Below are positions 1 through 64,000 of a stretch of DNA of 64,000 nucleotides, piece after piece. The position numbers and the translations under genes were made by a program. Position 1 is the first letter of the stretch, and every line of letters starts with the position of its first letter. This stretch comes from Nyssa sinensis (Eukaryota > Streptophyta > Magnoliopsida > Cornales > Nyssaceae), in contig CM018052.1 of assembly GCA_008638375.1 (NCBI GenBank), positions 297,001 through 361,000 of the forward strand, in the 5' to 3' direction. Below the pieces are notes generated by a model, which was given only the letters and a program-made list of their open reading frames with translations, did no database searches and had not been told where the DNA came from.

Positions 1-2808
1 GGTGGTGGGTGTGTGTAAGTGATATATGTATATATGTAAATATATATATGTATATGAGGTACGTGGGTGGCTAGGGATAAAAGGGCAGTTCTCTGCAGTC
101 AAGGATGACTGCAAGAGAGAAAGAGAGAGAGAGATAAGGTAGAGAGAGAAGAGGCGGTGGGTCTTTGTATATATATATATATATGCACGGGTTTGAGTGA
201 TGAGAGGTTAGAAAAGAGAAGGGAGAGTTAGGAACTGAAGGAGAGAAGAAGAAAGAAATATTGAAGCAGAAACAGAGAGGATTGGGAAGGTCACAGTGGG
301 CTAAAAACCGAAACCCAGGTAAGTGGTTTAGGTTCTGTTTTTATTATTTTTGAGCATGAAGCTTATATATGATTATAGGGTCTTAATAAGCATGGTATTA
401 GCTTTCAAATGAAAAAAGAATCGTGTTAAATGGTGTAGAAACCGTGGAGAAATATGGAGTTGCAGGTTGATGGAATAATCTCGGGTTCCATGAAATTGTG
501 TTTAAAACTTGGTTTTTATAATGAGAAATTGGTCCTCTATTACACAGGAAACATATAGGATAAAAATAGAGTAAAAACCGTGACTTAACAGTCACGAAAT
601 AGAGAAGGAAGACTCGGCCGGAGAAGCGGCCGGAGGTAAATAACTCCCTATTCGTGAAGATGGGGAGGGTTTTAAGGCAAGCCGAGGCTAGGGTCGAGGT
701 CCTTGAAGGGAAAGGAGTGGAATGGCATTGAAAAAGGGAGAGAAAATGATCGGATTTAGGTTGCCGTCACCGGAGATGGTGACGGAACCCTAAAGTTCTC
801 TCACCGGAGCTTGGGGAAGACGATCGGAAAATCGGGGAGTCTTCTGGGTTAAAAGGAACGGGTTTGGGTTTGAATCGGGTCGGGACCCGACCGGTTATAA
901 AAAGGGTAAGTTAAGCTGTGTCGTTTTGGGTTTGAAATTAAATGGATTTGGGCATGTTTGGTTACACGGATAATAAATGGGAAATGAGTTTGAGGTTATC
1001 CGAACCCTGGATAGGGATAGGAAATTAGGTTATTGGAATCCGGTTTTTCATATGAAGTGAACCGTTTGGTTCAGGGCAAGGACTGACCGGTTTAGGGTTT
1101 TTAGGTCTGAACCCACTGGTTCAGACCGCAGCTTTTAGTAATTGTGAACCGGCCCCAAATAGTTTGGAAAATTACACTGTTGCCCAAGTATAAAAAATTA
1201 ATTAAATATTAATTTTTCAATAATGCCCCTATTCCAAAAAGAGGTCAAACGAAGTCCAAAAGACACAAATGAATAGTCAAAACCTATTATCTCGGACGTT
1301 CTAAGTCCAATGGTGGGGTCCGTTTTACGAGACGGAACCCCGAAGGATAAAATACCGCAAAAGTGCAAAATGACTATTTTGCCCTTTTTAGTACAAAAGT
1401 CCAAATGGAATTCCGCGAAAGCCTAAACCGACTTTCTTCGGCGTTCCGGACACAATGGTAAAGTCTAAAAAAGTATTTGAAATACTTATGATAGAAAGGT
1501 ATAAAATTTGATGAATAACATTTATTCTGAAACGTATTCACTGATATATAGGGAACTCGAAAGGCAAGGGTACCTTCACGGATTTCTGAGTTAGAATCAC
1601 GATAGAGGTAAGTGGATCACTTTCTCTTCCATGTGGTGTTTCTAAAGCCAAGTTTATTCTCTTTACTGCCAAATTTGTACTCCTGAAAGTACTTCATGTT
1701 ATTGCTATCCACAGTACGATATTGTTCTATCTTGTGGACATTGATTGACTATTGTACTATTGTTATTGAAATGAACCCTGCCTTGGAAGGCTTACTGTTA
1801 TGCTTTACTGTATATATGATATTCCATTTTCATACTCCTTATGGAATCACAAATGATCATGCTATGTTTATAAATGCTGGAATTGTGCTCAGTCACAATA
1901 TCCATCCGATGCTTCTGTGACGAATTAGTCCGTGAACGGACATGTGGCAAAAGATGTGAGTTTAACTGAGAGGTATGCCGGGCCTCGAATTACGCAGAGG
2001 GGTTGCCATTCCCTACTACAGATTATAAGCATCTCCATTGGATTATTGTTATGGAAATATTGTTGAATGGTTACTGTTCCTTATGGATTACTGTTTCTTA
2101 TGGATTACTGTTTCTTATGGACTACTGTTTCTTATGGATTACCTTACATTGTTCATTGGTTTGATCGAAATCAATTTATTGTGGCAGTATTCTCATTGTG
2201 ATAGGTTATTGTTGAGAAAACTCTTATCACTGCTTATTCATTACTTCTGACTGTATATTGTGCCCCACTACTTATTGGCCATCATGGCAACTGTTCTCAT
2301 TGGCTATCACAGCATCTCCTTTCTTATGATTGGCTATCATATTTTATTCATGGATTCACGTTCTTTATAATCATCGATACCAGTGTCGGAGATCTGGTTT
2401 ACTTGCTGAGCTTCATAGCTCATTCCACCCCACTTACCCCCATTTCAGGTGATGACGCTGCGAGACCCCAGTAGGAGTCTGAGAGCGTAGGGGGACATTT
2501 TGAAGTACTGATCAGTCTATGTTAGTTCTCCCATGTATTCACCACCCTCGGGTGCTGGTTACGGTTTAGTTCTCATTTTGAATTTTGTAGAACTATGTCA
2601 TGTATTTAATAGACTTCCGCTGTTTAATGTATTTAAAAAGACTTCCGCTGGATTACTGTAACTGATAAATGACTTCCGCTGTTTATTGTTTTAAATTTTT
2701 AGTACATTGCATATTAGTACTATGATACAGGAACGGAAAAAGTAGGGACGGCCTTCGGGTCGGCCCCGCGACACGAGATCCGCATAGGATGGGTTTCGGG
2801 TCGTGACA
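1..2808 (+). mobile_element. Long LTR, copy A (5' end outside window)
   Basis: This is the 3' two thirds of a long Ty3/gypsy LTR. It ends at 2808 with GGGTTTCGGGTCGTGACA, the terminus shared with copies B, F and G. The order of parts matches B: purine-rich GA stretch (115-265), hairpin-forming GC block with a TATA-like box (878-906), two degenerate 140-bp modules (about 1294 and 1440), donor-like GTAAGT (1608) and acceptor-like TTTCAG (2443-2448). No primer-binding site follows position 2808, so it is a solo or 3' LTR. It interrupts another LTR that continues at 2809. It has no coding content: its open frames are short and not shared with the other copies. Confidence 0.85.
896..906 (+). promoter_or_regulatory. 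Candidate LTR TATA box, copy A
   Basis: TTATAAAAAGG follows directly after a GC-rich inverted repeat (GGTCGGG, one base, CCCGACC; 878-892). A TATA element next to a stem is plausible for LTR transcription. I have no transcript evidence, and the box is not obviously conserved in every copy. Confidence 0.3.
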
Positions 2809-3640
2809 AGAAGTCTTGAAGAAGTGGGTTATAAACGGGAAAAAATGGGCTTGAATGACTTGGAAAAAAATTTGGAAATGGAAAAATGAACTCGCAACCA
2901 TGAACAGTAAGCCTGAAAAAATCAGATTTTAGCTCTCTGTGCTACAGTAACTCGAACAGTGCAGGAACTAGCCCCAGCCGCCACAGCCCGCGCACCCCTC
3001 TCGCGCGCGCGCGCCGCGCCCTACGCCCGTGCCCTGCCTGCCTGCCGCCCTCGCGCGAGTGCGCGCCGCACGCCTGCTGCCTTGTCGCGCGACAGCCCTG
3101 CTGCCCACTTGCTGTCCCGCCACCTTACGCCACCGTTTTGGCCATCTTTTTGAACCATTGTTAGGACACCTTTTAAGCCACATTTGGAAAATATTTTGGG
3201 CCATGTTTGGGCCCCATTATGGGCTGTTTTAGTGACCTTTTTGGCCCATGTTTGGCCACCAATATGGGCTGTGTTAGGCCCTCTCCCTTGGACGATTTTT
3301 GGTGGGTTTCTTGACCTATTCATGGACTATACCTTAGACTATTTTTGGGGCCATTTGAGACATCATTTTAGGAAAATATTTGGGAATGATTTAAGACTAT
3401 TTTAAGGACCATTTTTTAATATGACTTAAATTAATTGGAACATTAATTGGGACAAGGACTTGGGCGACATTTGGGGACCGTTTTGAGTTAAAGTGGAATA
3501 GCAACCATTTAATTTTAACCTTGGGGAAAAATTTGAAGAATGACGAGGGACATTTCAATTAAATGTATTTAATCATGAATTATTTATTTCTTTTTAATTT
3601 CGGTTAACTCGCGCCTCGGGTTCATGGAAATCCGGGGCGT
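2809..3640 (+). mobile_element. 3' end of an unrelated LTR, interrupted by copy A
   Basis: A second LTR type that ends near 3640 with a TCCGGGGCGTGATA-like terminus. It has a CpG-rich block (2970-3130). A low-complexity part follows (about 3130-3420) in which TTTTGGCCAT/TTTGGGCC-like phrases recur every 25-35 bases. The last part is AT-rich. Copy A is inserted at its left edge, so its 5' part lies outside the window. Open frames here on both strands come from GC-rich composition and give no recognisable protein. The lineage is not determined. Confidence 0.55.
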
Positions 3641-4321
3641 GATAATTTTGTTGTTTAAATGATTTGGGAGCCGTATATGGTAGATGTCTTCACTGACTTG
3701 CCAAATTATTGCCTCCAAGGTCATGAGATATGGCTTGCCCGGGTGCCACTCATATACTTTTCTGTGGTTGAGTGGCATCTTCTAGATCGTGTATGGCGCC
3801 AGTTTGGTCTACTACAATCGATACCACTCGCATGTGATACTAGTCGGTTGCTGCATTCCACTAATAAGCGTGGAAGGTAAGGGTATGATTGGGAGACCCA
3901 TCACCGAGGATTACATTGAGATTTGGAGATAGCGTCGCAACAACATCATCACTAGAGCTTAGAGCACTGGCAGGATTGATGCGAGAGACCCCTACTTGCG
4001 ATGGTATAACACTATTACTCATAGACTCATCGGTCCTCCCATTCAGATACCACCATTTGGCTTCCAACCCTTGGGCAACATTAGAGAGTTGTTGGCATGC
4101 TCTTAATTGATGTTTATTTAGTTTATTAAATTTTTAGGCATTGAAGATTCATTGACGTACTATTTCTTTCACTTTTTTATAAGAGGATGCTATGACACGT
4201 ATCCACCAACTTTCGCTCCAAATCGAGCAAGGTGCTCTAGAGGCTACATCCCCGGGAGAGTTGATTCTTATAAACACCACACGATAGATTCAGGGGATGT
4301 CTTCCACTTTTTTAGAGGTTG
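3641..4321 (+). pseudogene. Plant mobile domain (MAIN-like / PP7-long-form-like) pseudogene, 5' fragment
   Basis: The reading from 3659 (IWEPYMVDVF, then WLARVPLIYFSVVEWH, RQFGLLQSIP and LHSTNKRGR) is typical of the plant mobile domain found in MAIN/MAIL proteins and in transposon-captured PP7-long-form genes. An in-frame TAA follows at about 3878. The homologous reading (YDWETHHR, YIEIW, then PPIQIPPFGFQPLGNIRELL) continues with stops and frame changes to about 4107. The left side is lost to an LTR. At 4321 the gene is split by solo LTR B and resumes at 8705. Family membership is recognised from motifs. It is certainly non-functional. Confidence 0.75.
4317..4321. repeat. Left target-site duplication of solo LTR B (GGTTG)
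   Basis: GGTTG precedes the LTR start and is repeated exactly at 8700-8704 after the LTR end. Removing the LTR and one copy rejoins the pseudogene sequence. Confidence 0.9.
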
Positions 4322-7300
4322 TGTAACACCCCGACCCGATTAAATGATAATTAAGTCACTAATTATTAATTAGTGACCTTAAAAAGGAATAGTTAAGAAA
4401 TTTAAATAGGAAATAGATGACGATTTCAAAGTAATTCCGAGACCTTAAAAATCAAGGTCGACTTCGGAAAAAATAAGATATGATTACGATTTATAAAATC
4501 GGTACATGAAAGAGTAAATATTTAATCACAAAGTGAAAAATAATGCAAAAAGTTAAAATAAATAAATTAAATGCCAAACAAGGCATAAGGGGGGAAAAAT
4601 AGCAAAAAATGGAACCAAAATGTGAGGCCAAGGGGTTTTGAACCCTTGACCCAAAATAGGCAAAATCTTAAAGCCCAAAAAGTAACCACTTGGGCTGCCC
4701 ACCTAATTGTGTCTTATATTGCAAATTATATGTATATATACATAAAATAACAAGGCCCCACCTCCCAAATTGCCCAATCACCTTTCATGAAACCAAAATA
4801 ACTATTTTAAAATTAAAATTAAATACAAATATATAGTTGTATGTTGCGTGTGCTGTGGGGACTCAAAAGGAAATCAAAAATCAGGTTAGTGTAAGTGTGT
4901 GCATGTGGGCGGCTAGAGAGAGAAAAGGGTAGAGTTAGAGAGAGAAGGTGAAGTAGAGATCTAGAGGGAGAGAATTGCAAGGAAAAGAGAGATCTGTTGA
5001 GTGGAAAGGGGAAGAAGAAGAGGAGAACAAGAAGAAAGAGGAAGAAGCAAAAAGGGGGAAGACACCACTAAGGTAAAACCCTCAAATCGAAATACCTTTT
5101 TCTCTTTCTAAAACAAAATCTCCCATTGGACACACTGTTTTATGATTTTCTTGGGCATGCATGGTCCTATCATGATGAAATAAACATTTTAGAAGTATAA
5201 TAGATGAGTTTGGGGGTTTAAAAATCAAAAACCATGAAGGTTCGCCATGGACAGACCACCAATGAAGCAGGTCTGAACCAACCACGGCCAAACGGAATTT
5301 GGCTTGTTGGAACCTCAAATAGAGGCCACAAGGGTTCTAAAAACCCTAGGTCGCAACCCAAAACCTCAAAATAAAGCCCTCAAAAACTTAGTTGCAGCCG
5401 CGGTTCAAAAGAGTCGACCCTCAAAATGGACACCAAACCTTATTTGTAGAATGTAGATCGAAGCTCCATAATCTAAGGATCAAAATAAGCCAAACATCAC
5501 TGATTTTGGTTGAAAAATGAAGGTGTATGATCCGATTATTCAGTCGCCCATCAAAGCTTGAATCAAGCTTTTGAGCTTGTTTCAAGCCATGAAATGAATG
5601 CCAAAATATTTACAAACCTTCCAGTAATGATTTAGAAACAAAAATAGTGAGAATCGATGGCTGAAATTCCACGAAATTGCAAAGAAAAATTTCTCTGCAA
5701 CTAGGGCTACAATACCCTACGTGATAAAGGAGACGACGAGTCGACCGAGTCGACTCGTCCAATTCGCTTAGGCTGAACGTATCGACTCAGACGCATGTCG
5801 AGTTGTGGGATGGCCACGGCATTAATGAAACGTCGTCGTTGGGTCAAAAGTTTTAAATTTAAAACAGTAAAGGGGCTGTTTGGTTACGGCCACAAAAAAT
5901 TAAAATTGGTTTGAAGATAGCCCAGACCGTGAATAAGGAGGATTAAAGGGGATATCGTATTTCGGTTCTCTGACTTAGCTAAACCAGTTGGTTCGAAAGT
6001 CAGTTAAGCTGGTCTAGGGTTTTGGTTATTAAACCCACTAGTCCAGGGACTTAATTGAAAGGAATTAAACCAAGACTTTAAATATTTACAGTTTGACCCC
6101 CTAACAATTTTACAGAATTGTATTCTGGCCCAAATTTTGAAAAACTAATGCAAATACACCCCTGAAAAAAATAAATAATTAATAAAATAATTTATTTAAT
6201 TATTTTATTAATTGGGTAAAATTACTATTTTACCCTCGCACACTAAATGAGTCAAACGAAGCCCAAATTAAATAAATGAATAGTATATTTTGACTATTTT
6301 GGACGTTCTGAACCCAATGGCGGGGTCCTTTTCCCTAGACAGGACTCCAAAAAGTTTAGACACGTTAATGTATAAATTACTAAAGTGCCCCTAATACAAT
6401 ACGAAGCCCAAATGAGGTCCAAATTGGACAAAATTGACATCAATAGAAGCCCAAATATTAGCGAGCTTGTATATATGATTAAATAATGATTCGGGGTCAG
6501 AACGTCATAAAATTTAAATGATCGATGTGTCCCTATGATCAAAAGCAGATACCTAAGGAAGTCCAAAAGACCTAAAGATTTACGTATAAGATATGTAAAA
6601 TATTCTGAGGACCATGATAGGTCCGGGGCAAGAAAAATAAATTACCATTTTGCCCCTACATATGCCCAAAGCCAAATAAAAAGCTGAGAAGGTCTAAATT
6701 GACTTTCTTCGACGTTTTGAATCCAACGGTGAGGTCCAAAATACCAAAATAGGTACTGAGAAATAAGTCACGCAAAAAATAAAAATTTATTAAATCACCA
6801 CAAGTAGACCGGTAAGACCAATCCTAGGAAATTAGGATACGTCAGGTGTAAGATTAAATGAAGAGCATCAATTAGAGATGATTCGAAGTAAATGAAGAAT
6901 TAATTGAAGTTTTGATGAATTTGATTTTTAGGAATTTCAAAGGGAAAGGGGAAGCCCACTAGTAGTGCTGACCCAAGAGAACAAGGTGAGTAATCCTGTA
7001 CTTTGACGTGGAGGTTTTAATCTCCATGGATTCTGAAGTGATTTGAAGTTCAATTATTCTGAAGTGTTTTTATGAAAATATCTGCTGTATTTTAAATTCT
7101 AAATTCTCGTATTTATATGCTTTATATTTCAATGTGCTATCGTTTTGTTTATAAATTCTAACATGGCATGCAAAATTCACTTCTTGATATCGCTGACAGT
7201 TGATACGTTTATTTTCTGCATGTCCATATAAATGTCAAATTTTATTAGATGCCTCCGAAAATAAATGCTTTTATTCCATCCATGCTTTAATAAATCCCTG

Positions 7301-8699
7301 TCCATCGTGATTAAATTCTTGAAGCCCATGTGTTAACTGTTTCAAGTATGGTCCTCCAAGTATTTAAGAAACTCTGTTAAACTGTTTATGCTTTAAATAC
7401 TCATGAAAATTCACCATTTTTATCGAAGCCATATTTTTATACTCATGAGAAGCATCTATTTGAAAATCATATTTCAAACACTCATGAAAAGCTTATATTT
7501 GAAGAAATTATGTTTTCAATGCTCATGAAAAGCATTATTTGAAGAAGCCATAATTTGATGCTCTTTGAAAAGCATCCAATGAAGAAGTCATGTTTTTAAA
7601 TGTTAAAAAAAAAAAAAACATTTCATGAAGAAGTCACGTTTTTGCAAGATAATGATGTATAAGCATCGCAAATTATTGAGCTCCCATCGGGTTCTCAATT
7701 CAGAATAATGCCCGGTAGCAGGATCTGATCCCTCAGGCATGAGATCTCCCAGAAGTAAAATTAGGGTCTAGTTCGAAACGGATCCTTGAGTTAAAAAGTG
7801 AAAAGATGAAAAGGTTTTTAGAAATGGTAGCAGGTTTTAAAACCCCATTATCTGAAACGGGTTTTTATATAACCCTTTGAAGTTTTGAAGAAGAAGAAAT
7901 TGCATCCTCCTATTTTCATGGAAATGATTTCAAATTATTTCTTTGGCTTCAAATAGCCACTCTGCACATGTTTATAAATTATGTTGCATATTAAATGCTT
8001 TATTGAATGCTTTAAAAATGCATCATGCTATGTGATTTGAAGAATTCTTGTATTCTGCGATCATTGGAATACGTGCCTAGCTTGAATGCCTTGTATGCTT
8101 CACGTTATCTTTTTGAAGAATTCTGTCTTCTGTATCTGAAGTATATGTACAATTAGTAGTGTATGTTTATATGAACCTTCTCTTATACCTAACCCACTAC
8201 TAGTTGAAACCCATGACAAAGTACTGGAATTACTCATTGGGCTTTTCGAAGCTCACCCCATTCCCTAAAATTTTTCAAGTGATGATGGTGGTTGGGAGCC
8301 TTGCCCAATTTGAGGATTGGTGATTAGTAGCTCCATTTGATCAAGAATTTTGGAAGTACTAGGACCGGTAGTTGGTCAAATTTTGATGTAGTAAATTTTG
8401 GACAAATATGTACTTAAGCCCGAGAGGCAACGGATATGTAAAATTTATAACTTTAAATTTTTAGTATGCTCTGCATGTATATAATTTGTTTACCGCTCCG
8501 AAGAAGAAGAAGAAGCAACGGAACCGAGCGGCCGTGCGAAATGAAAAAGTTTTTCACGCTTCCGCAATTTGCCAGTCCTGGCCCTTTCGCACAGCCATTC
8601 AGCGCCGCTGCTTACTCGAGCATGACCCGAAGGCCCACGGGCCGGAGGGGGGGTGGTCGCGGTTCGGGATCCGCAGAGGCTGAGTTTCGGGTCGTGACA
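4322..8699 (+). mobile_element. Solo LTR, copy B (4378 bp)
   Basis: It starts TGTAACACCCCGACCC and ends TTTCGGGTCGTGACA, and is flanked by the direct repeat GGTTG (4317-4321 and 8700-8704). That is the TG..CA plus 5-bp duplication signature of LTR-retrotransposon integrase. No coding region, primer site or second LTR is present, so this is a solo LTR left by recombination. Inner parts in order: palindrome (4355-4377), tRNA-like A/B boxes on the minus strand (about 4628-4712), GA-rich tract (4915-5060), 25-nt hairpin (5735-5759), AT palindrome (about 6166-6215), 140-bp modules (6301, 6711), and an intron-like unit (6986-8279). It splits the mobile-domain pseudogene. Confidence 0.93.
4355..4377. 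repeat. Perfect palindrome near the 5' end of LTR B
   Basis: GTCACTAATTA, one T, then TAATTAGTGAC: an 11-bp perfect inverted repeat 33 bases inside the LTR. Copy E has only a degenerate version at the matching place (about 47868-47905). Confidence 0.8.
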
Positions 8700-8704
8700 G
8701 GTTG

Positions 8705-9060
8705 TATATGAGCAATGACGTTTACATGAGCATGAGCCACAACCCGATCAGCCGCAACCCAAAACTCAGCCGCAACTCGAGCCTCAACCCAATCATCTTC
8801 AGCTTCAGCGTCGGAGACAATCAAGAGGTTTTATCCCTCCTCGACCAGCCTCACCATATACCACTAAGGCCTCCACATCATCTATGTAGCCATTTAACTC
8901 GACCTTATCTTTGATGTGGACCTTGCCATTGCATACCATTCCTTTACATTAGCCATCTCCATCTAGAATTTTGTTGTCACCATTACCATCACCATATGTT
9001 TCTCATGGTCATTCAAGGTATCATGTCCCAGATGAAGAGCCTGTGGAGGTGATAAAAAAT
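8705..9060 (+). pseudogene. Plant mobile domain pseudogene, 3' fragment (Pro/Gln-rich tail)
   Basis: This is the continuation of the gene interrupted by LTR B. One reading gives an acidic/Gln/Pro repeat (QPQPDQPQPKTQPQ-like) followed by RRRQSRGFIPP at 8720-8880, the low-complexity C-terminal tail common in these proteins. Further fragments (PYVSHGHSRYHVPDEE) lie at about 8990-9045 in another frame. Stops and frame changes are present. Assignment rests on continuity with 3641-4321 across the GGTTG duplication. Confidence 0.6.
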
Positions 9061-9071
9061 AGCATTTGAAA

Positions 9072-9348
9072 ACTCAGGGCAAGGACCAACGACACCTCCA
9101 TGCATAAATAAAGTTGTGTGGGTGATCGCATGAAAAAAATAATACCCGAAAGGGTAGTTTTCAAGTTAAAGGGGGTTGAACTAACTTAAACTTTGAATTT
9201 GTTGATTCCTAGAGTTTTGAGAGGCAAAAATGTTAAAAACATTGCATTTGAAGACTCTGGATAAGGATCGACGACATCTACACGCATAAATAAAGTTGTT
9301 TGAGGTGATCTTATGAAAAAAAAAAACCCCGGAAGGGTAGTTTTGCAG
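9072..9348 (+). repeat. Diverged tandem duplication, unit about 177 bp
   Basis: The stretch containing GCATAAATAAAGTTGT and the later GGAAGGGTAGTTTT occurs at about 9072-9163 and again at about 9248-9347. No gene is recognised. The following stretch to about 9660 is AT-rich with several TCGCATCT-type words (9430-9510) and nothing I can name. Confidence 0.6.
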
Positions 9349-9679
9349 ACAAGTGCAACAGCAAATCTGGTGTTCTCGTGGTGTTTTGTGGTTTGTTTAA
9401 TGAAAATACGACTTCAGTGTCAATTAAACTCGCATCTTGAAGATGCAAGTTCAAAGTCGCATCTTTAAAAGGTGAGTTCAAAGTCGCATCTCACCTCTTG
9501 ACGATGCGAGTCTCTTAGAAATTTTAAATTAAAGTATGTGATTTAAAAAATTAAAAATTTTACGTTAAAATTACATATTAAAGATGTGATTTAAAAAATT
9601 ACATAAATTTAATAACTAAGTGAAATCGGTGATATTAATTCACAACCAAAATTCAATGGTCAGGTAAAAAATTCAATCT

Positions 9680-9862
9680 GAATGTATTATGCCGAAGCCA
9701 TTCTCTCCCAATCTATTTTTCATAATTTATTGTCCCCTAGCTGAAGCTCCCCGAACTGGCTCTTAGGAAAGAGGAAAGAGAAAAGAGGAAAGAGGTTTTA
9801 GACCTGGTGGCGGAGGGGTTTGAACTGAGGCGAATCGGTTGTCCATTTACAGGGCCGCAACC
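9680..9862 (+). promoter_or_regulatory. Probable 5' UTR of the AP-1 sigma gene
   Basis: The sequence just upstream of the start codon changes from AT-rich to a mixed leader with purine-rich tracts (GAAAGAGGAAAGAG). It leads into GCCGCAACC before the ATG, a good plant start context. The transcription start cannot be placed from sequence, so the left limit is approximate. The TATA region is not identified. Confidence 0.4.
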
Positions 9863-9865
9863 ATG
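9863..9865 (+). CDS. AP1S: AP-1 sigma exon 1: start codon only
   Basis: GCAACCATG is followed immediately by GTAAGC. The next coding exon begins with the Ile codon that follows Met in this family. So the first coding exon contributes only the initiator Met, and a phase-0 intron of 2582 bases follows. Confidence 0.85.
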
Positions 9866-12800
9866 GTAAGCAAAATGTCATTACAACTTTTTTTCTTTCC
9901 TTTGTTACTTGGCTCTGCTTCACGCACATCATATCTTGGAAATGCATCCAATTATTGCTATCCAACATTTTCCCCATCGGATCTCTCTTCTTGTTGATTT
10001 TCTTTTCTTTATTTAATTGTGTGAATCGAAATATCAGATTCCAAACACTCTTTCTCCCATAAATGTTTATTGATAGATGTGATTCGGTTTTATAATTCTT
10101 TTTTTTTTTTTAAAATTATAAACACTTGTGGTTTCTTTTTCAAGTGTGTCCATCAGATCATTCGTGTTATATATTTCTATGCCTGATGTGCTGTTTGGTG
10201 ACGCAAGCTAATTCCAGTTCTGATTTTGCTAAGAAATTCAAAATTTCGGGGTTTGAATCTATGCTCACTCTCATTTTTGGATCTGAAAACTTAATTTGCA
10301 GTGTTAGAACAGCATCTTCTGGCGGTGGAGTCTCACTTTTATCCGATTCCATTCAGTTTCTGAGTTTGATCGTTCTAAAATGCTAAATTTTGTGTTTTTT
10401 ATTTTTTTTTTGTTGTTGTTGTCAGCGCATGTTATATATCTGTATTTGCTATCTGAACGCTTAAAGTTAAGCATAAACTTCCAACTTAACTTGATGTTGT
10501 ATTGATACAGAATGGTCCTAAGAGCACTTTTGGTCGCCATAGGTGATTAAATAAGTTTTTGGTTTGAAATACAGTTTCTCTAACCAGGATTAAAGTGATT
10601 ATTATTATGATTACCGGTGAGGGAAGTGTTTCTTTTACAGTTTCGATCTGTTAATGTTCTCAGAAGTTACAGACCATTAAAAAAATTTGCTAGATTGAAT
10701 TGATATAATCATGTACTTGAGTTGATTTTTGCAGACTGGATTCCAATTTCCATCGATCTATTATGTTGAAATGATGGACAAAGCTATAACCCATTTATGT
10801 TCTAGGTTCCTTTCATTATTATTATTATTTTAATTAGAACCCTGATTTAAGTCACCCATGGAACAGATAGGAGGCTTCCCCTGAATGTGACTGTTCTTGT
10901 GCAAGTTTAAGTTAAATATATCAAAGGTCCTATATCCTTCTTGCCTTTTTCTTTTGTGGGTAAATTTTAAGGATTTTTATTTCTCACGGTCACTATGAAG
11001 CAGAAAATGCTATGAACAGAGCACTAAATGTGCTGCCTGTCTTTCCTTGCTTCATATTTTTTCTTTTGTGTGATTTTAGTATCTATAGAAGTTAGGGCCC
11101 ATGTTGCTATGCCCAATGTGTGCAAGAAGTCTTTTCTTTTTCTTTTAAATTTCTCTGCTGATTTAAAGTAGACTTCTGCGATGTACTTCATTGGTTATTA
11201 TTAATCTTATGAGATGTGTAAAAATTTTGGATCATAAAATGATTTATTAAATTCTTCCTTATAGTGCTTTTATGAGTAAAATTTATTTTGCCTTAATGAT
11301 TATTTTTGTTGAATTATTATCCAGAAGGGAATGGTTCACATTTGAACTTCATACCTTGATTGTGCTTTCTAAAACCCTTTCTGTTCATGAAAAATGTACT
11401 TGTTGGTGGAAGCCCACTCACTAAGTGATGGACTCACACACTTTTTTCTTTCTTTTTGTAAGTATTTAGACACAAAAGACAACTACCCATTGTTATTCCC
11501 TCCAATGCTGGTGCTGGGAGGAGCAGATTGGAGACAAACCTAATCCTTGACATTCTTTTCACTAAATGACTGCTATTAAACTCGAACAAGTGTTTTCATA
11601 CTTGATAGCATGGAATTCCTTTGTTTTTTAATATTAATTAATGAGAATTGTAAGTTTGGGTCATAAAAATGCTTTACTAAATTCTTCTTCATAATGCCTT
11701 TATGAGTAAAACTTATTGCCATAATGAAGATTTTATTGAATTACTATCTGAAAAGGGGATTTGTTTTGATTCAAACTTGATACCCTGGCTGTGCTTTTTA
11801 AAACCCTTTCTATTCATGCAAATTGTATTTGTTGGTGGAAGCCCACTCAATGAGTGATGGACTCGTGCACTTAGTCTTTCTTTCTCTTTTTTTGTTTTTG
11901 TTTTTTGTTTTGAAGGTATTTGGACATATAATACTATTTCCCAGTGTTAGTCCCTCCTATGTCAGTGCTGGGAGTAGATTGGGCATAGATGTAATTCTTG
12001 ACATTAATTTGCACTAAGTGAAATTTGCACTAAGTGACTACTATTAAACTCAAACGAGTGTTTTCATGTTTGGTAGCCTGAGCAGTTACCATCGCACCAA
12101 GCAATGATTCTTTTCCCTGTTATTGATTATATATTAAACTTGTTATATAGTTTCTTGTCTTGAAAACTGTGTTAATTGGGTATTATGAGTTTGTTTATTA
12201 TCCATTGACAGTTATTTGCTCCCCTTTAGAAAAATACTGGTTCTGCCTCTGTTCTGTTGCTTCTTACTGCACATAATCCTTATTTGAGGGAAATAGTTAA
12301 CTACTTTTATAATATATATATATATATATAAAATACTTTTACTAGCCCATAGCATTGCCTTCAATGGAATAATATAATGGTCTGTGTTTCAAACAACCAT
12401 AAAAATGGTAAAATTTCTAGTGGCTTATGCATCTGTATTTGTCCCAGATTCACTTTGTGCTTCTCATTAGCCGACAAGGAAAAGTGAGGTTGACAAAGTG
12501 GTATTCCCCTTATTCCCAGAAGGAAAGAACTAAGGTATTTTTACTTTAACTCTGCAACATTTTTCTATCTGAATTCTGTTCATATTCTGTCTTCTTGGAA
12601 GGGGCAATTAAAAGATTGCTTTCGTGAACAAGGGCTATTTCATGCCAAGTACATTTTGATAAAATTATGGAATTGAATCTCTTTTAATTATCAAATTTAC
12701 ACAAAAATGGTAACTATGAAAATTTGCTTCTTTTTTTCCCCTGTGGGCTTTGCATTGGCACAGGATATGTAATGAATTCTTTTTGTGGTTGGAATGTGAC

Positions 12801-15800
12801 TCTTTTTTTCGGTTAAGGCTTTGCTTTTGAAAATAAGCTGAACATTTGCATAGAACTGAGTGGCTGTCATTAGAAAGGTCCATGGAGATCCTTCTGTTAT
12901 ATCTTTGGCTATTTAGGATTTCAGGTGATTAATGCAGTGAAATTTATCTTTGCAATTATGGAAAATGATAATGTAGCATAAACATTTCCAGAAGTAATGT
13001 GCAAAGCTTTGTTAATCATTTAAATGTTATGGTATATGGATGTTCACTTACGAAAAAAAATGGTATATGGATGCACACTTTGGATAGGTAATCCGAGAAC
13101 TCAGTGGTTTAATTCTCACACGAGGGCCCAAGCTTTGCAACTTCGTGGAGTGGAGGGGGTTTAAAGTTGTCTATAAAAGGTAGGGTTGAATTTTTGTCCT
13201 CAATTTGAAGTTCATGTTTACAAACATGTTTTCTCAAGTACAGAGAATCTTTTTCTTCCTCTTTTTCTTTCTGCTTCAACTTTGTTGTTGATCAGACAAG
13301 GCAATAATTTATTGAACATTCACTTAAATTATTTTCTATGTATTTATTTTGCAGATATGCCAGCTTGTATTTCTGCATGTGCATTGGCCAGGATGACAAT
13401 GAATTAGAGGTCCTTGAAATTATACACCATTTCGTAGAAATACTTGACCGCTATTTTGGAAGTGTGAGCCTTCTAAACCTTGAAACTATTAAGAATAATA
13501 ATTACATCATTAGTTATTACACTTTCTTAAATTTATTTATTTATGATTCTTTGCTATGCATTAATAGGTCTGCGAACTGGATTTGATTTTCAATTTTCAT
13601 AAGGTATTTTCTTTGGCCTGCTTGGCTTCTAGTCTTGTTATCTTTTTCCCTAGTTTAGCGGTGGAGGAAAAAAAGTGAACCTAGATAGAATTGAATGGTA
13701 AGGAATAATTCATTTGGTTGATCCCAAGAACAGGGCTCTATGGTATTGAATCGTAGGTACTTTAATGTTTATTTATGCATTTCAGTTGATGTCTGACACA
13801 CAGATTGTGATTGGTTAAGACAGACAGGTATTCTCTATGCTGTATTTGGTAGGATAGAAAGGAAGAGAGGGGGAGAAAAATTGTAATTAGAAACTAGAAA
13901 GTGGATGTATTTTAAAATTTCTCTCTTTGGTCCTATCTTATTGAGCAGTTTAACGAACAGAAAAAATAACAGGAGCACGGGTCACCCGCTCTCTTATAAA
14001 TTTAAAAATAACCGTCAGGTCAACCGGAACCAAATCTTGATTTCATAATTACATAACTAGTCAACCGGAATCAAACTGTGATTTCATAATTACATAATAA
14101 TATATCTACAAGTATATAATAGTAAATTAAATTAACAAAAATATAAAGAAAATCACAAAAAATTCTAGAACTCTTTCACTTTCCTACAAAGATGGGGTGA
14201 GGCCTTATATAAAGTTGGTGAGTAGTTACAATTTGAGTGAGGGTAGAGAGAACAAGATGACGTGGGTGGTGAAAAACGATAAAAGTTCACAGTCTAATCT
14301 TTCTATTAGAATTTGATGGGAAGAAAGGAGGAGCAGTTTTTTTGGAAGATAATTTGGAAGTCTTGGGTTCTAAAAAAAGTTGATTTTTTTTTTGCTTGGT
14401 TATGGTTTGGGGTGCATATTGATAACTGATAACTTATGTTGTGTTGAGTTGTAAAGAGAGAGAAGAAAATTAGGGAATGATGGTCACTCACACCAGAATA
14501 GTGAGTTAAGCCCTTTATAAATAAATAATAATAATAAAATTACAAAATAGTCCCTCAACACTCTACTTAACTTGGACACATGAATAACTCTTAACACTTC
14601 CCCTTAAGCTAGAGCATAGATATCTATCATGCCTAGTTTGTTACCAAGATGAGAAAAATGTTCCGTATTCACAACCTTAGTAACCTTATCTCCTAATTGA
14701 TCACTGAACCTAACAAATGATGTAACTATTTATTTCTGACAATCAACTTCAATGTGTTTGGTTCTCTCATGAAACACACGATTACTTGCAATGTACATGA
14801 CAACTTGATTATCACAATATATAGTCATGGGCTTCTTCTCACTAGAAAATCACAACTCCTGCAAAAGTGATTTCACCCACATCATCTCACAAGTTGTATG
14901 AGCCGTAGCTCTGTATTCAATCTCTACATTGGATCGAGCAACCACATTTTTTTTTCTTACTCTTCCGTGTAACAAGATTTCTACCCACAAAAAGTACAAA
15001 AATACTTTTTGTCTAAATTATCACCTGCCCATTGTGTTTCTATAAACAAGTCACCTCTAAACTATCCGAGGGCTTCATAACTAAACCCTTGTTAGGAGCA
15101 GCCTTCAAATATACGAGGATACAATAGACCACTTTCCAATGCTGTCGTTTAGGACTTTTCATAAATTGACTAACCACTCTAACAACAAAGGTAATATCTG
15201 GTCATGTGACAATCGAATAAATGAGTTTATGAACAAGTCTCATGTATGTTCCTGTATCATCAAAACAATCTCTATCTTTGCCAAATTTGGTATTTGGATC
15301 CATTGGAGTGTCAACTAGTTTAGTTTCCATCATTCCAGTCTCATTAAGAAGATCAATAACATACTTTCTTTGGGACAATGCTATCCCTTCTTTAGACCAA
15401 GCAACTTCAATGCCCAAGAAATAACGTAGCTGCCCCAAATCTTTCATATAAAAATATTTGTTCAAGTGAAGTTTCAACAGATGTACACCCTCAACATTAT
15501 TACTAGTACTTGCTATATTATCAACATAAACCACAAGAATGCCTTTCCTTCCTTCCTATGCCTCACAAATACCGAATGATCAGACATTGTTCTTTTCAAC
15601 CCATATGTACTTGTTACTTGACTAAATTTATCAAACCAAGCTCTTGAAGACTACTTGAGTCCATAAATTGCTTTCTTCAACTTGTATACCTTATGGAACT
15701 CCCCCCGAGCAACATACCTAAGTGGTTGCTCCATGTACACCCCTTCTTGAAGATCACTGTGAAGGAAAGCATTTTTAATACAAAGTTGATAAAGTGGCCA

Positions 15801-18800
15801 ATCTTTAACAATTGCCACTGATAATAGACCTTGTATAGATGTTAGACGAGCAACAAGAGAGAATATTTCAAAATAATCTACACCAAAAGTTTGTGTAACC
15901 CTTAGCAACCAATCGAGCCTTTAACCATTCAACAATTCCATCAGGATGATACTTAATTACATATACCCATCAACTCCCTACTACATGTTTTCCAGGAGGT
16001 AAATCAACTAACTCCCAGTTATCATTTGTAGATAGAGTTGACATCCCCTCATCCATGGCATTCTTCCAACCACGAGACTAAAATGCCTAAATATAAGAAC
16101 GGGGAATAGAGATAGAAGCTAGAAGTGTAGCAAAAGAACAAAATCGGGAAGACACTCGGGAGAGAGAAACAACATTGCTAATAAGATGTTGAGTACAAGA
16201 ACACCTTTGCGAAGAGAAATAAGAAGATCCGAAGAAGGAACATTAGACGGAGCAGGAATCTCAAGTGAAGCGGTTGAATATGATAGAGGTGGAGCAAACA
16301 AGTCATTATTGCGCCTTGTTGATGCACGGCGATGATACGCCTGTAGTAGCTTGGACTCTTGTGAAAGTGACTAGGGAACATTAGTTGGAGTCAGAGGAAT
16401 TGACAATGGAATTTCATACGACTCAAGAATACTAGTCACCCAAAGTAGAGAAAAAACACCTTCAAAGAAGGTAACACCAGCACTAATGAAATAACGATGA
16501 GATTGAGGATTCTAACATTTATATCCTTTTTGATTCTTGGAATAACCCACAAAGACACATTTAACAACTCAAGACCCCAATTTATCATTCGCTGGAGTAA
16601 AATCATGCACAAAACATACACAACCAAACACATATGGAGGTTCAAGGGAGTAAAAAGCGATTAGGGTACAATACAAAATAAGGAAGGATGGGGGCATATG
16701 GTTAATGAGATAACAAGCAGTGAGAATAGCATCCCGTAAAAAATGTTTAGAAACTTTCGTTTGAATCATAAGAGTTCTAGTAATCTCAAGAAGATGCCGA
16801 TTTTTATGCCCAACCACACCATTTTGTTGAGGTGTATAAGCACAAGAAGATTGGTGTATAATACAATGAGCATCACAATAAGATTGAAGAGGGCCTTTAA
16901 TAAATTATAGAGCATTATCAGATTGTAAAACACGAATAGTATGACCAAATTGAGTTGTAATTTCTTTATGAAATAATTGAAAGATAGAAGAAAATTCAGA
17001 GCAATCTTTCATTGAAAATATCCATGTCATTCTTGAACAATCGTCCACAAAAGACACAAAGGAAGAAAACCCTAACAGACTCTTATGCTTAGGTCGAACC
17101 CAAACGTTGGAATGAACCAACTCAAAGGGAGTGGACCGACGATTATTTTGTCTCAAAGGAAAAGACACCTTATGATGCTTATCTAACCAGCAAGCTTCAC
17201 ACTCTAAGTTAAGACACATTTAAAATATGGAAACAAAACTTGCCATGTTGTAAACTTCGTAGAAGGATGACCAAGACAACAATGCAACTAATGAAGATAG
17301 ACATCGACATGTTATGTGGTAGACTTCGTAGAAGGAAAATGAGTGATCAAGGTAATAAAGATCATTCTGCTCACGACCTCCACCAATCGTCCTCTTTGAC
17401 CTATGTTCCTGAAAACCACTATATTTTTTTTGAACAATTTTTGAAAAACACAATATGAAGGATAAAAGGTTACAAAACAATTAAGAGCTTGAGTAAGTTT
17501 GCTAACCAACAAGAGATTATAAGGAAACGTAGGAATGTAATATACTGAGACTAAAAGATGAAGTAGGATGAACTGTACCGGTATTAGCTATAGGACATTA
17601 ATGACCATCAACTAGAGCAACAGATGATTTAGGAGACTGATAGTTTAGAGAAGAAAACAAAGTAGACTTACTACTCATATCTATTGAAGCCCTTGAATCT
17701 ATGACTCATAGGGTAGAAGGAGATGACGAAAAACATGCTATAAATATTACCTGAATGTGCAAAGGCAGTGATATCAGACAAGGATATGTGTTATTGCTGG
17801 TGAACCAAAGCATTATATTCCTCTCTGGTAAGAGTGATAGTCTCAGTAGGAGGTGCATCAGAAGTAACGGGAACATTGAATTCTCGTGGAGCAGCGGCAG
17901 GAGGGGTGGTTGAAGAGTACATGACTTGAGTGGATGAATTAGTCTAAGGTTTACCATGATGATCATGGAAATAATTCATAGTGTGATTTTTGCCCCCACA
18001 ATAAGGAATCCTTGACCTCTACCACCATGACCTTTATCATCTCTCCCATGACTTCGATTAAAAGCATCAACATCATAATTCCGATTTCACCCCCACAATA
18101 AGGAATCCTTGACCTCGACCACCATGACCTTTACCATCTCTCCCATTACTTCGATTAAAAACATCAAAATCATAATTCTGATTTCCCAAACCACAACCTC
18201 CAAAACTAGAATTACCACCACATCCTCCAAGACTATTACATGTAAAGCCCCTACCACGAGAGGAACTCTGTCGTCCATCAAAGGTCACAAAAACTGAATT
18301 ATCCTTACCTAAAGTCTCTGGGACAGCTGAAGATCTAGTGGTTACTCACAATCTAGCATAAACATTACTTAACGATGGAATACTACCATCCCTAGTCAAG
18401 ATCTAAGCCCTAACAGATTGAAGAGTCAGATGAAGGTAAGAAAGAAACTTAGACACATAAAACTCATGTTGCTTTTTAAGAAGCTCAATATCATTAGTCA
18501 GTGGGTGATATTTATTCAATTCATCTAACAAACCCTTGAAGGTGTTGTAATATTCACTCTTTGGCTTATCATTTTGTTGAAGAAGAAACAAAATTTTATA
18601 AACATCATAAACTCGAGAAATGTTTTGCTCCATATAGTACATCTCACACACTACTTCTCAAATCTCCTTAGCAGTAGACAAAAACATAATGTTAGAACTC
18701 ATAGATGACTCTATATTATAATTTTTCGACTCTCACTCCTCGTACTCCTTATTATTTGGAGATGGAGGACTGTGCAAAATATACTTTAACTTTCTCTGAG

Positions 18801-21800
18801 CACCCAAAGCTACTTTCATCGCTTGTGCCCACAACAAATAATTAGACCCATTCAACTTCGTAGTAGTACTTTGCATATTAACTATTGTAAATATTGACCG
18901 AATTTGTAGCTTATTTTAAGCATTAGATTGAGCTTAATATGTAGCTTAATTTAAACATTAGATTGATTAATTAATTGATTGATTGTATTGATTGTAGGAA
19001 CTAATTTATGATAGTTTCCTTATTTACTTGTAAAGCTGTAACTATAAATATTGACCTCCTAGAGAGAAGAATATATCTTTTTCATTCTCTAAAATACTTT
19101 CGACATGGTATCAGAGCGGGTAAAGTGCTAAACGATAGATTCTTTTTTCGGTCCTTCCATTCTCAGTGCTCCTCGTCTCCCTCGGCCTTTCTCAGTTGAG
19201 CGTCTCAATTCCTTTGGCACCTCTCGGCCACCTTGGCTCAGCCTCTCGTCACCCTCGGTAGAGCCTCTTAGCTCTCTCAGCCCAGCTAGTCTTGGCCAAC
19301 TTCTCTTTTTTTCCAAATCTTTGCTCTAGCAACTTCTTTATCCTATCATGACTAATAAATTGGACACCAAGGACAACAAAGATCCTTTTTTTATTGGATC
19401 ATTGACCAATACAAAATTGAAGGGTTCCAATTACATTTAATGGTCTTGCGCCATGTCAGTTTCACTGAAAGCACGTGGTGAGGCTTCTTATCTTACAACC
19501 ACCAAATCTATTGATGCCTTCAAAGTTCCCGCCTGGGAACAAGAAGATGTTCAGATTATGACTTGGCTTTGGAATAACTTGGAACAAGGTATTTTTAATA
19601 ATGTCGCTTGTTTGGAATCTTCCAAAGCCATTTAGGACACTTTGCAAGAGCTGTAGTCTTCTGATCAAAATCTCTCTCGTATCTATCAGGACATTTTCTC
19701 CTTCCAACAGGGAGATCGTTCGGTGGAAGAATATTTTTCCATCCTGAAAGGTATGTAGGATGAGTTAAATGTCTATCAACCGTTGACCATTGACTTGAAA
19801 ACTCAACAACACAGGGAGGAATTTCGAGTTGCTAAGTTTCTCACAGGTTTCAAATCAGAACTTGCTCCTATCAGTTCTCAGATTCTATCTGGTAAGGATG
19901 TTCCCACTGTTAGTGAGACTTTTGCTTGTGTTTGGAGAGCTGCCATTCATTCTTCTACTCCAAAGAATGGCACTCGTTCCGGTCTTACTGCACTTCCTGG
20001 AGATCATGGTGGGCGTGTTTCTTTTAGTGGTAATTGTGGTTGTGGTAATCGTGGTGGTTGTAATGGTCATGGCTCCAAGCGGTGCACTCATTGTGGCCAA
20101 AATAATCATTATGTTAACCACTGTTGGAATCTCCATGGCAAGCCTACTTGGGCTAACGATGCTACACTTGAGGGGGAGCATTCTGAGTTGGTTTCTAAAG
20201 ATCAGATCCTTATTTCCAAGATCGAGTATGATTCTATTCTTCAGCATGCCAATGCCTCTTCTACTTCTACAACCAATTTGGTCTCGTCAGGGAACACATG
20301 TCTTCATTCTTCTTCCAGTTCTCCTTGGATTCTTGATACTGGGGCGTCTGATCATATGACAGGTAACTTGTCTTTTCTCTCTAATATTTTTCGTCATTCT
20401 TCTCCCGCCTTTGTCACTATTACAAATGGGCCCAAAGCTTGTGTTCAAGGAATTGGTAGTGTTTGTACTTTTGGTCTCACTTTTTCATTTGTTTTATATA
20501 TATATATATATCCCAATTTCCTTTCAATTTGCTATTTATTCGTAACTTATCAAGTCCTTCAATTGTTTAGTGACCTTCTATCCCTCTTATTGTGAATTTC
20601 AGGATCCAAAGACGAAGATGATGATTGGTGGGGGATATGAGAAGAATGGACTCTACTACCTTTAGTCATCTTGTCAGTCAACTCCTGTTCTATATTCCGT
20701 TGTTTCTCCTTATCAGTGGCATTGTCGCCTTGGACCCCCGTCTTACGCAAATCTTCGTCACTTAGTTCCTACTTTATCTGATTTTTCTAGTTTTAATTGT
20801 GAGACATTTGAACTTAGTAAGCATCATAGAGTTTCGTTTCCTCTACGTGCTGACCCCTCTTGTTTCCAATCTTTTGCACTAGTTCATTATAATATTTGGG
20901 GACCATCTTGGACCACTGGTTTATATGGTTCTCGATATTTTGTTACTTTTATTGATGATCGTTTTCGTTTGACATGGGTGTATGTGCTTAAAAATCGTTC
21001 TCAATTGTTTAATGCTTTTTAATCCTTTTATGTTGAAGTTTCTAATCAATTCAATGCCAAATTGTTAGCTTTTCCAACTGATAATGCTCAAGAGTATAAA
21101 GATAGTAATTTTAAACAGTTTCTCGAGTCCAAAGCCATTATACACCAAACATCCTATGTCACCACCCCCCCCCCCCCCCCAACAAACAAAATAGGATTGC
21201 CGAAAGAAAGAACGGTCCTATCCTTGTTTTAGCTCGTGCCCTGATGATTCAAATGCATGTTCCCAAGTGTTTTTGGGGGGATGCTGTCCTTACAACTACA
21301 TATCTTTTAAATAGGATGTCCTCTTGCATTCTACAGAGAAAATCACTTTTTAATATCATGTTTCTTGATAAAAAACCTTTCTCCCTTTCCTCCAAAGTTT
21401 TTGGATGTGTTTCGTTTGTGCATAACTTGCAGCCTGGTCGCGACAAGCTTTACCGTCATGGTCATAAATGCATATTTCTTGGTTACTCACGTACACAGAA
21501 AGATTATAGGTGCTACATTCCTATCTTACGTAAGCACTTTGTCAGTGCTGATGTCACTTTCTTTGAGATTGCTCCCTATTATTCTCTAGAAGGAAGTCAG
21601 TTACAGGCACCATTATTTTCTGACCTTGTTTTACATACTAGTGTTCCTACTCGCCCAACTATTTCTCAGGTGTATGTTCGTCGTCACCAGGCTGCAACTC
21701 TAGTCACTCTTCCAGCTGGACCTTCTCTTTGACATCCTCCACCTACCTTGCCGTCTGTCGATCCATCTCATTCTTCTTACTCTGTTCTTGATTTGCCCAT

Positions 21801-23527
21801 TGCAGTCCGTAAAGGTTCACGTACTTGAACTGCTCATCCTATCTCTAACTTTGTCTATTATGATCATTTATCCTCTTCCTTTCAAGCTTTCTCTCAGTCC
21901 CTGTCATCTCTCGTTGTTCCTAAATCCTACAGAAAAGCTCTTTCCCATCTTGGTTGGCGGACTGCAATGGAAGAGGAAATGCATGCTTTGGAATTAAATC
22001 GTACTTGGGCTCTTGTTCCTAAACTTGCTGGTGCTAAAATTGTTGGTTGTTGTTGGGTATTCACAATCAAGCAGAATCCTGATGGTACTGTTGATCGGTT
22101 GAAGGCTCACCTTATGGCCAAAGGTTTTATCCAAACCTATGGCATTGATTACATCGAGACTTTCTCTCTTGTTGCCAAATTGGGTTATGTTCAGGATATC
22201 ATATCTCATGTTGCGAATCTCGATTGGCCTCTTCATCAGCTCAATGTCAAAAATGCCTTCCTACATGGCGATCTTGCTAAAACTGTGTATATGGCTCAAA
22301 CACCTAGTTTTAAGTCCAAGGGAGAGTATGTTCGTCATTTTCAAAAGTCTATTTATGGACTCAAACAGTCTCCCCGAGCTTGGTTTGATAAATTTAGTAA
22401 GGCAGTAGTTACTCATGGTATGACTCGGAGCTAAGCTGATCACTCGGTATTTTGTAAAAAGATGCAAAGAGGTATCGTGATTCTAGTTGTATACGTAGAT
22501 GATATTGTGATCACCGGCAGTTATAAGGCAGATATTTAGACATTGATTCGCCATCTTGGTTCCATGTTTCTCACCAAAAATCTTGGAAAGTTCTATTATT
22601 TTCTTGGTATTGAGGTCGCAAGATCAAAAGCAGGAATCAGTTTGTCTCAGAGGAAGTACACTCAAGCATACAAAGTTAAGGTACATAACACTTTAATACC
22701 TACACATATAAGGTGTGCAAGTATACATTCAAATATTTGTTAAGGAGATGTCTTAAAAATTTTACAATCTTCCCCCCCCCCCCCCTTCTTTCAACTAGGT
22801 TCCCAACTTCCCAATAACTCTATGTATTGAAGCATAATGACAAAAAAGGTAATTAAGTTGATAATTCTAAGTAAGTTTATGAGATTCAGTGATAATTTCA
22901 TAAAATTGCACTTCACTTGAGATGCGTACTGCATACAATCTTGGGGTGTGTAGTAGTATAAACAAAGCCTGCAACTGCCCTATATCTAGATAATCTCACA
23001 AATAATATTCAGCATAAAAATAAAAAAGAATTATTCTTACAAAAATGATACGAGATCAATATTTGCTGCATCTTCTTATCAAATTATTTCAGAAGTCAGA
23101 ATTTTTTTTAACATGCAAATACTATGACAAATTTTTTGAATTTCAAGATTGATTTTGAGCAATCAAATCAGGGATGTCCCACAATTTATTGGATCCGAAC
23201 AATGTACGAATCAATCTACCCAAATATATCAATTTATGCGTGTATCAAAGTTATTAAAATCGGGATCCTACGTTGGATCATTTTGGGGGTTCATAGGATA
23301 CGATCGTAGGATCATAAGATCCTACAAAATTCTTTAAAAAATGACCAATTATATATGTAAAAGTAAAGAGTTGATACAAATCAATAGTAAATAAAGAAGG
23401 AATTATGCTCCATTACACAGTTTGTATATGAGAAAAACTGACCAAATCTTGTCAGGTTGTGGGTGGAGGTAGAGACAATAGGGTGAGTATAGGATGGGCT
23501 ACCCTTATCCCGACCCCAATTACCCCC

Positions 23528-23558
<31 letters not shown>

Positions 23559-26500
23559 AAAAAAGCAACCTCACTGGAAGAAAATGAACTGCTATAGCAA
23601 AAGACCATTCCTGCCCACCTCGATTATGAAAACATTATTAGAACATGAAATATGTAACTAGCGAGTTGCTTCCTCAAAATTTTCTATCCTCCCCGGTGTT
23701 GTCGTTTATTATAAAAAATATTACTTATCCTTTTAATCCCCTCTCCAATCACTTCTAAACCATCCTTTACATCAAGTTTAAAATATGAGCACAACATTGG
23801 AAATGAAGAATGCTCCAATCAAGTAAAAGTGGAGATGCATCAAGCTTGTCCTATAGAACATCAATAATTTCATCATTAGTGGTACAATTCTCCATAGCAA
23901 TTTTGGATAGCTTTCGATCAATGTTCCACTCTAACAAGCAATCAATAAGTACTTCAGAAAGAGTTTTCTTATTATGAGGGGGATGCACATAGACAAACCT
24001 AGAATATAATAAACAAATATATTGATTAAAAGAATTTTTAATTTAAACGAATAAATGGAATAAGCAAAAGTGTATAATTTTAATGAAACATACCTTAAAA
24101 TTCGACTTTGTAATATCCAAGCGTCGTCAATGAAATGTAATGTAATTGCCATGAGTCCTTTCTTAGTTTGCTTAGAAGTCTACATTTTATGGGGACAAAA
24201 ACTCTACACTTTTCTAATAGCTTGGATGTCTTTGCCTTTTCACACCCTTGATAGTGTTACTTGAGGCCATATTAAACATGGGTTGAAGACTATTAACAAA
24301 TCTTTGAAACCCAATATGTTTAAAATTGATTGGATTTTCATCTAATATAATCATACTTGCGAGATCCTTTCTTGAGATTTCTGGATCAAAGGTACAAGGA
24401 CAGTATTCCACTTTCCTTCGCTCTTTCTTTCATGGGCTCTCAATATTTGTTGCCTTATGTCTGAATTTTTTTTTTCTCACGCCTACCCAAGCGGACATAC
24501 AAGTGTTTCATTCCATATGTACTTGATGCCTTAAGATGCCGCTCGCACTGGTTACAAATAGCTATGTTTACTGTAGTTATTTTTCCTTTTTTGAAACTAT
24601 TCCAAACTACAGAAGTCAACCTCCTCTTTCTTGATGGTGAAATTTCAGTGGGAGTTGAAGTTGGAGTAGGAATTGAACCACCAGCGGTTCCAGGTTGGGT
24701 ATGTGTTTTTTCCTTGTTCAAACATTTTCTCAACCTATAAATAATAGTAATAAAATTATTTTTTTACAAGGACTAAATTTATATGCACCCATTCCGAGAA
24801 GAATGAATAAATGTCTTTCAATAGTAATAAAGTTGCTACAGAATAAAGTTGTTGCAGCATTATTGTCACAAATTGCTGCAACATATAATTATCATTAATT
24901 CATAATGTATATAAAAGAAAATGTAATTAAATTTCAGCAGCATTATTATTTTTCAACCTTACAAGTTTGGAGGATATTGAATTTTGATTTATTCTACAGC
25001 ATTATTATCACAAGTTGCTTCAGCAACATTATAACAAATTGCACAAAATGAGAGGCAGAAAGAGGACAAACTACACACGGACGAGGAACAAACTCAAAAC
25101 CCAAAAAAGAAAAGAAAAGAATCCATATTGTTTACTGATTAATGAACATGGTGCATCCTCACCTGAATTTTTATCGTGCGACTGAGCTATTTGTTTGTGG
25201 GAATGGCGGAACAGCAAAGCTCTAAGGACTGAAGTGTGGGAACTGGCAACCCTAGATGTAAGATGATATATATGGGGCATTTTAGTAATTTTCCAATATA
25301 ATCAGGGCATGGTGGGATTTTACCTGTAGTATCCATCCCTGCCCTGATTGCGTTTTTACCGAAACCGCCCCTTATCTATTTAAGCACATCCCACACCCAT
25401 CCTATTAGGGGCAGGGCGGGGTGGGGCGGGTTACCGAAGAAGCCACCTTGTTGACATCCTTGGAGGGGCTGCTCCAAATTTAAGAAGGCAAAAAAACAGC
25501 GGTCTTGCCACCATCCCAAGTCCTGAGAGAGGCAGAGGCATCTGGGTGTTTTTTTTGGGGGGGGGGGGGGGGGGGGGGGGTTTGTGAATGAGTTTTTTGC
25601 CCTAAAATATATATATATATATATGTTGAGTTAATTGACTTATTGAAAAAATATACATATATTGAGTAATTAAACCGTCATATTCTATTGAACCATGAAC
25701 TTGGTTTAGCCAGTGGTTAATGTGGTTTTTTTGTGAGAATGAGTTTTTTGCCCTAAAATTTATATATATATATATATATATATATGTTGAGTTAATTGAC
25801 TTATTAAAAAAATATGCATATATTGAGTAATTAAACCGTCCGATTCTATTGAACAATGAACGGTTCCTTCAAGTGACTGGAACTGGTTTAACCAGTGGTT
25901 AATGCGTTTTTTTGAAAAAATCTCATGGTTTTGGGAGTCGTCTGGTTCTTAGATATTTTAACCATCGTGAAGAGGCTTGGTTCTCAGTTCTAGTGGTTCA
26001 ACTGTAAAGTTCTGTCTGAGTTTTAAAACATTGCCTAACTTATCAAACTTTGGTAGGAGAGAGGACAAGATAAGTGGAAAAATAAAGGAAAGAGAATGGA
26101 AAAGAGGGCAATATAAATTGTTATTATATTCTTGTGTTTGGTTCTTAGGAGAAAGCGGAAGAATTTTGAAGCTTCTCTCATGTTCCGTTCTGTTCTTTCC
26201 TACTAACAACTGGTTAGGACAACTTAATTCTTTGGACCAATACCTAGCCCTTTATTTATGAACCTTCTTCCCAAACACAAGTTGATATTTTCTTTTTATA
26301 AATAAAAAAAAAAGGAAACAAAACTCAATTTTTTTACCCCCTTCAAATCATATTTGCAATATCTTTTTCCCCACGAGATACAAGAGTTAAACCAAATCTT
26401 TAACAAACATTCATAGTTCCTGAACATTTTGCTTTAGCACCATACATGAGAGGAGGGATCATGGGAAGTGCACTTGAGATTTTCATATATCAACTCTTCA

Positions 26501-27006
26501 ATTTCAAAATACCTGTTTGTTGGGGAATCAAATTTAGCAGGTGGACTTAAGAAAATCATATTTTGGAGGGTGGAATTGTTATTTGGGAGGTACATAGTAT
26601 TATGGAAGTAGTGTTACCACCTATTGTTTGGAGATTACTTGATTGGTCTGTAGCTGTGCCTGTGGAGATGTTTAACAACTGCTGGTTGGTATCACAGTTC
26701 TAGGTAGTGCTTGTGGCTTATTTTATGTTATTACTATGTTTTTTGAAATGTTTCTGACAAACTTGGCAGGCTTATTATATATTGGATGAGCTCTTAATTG
26801 CCGGTGAACTTCAGGAATCAAGCAAGAAAACAGTTGCACGTCTAATAGCAGCACAGGTATGGTTCTTCATATTCATGGTGCATATTCACTTTGACAAGAT
26901 ATCGACTTTGAATAGCCATATGTTTGATTTGCAGGATTCTTTGGTGGAGGCTGCCAAGGAGCAGGCCAGTTCAATTAGCAATATGATCGCGCAGGCCACC
27001 AAATAA
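9863..27006 (+). CDS. AP1S: AP-1 complex sigma subunit (clathrin adaptor small chain), seven exons
   Basis: The exons are 9863-9865, 12448-12534, 13088-13179, 13355-13463, 13568-13603, 26770-26856 and 26935-27006. Together they code for 161 residues, the usual length of plant AP-1 sigma. All six introns are GT..AG and every phase closes. Diagnostic stretches are [91 protein letters not shown] and the ending [18 protein letters not shown] and YILDE..IAGE separate AP-1 sigma from AP-2 and AP-3. The family product is the small subunit of the trans-Golgi/endosome clathrin adaptor; it packs against gamma-adaptin and helps form the dileucine-signal site. The gene looks intact despite a 13.2-kb intron 5 full of transposons. 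No other intact host gene is seen in the window. Confidence 0.97.
11214..12085 (+). repeat. Tandem duplication of about 430 bp inside AP-1 sigma intron 1
   Basis: Segments at about 11214-11625 and 11645-12085 share, in the same order, TTTTATGAGTAAA, TTGTTGGTGGAAGCCCACTC, GTGATGGACTC and CTATTAAACTC..CGAA/ACGAGTGTTTTCAT. They differ by scattered substitutions and small indels, so the duplication is old. The rest of the intron shows nothing recognisable. Confidence 0.75.
12448..12534 (+). CDS. AP1S: AP-1 sigma exon 2
   Basis: 29 codons from [12 protein letters not shown] to QKERTK. It is preceded by TTTGTCCCAG and followed by GTATTT. This is the N-terminal beta strand and basic segment of the sigma longin-like fold. 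Confidence 0.95.
13088..13179 (+). CDS. AP1S: AP-1 sigma exon 3
   Basis: [19 protein letters not shown] to VVYK plus two bases of the next Arg codon. It is preceded by TGGATAG and followed by GTAGGG. The frame continues exactly into exon 4. Confidence 0.95.
13355..13463 (+). CDS. AP1S: AP-1 sigma exon 4
   Basis: It completes Arg and codes [14 protein letters not shown] to RYFGS. The acceptor is TTTGCAG and the donor GTGAGC. LYFCMC and EILDRYFG are the most diagnostic AP-1 sigma stretches. Confidence 0.96.
13568..13603 (+). CDS. AP1S: AP-1 sigma exon 5
   Basis: Twelve codons, [12 protein letters not shown], between TTAATAG and GTATTTTC. The donor opens the 13.2-kb intron 5. Confidence 0.95.
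13970..14596 (-). mobile_element. 3' LTR of the minus-strand copia element (left limit approximate)
   Basis: The reading [10 protein letters not shown] ends in a stop at about 14615. Eight to ten bases later the sequence on the minus strand begins TGTTAAGAGTTATTCATG, the expected LTR start at 14596. It contains a TATATAAGG box (minus strand, about 14203-14211) and a 40-bp direct duplication (about 14018-14057 and 14060-14099). Confidence 0.55.
15202..15908 (-). pseudogene. Copia reverse transcriptase (minus-strand element), broken
   Basis: Typical copia RT blocks are readable: [39 protein letters not shown], then [15 protein letters not shown] and [11 protein letters not shown]. The catalytic YVDD box reads YVDN, so one metal-binding Asp is lost. 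A stop follows YGLK, and frames change between the two halves. RNase H remnants with many stops continue to about 14620. Confidence 0.8.
16569..17219 (-). pseudogene. Copia integrase (minus-strand element), broken
   Basis: The zinc region ([15 protein letters not shown]), [28 protein letters not shown] and [17 protein letters not shown] give integrase order. Two of the three DDE residues are gone. The usual HSD reads HSN, and the Glu normally following QQNGVA is Gly. A stop lies after SDNA. Confidence 0.8.
17600..18872 (-). pseudogene. Copia gag and protease (minus-strand element), broken
   Basis: The gag N-terminus ([16 protein letters not shown]) lies at about 18780-18872. The UBN2-type gag core ([20 protein letters not shown]) lies within 18403-18651. 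A Gly/Arg-rich stretch follows at 18073-18288, then a zinc knuckle near 17950-18010 that has lost cysteines ([18 protein letters not shown]). The protease site near 17700 reads VIDSRAS instead of the usual DSGAS. Stops occur throughout. Confidence 0.75.
18886..19105 (+). mobile_element. 5' LTR of the plus-strand copia element
   Basis: It begins TGTAAATATTGACC and ends ATACTTTCGACA, directly abutting the primer-binding site at 19106. The length is 220 bp. No second copy is found downstream. Confidence 0.8.
19106..19117 (+). other. Primer-binding site, tRNA-iMet type
   Basis: TGGTATCAGAGC is complementary to the 3' end of plant initiator tRNA-Met, the standard copia primer site, immediately after the LTR. 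Confidence 0.9.
19350..20470 (+). pseudogene. Copia gag and protease (plus-strand element)
   Basis: Reading begins [15 protein letters not shown] at about 19350. The gag core follows ([17 protein letters not shown], then [19 protein letters not shown]). The CCHC knuckle [15 protein letters not shown] is intact at about 20083. The protease motif [14 protein letters not shown] is intact at about 20326. TAA or TAG stops interrupt gag near 19440, 19633, 19654 and 19757. The frame ends in a TA-rich stretch at about 20500. Confidence 0.85.
20600..21732 (+). pseudogene. Copia integrase (plus-strand element)
   Basis: GAG-pre-integrase and integrase blocks: [53 protein letters not shown] and [17 protein letters not shown]. 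The first catalytic Asp is Asn (HYN for HSD); the second Asp and the Glu remain. A 16-C homopolymer (21165-21180) replaces the codons that normally read PQQNG. The C-terminal part ([16 protein letters not shown]) is open from 21244. Confidence 0.8.
21967..22680 (+). pseudogene. Copia reverse transcriptase, N-terminal part (plus-strand element)
   Basis: [69 protein letters not shown] and [11 protein letters not shown] are classic copia RT. The YVDD box is intact. A TAG occurs after GMTRS and another after KADI. The domain is cut after SQRKYT, where sequence continuity is lost. Confidence 0.85.
22681..23690. other. Intron segment without recognised gene; homopolymers and palindromic GATCCTAC words
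   Basis: AT-rich sequence. It has a 14-C run (22772-22785), a 26-C run joined to a 16-A run (23523-23564), and clustered GATCCTAC/GTAGGATC words at about 23265-23320. Those words look like the edge of a small palindromic repeat. No protein homology is recognised. Confidence 0.5.
23690..24733 (-). pseudogene. hAT-family transposase remnant (BED zinc finger, RICESLEEPER-like)
   Basis: On the minus strand, 24733-24455 gives a BED-type zinc-finger region ([35 protein letters not shown]) in which the last His of the finger seems lost. Further left are [20 protein letters not shown] (about 24090-24152), then [15 protein letters not shown], ENCTTND-like and [14 protein letters not shown] pieces in changing frames. 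The order is that of plant hAT transposases. Stops and frameshifts make it inactive. It is antisense inside AP-1 sigma intron 5. Exact element ends are not determined. Confidence 0.75.
25557..25580 (+). repeat. 24-G homopolymer preceded by 8 T
   Basis: T8 G24. On the minus strand it reads C24 A8, facing the C26 A16 block at 23523-23564. The two blocks flank the hAT remnant as inverted homopolymer pairs. Long homopolymers are error-prone, so their lengths are uncertain. Confidence 0.7.
25586..25912 (+). repeat. Tandem duplication, unit about 155-175 bp, with (TA)n
   Basis: AATGAGTTTTTTGCCCTAAA, a TA run, TGTTGAGTTAATTGACTTAT and GTAATTAAACCGTC occur at about 25586-25735 and again at 25737-25912. 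Unit 2 has an extra segment near 25860-25880. Confidence 0.8.
25913..26769 (+). other. 3' end of AP-1 sigma intron 5, no gene
   Basis: Unremarkable AT-rich intron sequence leading to the acceptor ACTTGGCAG of exon 6. Two facing open frames at about 25958-26261 have no recognisable motif and are treated as chance. Confidence 0.6.
26770..26856 (+). CDS. AP1S: AP-1 sigma exon 6
   Basis: 29 codons, [19 protein letters not shown] to LIAAQ. It is preceded by ACTTGGCAG and followed by GTATGG. It resumes the reading from exon 5 across 13,166 bases of intron. Confidence 0.96.
26935..27006 (+). CDS. AP1S: AP-1 sigma exon 7 with stop
   Basis: [17 protein letters not shown] to QATK, then TAA at 27004-27006. 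The acceptor is GATTTGCAG. This is the C-terminal helix of the sigma chain. Confidence 0.95.
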   Translation, partial: DSLVEAAKEQASSISNMIAQATK

Positions 27007-27070
27007 GATTATTGTAATTGTCAAGCTTGTTTATGTTACATGAATTGGCAGTCTGTCCGGAGTGATGATG

Positions 27071-27156
27071 CAGTTTGTTTGTGCTAAATGATTATGTGAA
27101 CGACAATTCAATTTCTCAGTTTGTTTGTGCTAAATGATTATGTGAACGACTATTTA

Positions 27157-27162
<6 letters not shown>
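27071..27162 (+). repeat. 46-bp exact-type tandem duplication in the AP-1 sigma 3' UTR region
   Basis: CAGTTTGTTTGTGCTAAATG through GAACGAC occurs at 27071-27116 and again at 27117-27162. The copies are nearly identical and lie 65 bases after the stop codon. Confidence 0.85.

Positions 27163-27236
<74 letters not shown>
27161..27236 (+). repeat. (CT)38 microsatellite
   Basis: An uninterrupted CT dinucleotide run of 76 bases directly after the 46-bp duplication, probably within or just beyond the 3' UTR. Open frames made of alternating Ser/Leu or Glu/Arg here are repeat artefacts. Confidence 0.95.
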
Positions 27237-27239
<3 letters not shown>

Positions 27240-28285
27240 CTGTAGGAGTAGCTGGGAAGCGTTTGTATTGGGAATTTCTTACAAGTGGTATTATTTGTGC
27301 ATTTCATCCTGATTTCTGCAGGATGAAAAATCATTAAACAAACAAGACATTAATTTCTGCATCATTCCCTGAGGAATAGATTTATCATTTGGTTGGCAAT
27401 TGTTAAAGAGGTTATTCATATTTTGCAAGCCCAATTTACTGAAAGTTTCTAGTGTTTTATGTTGCAAAAGTTTGGCCAAAATAGGAATTGGACATCCTAT
27501 CAATGGAAAGGAAAGTCCATGACAGAACAGAAGTGATGAATAGGCCATCTGTATACTCTATATTGTGAAGTGTAAGTATTTAGAAATGTAAACGGCAGAT
27601 GGCCCAATGCATTCCGAGGATATATTTGAAGGACAATTTGAAGCATAGAACACCACCCTCTTAATGTTATATGGGGATTACTTATTTGTTTGCAAAAATC
27701 CAAAAGGCAAAGTAGAATCATTACTATGTGAAAAGAAATGGAGTTTTTGGAAGCTATTAAAGCTAAGAGGGACTGCAAGTCCTTTGATGAAGCATATGAC
27801 ATGCTGTAGAAATTTGGTAACACAGTAGTGTAGTGTTGTTTATGCCAAGGTCAGTATATAAATTTTCTCCCAGGTAAGGAGTAGCTACTTTCAGTTGATG
27901 GGAAATTTTAAAAATGTTTGGTCATCAAGACCTTGTTCCGAACTCCCAAATAGCACCACTTTGTTTCATGTCAGTACCTGACCATAACAAAGTTCTCAAA
28001 ATCTGTTTGGTAATAGAAACAAGCTAGTTGGATGCTGCATCAAAGACTGAGTTGGAACCTTATAAAGCTAGCTTGTGAGTCTATGAGGCGCGTAACAGGT
28101 CATTAGTGACTCCAAGATCCAATCCAATTGCTCACAGCCATCTCTTCAGTGTCCACGTTCATTGGGAGACAATGAATTGTCTCTTGTCGTGTTGTCCAAA
28201 AAATAAATATAAAAAAAAGGTCAAGATGAAAGGAGGAGAAGAACCTGAGTGTTTTTCCACTACTGTACGTCTATCCTTTGCAAAA

Positions 28286-28286
<1 letters not shown>
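27237..28286. other. Intergenic, no gene recognised
   Basis: Moderately AT-rich sequence after the AP-1 sigma gene. Minus-strand open frames near 27291-27823 have no family motif and no support as genes. Confidence 0.5.

Positions 28287-28326
<40 letters not shown>
28287..28326 (+). repeat. (TA)n microsatellite
   Basis: About twenty TA units. A second TA/CA-rich low-complexity field runs from about 28650 to 28809 and forms the left flank of the Tat element. Confidence 0.9.
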
Positions 28327-28328
<2 letters not shown>

Positions 28329-28809
28329 ACATATAAAGTAGTTGCATATCTCCCACGAACCATTAAAACTGCTATAATGTCTCAAAGAATAGTTACTGAC
28401 AAATAATTTCTCAAATAAAATAGCAACATACGATAGATATAGTGAGCCACGTTACTTATAGAGGTTTGGAACTATTAAACCACTTATAACTAAATATTTT
28501 AACAATCTCTCACAAGTTTTAAAATTCTAAAATCTCATAAATAAATTAGTATAAATTTCAACATTCACACACAATGTCAATCTTAGACATGGTTTGCGGG
28601 TTAGCGTTCTTTATGTTTGTGGGTGTAGGTGTCTTTCTAACTTGAACCTCTGTATATATACATATATATATATATACACACACAACATACATGTATAATA
28701 TATAACATATAATATATATGTAAATAAATATACAAGTAAATAAATTAATATATATATATATATATACACACATTAATATACATATATGTATATATAAAAA
28801 TAAATATAT

Positions 28810-29403
28810 TGATGCAGCTATTTTTGGCTCGTCAAGGATACGACCGTCACTGCGAATGTACCTGCAAAGAAATGAGATAAAAAGCCATCGGGAATGGCTC
28901 CGGTGGGTAGCCGCTCCGATGGTTTAATGAGATCAAGTAAAGAAAAATTGCTTTGATCTAATAATATCTTCTTCTTCTTTTTTAAGGAAAAAATCAGATC
29001 TTATATACATACCAATTCAAGTGTATTTATAGGTTAATGGGTTTTGTTTTTTGTGCTGAGCGGTGGATGCAATGATATCTTTATGTCACTTTTCATCATT
29101 GAGTTTACAGCGATGTAGGGCTAAGACTTATTTCGTCTTTGGTCAGAGCTAGACTCCACCGCTTGTCAGGCGGTACAGAATTCATCATGACGGCATACGT
29201 CATAATAATTTTTGTAAATAGTTGTCCTATTACGACATCGGTATTCCGAGATACTCTGGTAGTGACCTCGGTAGCCTTAAGAAACAACCTAGGCTATTTG
29301 TTGAATGTATTTGGAATGAAATAACCTCTTATTGGGAGAAGATTATATAATTCAAGCTGGACACGTGTCAGGTCCTAATTGGGAGTATATTTTTGGTGTA
29401 TCA
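28810..29403 (-). mobile_element. 3' LTR of the Tat element
   Basis: In the element's sense it begins TGATACACCAAAAATATAC (at 29403) and ends CTGCATCA (at 28810). It is the same length as the right LTR. Confidence 0.93.
29360..29369. promoter_or_regulatory. G-box palindrome in the Tat LTR
   Basis: GACACGTGTC, a perfect 10-bp palindrome with the CACGTG core bound by plant bZIP and bHLH factors. It is repeated at 39006-39015 in the other LTR. It lies within the first 50 bases of the LTR in the element's sense, so it would be U3. Confidence 0.5.
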
Positions 29404-29420
29404 GCTACTCCCCCCCAAAG
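29404..29420 (-). other. Polypurine tract of the Tat element
   Basis: On the minus strand, GCTTTGGGGGGGAGTAGC lies directly before the 3' LTR start, the expected place for plus-strand priming. Confidence 0.65.
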
Positions 29421-29948
29421 CCTGAGTCCTGAATCATGCGTGCAGGACTGAGGTTAGGGTTTCTATAGTTTGCAAAAAGTCATGTGCACGCGCATTTTAA
29501 TAAGCGGTTTGTTCGGTATTTCGAGGAGGCGTCAGCCGTCATGGCAGATTTTAATGCACAGACCGTCGTTTCGAGAATCGAAGCTATTCATTACGCCAGC
29601 CGTTTTATTTCGATTTTCTCAAGATTTTTTGAAATGTTTCGGTTCCCGGTTTCGTGAAATCATAAAAAGAAAACGTTTATTTTGCTAGAAATCCGGATGA
29701 TCTTTAGTACAAGAACTATTTACACCTCTCAAAACAGTTTCAACATATTTTTCGAGTGTAACCTCCAGTGAACTTTAGGACGGTTTCTGGCGACGGTGAT
29801 CGGACATTTGAAACGTGTGACCGGTAACTTCCTTATTTCTCGTGCTGTTTTTCTCTTCGTCGTTTTATTCCTGGTTCTGGCTCTGTTTTTGGTTTCATTG
29901 TTTGTTATTCTTCTTTCTGGTATCTCGCAATTTCTTTGTATGTTGATC

Positions 29949-32027
29949 ATGTCCGGTCTAAAAATGGGAGAAGTTAGGGTTGAGCCAGAAATTGGGGGTG
30001 AAGGCGATCCGCCATCTTCATCCTCTACTTCTTCTTTCTCATCTTCTGAGTCGGCCCTAGAGTCGAGAGATAGGGAGGCCAGCATATCCCATAGGGAAGA
30101 GGGTGAGAGTCATATGACGAAGGGGATGTTGTCAACCCTTAGGAAGCAATTCCAGTTTCCAAGGAATGTGTCTTGTAGAGTCCCTAAGCCTTCAGATCGT
30201 CCTTCTGATATTAAAGGGGGGGAGATCTGTGTTTATTTTGAATGGTTCGAGTTAGGCGTACGCCTACCTTTTCATCCTCTTTTTAGGGAATTTTTTACTT
30301 ATTTTAACATCTGTCCTGCAGATCTAAATGTTAATAGCTGGAGACAGCTGTTAGGTTTTTTTAGTTTTAGGTCAATTGAATAAGGTCCAAGTAGATCTGG
30401 ACCTCATTCGTAGTAAAATGGACATGAAGTTCCTTTCTACTGAGGGACTGTATTATATCTGTTTTGATCAGAGGTACCGACCTCTGACGTCAGTCCCATC
30501 TTTCAACAAAACATGGAAGAAATGGTATTTTTTCGTCGGGGGAGGTTGGGAGCGAGAAGACTATGAAGGCGACCTGAGTCTTTTTCCTCGGCATACTGGC
30601 CCTAGTGGTGAGTCTTTTTAGATCTCAATTTGGTATATAGTAGTGTTTTTATGTATCTGTTTCTCTTTGAGGTATATATAATAAGTATGTGCTCTTGGTT
30701 TTGTTACAGATAAAGGGAAGTGGAAAAGGTCAGCTTTTACTCTCGAGATTGAGAAGAGATACGACCAACTTCTTTAACCTGCTTTTCGTCATCATCTACA
30801 AATTTTATCACCAAAAAATCTGATGGCGGCAGGTTTAACTAAGGCAGATGGGGCCAAAGTAAAGAAGTCCATTTTGGCCGGATATGTCCCATCCAGCAAA
30901 GCTAAGGCTGGGGGTTCTACCTCTGCTATACCTGTACAAGCTGAGGTACCGACGTCGTCAGAAGTACCTCAGCCAGCCCAAAAAAAGAGGAGGGTAATCT
31001 CGAGGGCTGCTCGGGAGGCTGCCGAAGCTGCAGCGCAAGAGGCTGATAAGATGAATCAGTCGGGACCATCTCAGCCTACCAAGGCTCAAGTTCCACCCCC
31101 TGCCGAGGCTTAAGGGCAATCAACTGAAGCTGCCTCGGCCGCCCCAAGGACAACACCTTCAGGTCCGACTGGAGCTCAAGGGGGATCGAGCTCGGTGCTC
31201 CTGAATCCCGTCGATACCTCTACGGGTTCAGAGGCCATAAAGGTGGCTTTGAAGATGGGGCTGCCTTCTGGTTTTAACAAAAAAGGGACGAGGCAGATTC
31301 TTGGGGAATTGATGTCCGGCTATGTAAGGGTAATACTTCTCTCTTGTTGGTTTTTTTTTTTTTTGACATGTTCTAATGTTGTTTGTAGGGCATCGGGGCA
31401 ACTGGTCTATTGATGGACCGGTTTGCGGAGGTTGAGAAGGCGTTGGCCCTTCAAGATGAATTAAAGAAGGCGCAAACCGATCTGAAGGCAGCTCAGTCCG
31501 AAATCAAGAAAAATCAATTCGAGTTGTTGGTTGCTCAATCGGACCTGAAGTATACTCAAGCCAAGCTGAAGGTAGCTGATGCTGAACTTGGAGCGGCTCA
31601 AGCCAGTGTCTCAGCTCTGGAGACCAAATGCGAGGCATTTCAAGCGGAAAATATAAGTTTAAGCCAGAAGCTGGGAGTTATGATTGATGAACGAGATCTA
31701 TTCCGCCGGAGGATGGATGAGCAAAAGAAGAAATTCCAAGATACCGAGGTAGCAATGGCTAAAAAACTGGAGGAAGTCAAGGAAGCTACCAAGGAGGCAA
31801 CAAAAACTGGGATGATGGAGTTGGTGAATTCAATGGGGAGAGAGCTCGTGGACTCCGGTTACATCCTTTGCAGGAGGAGAATCCAGAAGTTGTATCCAAA
31901 CTTGGATATTTCTCACCTGGATGATGTAGAAGTAGAGTCGTTACCGAGTTCCCCCAACCCTCCAGATGTAGAAGGTTTTGTTGAGGTTGTTCCTCCTATT
32001 TCTTCTATTCCTCCTAAGCCAAAGTAG
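29949..32027 (+). pseudogene. Tat antisense extra ORF (PF04195-type, 'putative gypsy type transposon'), spliced, broken
   Basis: The likely exons are 29949-30607, 30710-31323 and 31389-32027, with GT..AG junctions (GTGAGT..TTACAG, GTAAGG..TTGTAG) and matching frames. The N-terminal part is acidic/Ser-rich. It is followed by RLPFHPLFREFFTYFNICPADLNVNSWRQ-type sequence (read in two pieces LPFHPLFREFFTYF and NVNSWRQLLGF), as in the PF04195 domain. Then comes a Lys/Ala/Pro-rich linker. A long coiled coil (31430-31800; ALQDELKKAQTDLKAAQSE) leads to an acidic tail ending PKPK. The gene lies opposite to pol between integrase and the 3' LTR. Breaks are a frameshift in a T run near 30356-30363, TAA at 30775 and TAA at 31111. 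The molecular function of this family is not established. Confidence 0.8.
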
Positions 32028-32301
32028 AGAATATGTTTTGTATTTGTTTATGATTTCTTTGTATATTTTTGACTTCATATATGAAATTTGCTTTTTTTAA
32101 GTTCTGAATGCCTTGTAGTCCATACCGAAGTAATGTGTTTCAACAAGTAAAGAAGAAATATGACTGCTTTGATTTGTTTTTTGGACATAAATCAAAGATC
32201 ATGAACCAAGACATAACAAACATGCTTCATTTATGAAAAGTATTTGAATCTAACCTGGTTTCATTTGAGGTGGACGAGGTTGGTAAGGGATTCGTGATTT
32301 T

Positions 32302-32621
32302 GAGATCAAATCTGTAAACCAGCATCCCCACTTGGAGCCATACCTACAACACTTATGCTTGTAGGGGCCATTGCTTCTTTTGAAACCAGGTCCGTAAACC
32401 AACATCTTTACTTGGAGCCATACCTATAGCACTCACGCTAGTAAGGGCTGTTATTTTGTTTGAAACCAGGTCTGTAGACCAGTATCTTTACTTGGCACCA
32501 TACCTACAGCACTCACGCTAGTAAGGGCTGTTATGTTGTTTGAAACCAGGTCTATAGACCAGTATCTTTAATTGGAGCCATACCTACAGCACTTATGCTT
32601 GTAGGGGCCATTGAGACAGAC
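32302..32621 (-). repeat. 80-bp tandem repeat, four units, between integrase and extra ORF
   Basis: Units begin at about 32302, 32382, 32462 and 32542. Each carries GAAACCAGGTC-like, ACTTGGAGCCATACCTA and GTA(A/G)GGGC-like words, and they differ by several substitutions. Tandem repeats in this place are known in Tat/Ogre-type elements and can seed satellites. Confidence 0.9.
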
Positions 32622-32678
32622 AAAAGTCAGTAGACATTTTGTGTTGCTAAGTTATATCACTTGAAGGATAGGAAATTT

Positions 32679-34595
32679 TTATTGATAGTATTTCCTCAGG
32701 TGCTCAATGTTCCATGGCCTGGGGATCGGTTTTCTCACCATATCTTCCAACCAATAAGTCGTAGGCCTACTAATCTTCATAACTTTGTAAGGTCCTTCCC
32801 AGTTTGGGGATAGCTTTCCCATCGTAGGTTCATTGGTATTAGGGAAGATCCTTCGCAGAACCAAATCACCTAATTCGAATGTTTTAACTTTTACCTTCTG
32901 ATTAAAACTTTTGGCCATCCTCCGACGACATTCTTCCATTCTGATTGCAGCCTGTTCTCTTTTTCCTTCTAGTAAGTCGAGGTTCTCGGTTAACTGAAGA
33001 TGATTAGCTTCCTGATTGAAGGCTTCTGTTCTCAACGTGGGCATACCGATTTCTACAGGAATGATCGCCTCGGAACCATACGTGAGCGAGAATGGTGTTT
33101 CCTGTGTGGCGATTCTCCTTGTTGTTCGGTAGGCCCAAAGTACACCAGGAAGCTCTTCTACCCATTTTCCTTTTGCTTGTTCTAACCTCTTTTTGATGCC
33201 ACTTAATATCGTCCGATTAGTCACCTCGGCTTGCCCATTTGCTTGTGGATGTCTTGGTGAGGAAAAATGATGATTGATATGGAGATCATCACAGAATTTT
33301 CTAAATATTTTTCCTGCAAACTGGGTGCCGTTGTCTGATATGATAGTTCGTGGTATTCCAAACCTGCAAACGATATTTCTCCATGTAAAATTCTTTACAT
33401 CCACCTCGGTAATGTGAGTCAATGGTTCCGCTTCTGCCCATTTGGAAAAATAATCAATAGCGATCAACAAATATTTCCTGTTTCGAGGGGCCTTTGGCGA
33501 AGGTCCTACGATATCCATGCCCCATTGGACAAAAGGCCAGGGACTTGCAATGGGTATAAGCTCTTGTTGTGGTAGATGTTGATATGAAGCAAAACGCTGA
33601 CATTTGTCGCATTTTTTCACATATTCTCTGGCTCGATTTAGCATACCAGGCCAGTAATAACCATGGGTCAAAGCTCGATGTGAGATGGTCTTGCCACCAT
33701 TATGATTGCCGCATATCCCTTCATGGATCTCAGCTAGTACATACTCCGATTCTTCTGGAGATAGGCACCTCAGTAGGGGTTGGGTGTATGACCTACGGTA
33801 GAGTTGCTCATTTAAAATTAGGTACCGAGTTGATCTGATCCGTAGTTTTCGCGCTTGATTTCTGTCGTCCGGGAGTTGCCCTTCTTTCAAATACCTGAAG
33901 ATAGGAGCCCTCCAGTCCTGACACTCTTCCGAGATGTAAACGTTTTGAACCTCGTCAATACTGGGGTAATCTCGGGAGGAGATAGATACTTCTGAATCCC
34001 CTTTGGTACCGAGGTGAGAGGCCATATTTTCTAAGGCATCCGCTCTCGTGTTCTGTCTTCTCTCTACTTTGTGAATATGGAAATTAACAAATGATTGTTT
34101 TAGAGAGTTTATCATATCATCATATTTGATCATTCTTTCGTCTTTCACTGCAAATTCACCCAGAACTTGGCCCACCACTAATTGTGAATCAGAGAAGGCT
34201 TCGAGGTCGTGAGCCTCATGTTCTATGGCTAGTTGCATGCCGAGGATTAATGCTTCGTACTCGGCTTCATTGTTTGAAGCTCTGAAGCCCAAAGTAATCG
34301 CCTTTTCTGTGGTAATACCATCAGGAGATCGGAGGATAATACCAACTCCAGAACCTTTGTCAGTTGAAGAACCATCCACATATAGTTGCCACATAGCCAT
34401 AGTTGGGTTAGCATCTAATTTATGTTTCAGAGCTGGGGTGAATTCGGCAATAAAATCTGCCAAAGCCTGAGCTTTAATGGTAGTCCGAGGTATGTATGCT
34501 ATGTCGAATTCTCCCAGTTCTATCGACCATTTCACAAGACGACCCGAAGTTTCAGGTTTGTGTAATATGGCTTTTAAGGGGTACGAGGTTGGCAC
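32679..34595 (-). pseudogene. Tat pol 3' part: second RNase H and integrase (open frame of 638 codons)
   Basis: This frame is open to its natural stop at 32679. The RNase H shows LYVDGSSTDKGSG, NNEAEYEAL, SDSQLVVGQ and RADALENMAS with its acidic residues. This is the additional, archaeal-type RNase H known in Tat elements. Integrase follows with the HHCC region (HNGGKTISHRALTHGYYWPG, KKCDKCQRF), then MDIVGP, IISDNGTQF and GQAEVTNRT, so the DDE triad is complete. It ends with a LVLRRIFPN..WEGPYKV segment and has no chromodomain. The domains themselves look intact, but upstream stops block translation from gag. Confidence 0.88.
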
Positions 34596-35807
34596 TATAA
34601 TTGAATGGGATTGAAAATAAGGCCTGAGTTTTTTGGTGGATATAATTAGTGCAAAGGCTAACTTCTCTACCTCAGGATATCTTTTTTCTGATCCAAAAAG
34701 TGCTTTACTTACGTAGAATATGGGTTTTTGAATCCCTTTTTCTTCTCAAAGTAACGCAGAGCTTACTGCATTTTCAGATACCACAAGATATAAGAGAAGC
34801 TTTTCTCCTTTCCTTGGTTTGGATAACAGCTCTGGAGATGCCATCTACTGTTTAAGTTTCGTAAAAGCTTTGTCGCATTCAGAGGTCCATTCCAAGACCT
34901 TATTCCCCCGCAAAGCTTTGAAGAACGGAAGATAGGGGTCCGTAGACCTTGAGATGAAGCGATTCAATGCCGCAATCCGGCCATTTAACGTTTGTATCTC
35001 CTTCCGGGACCTCGGAGGCTCGAGTTCTGCCAAAGCTTTAATCTGGGATGGGTCGGCTTCGTTGCCTTGCTGTGAGACAAGAAAACCCAGAAACTTCCCA
35101 CGGCTGACCCCAAAGGTACACTTGGAGGGGTTCAACTTCATCTTGTGCTTGTTCAAAATGTCGAATGTCTTCTTTAAATGTTCAACGTGGTCCTCCTTCT
35201 GCTGGCTCTTGACTAGCATGTCATCGATGTAAACCTCCATCGTGTCACCGATCAGAGGTGCAAACATTTTATTAACCAAGCGCTAATATGTTGCTCCGGC
35301 ATTTTTGAGGCCGAAAGGCATCACTGTATAACAGTACAAACCTCGTTCAGAGATGAAAGACGTTTTTTCTTGGTCGGGATGATACATTTGAATCTGGTTG
35401 TATTCAGAGTATGCATCCATGAAGCTCATTAACTCATAACCAGCAGTGGCATCAACGAGTTGATCAATTCTCGGGATAGGGAAGCTATCTTTTGGGCAGG
35501 CTTTGTTAAGATCGGTGTAATCAACGCAGACTCGCCATTTACCATTCTTCTTTTTAACAAGGACGGTGTTAGCAAGCCATTTAGGGTAAAACACTTCCCT
35601 GATTAACTTTGCAGTTAATAACCTCTGAACTTCGTCATTGATTATCTTATGTCTCTCTGGAGCAAATGTTCGTCTCTTTTGCCGCACGGGGTGGCAATCA
35701 GGATTTGTCGTTAGCTTGTGGAAAATACATGACAGATCAATACCTTCCATGTCTTTAGTTTCCCATGCAAAGACCGACAACTGAGTTTTCAAAAATTCTA
35801 TTATCAC
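34596..35807 (-). pseudogene. Tat reverse transcriptase and first RNase H, interrupted
   Basis: RT blocks: LSCIFHKLTTNP, NGKWRVCVDYTDLNKACPKD, FMDAYSEYNQIQM, TVMPFGLKNAGATY, then EVYIDDMLVKS (catalytic YIDD) and FLGFLVSQQGNEADPSQIKA. The degenerate first RNase H (IFYVSKALFGSEKRYPEVEK) follows. In-frame stops: TAG at 35283, TAG at 34845 and TGA at 34746, and a TAG at about 35813 just upstream. Frames otherwise stay in register, so the damage is nonsense only. Confidence 0.85.
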
Positions 35808-36020
35808 TTTCTACTCTGGTGGAGATAGATCGGCACCAACCTGTAAGTAATGCCCTTCTTCCTCCAAACCCACCGATATGTTAAGTGGTTCTTGGACTGG
35901 CATAGCGATGCTATCTACACCGCGCGGGCTCAAAGGTTCATCAATTTCGGTAGGACACTCCATAATCACACTTTGGTTTGAGAGATCGGAAACAATGAGT
36001 TTCCGAGGTGCCTGTAATTG

Positions 36021-38382
36021 CTATTGCTGGGTTTGGCCTTTTAGTACGACAACGTGGCATTCCCGAGATGACGACTGGGAACCTTGAATAGTACAGACTT
36101 GATCGTTGTGTATGTATTTGAGGCTCTGATGAAGGGTGGATGTGACGGCCCCCATTTGATGGAGCCATGGTCTTCCCATGATTACGTTGTACGGAGATCG
36201 GCAATCCACAATCACATATTCAGCTATCAGGGTTTTTTGTTCTTCGCCGACTCCTATAGTTGTTGGGAAGTCAATACTGCCCATGGGAGAACTTAGGTGT
36301 CCATCAAAACTAGCCATCATTGCCGTGGTGCCTTTGAGGTCAGACGTATTGAGCTTCATCTTTTTGAAAGGCTCATAAAATAAAATATTAGCGGAGCTAC
36401 CCGTATCTACTAATACTCTAGAAATGTCAAAATTTGTGACTCGGAGAGTGATGACAAGCGCATCAGTATGTGGACAGTGTATGCCAGCCAGGTCCAGCTC
36501 GGAGAACTGGATTTGTGGTGAAGGTTTCAACCGCTTTTCAAGTGTCATGACTCGAATGGGGATTGGTGCTACCTTAGTTTCTCGAGCATATCGTTTTCTT
36601 GCCCGATTTGATATTCCAGAGATGGAATTGGTAGCATGGAGGACGAGGATAACGTGATTATTTGCTTGGGGCGGTTGGCTTTGACTTGTTCTCTGAGTGG
36701 ACCCCTGATCTTGTCGTTGCGGCTGAGGCCTAGGGTCTTGCTGATGTTGTGGGGGTTTCTGATTTTGCGTATTTTTTCCGGCCTCTCGTTGCACGAACTC
36801 TTTCAGCCGACCCCTCCGAATTAATTGATCAATTTCTTGTTGGAGATGCCGGCAAAATTCTGTAGTATGTCCGTGATCTCGATGGAACTCACAGTACTTA
36901 CTACGATCTCGAATATCCGGATCACTATATAATGGTTCTGGACGTTTGAAATTTTCATGTGCCCGGACCTGGTGATAGATCTGAGCAATGGAAGCAGTCA
37001 AAGGGGGTAATGGCGCATTTAGAGGCGCATATGATTTGAAGCGTCCGGTGGTGGGCTGGTTTTGACCTCGGGATGTTGGTTTTGTATCGGGACTCCTTGG
37101 TCTTTTATTGATATTGCCACCACTCCGTGTTTGAGATTTACTCTCCATTTGTGCTTGTTCCTTGGCAAGACGAAGGGACGTCCTGGTATCTTCCAGGTTA
37201 ATATGCTTTCTTGCCCTTTCCATAAGTGAGGCCATATCTACTGGGGGGTTCTTTGTCAAAGAGTCATGAAAACGCCCTGGCCAAAGTCCCGCATGTAAGG
37301 CGGCCAGCAAAAAGGCTGCACTGCAGTCAGTGATCTCAGTCAGCTTGGCATTAAATCGAGCAATATAATCCCGGAGTGATTCTCCCTTTCGTTGCTTGAT
37401 AGATAATAGAAATTCTGGCCCCTTTCTGAGTCTCCGACTAGTTAAAAACCGGTCGAGGAAACGCCTACTGAGCTCATAGAAATTGGGGACTGAATTGGGA
37501 GGGAGGTTGTGGAACCATCGAAGGGCTGCGCCTTTAAGACTTGTGACGAATGTTCGGCACAGAAATGCGTCGGTGGCGCCATGAAGGGCCATCGTATGTT
37601 GATAATTGGAAAGATGATCACCAAGATCATTTAATCCTTCATAAAGGGGTGAACTTTGGAACAATGAATTTGCGAGGACGTTCCTCGGCCAAAATAGCTG
37701 TCGTAAAAGGAGTAGTAAACCTACCGAGAAGCCTTGCTATCTCATCTTATTGAGGGGGTTGATTTCCCTCTCGAGCAGGAGCTGCTTGTCCCATGGAATC
37801 CGCCACTTCTTCCGATCTCATCGGTATTCTAGATGGAATAGAATGCTGAAATCCTGGAATACCGACCTCCAGTCCAGTGGGTTGAGGATTATTTTGACTA
37901 GGAATAGCATGTTTGGATTGTCTTTGGAAGGAAGCAGGTGCCGGCTGAAGTAGTGGTTCGGATTGTACCAAATTAGCTCCGGAATTCGCGGGGCTAACAA
38001 CACGGCCTCTGCTATAGTTAATGATATTAGGTTGAACGTTAGGCATGCCCCCCGGAATGTCATCTCGAACTGGAGCTACACCTGGTGGAGAAAAGGGACG
38101 AGCGCTAGGACCGCCTTCTTCATATCGCCTCCCTCCAAGGGGATATAATATGGGATATCCATTTTCGGGAACTCCTGAGTGAGGGATAACCGATGGATTT
38201 TGAGTTAAAGAAGCCAAGACTTGGGATATGGCTAAGAGCTGAGCTTGAGTCTGATCAGATTGTTTCTGCATCTGAGCTCGAATTTGATCAAGTTGTTGCT
38301 GTACAGGATCGGAGGTTGCAACTTCCTCATCCTGAGCCAACGGTTGAGTTGATATTGGTGCAGAGCGACGGTTGGAAGCCAT
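36021..38382 (-). pseudogene. Tat gag and protease, interrupted
   Basis: The start codon is at 38380-38382 (MASNRRSAPIS). Gln/Pro-rich N-terminus, then the gag core (LSNYQHTMALHGATDAFLCR, GAALRWFHNLPPNS, LRDYIARFNAKL). The Tat-type zinc knuckle YCEFHRDHGHTTEFC lies near 36870-36910, and the protease site LVDTGSSANILFYE near 36380-36420. Breaks: TAA at 37747-37749, a one-base frameshift near 37645-37660, and TAG at 36021-36023 before the pol linker. Confidence 0.87.
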
Positions 38383-38442
38383 GACTACCAAAAACTTTAA
38401 ATGGAGAAAATGATATAAAGAAGAACGATACACGTTCACACA

Positions 38443-38452
38443 AACGGCGCCA
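38443..38452 (-). other. Primer-binding site of the Tat element
   Basis: On the minus strand TGGCGCCGTT begins three bases after the 5' LTR end. This is the start of the tRNA-Asp-type primer site common in this clade. Pairing beyond ten bases is poor. Confidence 0.65.
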
Positions 38453-38455
38453 AGC

Positions 38456-39049
38456 TGATGCAGTTATTTTTGGCTCGTCAAGGATACGACCGTCACTGCG
38501 AATGTACCTGCAAAGAAATGAGATAAAAAGCCACCGGGAATGGCTCCGGTGGGTAGCCACTCCGATGGTTTAATGAGATCAAGTAAAGAAAAATTGCTTT
38601 GATCTAATAACATCTTCTTCTTCTTTTTTAAGGAAAAAATCAGATCCTATATACATACCAATTCAAGTGTATTTGTAGGTTAATGGGTTTTGTTTTTTGT
38701 GCTGAGTGGTGGATGCAATGATATTTTTATGTCACTTTTCATCATTGAGTTTACAGCGATGTAGGGCTAAGACTTATTTCGTCTTTGGTCAGAGCTAGAC
38801 TCCACCGCTTGTCAGGCGGTACAGAATTCATCATGACGGCATACGTCATAATAATTTTTGTAAATAGTTGTCCTATTATGATATCGGTATTCCGACATAC
38901 TCTGGTAGTGACCTCGGTAGCCTTAAGAAACAACCTAGGCTATTTGTTGAATGTATTTGGAATGAAATAACCTCTTATTGGGAGAAGATTATATAATTCA
39001 AGCTGGACACGTGTCAGGTCCTAATTGGGAGTATATTTTTGGTGTATCA
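38456..39049 (-). mobile_element. 5' LTR of the Tat element
   Basis: About 98 percent identical to the 3' LTR by eye. Roughly ten transitions and one transversion were noted, and no indel. It is followed inward by the primer-binding site. Confidence 0.93.
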
Positions 39050-39600
39050 TATATGTATATGTAGATATACACATATCTATATATACATAAATAACTATAT
39101 ATAAATAAATACAGTGTATATAAATATATGTAGGTGTATACCTATGTACATACACACACATATATATATATATATACACTTAAATACACATATACAAAAA
39201 ATTATAAATATAAATAATTACATATATATATAAATAATTGTATATTTATATGTTGTTTTATTTATATATAAATATATATTACATACTTAAATGCATATAT
39301 ATATATATATATAATTAAGTATATAAAAATAAATAAACAAAAAATAATGTAAGTATATAAATACGTACATACATAAGTATATTTATATTCATATGTACAT
39401 ATAAATATGATAAATATGCAAGTACATACTTAAATACATATATATATATGTATATATATAATTAAGTATATAAAAATAAATAAATATAATATAAGTATAT
39501 AAATACAAATATTGAAATTTATATGTACATATAATTATTAAACAAAAGAATTGTTACATTTATTTATATATATATATATACATATAATTATATATTTAAT
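39050..39600. repeat. TA-rich low-complexity field, right flank of the Tat element
   Basis: TA/TATG/CATA-rich sequence continuous in character with 28650-28809. The Tat element was thus inserted into a TA-rich array. No genes. Confidence 0.8.
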
Positions 39601-39611
39601 ATTATTAATTA

Positions 39612-39750
39612 AGTAGAATTGTTGGTTATTATCAAACAAAAGAATGGAATGGAATAAGGAATGACCATTCCTATTTCATTCCTAACTCAAATCATTCCTT
39701 AGTTTATTCCATTTTGTTATCATTCCATTCCAACGTATCAAACATAACCT
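39612..39750. repeat. Small inverted-repeat element (MITE-like candidate)
   Basis: GGTTAT..GAATGGAATGG at the left faces CATTCCATTCC..ATAACC at the right, about 140 bp apart. A GGAATGACCATTCC palindrome lies inside. The shape is that of a small non-autonomous DNA transposon. No target duplication was established. Confidence 0.4.
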
Positions 39751-40049
39751 AAGATATTAAGTTCATGAAATCATCACAATAAAAATAAAAATAATATTTG
39801 AATAGTTTTTGTCAGCTCTAGCACCATCTATAATTAGTTGATCCACCATCTTTCGTAATGTGCTAGTTCCATGCTCTAGCCCTCTATATGCTCCTACGTA
39901 TACTAAACCGACACTAGGTACATAGAATCAATTACAAGGAATAACACTGCAATAAACTGATTATATGAATAAAATATGAAGTTAAGGATCTCTCTACATT
40001 TCTATGTGCTTCATGAGGTTAGTGTCCTTTTTAAATGAAACATAATGCC

Positions 40050-40090
<41 letters not shown>

Positions 40091-41942
40091 TTTGTGTATT
40101 AGACCTAAATCTAATTGGAAGAGGTTTTGTGCACGACACTGGCAAGTTCGTGATCGAGCGACGCAAAATCTTTGAATCACGTTAGGGCAAAGCAAACTGT
40201 TCGGATGGAGTGACCCTTTCGTTTGCATGATAAAGCAACTAGAATTCAAGTTGTGATTTTCTAACTTTAAGGCGTTGTTTGGTTAGAGGGAGAGTGATGG
40301 AAAGTGAAAAAATAAATTTTTTTAAGAGTTTGGTTAGAAAGAAATATAAAAGCTGGCGTGAAAATCGGATGCATGTAACTGTCTAATTTTCTCAAAAGAA
40401 TAACTCTTAATTTCTTGTAAAAAGCACCGATAAATTATTTTTTCCCATAAAATTAAGTTCTTATATCCACTCTTTTATCTTTATCCAACTTATCTATTAT
40501 ATGTTTAATTTAAGTATGGAAGGAATATTTTTAGTTGAAAATTAATTTCAGGTTAGGTTTCCTTGCAAAGATTTAAGCATAAATAAAATTATTAATAATA
40601 TATATATATATATATATATAGATATATATAACAAAGTTTTATATATTTGTTAAATCTATTAAAGTTTTCCTCAATTTATATATTTAGGTCTCTAATGAGT
40701 CATACATCTTTTATATACTTTTAATAGGATTTTGAATCAAGTCCAAATTAAAAAATATATAAAATGAACGATAGAAAGAATCCTTCAAAACATCTTTACA
40801 TCCAAAAATTGAAATCATACGGAAGTATAAATTTCTTGCAACATTCTTAATAATTTTTCATCCATAACCAAACAGATACATTAAATTATATTATTACGAA
40901 GTCAAAAATTTATAAAACGCTAGTAATTCTTAACTTTTTTATATCTCCAACAAAGTTTTTCATTCATTCCACAAACTAAGGTAATTCTCGTTTTAATGAA
41001 TGAAAATATATTCTAAATCCACTGGTTTGAATGTGTCCTCAAAATGCCTCCAAACCTGATACTGCTTTATATCAAAACAATACTAAGGTAATTTCTAAAT
41101 TCAACCAAGATTGCGGTGCCGCCAATAGCATTAGATATTAGGCGTTATGCACACACATTTTCTCCTTATAATATTTATATGAAAATTCTAAATTATGTGG
41201 TGTTTAGTTCTCGACACACACACACACACACACGCATCTTCAACAATACAATGCTAGATTTATACCCACTATGTCTTAGCTTTATATTATTAGAATTTTA
41301 GTATAAATTTACAACAAAATTTAAACGATATAGTTTGAAATAACTTCATAATCAGATTCGATGTGTTAGACACGATTGTAAATTTTTTCTCTCATTATGA
41401 TATGTTAGCAATTCATTCCAACAGTTTATATTGAGTTTGTAATTGTTAGATTTATATTAGTCTCCTTGAGGCTTGCATCGTTAGTCAATTTCTTCATTGA
41501 AAACTTGATCGTATTGAACTCCATTTATAACTTGTGAATCTAAAAAAGATATTCTAAGTTTAACCTGTAATCTCATATCACATTAAAAGGTAAATCACAC
41601 TATATATTATGCACTCATTATTAGAACATTTTTATAGGGAACTATGTTTTTAAGAGAATACAAAAGTTAGACACTTAGTTTTGATTTTAGGCTCAAAAGT
41701 GACTAAGTTATGTCATAAAAAAATTGGATGCTTAGTATTTCTTACCTAAGTTTGTAATTGTTTTAATTCTAAAAATCCCATAAAAAATAGTAGATCCTTC
41801 TTCCGATCAAAGCCCTTGCTTCCTCCAAACGAAGTGTTGCGTCCGAATGATGAAGGCTTGACCATCTGAATGCGTGTCCTCTTTGCGCCAAAAATTGTAA
41901 AACTCCAATTCTAAAACAATTTAGGGTTTAAGCTACACACAC
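39751..41942. other. AT-rich intergenic region without recognised gene
   Basis: It contains TA microsatellites (about 40054-40085 and 40600-40630) and a CA run (41213-41232). A pair of TGTTTGGTTA/TAACCAAACA words at 40275 and 40864 might bound another small DNA element. No protein homology. Confidence 0.5.
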
Positions 41943-42453
41943 TGTAATATCCTGACCCAATTAGGCAAAGTAATTTCCTTTAATATCATTATTATGAGAT
42001 TAATTATATATTAATTTATTTGACATGTTAAATTGGAACTAGTAGGCCGTAAATGTTAAAAATAGTACACGAAGAGAAATTGGACAAATTAGCGTGATGC
42101 GAGAATAAAACAAACTTAAAGCAAATTTATCGATAAATACGAAATATTTTTGGTCGAATAAAACACGATATAATATGACAAAAAAAATAAGATTTACGAC
42201 GTAAAAATTTAGCAAACAAAAATCAAAAGTAAGGCGAGAATACTAAGGGTTTTTAAAGCAATTAAGGCACAATTTCAAAATTTGACAAATAATATCCAAA
42301 ATGCTAAACAAGGCATAAGTAGAAAAAAGGGAAAAAAATGAGGCCAAAATGATAGCCAAAGGGTTTGAACTTAAGACCAAAAAGAGGAGAGGTCTTAAGT
42401 CAAAAAAGAATACCAGTTGGGTTGTGAGCACTTTGTGCCATATATCCCATCAA

Positions 42454-42485
<32 letters not shown>

Positions 42486-43171
42486 TCAAATAAGTTCCAA
42501 TTTCTACACACTCAAAATTGAGGTGGTAGCATACCATTGGACCACACCCCTACCCAATGGCATGACATGCAACATATCAGCCATATATATATATATATAT
42601 ACATGATGACTTGTATAAATACATACATTGGGTGTGTGTGTTGTGTGACATGCAAGTCAGACTTGGTCTGTGCGTTAAGTCAGTGTGTTTGAGTGCATGT
42701 GCATATATAGAGAGAGTGAGATAGAGAGAGAATAAGAAGAAGAAGAAGAAGAAGAATGAGAAAGAAGGAAACTCAAGCATGCAAGCTTGAAAGCTGACCT
42801 TGGGGTTTCTATGGCATGAGGTTAAAGGAGGACTCACATTGGAAGGTATAAAAGCTTTGAAAATTCTGATTCTTCCTCTTAGATTTAATGAGTAATATAG
42901 CACTATTTTGGGTTGTTTGATGATCCTAAGATACATGCATGTAATTAGGGAGTATGTTACAAGGGATTAGAATGCAAAATAGGATGGTTTAAGCCCAGGA
43001 AATCATGGATGCCATTGAAATACCTTCGAAAAGCCATACCTAAACTAATGTTCACCAAACCCATTTTTGACACTTAGAAATTCAACTAGACACTGTGAGG
43101 GTTATAAAAACCCTAGGCCACGACCAAAACCACCGAAGGAAGGCCATGAAAAAGTGAGTTACAGCCATAGG
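41943..43171 (+). mobile_element. 5' LTR, copy D, segment 1
   Basis: It begins TGTAATATCCTGACCC and belongs to the same family as A, B, E, F, G and H. It carries degenerate tRNA-like boxes (about 42345-42432), a TA run and a GA/GAA-rich tract (42705-42770). It is interrupted at 43172 by solo LTR E and continues at 47933. Removing E and F gives a D LTR of 3849 bp. Confidence 0.85.
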
Positions 43172-46100
43172 TGTCACGCCCCAAAACCCACCCTATGCGG
43201 ATCTCGAGGACGTGATGCCAGTTAGCCACCTTGTCAGTTTTCCCCACCGACAATGCGACCAACCAAAGGCAACTTCTAAACTTTACAATGAATTGCATTC
43301 TAAATGTAGGGTCAAAACAACAGAAGTTAAAACCTTTTTAAATTGAAAATGCAACTCATCCACATGCATCAGAGCACGTCTAAAATCAGTCACCAAATAT
43401 CTTTAAAGTATAATGTACATGCTCCAATGCATCCATTCTATATCAATGAATTACTTAAAGCAGAAGTTACACCAATACAATTCAGCTAATTAAACTCATC
43501 ACCAATGATCAACAATCAGAACATCTCCAAGTACCGCTTAATCATAATGATCTGACATACTAGGCTAACCTCATCACCAATGATGTAATGTTATAATACA
43601 TAACTTCAAAGTTGACCTTACAGTGTTTGGTTCGATCTTTGACTTGGAGTTCATATCGTTAGTGTCAATCGTTGTGCATCACTAGTCCCACTAGTTATCT
43701 CATTTCAGTTCATCCCATATAATGTCACTTGAAAAATGTTAGATAAATGGAATGAGCTTAAACAAGCTTAGTAAGTAAATTCCTAGCTTTGCCATGGGTC
43801 AGGGTTAGTTCACAAGAAAAATGGAAGAAAGGGATAATAGATAACCAATAGCCAAAAGAGTAACAAGAAATACATAGCTAGTCACCAAGATGCGTAACAA
43901 TGACCCGAGGGTCCAAAAGGCTTATCCCAAAATAAGATACAAGAAGATAATAATAATGAATCCAACAACCGGGATCTAGCCAATCATGATAATCTGCTGC
44001 CACAACAAATACGATAGCCAATCAAAAGCATAACATGCTTGCATAGAATATGATCATCCAACGAGTACCAAAGATATATCATCATCGAGTAAAGTATAAC
44101 ATGATCGCAATTGTATGATCATTCACAGGGCATAGAATATGATCATTCAACGAATACCGAAGATATATCATCATCGAATACTAACAACCCAGAATGCATG
44201 AATCACCCGGGGCCCGGCATACCCCACTAAAACGCATGCTCAGATCCGCCACAGTTCCTCAGGCTCTCTGAAAAGCGTTAGAGCTCTTTTCTCGCAAGTC
44301 CCGTAGGACACAACAGACCCCAAATGGTCCTTCTCCCACGCAATTCTGTGAATAGATGGGCCGTTGTGACTGAGCACAACCCCAAGCACATATAAAATAT
44401 CATGATCATGCTACTCTTCATAGGAACAAGGATGTGGATCGTAGCTAGTCAGTTCGAGGAAACATAATATAACCATAGCTTCACCCACTATGTTACTGGG
44501 CTGCCGAGAACATAACCCGTTCAAGGCAACAATATATAACTATAGCTTTTTACAGCTATGTTACTAGGCTGCCGAGGACAACCATGTCTCAATCAACGAT
44601 GCACAAGTGTATAGAACAAACAAGATTTTCAACAACAGATATATTACAAGATCATGACACGATATACAGGATGGTATAAACATGCTCAAGCATTGACAAG
44701 TCAAGATCGCAAAATGATATAAGCAAGCAAGTCGAACCCAAAGCACAAGCATGAACAAATAATCACAAGTCGATTCCCATCAATCAAGGAGATCAAGTTC
44801 ATTGGGTAATCACAAGTAGATTGGCATCAATCAAGAGTTCAGGTTCATTAGGTAGGAAATGGAGTACAAGTTTGGCAGCATATGCAAATAAATGTGACTG
44901 GTTGAGGAAAGGCCCCACAACAAAGTTCAGATTTACTTACCTTGGTTTCTTAGTGTTAGATTCTCCATTTACAAATACTCTGATAATCTCCAGATACTTT
45001 AGGCATATCCTTGTATAGCTTGAATAATCATCATTAATTACAAACAGATCAGAATTCATTCATTCATGTTTTATTCATTATCTTAGGAGTCTATCAGATG
45101 GCCTAATTAAGTTCATTGGCCTATTACCCACTTATTAGGTTTCAACTTATGTCATTAAATTCCTTAAATAGGCTTAGCAGCTGTCTGAATAATATTTTAA
45201 GTCATTTCGACTACAGTCGTTATCAATTAAGCACTTATTTGCCCTCAGGGGCAAAATGGTAATTTTGTCATTCTTGCCTCGGACCCTATCATAGTCCTCA
45301 GAATAGTCCACATATCGTATATATAAATGTTTGAGTCTTTTGGACTTCATTTGGTATCTGCTTTTGATCATCGGGACACATTGCTCATTTTTGGTTTTAT
45401 ACGTTGAGTGTTCCGGAGTCATATTTAGCCTTTCGATTTTCATAATTATACTTATGACAATTTATTAGACCAGATTGGCCTTTATTCGACCTCTACTTTG
45501 CACTTACCATGCTTAGGGGTATTTTGGTCACTTTATGTTTTGTGAAACTCTAACCCCGATTCATCATTTAACCATGTATACAGTTTCACAAGTATCTGGG
45601 CTTCTATCGGTATCAATTTCGTCCCAATCGGACTTTATTTAGACATTAGGGGCATTTTGGTAATTTCACATGCCATAGCTAAATTTTTGGGACTTCAGTT
45701 CATAAAATGGACCTCACCATTAGGTCCAGAGTGTCCGACATAGTTGAATTGGACTATCCTTTATGTTTAATTGGCCCTGGGTATCATTAGGGGTAGTACA
45801 GTCATTTACCATTTGAGTGTCTTTATTTTTTGGGTCTTGATTTCATAAATCAGACTTTACCGTTGAGTCCAGAATGCCGGAAATAGTAAAAATACATTAT
45901 TTATTTATTTAATTTGAATTTCATTTGATTTAATTAATGCCCAATGGTAATATGGTAATTTTATCCAATTAATAAAATAATTATTTTATTATTTATTTAT
46001 TTTTCCGGGGGCCTATTTAAATTTATTTTTCAAAATCTAGGCCAGAGTACGAATAGTCAAAGCTGTTGGGTCAAAACGTAATTTTGGCTAAATATGTAAT

Positions 46101-47374
46101 GCTGATGTCAGGCTGACGTCAGCCCTAATATAAAATTTAAAAATCCCTTTGATTAAACGACATAGTTTCGATTAAAACGGTTTAACCGTTTCTCGGTCGG
46201 GTCGGGGCCCGAACCGTTTGTTTTAAGCCGATACCCGACCCTTTACTGTTCATCGTCTTCCCCAAGATGGTGAACAGTAACCCTAAAAACTGAGATTTTC
46301 AAAGCTAATTTCGTGGGTTTTTGGCATTCGATTCTCACTGTTCTCATCTCTAAACCGTTACTGGGTGGTTTGAAAGTGTTTTGGCATTAATTTTGTGCCT
46401 CGAATCAAGCTCGAGGAGCTACGGTGATGGGGGAAATAGTCGCAACCTGCAACTGGCTCGTAAATGGTCGTTTAAACACCATTTTGAGCGTGGTTTGGTT
46501 CGTTGTGACCGTCGTGGAAAGGGGATTCGATCCCCATTCTAAAAACAGGGAACATGGGTTTATTCTAGAGGTTGGGTCTTAGACCCGTGACCTGCAAGTC
46601 GTGTTTTGGGGGTCATTCTTTAAGCTTTTAGGTCGCGGCTTATGGTTTTTGAAGCTCTCAGAGGGTCTAGTGTAGGGATCGACCAACCAAAATTGGTTTG
46701 GCCTTGATGGTTTCAGACCTGCAATTCCGAGGTCCAACCATGGCTGTTGCATACGGGTTTTAGGGTTCTAGGTCATTTCAGTGGTCCAGTTTCATGCCTC
46801 ATTTCAAATTTCTCATCTTAGGTATCATGCATGCAATTTAATAAGCTCAAATCATTAAAACTACATAAAAATTTAACCCAAGAAAATAAGGCAGTTTGAG
46901 GTTTATTCCTCTTGACAGTGGGTTCCTCTCTCTATGGCTCGACCCTGTCCTCCCTTCAAGCTCTCCCAAGGTTGCTCAATCCTTCTCCTTGTGTACTTGA
47001 GTGGACACTGACACATATGCATGCACACTTGAACAAACACACACACAAGTTCTCTCTTTCTCTCTCTACCCTCCCTCTAGTTTCTCTCTCTAAACTCTCT
47101 TCATCAGATCAACATTCATGCACACACAGTATCTGAACTCACACACAGACTTGAGGTGTCTTAGTTGATGGGTTGACTTATACACTCACTCTCACCCATA
47201 TAATTGTACACCTACATATACTTACACATCTATTCATGTAGGCACATCAAGGGCTGAGATGTATTCATGTGGCTGATCAGGATGATGTGGGCTGATGTCG
47301 GAGTGGAGATGGAATGATGAGGGGTTTGCATGAAATGTGATTGGTTGCTTTGGGAGGTGGAGGGGCTAATTTGG

Positions 47375-47405
<31 letters not shown>

Positions 47406-47927
47406 TTCATTGTATAATAGAGCACAAAAGTGCTGGCAGCCAAGTTGGTTAAAACTTTTAAATAAAATTACTTTTCTCCTTAGGTCAAGGGTTCAAATCC
47501 CCTTGGCCTCACATTTTGACATTTTTCTCATTTTGGGCATTAGGCCTTGTTTGGTTGCGCAGAATTTCGTTTTCACTGTTTCCTTCGTAACTTCTTTTCT
47601 GTTACTCTTTTTTCGACGCGGTTTCTTCCGAAGGTTTCGTATTTTAGTTAGCTTCAATGTCAAGGGCCCCACGTCATTTATTATTTATTTGGAATTTCCA
47701 TAGTTAGCTAATTCGAGTTCCGTCCGTGTTAAAACAACGTCGTTCCACCTAATTAATCAGTAATCAGGTTTGGGCATCACACCCTCTTCTCCAGATATGT
47801 TTAATCATTTTATTTGTCTATCGTGACCGTCGAGAGATTATGATTAATCTCTTTAATCATTCTTTATGTCAGTGCTAATTTATAATTAGCCAACTAATTA
47901 TTAATTACGCAGGATCGGGGTGTTACA
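43172..47927 (-). mobile_element. Solo LTR, copy E (4756 bp), inserted in D
   Basis: On the minus strand it begins TGTAACACCCCGATCC (47927) and ends GGGGCGTGACA (43172). ATAGG lies on both sides (43167-43171 and 47928-47932). It is a complete LTR with no internal region. Inner features: tRNA-like boxes (47430-47511), TGACGTCA-type motif (46105-46125), AT palindrome (45930-46010), 140-bp modules (45287, 45716, 45860), and an intron-like unit 43738-44940. Confidence 0.93.
47430..47511 (+). other. tRNA-like A and B boxes inside LTR E
   Basis: TGGCAGCCAAGTTGGTTA resembles a pol III A box, and 55-60 bases later GGGTTCAAATCCCC resembles a B box and T arm. It lies on the strand opposite to the LTR sense, as in copy B (about 4712 down to 4628). 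It does not fold as a full tRNA that I can verify. Confidence 0.5.
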
Positions 47928-47932
47928 ATAGG

Positions 47933-48196
47933 TTTACAAACCCATTTCCCTAAAACGAACACTAAAGTTGATTTTTGGATTAGGGATTGAATCCTCATGA
48001 TGTGAGGGTCATCACAGACTAAACCCCATCCATTTTGATGGAGGAATGTGCATGTACGAAGGAAATTTTAGAAACTTTCATGGAAGCTCAACCAAGCTTT
48101 TGAGACCACCTCAATGCCCCAAACCAACGCCCAATTAACCCCCATTATCCTAGGAATCCATGAGATTTGAAAGCAGTCAAAATAGAGTTCTAACAC
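47933..48196 (+). mobile_element. 5' LTR, copy D, segment 2
   Basis: D sequence between the two nested solo LTRs. It resumes after the ATAGG duplication and is cut again at 48197 after AACAC. Confidence 0.8.
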
Positions 48197-51100
48197 TGTC
48201 ACGACCCGAAACCCACCCTACGCGGATTACCGGATCGTGACCGCCGCCCCGAGACCCGAAGGCCTCGAGACAAGGCTCATACATAAGCAACAATATTAGA
48301 CAGCGATGCGACCTGTGGTTGCGGAAGCGTGAAAAACTTTTTTTCTTTTCTTTTTAAATAAAACATCTGCCGCATATCCGTCTGATACTGCCGCTCTTCA
48401 TAGCGGTACACATAAAGATAATAATCAGAGCATAATAATAATAACTAAAGGTTCTACATAGTACATATCCATATGCCCCTCGGGCTTAAGTACATCATTG
48501 TCCAAAATTTCCATTACAAAAGCTTGATTGATAATAGGTCCTACTACTACCAAAATATCTCCAAGGACCTATTGGAGTTGCTATTCACTGCTCCCCAAAT
48601 TGAGCAAGTGTCCAGCCTTGATCATCACCTGAAAAATGTTAGGGAGTGGGGTGAGCTTCGAAAAGCCCAATGAGTAATTCCTACATCTGTCATGGGTTTT
48701 CAATTGGTAGAGGTTTCGTATATGAGAATTTATAAAATACTCAACTACCAATTGGTCGTATACTTGAACATAGAGAACATGCATTCTTAAAATATGTAGC
48801 TTTGAAACATTCAAGGTATTCAAGCTAGAACATATATTTCCATAAAAGAGTATGTGGATTTCAGAACATATAACTTAAAATCATGTAAACATGTATAGTG
48901 AAAATGGGGGATAAAACCTGCTTCCATTTCCAAAATCGTTTGTCATATTTTCTCTCTAATTAGGTGGAATCTGTTTCGAACCAGACTCCCATTTTACGTA
49001 TACGTGGAGATATCTCATTTGCTTGGGGGATTAGATCCTGCTACCAGACATTACACATGACAGGTCAATTGAGTTCCGTATGACCCAAAATCCTGACTAT
49101 GTGTTGATGCACATGATAGGCCCATTGAGTTCCGTACAACTCACAACACTACCTATGTACTTATTATTTATCTTGCAAAACATTTGTCATATGACTTTTA
49201 TATAAAAGCCTTTCATGAGTATTTAAAACATGTGACGTATAACTCTTGCAGTGATGCTTCAATACTTGCAGTAATCAAATTTAGAGTATTTGAGGAATTA
49301 GACATGCTAACTATTTTCAAAAGGAAAACATTTATGGATATAAATATATAAATAATTGTGAAGCATGTCATGGCAGAATATTTAAGGAAACAGAAATCAT
49401 GAATACTGAATTTGATATATCAATGCTGTAAATATTTTGAACTTAAAAACATCCATTGAAATCCGTGGAGTTAAAGCCTCCACTTCAAATGTAAGATTAC
49501 TCACCTTGGTCCTTTAGGGTTAGTGCTAATAATGCGCTTTCCCACTTCCTTTGTAGTTCCTAAGAACAATTCATAAATATCCTCATTAACTTCACATTCA
49601 TTTCAAACATCTCCTACTGATGCTTTTTAGCTTATGCTTAGATCGTATTAGATCCTAACACGATTTCATAAATTTCTTACGCACTCATTCTTAACCTATG
49701 ACACATCTTAATGTATTAGGAATTAAGTTTATTTTATTTTATACTCTTCTGGGAGTTCCATTAACTTTAACTTAAGGTTATTGACTTCACATAATTACGT
49801 GTCGTGTGTTTTCGTATTTCTTTGCCTTAGTTTAGTACTTTGGCAATATTTCAGTTCATAGTCATCTAACAGATGCTATTCATCAAATTTTGTCTTTTTA
49901 TTTTAGACATTTCTTTTGGTCAAATAGACTCTACCATTGAGTCCGGAGTGTCCAAGAAAGTCGGTTTAGGCTTTCGTAGAATTTAATTCGGGCTTTTGCA
50001 TGTAAAAGGGTAGAATGGTCATTTATCGTTTTACGTGTCATATTTTTCCATACTTCGTTTCGTAATTTGGACTCCATTATTGAGTCTGGGATGCCAAAGA
50101 AAGTCAATTTAGATCTTCCTTGGTTTTAATTTGGCTTTCGGTGTACTAGGGGTAATTTGGTCATTTTACCCCCCTTACGTGTCTTTATTTTTTGGGACTT
50201 CATCTCGTGTCATGGACCTCACCATTGGGCTCAGAAGGTCCGAGATAGTAAGATTACACCAATAACTTGTTAATTTTGGTCAAGGGGTATTTTGGTAATT
50301 TATACCTTAACGTGTCTAAATTTTTTCAGAGTCCCGCCTCGTGAAACGGATCCCACCATTAGATTCAGAATGTTTGTAATAGTTAGAATCCACTATTTAT
50401 TTATTTTATTTGGACCTCGTTTGGCTTATTTATGGGGCAGGGGCATTTTGGTCATTTTGACATTCTTTAGGGGTCTTTAATTTTTCAGGACCTCATCTCA
50501 TGTTGTGGACCTCACCAATGGACTCAGAGGGTCCAAGATAGTAAGGTTACATATATAACTTGTAATTTTTGGTCAAGGGGTATTTTGGTCATTTACCCCT
50601 TTATGTGTTTTTATTTTTTTCGGGTCCCGTCTCGTAAAACGGACCCTATCATTGGCTTCAGAATATCCGAAATAATAAGGATATACTATTCATATGTTTA
50701 ATTTGGACTTTATTTGCTTAATATTTGAATTAGGGGCATAATAGTCATTTTACTTTATTTATTAAATAATTAAATTAATTTTTTTAATTATTTAATTATT
50801 TTCCAGGGGTCAAATTGAATAAGTTTTCCCTTAGTTGGGCCCCAGTAGAATTTCTTAGAAAGTTTGGGGTCAATCCGTAAATAAGAAAAGATTTGGTTTA
50901 TTTAATTTTTAATTAAATTATAAAACCAATGGGTTCGGTCCAAATTCAAGTGAACCGGTCTGGTTCACCTACAAACCAACCGGTTTAACCGGTTTGCCAT
51001 GTAATGCTGACGTCATGATGACGTCAGCCCTAATGGTTAAAATTAAAAATTTTGAAACCTCTAAACGTCACCGTTTCAATAAACCCATAACCGGATTTGA

Positions 51101-52113
51101 CCCGAACCAGTAACCGCCCGGTAGACCGACCCGACCCGAACAGTGTCGTCTTCCTCATCGAAGCCGACACTGTTCACTCAAAACCCTAATTATTTTCAGT
51201 CGCTATTTCTTCAATTTCGTGGAGTTTTATTCACCAAATCTTCACTGTTTTTATCATAAATTATTCCTAAACCATAAACGATCATTTTGGCATCCTTTTT
51301 AGGCATCAAACTGGTCCAACGAGCTCGGTTCAAGCCTTGATAATCCGACCTGCAAGTCGGTTGTATACGCTCATTTCTGAGCCAAATTCGATGAGGCTTG
51401 TCCTGTTGTGGTCCCCTTTTCATGGGGCTTCACCTTCCATTCATCAAAGTGGAATTAATCTCATATTTTTGAACTTTGTTTCTGGAACCCGAACCTATAA
51501 TTCGATATTTGGGCTTCGATTCTTTTGAGTTTTGGTCGCGGTCATAGGTCTTTGGCATGTTTGTGGAGTCTAGTTGAGGTCTTGATGACCAAAACCTGAT
51601 TTGGTTGCCATTGGTTCAGACCTGCTTGGGCAAGGTCCTCCAATGGCTGCTTTACGTGGGTTTCTATTTTCCTGGGGTTTTTGAGGTCAAATTTCATGCT
51701 TGGTTAAGTCTAGACACATCTTAAACATCATATATACATAAATCATGGCTTAAACAGTTTATAAATATGTAAAACTCTAGAGAGAGAAAATATTAAGATT
51801 TTGTGGTTTTTACCTTCCTAAGTTGATTCCTTCTCCCTTCACTACTGGTTTCCTTCCTTCTTCTTCTTCTCAGACTTCTCTTTTTCTCTCTTTCTTTGCT
51901 TGGACAAATGGTGTGTGTGTGTGATGTATGAGATGTGCATATGTATTCATGACAAATGCTTGATCATTGTCCTTTTTGATTTTCCCACCTACTGGTTTAC
52001 CTTGTGGCAGCTTCCATGTTCAATTTTCTTTTACTGTTTTGGGGCAGTGGTGAGCAGGCCATCCTGGCCGGTTGCATGTGTGTGTGGTGTCTTAGGTTTT
52101 GTTTTGTATAAGC

Positions 52114-52144
<31 letters not shown>

Positions 52145-52529
52145 TACCAACACATTTGAAGACACACACACACTTCATTGCACTTTGGATATTAGGATGC
52201 CCCCACTTCACTTATGAAATTTTTATATATTTACACATATACACATATTTTGACATGCATGCATGCATACACACACTCATATATATATATATTCATGTAT
52301 AATTATATATATATATATATATATTTTTAAGGTTACAAATATTTATATAGTATATATTTTTGCATTTAATTATATATATATATATGTATGTTACAATTTA
52401 CTTCTTATATTAAAATAATTAATTACTTTAAAATTAATTATTTTCTTAAATGTATCATCTTTGTACTAATCTTTCATATCCTCGTAATACGTGTCACATT
52501 ACCCGACATTCTCGGGTCGGGGTATTACA
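48197..52529 (-). mobile_element. Solo LTR, copy F (4333 bp), inserted in D
   Basis: On the minus strand it begins TGTAATACCCCGACCCG (52529) and ends GGGTTTCGGGTCGTGACA (48197). AACAC is duplicated at 48192-48196 and 52530-52534. It contains six 140-bp modules (49930-50680), an AT palindrome (50750-50806), a perfect GCTGACGTCA/TGACGTCAGC inverted repeat (51006-51028), and an intron-like unit 48629-49504. No coding content. Confidence 0.94.
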
Positions 52530-52534
52530 AACAC

Positions 52535-54890
52535 TCCATGAAATAGAAGATTAAAAATTCAGCAAAGTAGGGCAACATTGCGTGGGGTGAGGAAGACAAT
52601 GAACAGGAAAAGGGTCGGGTCTAGGGTCAGTTCGGGTTTGGGTCGAGACCTGTCCCATTGCGTAATGGGTTTAGTGGAACAGCACCGTTTAAGTATTTGG
52701 GTATTAAATTAAAAGCTGAATAGCCTTGTTTGGCTATATAGATAAAAATCAGATTTAATAACCCTGTTCTGAACAGGGATACCCTATCTACGTTTAAGAC
52801 CTTATCCCCTGTTTGGTTTTTGAATAATAAAGAAAAAAGAAGAAAACTGTAGTCAGTGGGTTTCGAACCCCTGACGTGTGCGTGTGTGTGGACCCTAACC
52901 CCATGTGTGAACCACTGTGCCACTGAGGCCCTTGGTTAAAATAGGACCTGAATAAATATATAATATAAAATAAAATAATTAAATTAATTTAAATTTGCAA
53001 AATATTCTCGGTGTCCGAATAAAATAAAAAGGCAGTGTGACCCAACATTTTTGGGCATTCCGGACTCAATGGTGGAGTCCAAATTGTAAAATAAAATCTC
53101 AAAATATTTGAACAAATAAATTGGGCTAATCCCAAAAATGTCCTAAAGGCCAAATGAAGATACTGAACGACCTCCAAAAATTATAAGAATATGTACCTCA
53201 AAGTTTTTCGACGTTTCGGACTCAACGGTAGAGTTCGTTTTGCCAAATAAAATACTTAAAATATTGTTATACGAAATGGACTATTTTTAGGACATCGTAA
53301 TACTACAGCGATATGACCAAGAGGGGGAGTAAATGGATCTATAGACTTAAAATACGACATAGGAGATTGAAAGATTGTAGATTTATTAATAAAATAAGAT
53401 TAAGTTTGTGAATAAATATTGAACTTAATAATACTTCCTGGTTTATAGGGACATCGAAAGGGAAGGAAAAAGAAGTTTGATTTCCTATGGAAGGGAGGAA
53501 GGACTATTTTGAGCTAAGTAAACCCAAACTCTAACATGTGGTAATTCCTAGCCATGTCACAGTTTTATTTTTTCGATGCTGCCAATTTGTATTCCATACA
53601 TACCTAACCATTGTTGATTCTCACAATTTGATGCTTATTTTACCTTGTGGATTTGTTGAGAATTTGATTGCCAATATCCTAATGTGATTACTTATTCATT
53701 TCTATACTTTTCTTGGATATTAGAAATTTTCTATGCCCCTCACTGCTGAGAATTTGTTATTTCGCAAATACGTACATCGCTTGTGAAATTTTGATGGTCA
53801 TGATATTATTATGAGTGCCTGGAGTTGTGATATGTCACAACGTCCATTTGATTCATAGATGCTTTTGGACCTATGGGTCCGTGATTGGGAATGAAACCCA
53901 ACACTTAGTCCATGAAGGACATGATATGTGATAAAAAGCTCTAGTGCTATTCAGGAGCCCGATAGTGGAGTGAACCTGGATGAGCGCTTATGGGGGTAAG
54001 TTGGGCCCTATTTGTGACAACATCTATTCTGTTAGTATCTTATATCGTTTATTGATATTTTGATGATGCACTCTTGGATTATTGGTATGTCTTGCAAGCC
54101 TATCTTTGGATTATTTGACGATGTACTCTTTGGATATTGATATGCCTTGTGAGCCTATCCTTGGATTATCTATTGATACTATTTGGTTGATGATATGTTT
54201 GCTTGCTTATCCTTGGACTCGAATTACTATCTTGTGATTTGTGGCAGCTAACTTTTGTATAGGCCAATCCCTGTTGTTGATTTGCTTATTCTACCTTGGG
54301 ATGTTCCTTTTGGACTTACGGGTCATTTCTATTGATTCACACTTTTGATGACTAGCTATTGTGACATTGTATCCCTTGTTCACTATTGTGATATCATATC
54401 CTTATTTGCTATTGTTCATATCATTCTTTTTGGACTAACCTTAACCCATGGCAGAGTGAGGGAATTTACTTACTGAGCTAAGTTAGTTCACTCTAGTTAT
54501 GTCACTTTTTTCAAGACAACGAACTGTAGAAGAACCATCAAGTGTACACATTGAGTAGACACCCCATTTTGCTATAGATTATCCTTTTGCAAGTATGCTG
54601 GATGCTTTTGCTGTCAATGTAATAGACTAAGTGTAGTGTAGTCTTAGTTCTCCCATGTGTTCACGTCTTCGGTATGTTTTTATATTTTAAGGATCTGTAA
54701 CTAAACACTTATTTTTATTTTAACATGTACAATTATACTCTGATGATGGTATTAGGTTAGCTAATGACATGGCATACAATTAATGATTATTTAATTAGTG
54801 TTTGAGATCCTTTGGTAGGGGACAGTTTACAGGCCGTTGCCCCCGATCACCGGCCTTTGATCCGCACACGGCGGGTTATGGGTCATGACA
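52535..54890 (+). mobile_element. 5' LTR, copy D, segment 3 (LTR end)
   Basis: The last part of D, ending GGGTTATGGGTCATGACA at 54890, immediately followed by a primer-binding site. That identifies D as a 5' LTR. Two 140-bp modules (53050, 53211) are present. The intron-like donor is damaged (CTAAGTAA at 53514-53521), and the acceptor-side hairpin and TTTTTTCAAG (54475-54514) remain. Confidence 0.87.
52840..52935 (-). mobile_element. tRNA-derived SINE-like insertion in D
   Basis: On the minus strand TGGCACAGTGG (A box, 52922-52912) is followed 40-50 bases later by GGTTCGAAACC (B box, 52869-52859). Both are near canonical. A T-rich stretch (TTTTCTTCTTTTTTCTTTATT) follows, read in the same direction. 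This fits a short tRNA-derived SINE. Ends and target duplication were not resolved. Confidence 0.5.
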
Positions 54891-54894
54891 GGCG

Positions 54895-54907
54895 TGGTAT
54901 TAGAGCC
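54895..54907 (+). other. Primer-binding site after LTR D, tRNA-iMet type
   Basis: TGGTATTAGAGCC matches the iMet primer site TGGTATCAGAGCC with one C-to-T change. It lies four bases after the LTR end, establishing orientation (+) and LTR identity for the whole family. Confidence 0.85.
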
Positions 54908-55066
54908 CAAGGTTTTAGTGGTTCATGGGAGATTAGGACTAGAGTACTAAGACTTGTTGAGTCTAAGGGTCAATTATTAAGTAAAATATGTCATAGTGAT
55001 TAAGTGATTACTTGACTGCTAAATAATGTTCTTTTACAATAAATGGTCTGTACCCGTAGTACCGCC

Positions 55067-56240
55067 ATGGAGTCAGAACAACTAGACAGAGTAGAGCGCA
55101 TATTAGAGAGGATTGTGGAGGCTCTGCCCAGCCCCTATAGGGGTGGGAATGAACCAGGGTGGCAAGATCGTACTGGCATCCGTGGAGGCCGATAGGGACC
55201 AGTCATACCTATATAAGCGATTTCAGGATCTGAAGTCATCGACGTTTGATGGCATGGGAGGCCTCACAATAGTTGAGGAATGGCTGTTAAAAATGAACAG
55301 GATCTTTTAGATCATGACTTGTACCGAAGAGTAGAAAATGACTTATGCCACATACATATTTAAGGGAGCGGCTTATAAGTGGTGCCTACTACAAGAAGCC
55401 TGAGAGCCCAATATAAGCTGGCAGCGATTCATAGAAGTCTTCAATGAGAAGTACTTCCCCCAAGAGGCAAGGGATTAGAAGATTGTCGAGTTTTTAGTCC
55501 TTCAGCAAGGGGGTATGACATTGGATGAGTATGAGGCCAAGTTCACTAAGTTGGCTAGGTTTTCCCCTAATGTTATCAATACGAAAAACCTGAAGGCTCG
55601 CAAGTTTGAAGGAGGTTTGAGGTAGGCCATCAAAGACAGAATTAGGCCCTAGTGACTAGCCACTTTCAATGAAGTAGTGGCGATGACAAGGATTATAGAG
55701 CGTAGTGGGGAGGAGTATGCAAAGAGAAAAGGGAACCAGAGGTCAAGTTGTAGTAGAGACAGAGGACGAGGATCCTTACTCTTCAAGCCAGGTGCTAGCT
55801 CACGCAGTACAGGGACATGGCGTAGCCAGAGAAAGGCCAACCATAACAATAGGGGCGTACCTAAATGCCCCACTTGCCAGAGATTCCACAAGGGACAATG
55901 CCATAAGAACACCAATGCTTGTTTTAGCTTTGGCCAGACTGGAAATTTTATGAGGGATTGTCCCAAGAGTGGCAGGACTATGATTAGTTCTGCACTTGCC
56001 ACACCAGCCTCTGTTCCACGAACTCAGAGAAAAAATGAAGGACCAAGGAATGACCAGCAAAGCTCGGGAAGAGTCTTCTCCATCACACCGGGGGATGTTT
56101 AGGCTATTACCGTAGTGGTCTTAGGTACCTTTTCAGTTTGTTCCCAACCTACACATGTACTATTTGATATTGGTTCTACATATTCATTCACGTGCCCCAC
56201 ATTTTTTGCTAAGTAGAACTTAGACGTTGAACCCCTAGAC
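55067..56240 (+). pseudogene. Ty3/gypsy gag and protease start of element D, broken
   Basis: It starts ATGGAGTCAGAACAACTAG. After a frameshift the retrotransposon-gag domain is readable: FDGMGGLTIVEEWLLKMNRIF, TYATYIFKGAAYKWC, FIEVFNEKYFPQEARD, MTLDEYEAKFTKLARF. A basic Arg/Ser stretch and a CCHC knuckle follow (CFSFGQTGNFMRDCP, about 55918; the second Cys is Ser-like shifted). The protease start FDIGSTYSF (usually FDSGASHSF) lies near 56160. Stops occur at about 55309, 55332, 55402, 55479, 55624 and 56100. The reading ends near 56240, and no RT or integrase follows. Confidence 0.78.
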
Positions 56241-56256
56241 AAGATATATTCATTCA

Positions 56257-56371
56257 TATCTTGTGATTTGTGGTAGCTAACTATTGTATAGGCCAATCCC
56301 CATTGTTGATTTGCTTATTCTACCTTGGGATGTGCCTTTTGGACCTACGGGTCATTTCTATTGACTCACAC
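56257..56371 (+). mobile_element. LTR fragment joined directly to gag (probable 3' LTR remnant of D)
   Basis: About 115 bases closely match D positions 54232-54344 (TTGTGATTTGTGGYAGCTAA, CTACCTTGGGATGT, GGGTCATTTCTATTGA). Pol and most of a second LTR are missing between gag and this piece. LTR G is inserted at its right end. Confidence 0.75.
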
Positions 56372-59062
56372 TGTCACGACCCGAAACCCACCCTATGCGA
56401 ATTTCGTGTCGTGGGGCCGACCCAATGGCCGTCCCTAATTTTTTCCTTTTTGTATCAATGACAACATTATATAATGTAACTTATTAGTAGATTAGCGAAA
56501 GTCTTAATACAAAATATTGTTTAACAACTGAAAACTAACATAAACATAACATGCAACCACTCTTAGGTGGTGAGTACATGGGAGAGACTCTATTCACTTC
56601 TATCATGCTCCTTAACTGTCTTTCTAAGCTCCTGAACTCCTATTGTGGTTCCGCAGCATCCTTACCTTAAAAATAGTAAGTTGGGGTGAGCTAACAAAGC
56701 TCAGTAAGTAAAAGCTTATCTCCAATACGGGTTAGGGTTAACATAGAAACATATGAACTCAACAGGTAACATGGTAGCCAACCATGGAAACAGTTGCAAT
56801 TAACGAAAAAATGCCACAATGGCCAATGAACAGTAAGGCACAATGAACAAGTATAAGTAATGGTCTAGCATGAATATGGGAAAAGCTCAATAATCACAGT
56901 CAACATAAATATACTGCCACAATAATTCGGTCACAGTCAAATCTAATAAATAAGGAACTATCAGCAAAGAATTATTCATAAGGAAATGAAGACATCCTAT
57001 GAATTCAATAACGTCAATCATAATAGTCAAACTTGAGTGATGCATTTACTCTGTTCAGGGTTTGGCAGACCCTCGGTCTTTTGGGGGCCCAGCATACCCC
57101 CCATTAACATGAATGCATATAAAATGCCCTTTTTACTCACTACATAAAAATTCCATCATTGCAATGTGTCCATTCATGGACTCGACCCATAGGTTCCATT
57201 AATCGACCCATAGGTCCTGTCAATCAGATAGTATCGGAAGGAAATTGTGATTGAGCATAAAATTTGGCATTTATCACAAATCAGGATTCTATCATAATTC
57301 CATAAGAAGTGCATAAAGCATGGAATATCATGCAGTAACATATAATGATTGGCCTTTCAAGGCCCAGTACAACAAAGTAATCATGAGATAACAATTAATA
57401 AGCATCCACCAGATGAGACAATATCGATGGTGGGACAATAACAATGGGTACATACATGAGTACAAACTTTTGATAGTAATAGAAAGAATGGGGCTTGAAA
57501 AACCATGTATAAGAGATAGGATTTTACTTACCTTTAGTTCGTACGATCTGCTTTAGTATTTCGTAACCTTCTCTTTTCCCTTTAACTTGCCTATACATCA
57601 ATAAACACGTCTCAGTTCTAATGTCATTTATCAAATTATACACCTCATTAATCTAAGTATCTCTTTTACTAATTTAGACTCCACCATTAAGTCTGGGACA
57701 TCGAAGAAAATTAGTTTAGGCTTTCATGGTTTCCAATTTCGATTTCTTTACTAAAAAGGGCAAAATAGTCATTTTACATGTCTGTATTTTTTTGGGTTCT
57801 GTTTTCACAAGTCAGACTTCACCGTTGAGTCTAGAAGGTTTGAAATAATAAAATTTCACTATTTACTTAATCCAATTGGAGTCCGTTTGACTCACATTTG
57901 ACTCAGGGTTATTTTGGTTATTTTGGCATTTCTACGGGTATTTTATTTTTTGGGACTCCGTCTCATGAAATGGACCTCACCATTGGGTTTAGAAGGTCCA
58001 AGATAATAAATTTACACTATTCATTTACTTTAATCGGAGTTCGTTTGACTTATTTTTGACTTAAGCATATTTTAGTAATTTTCCCTATTTCTAATTAATT
58101 AAATTAAAATTTAATTAATTATTCCTTGGGTCATTTCATAATAAATCATAAATCTAGGGTCCAATTACAATTTCATTAAGCTTTAGGCCAAATCAGAATT
58201 TTAGAAACTACTATTCCAATTTGGAATAGCCAAACAGTGGACAACCTATGGAATAGGGATAGGATATCCCAATTCCAATTTCAATCCCCATCCAATTTAT
58301 TATCTTCATAACCAAACATCCCTATTCCAATTTAAATACAACATCAAAATGGTGCAGCTTGAATACCCATACATGCGGGTGGGTCGGGTCTGACCTGACC
58401 CGAACTAACCCAAGCCCAATGCCCATGTGTGAAGCTGCACTGTGTCTTCTCCGACCGTGCGCCGGTCACCTTGTCCGGCGCCGAAATATTTTTTCGGCGA
58501 TGTTTCAACACCTAATCAACGGGTTCCTCTTCTACTCCTCATGGGCATTTTATATCCACCCTCGGAATTGAATTTCCGTCACCGGAAGGCCTTGAAAAAG
58601 GGAGTTGCAGCCAACTCCAGCGAGCTGCCAGATTTTCCGGTGAGCTGCATTTTTTCCTATTTTGTGGCTTTTTAGCCATTGTTTTGACCCCAATTTTTTC
58701 CTACATGGTGCTGAACCTATGGGCAATAATTCCCCATTCATAAAACGAGCTAAATTGATAAAAAATCCAATGATTCATAATTATCCTTCAACCTTCAACT
58801 TGGTTTTTCTCACTCATTTCTTCACCAAATGGGCTGCAGTTTCTTCCTAAATTTACAATTTTTCATGCTCTTTAAAACCATTAAGCTTAGACATGCTTTC
58901 ATGGAAGTTCATAAAAAACCCATAAAATTTAAAACTTGAAATACAGTAAATTTTCAAACCTTCTTTGGTTGGTTTTTCTCTTCTTCTTCCTATGTTTCTC
59001 CCTTCTGAATACCCCAGAGTCCTTTAGCTTCTATTATTTCCTTCAATTTATGCACTTGGTGC

Positions 59063-59093
<31 letters not shown>

Positions 59094-59615
59094 CTACAGT
59101 AAGTTGGCTGCCCTTCTCTTTCTTTTTTTCTCTCTCTCTCTTCCTTCCCTCTCTTTTCTCTATTCCCGATTTCCCTCAACAACCTTATCTTTTTTTTTTT
59201 TAAATCTCCCAGATCCCTAAATCGTGCCCCCTCCCTTATCATCATTTATACATATCTATCCTATCCCTAACGGTTAAATATATACATAAATTACCTATAT
59301 TGTTTACCATATATATATGTATATATATATATCATGCTTCTATATATTTACATATATATATATTTATACCCCTACATATATACACTTATATACTTATTTC
59401 CATATATATATATTTATTCTATTTTATTTTATTTGAATTTTTATTTTTATTTCGATATTCATTCATAGCTTGCTAGGGTATTGTCTGGGCATCGTCCGTA
59501 CATTCGACCTATTGAGATTCCAAAACCTTCCATTTTATTCGGTGTCATGATGTAAAGCCCTTACGGCTCGGGTTTACATGGTTTGCTCGGTTACAATTTG
59601 GGTCGGGGTATTACA
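56372..59615 (-). mobile_element. 3' LTR, copy G (3244 bp)
   Basis: On the minus strand it begins TGTAATACCCCGACCC (59615) and ends GGGTTTCGGGTCGTGACA (56372). The sequence to its right is the polypurine tract and pol end of the same element, so G is a 3' LTR of a minus-strand element extending right. It contains three 140-bp modules (57681, 57820, 57971), an AT palindrome (58083-58125), and an intron-like unit about 56666-57531. Left flank CACAC (56367-56371); the partner duplication would lie outside or be lost. Confidence 0.88.
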
Positions 59616-59632
59616 TTCTACCCTCCTTAAAT
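59616..59632 (-). other. Polypurine tract and pol end next to LTR G
   Basis: On the minus strand AATTTAAGGAGGGTAGAA abuts the LTR. The reading FGDKTQFKEGRM ends with TAA formed by LTR bases 3-5. This arrangement is typical of plant gypsy elements of the Tekay/Del type. Confidence 0.7.
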
Positions 59633-60152
59633 TGAGTTTTGTCCCCAAAACTCGAATGTTCATAATCCATGAAACTCTGTCACCTCGTCATGCCAATTAC
59701 ATCATCATAATTCCCTTTGTAACCTATCTCTTGAACTTATCTCTAGTATTCAGATATTATGTTCTCAAGCAAAAAGATTTCTTTATATAGGATTCACAAT
59801 TTTTTTTTGTATTCCTCTTTGTTTTATTTTAATAGTGAATTTGAAAGTAAAGGGTTTGACCCTTTTAACTTCCTCGGGACTTTTAACTCATTGTCTCCAA
59901 ATTTTAGTATTAACCTCCCCATGCGTATCTCTTTAGTTCTCAGATCTATGGCTAAGGATCTATTACTTCCATTACTCACCCTGAGTCATCTTTTCAATTA
60001 CTTGACTATTTCTTTTTGTTTCCAGTATCTTGACTAGTTCCATGTCTAGTCGTTATATTCATCGCATTTGGTATTAGGTCGTGATTACATTACTATTCAT
60101 GGTCTCTCAACTTCCATTGACATCGTATAGCGTATCATGTGCCAGGTAAAGG
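59633..60152 (-). mobile_element. Internal 3' region of element G
   Basis: About 520 bases of internal sequence between LTR G and LTR H. Apart from the terminal reading next to the LTR I cannot recognise pol domains. It is degenerate and cut at 60153 by copy H. Confidence 0.5.
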
Positions 60153-63100
60153 TGTCACATCCCGAACCCTACCCTACGCGGATGTCGAGGACGTGACTGC
60201 CAGTTGGTCGCAACGCAACCAACCAAAGGCAAATTCTGAACTTTCCGACGAATTGCACTCCAACTGTAGGGTCAGATGCAGCGGAATTTAAAACTTTTTC
60301 TTTGTGTCACGGGAATGCAACTCACTTATCCACTATAAAAGTATGTACCACAGAGCAAGTCTAAATCCAAAACAGTTATCAGTTCTAAGTTCAGAGCATA
60401 TCTAAAATCAGGCATATAGTACAGAGCAGATCTAATATCTTTAGAGTACCGTTTATTTCCATGAGCCATAATTATCTATCCTGTACATGTAAATCAGGTT
60501 AGCCGTATCATATCACTCACCTGAATAACAGAATCAGTCCACAAGAATCCAGTCTCTACAGATCAGTGCCGTCAGATCCTTTACTTGGAATGCCACTCGG
60601 CCTATCATGTCATATCATGTGTCTTCTAATCCATCAGAGATAATCCCTGAAAAATGTTAGGGAATGGGGTGAGCTTCGAAAAGCCCAGTGAGTAACACAG
60701 GTTCCCTGTCATGGGTTTCAAACCCGGTCTTGTTTATAAATCACAAGGATAGTTCAATCGCTTAGGAATAACAGTTTTATAGATCTACTTGAATACAGTT
60801 TAAGTAGAATAAAACGAGACTGAACTAAACAGAACAACAAATCAGAACAGACGGAACAGTGCATGATGCCAACATATCAATCGAGAGTATAGGCAATTAA
60901 TTCAATATTAGAACAGGTCAGTACTGGGCGGAATATAACAGGGCATAACAAACAATATATTAGTTAGGCACATAATCAAGCCTACTTATGCCAGACCGCT
61001 CGTAATCAGAATGGTACCCAGAGTCAGACACATCATAGCAGAACAAAATCAGACAGACCATAAAACGGAACAAGACAGACTGAACAAAACAGTAGTAAGA
61101 CGGGACAAAATCATGCCGCGTACAATACAGTATAAAATTTTGCATTTAAAAACATGCATTCAGGCAGTATAACTTTTAAAACCGTACAGTGCATCAAAAT
61201 ACAGTATCTATGCAGTAACTTATATACCAAGTCAAGAATCCGGACAGATCATAACGGAACTGGACCATATATCAATCAAGACAGACAGATCATTAACGGA
61301 CGGAACACAACGGAATCAGATGGAACAAAACACCAGTTCAAGTCACAGGTAAACAATCAAGACAGACAGGTCATTAACGGACGGAACATAACAGAATCAG
61401 GTGGATCAATACGTCAGTCAAAACAAGGACATATCAGTAACGGACAGACCATGAAACGGATAGATCATAACGGACGGAACAAAACGGAACAATATCAATC
61501 AGAACAAGTCATATCGGAACTGAACATGACGGAACAAACGGTACAATATCAATCAGGACAAGTCACATCAGAACTGAACATGACGAAACAAAACGGTACA
61601 ATATCAATCAGGTCAAGACATATCAGAACTGAACAAGTCGGAACAAAACGGTACAATATCAATCAGATCAAGACATATCGGAACTGAACAAGTCTGAACA
61701 AAATGGTACAATATCAATCAGATCAAGACATATTGGAACTGAACAAGTCGGAACAAAGCGGGACAATATCAATCAGATCAAGACATATCGGAACTGAACA
61801 AGTCGGAACAAAGCGGAACAATATATCAATCAGGACAAGGCATATCGTACATTAAATATATGCTTTTTAAACAGTATAACATTCAAAATAGTACAAAGCT
61901 TCAAAATACAATATCTAGATAGAACTTATACACCAGTTCAAGAGTCAGGGTTACTCACAAAACGCAACAGTACAGAATAAAACCAGGACAGACCATACAA
62001 CAGAACAAGACAGACCCGAACTGAACATGAGAGCAGGACAGTACAAAATCATGTTACGTGTAATGCAGTATAAAAAGTATGCCTTCAGACAGTACAATAT
62101 ACAAAACAGTACAGTAAATCAAAATACAGTAACTAGACGGTGTACTTATACACCAAGTCAGAAGTTCCAGGTTACTCACAAACTGTTACGGTTATCTCCT
62201 TGCACAAACAATCCGATAACCTCCAGATACGTCAGGCATCTCCATGTATATCCTGAACAATAATCATCAATCACAGACAGATCAGAACTCATCCATTCAG
62301 GTCTCATTTATCATCTTAGGTATCTATCGAATCACCTAAGACAGCCTAGTAGCCTATCGCCCTTTCACTGGGTCTCACCCGAGGCTATTTCATTCTTTAA
62401 TTAGGCTTAGCAGTCATCAGGATTATGATTTAAGTCATTTGGACTTCAATCGTTATCAGTTAAGCACTTATTTGACCTTAGGGGCAAAATGGTAATTTTT
62501 TCATTCTTGCCCCGGACTCTGTCATGGTCCTCAGAATAGTCTACATATCTTATGTATGAAGTTCTAAGTCTTTTAGACTTAAATCGGTATCAGTTAGGTG
62601 CTTATTTTAACCGTAGGGGCAAAATGGTAATTTCACCATTGCTGTCCCGGACCCTATCGAGGTCCTCAGAATGTCCCATATATCTTGTATATAATTTTCT
62701 AAGTCCCTTGGACTTCATTTGGTATCTGCTTTAGATCATCGGGACACATCAGTCATTTCTCGTTTTACGCGTTGATAGTTCCGGAGTCTTACTTAGCCCT
62801 TCAGTGTTCATAATTATACTTACGATAATTTATCAGATCAGATTGACCTTTATCTTACACTTACAGTGCTCAGGGGTATTTTGGTCATTTTACGTTTCGT
62901 AAGATTCTGACCCCGGTTCGTCATTTATTTGGGTATACAGTTTCACCAGTGTTCGGGTTTCTATCGGTATCAGTTTCGTCCCAATCGGACTTCATTTGGG
63001 CTTTGTACAGTATCAGGGGTAATTTGGTAATTTCATGTGTCATATTTTTTTGGCACGTCAGTTCATAAAATGGACCTCACCATTGGGTCCAGAGTGTCCA

Positions 63101-64000
63101 ACATAATTAAGTTGGACTGTCTGTTATGTTTAATTGACCCTGGGAAGCATCAGGGGCAGTACGGTCATTTACACTTTATGTGTCTGTATTTTTCGGGACT
63201 CCGGTTTGTTAAACGGACCTCACCGTTGAGTTCAGAATGCCCGACATAGTCAAAATAGACTGTCTTTTATTTTTATTTGGGTCTGGTGCCATCAGGGGCA
63301 GTACAGTAATTTATCACTTACAGGTCTGTATTTTTCGGTACATAATTTCCTAATTTGGACTGTACCATTGAGTCCAGAATATTTGAAATAGTGAAAATAC
63401 ACTATTCATTTAATTTATTTGGACTCCGTTTGACATATTTAATGTTCAGGGGTAAAATTGTAATTTTACCTATTTAATAAAATAATTAAATAATTATTTT
63501 ATTATTTAATTAATTTATTCAGGGCTTAAATGTATAAATTTTCAAAAGTCTGGGCCACTATACAATTCTGTCAAACAGTAGGGGTAAATCCGTAATTTTA
63601 GGAACTTTAGGGGTCAAAAATGGAATTTCATTAAATTAGGGTTCAAACCAAACGGTTCTAGGGTTCACTGGCTGAACCGGTCCAGAACTCTTGTGAACCA
63701 ACCGGTTCACTGACCCTCAGAAAACCGGGATAGCATATCCCATTTAACCTCAATTGCCCCTTTATCCGTGGTTTGGATAGGCCCAGTTCAGATTTCAATT
63801 TATTAGCTATGTTACCAAACAGGCTAATTTTAAATTTTTAAAATAAAACGGTTTACACCAAAACGGTACCGTTCTATTAATTCGGTGGCATCACTCGTGG
63901 ACAGACACGTGTCCGAGTCGGTTCAGTGGGTTTAGGCGTGTTGGACGAGTCGACTCGGTCGACTCGTCATCTTCTTCACCAACCAGTGTACTGTTGCCCT
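60153..64000 (-). mobile_element. Long LTR, copy H (runs off the window)
   Basis: On the minus strand it ends GGGTTCGGGATGTGACA at 60153, and its start lies beyond 64000. Its parts, leftmost first: CTGAAAAATG acceptor side (60647), hairpin (60671-60686), 55-bp tandem repeats (61490-61870), donor (62171-62179), 140-bp modules (62470-63393), AT palindrome (63466-63525), 25-nt hairpin (63944-63968). It is closest to B and F in the hairpin and donor signature. Confidence 0.87.
61490..61870 (-). repeat. 55-bp tandem repeat, seven units, inside LTR H
   Basis: CAATATCAATCAG occurs at 61490, 61544, 61599, 61654, 61709, 61764 and 61819, a period of 55 (once 54). The units share CATATCGGAACTGAACAAG. 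An 80-bp duplication (AATCAAGACAGACAG at about 61274 and 61354) precedes it. A longer duplicated block (ACAAAATCATG..CAGTATAAAA, near 61105 and 62045) surrounds it. Confidence 0.92.

Follow-up and report, generated by a model that had tools for sequence, protein, structure and literature searches.

In seven copies of one long terminal repeat (LTR) family from Nyssa sinensis, a segment resembling a 5' splice site is complementary to a segment lying 0.6-1.5 kb downstream (the spacing across copies and relatives), and the two segments vary jointly at donor positions +3 and +9. Our best explanation, which we put forward tentatively, is that the resulting stem masks the U1 site of a likely 0.6-1.5 kb LTR intron and is thereby predicted to hold splicing back.

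The copies lie in a window of 64,000 nucleotides, the whole stretch of DNA that was analysed. Three of the seven are complete solo LTRs of 4.3-4.8 kb with TG...CA termini and a 5-bp target-site duplication (TSD); a 5' end was sought in A, D, G and H and none was found, so termini and TSD were read in B, E and F alone. We take the family to be plant Ty3/gypsy and presumably chromovirus-like. Copy D runs on into an internal region in which we presume a primer-binding-site-like word and a zinc knuckle, and a Pfam search of two frames gave no gag match. Relatives in the 1.0 Gb genome run to thousands of candidates, of which the best 40 per query were scored, the queries that yielded relatives being those of A, E, F and H. 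An Rfam search gave no match to structured RNA families at gathering score, and a search of viral contigs with one pattern gave none to relatives.

4322..8699, + strand: copy B, complete solo LTR with ends TGTAACACCCCG...CGGGTCGTGACA and TSD GGTTG, from its ends and TSD
43172..47927, - strand: copy E, complete solo LTR with TSD CCTAT, read likewise
48197..52529, - strand: copy F, complete solo LTR with TSD GTGTT, read likewise
54890..56251, + strand: copy D, LTR end, then primer-site-like TGGTATTAGAGCC, then a degraded gag-like region with zinc-knuckle remains

All 14 donor and partner segments assigned to the seven copies by the initial annotation were recovered at their positions and on their strands; the list also gives a second complement in A, which the present analysis adds:

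1608..1618, + strand: A donor GTAAGTGGATC
2396..2406, + strand: A partner GGTTTACTTGC, with wobbles in the pairing
2430..2438, + strand: A second complement CCACTTACC, 3' of the hairpin, with 9 Watson-Crick pairs to -1..+8
6986..6994, + strand: B donor, 5' splice-site-like GTGAGTAAT
8229..8237, + strand: B partner ATTACTCAT
53514..53522, + strand: D donor, mutated to CTAAGTAAA
54465..54473, + strand: D partner TTTACTTAC
44931..44940, - strand: E donor GTAAGTAAAT
43771..43780, - strand: E partner ATTTACTTAC
49496..49504, - strand: F donor GTGAGTAAT
48670..48678, - strand: F partner ATTACTCAT
57522..57531, - strand: G donor GTAAGTAAAA
56704..56713, - strand: G partner TTTTACTTAC
62171..62179, - strand: H donor GTGAGTAAC
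60688..60696, - strand: H partner GTTACTCAC

In LTR sense, E and G form ten Watson-Crick pairs over +1 to +10, H forms nine over +1 to +9, and B and F form eight over +1 to +9 together with one G-U at +1. Copy A reaches +12 with 12 pairs, four of them wobbles, and D pairs over +2 to +9, its +1 being C, so that its GT is mutated. The exon's last base would add just a possible G-U wobble, in six of the seven copies. The complementarity that had been claimed is real, and the controls bear it out. When 1,139 to 2,006 downstream sites of the own LTR were tested, none matched the partner's register score in B, E, F, G or H, with two other sites doing so in A and three in D; by duplex energy, sites equal to or better than the partner numbered 2 in E, 5 in D, 17 in A and none in B, F, G and H. 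The summed score, 62 in register, fell to 38 or less once the partners were slid by 1-8 bases, and only 20 (score) or 44 (energy) of the 5,040 permutations of the seven copies matched their own pairing, counts that are not probabilities since the copies are related.

The surroundings of both segments resemble those of an intron. The donor word GTRAGT is present in 101 of 104 rows and is preceded by a T-poor segment, the likely mini-exon: across all seven window copies T makes up 13-30% of this segment and 34-43% of the intron (the exon's AG was hand-picked in each). The better acceptor candidate lies 3' of the partner, and in the window copies the distance from the partner to the end of its AG is 38-43 nt; an acceptor-like T-run with AG was found in 27 of 30 rows, the AG being absent in L077, L083 and L109. 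In B these features are:

6932..6985, + strand: likely T-poor exon of 54 nt, bounded by TTTTTAG and GTGAGT, 13.0% T vs 36.3% in the intron
8238..8255, + strand: hairpin TGGGC..GCTCA directly adjoining the partner, with the branch-site-like word CTCAC in its 3' arm, 24 nt before the AG
8270..8279, + strand: 3' splice-site-like ATTTTTCAAG (TTTTTCAG in many relatives)

Taking these words to be donor, branch and acceptor consensus forms, the LTR segment appears to have the features of a spliceosomal intron, namely a donor, a branch-like site, an acceptor and a U-rich body. Exact junction patterns for intron-less LTR copies of A, F and H gave no match in the genome for any of the three. Copying of unspliced RNA alone would account for this, and so, equally well, would an intron that is never spliced.

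Across relatives, the base facing donor +3 is a Watson-Crick partner in 103 of 104 donor/partner pairs and a wobble in one. None of 100,000 shufflings of the 26 distinct combinations over +1 to +10 reached the score of the own partners, relatedness being uncorrected; a cross-element row (L056) was excluded from both counts, and nested neighbours of other subfamilies were not taken as pairs. Rows with G at +3 (here L056 was kept) carry, with one exception, a partner reading TACTCAC or TACTCAT and not the U1-like TACTTAC. The partner thus changes with +3 and tracks the donor, not U1, which rules out a U1 mimic independent of the donor.

Independent variation of the two segments in a larger set, the outcome named beforehand as speaking against a stem, was not seen at +3 in 23 loci chosen from the partner side alone, with the donor then placed by BLAST homology: 22 were Watson-Crick and one a wobble. 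This placement was not fully blind, as the queries contained the donor and the matches at L079, L083 and L084 were weak (22-31 bits). The loci came from three sets. From 20 loci in the first, 13 with a BLAST-homologous donor were used, three had no donor, and four with a mere GTRAGT word were excluded (at +3, L082 and L096 agree, L078 has a wobble and L088 a mismatch). The second gave four of seven, the other three lacking a homologous donor, and the third six of eight, L107 having no donor and L106 a weak candidate, TTAAGT, that would mismatch; the donor of L104 was shifted by one base onto its GT.

The proposed matching of the A/G difference at +3 stands, and that of the last positions does so in part: +9 is paired in 19 of the 26 combinations with three pair types, and +10 has Watson-Crick pairs in only four of 26. 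At +8, 13 of 26 combinations are Watson-Crick, and 13 of 30 rows had been picked for a non-T there. Uncompensated mismatches persist: C x A at +9 in L105, L108 and L111; A x C at +8 in L077, L086 and L091, which were picked for non-T at +8; and mismatches from +8 to +10 in L083, L084 and L094. In addition, L099 has a G-U at +3 and an unpaired +9. The compensatory association exceeds shuffling and is real but partial. The argument from compensatory change to a selected stem accordingly survives as an association, with partial compensation and just three independent switches.

Retroelements have to keep a share of their RNA unspliced. An intron wholly inside the LTR would pose this problem more sharply, as spliced RNA is likely unable to regenerate the intron, and copying from a spliced template should delete it. 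Pairing of the donor with the far end of the intron would, if true, be a simple cis-acting answer. Provided that the LTR is transcribed through this region and the intron is spliced, the first bases of the intron, +1 to about +9, would pair in the cell with the segment just 5' of the likely 3' splice site. This stem would block U1 snRNA and lessen splicing, and since the partner adjoins the conserved hairpin with branch-site-like CTCAY in its 3' arm, the intron ends may be locked side by side. With partial masking, unspliced RNA would serve as the genome, and some RNA would be spliced for other use, perhaps giving a shorter leader for translation. That the stem's register, +1 to about +9, coincides with the bases read by U1 we count in favour of donor masking.

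Energies and folds are mixed in this regard. The partner duplex equals or exceeds the U1 duplex in strength in 20 of 34 rows; it falls short by up to 2.0 kcal/mol in nine rows and by 2.3-4.4 kcal/mol in five. The cofold minimum contains the register stem in 28 of 34 rows and is without it in six, and the hairpin does not always form beside it (B is an example). When whole introns were folded, the mean stem probability exceeded 0.5 in four of the seven window copies; with the middles shuffled, three of the 21 folds did so. A second set, folded without shuffles, gave 13 such introns among 24. The stem probability was 0.02-0.21 in all six H relatives, 0.03-0.33 in five of ten E relatives and 0.000-0.052 in the window's A, E and H, with A rising to 0.55 when shorter flanks were used.

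A somewhat unlikely alternative is that no stem is selected: GTRAGTAA would be an ordinary donor, TTACTYAC would be kept for some other reason, and the words would be co-inherited within each subfamily. Linked inheritance of the intron as a single block could indeed explain much of the joint variation. Independent A/G switches number about three, which does not reach significance (sign test p 0.25); on a tree of the exon flank 3/3 independent pairs agree in direction, and on one of the partner flank a mean of 2.8/3 (p 0.25-0.5). E and H come out as sisters both on a tree of the 700 nt upstream of the donor and on one of the region downstream of the hairpin, yet they differ in their pair (GTAAGTAAAT/ATTTACTTAC vs GTGAGTAAC/GTTACTCAC), the own pair being kept in nine of ten E relatives and all six H relatives; this we count in favour of the clamp. 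In a third tree, built from 120 nt around the partner, H falls with B and F, apart from E; L094 likewise has an exon that groups with H and a partner flank that groups with L083 and L084, which suggests that introns or intron ends may be exchanged by recombination. The few switches, the third tree, L094 and the persisting mismatches, those at +8 to +10 in particular, count against the clamp and, for the most part, in favour of unselected words. The B-type donors also favour unselected words: exact forms number 11 with A at +3 vs 231 with G, and 10 of the 11 have no partner in reach by a pattern of one exact partner plus hairpin form, while a donor with G at +3 (C6) does have one among the matches listed (the first 100 of 231). 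Given these base rates and the 10 of 11, L098, a locus with a B-type exon and the pair GTAAGTAAT/ATTACTTAC, was downgraded from a decisive co-switch to a suggestive one. On the other side, the in-register complementarity withstands the slide and permutation controls, pairing at +9 to +10 within the +3 classes is at a level reached by only 1,067 of 100,000 shuffles, and E and L102 (best BLAST match: E) differ in donor and partner in matching fashion, L102 having one A more in its donor run, an A-to-T difference in its partner and 12 Watson-Crick pairs. Among F-query loci (the window's own excluded), 28 of 29 carry F-type donor and partner, and L029 has a G-type pair.

Other readings accept the pairing and assign it a different role. 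The stem might promote splicing by looping out a long intron and bringing donor to acceptor until U1 displaces it. In keeping with this, most rows have a constant 38-44 nt from the partner's end to the acceptor-like AG, however long the intron, and H relatives vary from 1,248 to 1,402 nt in donor-partner distance with both segments unchanged; we think it rather unlikely, however, as the pairing sits on the U1 site itself and not beside it, and would compete with U1. By analogy with Ty1, for which the account cited describes a 14-nt perfect complement (PMC5454406), a donor-like segment near the RNA 5' end might instead pair with the partner in the 3' LTR and aid strand transfer. Each LTR has both segments, so such 5'-to-3' pairing could occur; it would need neither the GTRAGT form of the donor nor the adjoining exon-like segment, and we hold it improbable. 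At least as improbable is poly(A) control of the foamy virus kind, in which donor-bound U1 would silence the poly(A) site of the 5' LTR and the stem would block U1 in the 3' LTR. The donor-like word does lie in the LTR upstream of its end, as in the foamy viruses of the report cited (PMC3694450), yet donor and partner would be identical in both LTRs of an element and the poly(A) site is hypothetical here. A local DNA cruciform was judged unlikely given the 0.6-1.5 kb spacing.

The masking that we favour has a parallel in the HIV-1 splice-donor hairpin, a repressive structure for which covariation was sought and which hides the leader 5' splice site from U1 where unspliced RNA is needed (PMC4974535). 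That hairpin is local and in the leader, whereas the partner here is 0.6-1.5 kb away near a likely 3' splice site, both lie in a plant LTR, and masking is a prediction. In foamy virus, the major splice donor is also within the LTR and RNA structure governs U1 access, the structure being local and serving poly(A) site choice and not long-range (PMC3694450). Ty1 CYC5:CYC3, a pairing between the 5' region and the 3' UTR, shares the long-range complementary words in LTR-retrotransposon RNA, although the part of the report cited does not present it as a splice site (PMC5454406). Among spliced plant LTR elements (BARE1, Ogre, CRR, Bagy2 and EVADE), in which splicing separates RNA roles, BARE1 resembles the present case in its T-rich intron; where the passages cited state their position, the introns of these elements lie in or between coding parts, unlike a candidate intron wholly in the LTR (PMC3735527; PMC12786077).

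The many diverged copies in one genome form a natural covariation experiment. A wider reading of the masked donor, possible though doubtful, is a self-masking LTR intron, whose donor would carry an intramolecular U1 mimic beside the branch site: the clamped, unspliced RNA alone would become the genome, so that the intron would survive retrotransposition, and the clamp would have been re-tuned from one subfamily to another, the second partner past the hairpin in A being one instance. Subfamily A has the donor GTAAGTGG, and its second complement beyond the hairpin, CCACTTACC, is present in 28 of the 31 A-type rows, a set that includes the cross-element row L056.

The seven window copies of one LTR family (A, B and D on the plus strand; E, F, G and H on the minus strand) carry a segment organised like a spliceosomal intron, whose 3' end bears a putative pairing segment (the partner) and a hairpin. 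Read in the LTR sense, a T-poor segment leads into a splice-donor-like word (the donor, +1 being the first intron base), then a T-richer stretch of 0.6-1.5 kb, the partner, the hairpin, and a T-run with AG; donor, branch-like word and acceptor are named after the consensus splice signals. The donor word GTRAGT is present in 101 of 104 rows (one donor/partner pair each). The hairpin, TGRGC..GCTCA, lies directly 3' of the partner, and its 3' arm carries a CTCAY or TTCAC word, 20-26 nt upstream of the AG in most rows. The T-run and AG follow in 27 of the 30 window and pattern rows (they are absent from the genomic relatives L077, L083 and L109), the partner-to-AG end distance is 38-44 nt in most rows, and in many rows a second branch-like word, CTAAC, stands only 10-12 nt upstream of the AG. 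In all seven copies the T-poor segment, bounded upstream by an AG chosen by hand (TATAG, TTTAG, CTTAG, TTCAG or TCAAG), measures 54-78 nt, and the LTR may therefore contain an additional upstream intron plus mini-exon. The H intron (61028-62182) contains tandem repeats, partly in units of ~55 bp, and donor-partner spacing is variable among H relatives.

T-poor segments, from AG to donor, in the window copies
1552-1607, plus strand, copy A
6932-6985, plus strand, copy B
53449-53513, plus strand, copy D
44941-45018, minus strand, copy E
49505-49559, minus strand, copy F
57532-57590, minus strand, copy G
62180-62252, minus strand, copy H

Direct readout placed the donor and partner segments of all copies where the initial annotation had put them, and slide and permutation controls on the window copies favour the complementarity it described over chance. 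The in-step pairing (the register) spans +1 to +9 or +10 in most copies, and by register score the partner is the best or near-best site of its own LTR; duplex energy singles it out less clearly in A, D and E. Subfamily A also has a second complement, CCACTTACC (2430-2438 in window copy A), perfect over 9 nt to the donor and 3' of the hairpin, found in 28 of 31 A-type rows. From the 1.0-Gb assembly, the 40 best of 3,767 to 5,076 first-look candidates per query were scored; apart from the query's own window copy, these were 98-100% (A), 90-93% (E), 96-98% (F) and 97-98% (H) identical. Among relatives with both segments, donor and partner are retained as GTAAGTGGA/TTTACTTGC in 28/29 for A, GTAAGTAAA/TTTACTTAC in 9/10 for E, GTGAGTAAT/ATTACTCAT in 26/28 for F and GTGAGTAAC/GTTACTCAC in 6/6 for H, counts that show subfamily state and not covariation, because the rows are nearest relatives.

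Permutation of 26 distinct donor/partner combinations, with relatedness ignored, reached the own-partner score in 0 of 100,000 trials for +1 to +10, in 1 for +3 alone and in 327 for +7 to +10; within +3 classes, 1,975 of 100,000 did so for +7 to +10 and 1,067 for +9 to +10. The +9 pairs comprise 6 A-T, 5 T-A, 8 C-G and 7 unpaired. Flank trees imply at least 3-4 changes of +3 state, with donor and partner switching jointly in 3/3 independent pairs on the exon-flank tree and in 2.8/3 on average on the partner-flank tree, numbers too small for significance. Given the permutation results and the few independent switches, we regard the covariation as a real association that is suggestive of selection. 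Two of the window-copy trees place E and H as sisters; the one built from 120 nt surrounding the partner does not. The relative L094 is a mosaic, its exon H-like and its intron start and partner flank resembling L083 and L084, as if introns had been exchanged as units.

Three prospective tests chose loci by the partner only, donors then being placed by BLAST homology with queries that included the donor itself and at a lax threshold. Partners with a non-T opposite +8 gave 34 matches (20 fetched, 13 with a homologous donor), and +3 agreed in 13/13. TTACTTAC upstream of a GGGC hairpin gave 52 (7 fetched, 4 with a donor), with agreement at +3 in three and a wobble in one; TTACTCAC upstream of a GAGC hairpin gave 1,307 (8 fetched, 6 with a donor), with agreement in 6/6. 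The proposed covariation thus held in this larger set at +3, where donor and partner agree (Watson-Crick in 22/23, wobble in 1/23; the loci left out of this count include two that agree, one with a wobble, one mismatched and one with a weak candidate donor that would be mismatched), but not at +8, which was uncompensated in the 13 loci of the first test.

By computed energies, with U1 taken as unmodified, pairing with the partner equals or exceeds pairing with U1 in strength in 20/34 rows; it falls short by at most 2.0 kcal/mol in nine others and by 2.3-4.4 kcal/mol in five. The cofold minimum contains the register stem in 28/34 rows; in window A and one A relative the donor cofolds instead with the second complement 3' of the hairpin. 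In whole-intron folds, predicted stem probability exceeds 0.5 in 4/7 window copies versus 3/21 folds with shuffled middles. A second set, for which no shuffled folds were made, comprised 10 relatives of E, six of H, seven pattern loci and window A with its flanks shortened; here 13/24 exceed 0.5, and all six H relatives are low.

Because the stem would cover the U1 site and adjoins the branch-like word, we favour masking of the donor from U1 snRNA over a stem that would bring the donor beside the acceptor. In retroviruses, LTR regeneration uses the terminal parts of the RNA; with LTRs rebuilt from RNA termini, a spliced leader would lose the intron. Masking would leave enough RNA unspliced, each step beyond the sequence itself being one that we infer. 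Exact-pattern genome searches for intron-less LTRs of A, F and H gave no matches. Among the papers listed by searches that leave most subscription papers outside their coverage, none, judged by title and abstract opening, deals with an intron within a plant LTR or with donor-partner pairing there. The closest precedents found are the HIV-1 SD hairpin (PMC4974535) and the foamy virus splice donor (PMC3694450), and structures at the splice sites of a plant intron are described for tomato HsfA2 (PMC8824230).

All seven LTR copies belong to a single diverged family (~57-81% identity over recognisable pairwise stretches), and profile searches with short LTR pieces detected no other clear copy within the window. 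B (4,378 bp), E (4,756 bp) and F (4,333 bp) are complete solo LTRs with TGTAA...TGACA ends and a perfect 5-bp duplication. D is followed on its 3' side by a primer-site-like word and then by putative zinc-knuckle remains. A 121-bp piece (56252-56372) that ends at the 3' end of G is 93% identical to the LTR of D (54223-54343), as if G had inserted into a second D-type LTR. Genome-wide, same-strand LTR matches of subfamilies A and F occur in pairs separated by 5-6 kb (for example C4:29959495 with 29964667), which are candidates for short, perhaps non-autonomous elements.

Elsewhere in the window, the minus strand carries a young element of Ty3/gypsy type (28810-39049) with gag, RT and RNaseH-integrase frames; the 594-bp repeats that flank it are 98% identical. 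Remnants of a Copia-type pol (Pol_BBD, SH3_retrovirus, RVT_2) occupy 19759-22434 on the plus strand, and two ~450-bp direct repeats of 71% identity lie in tandem at 11186-12080.
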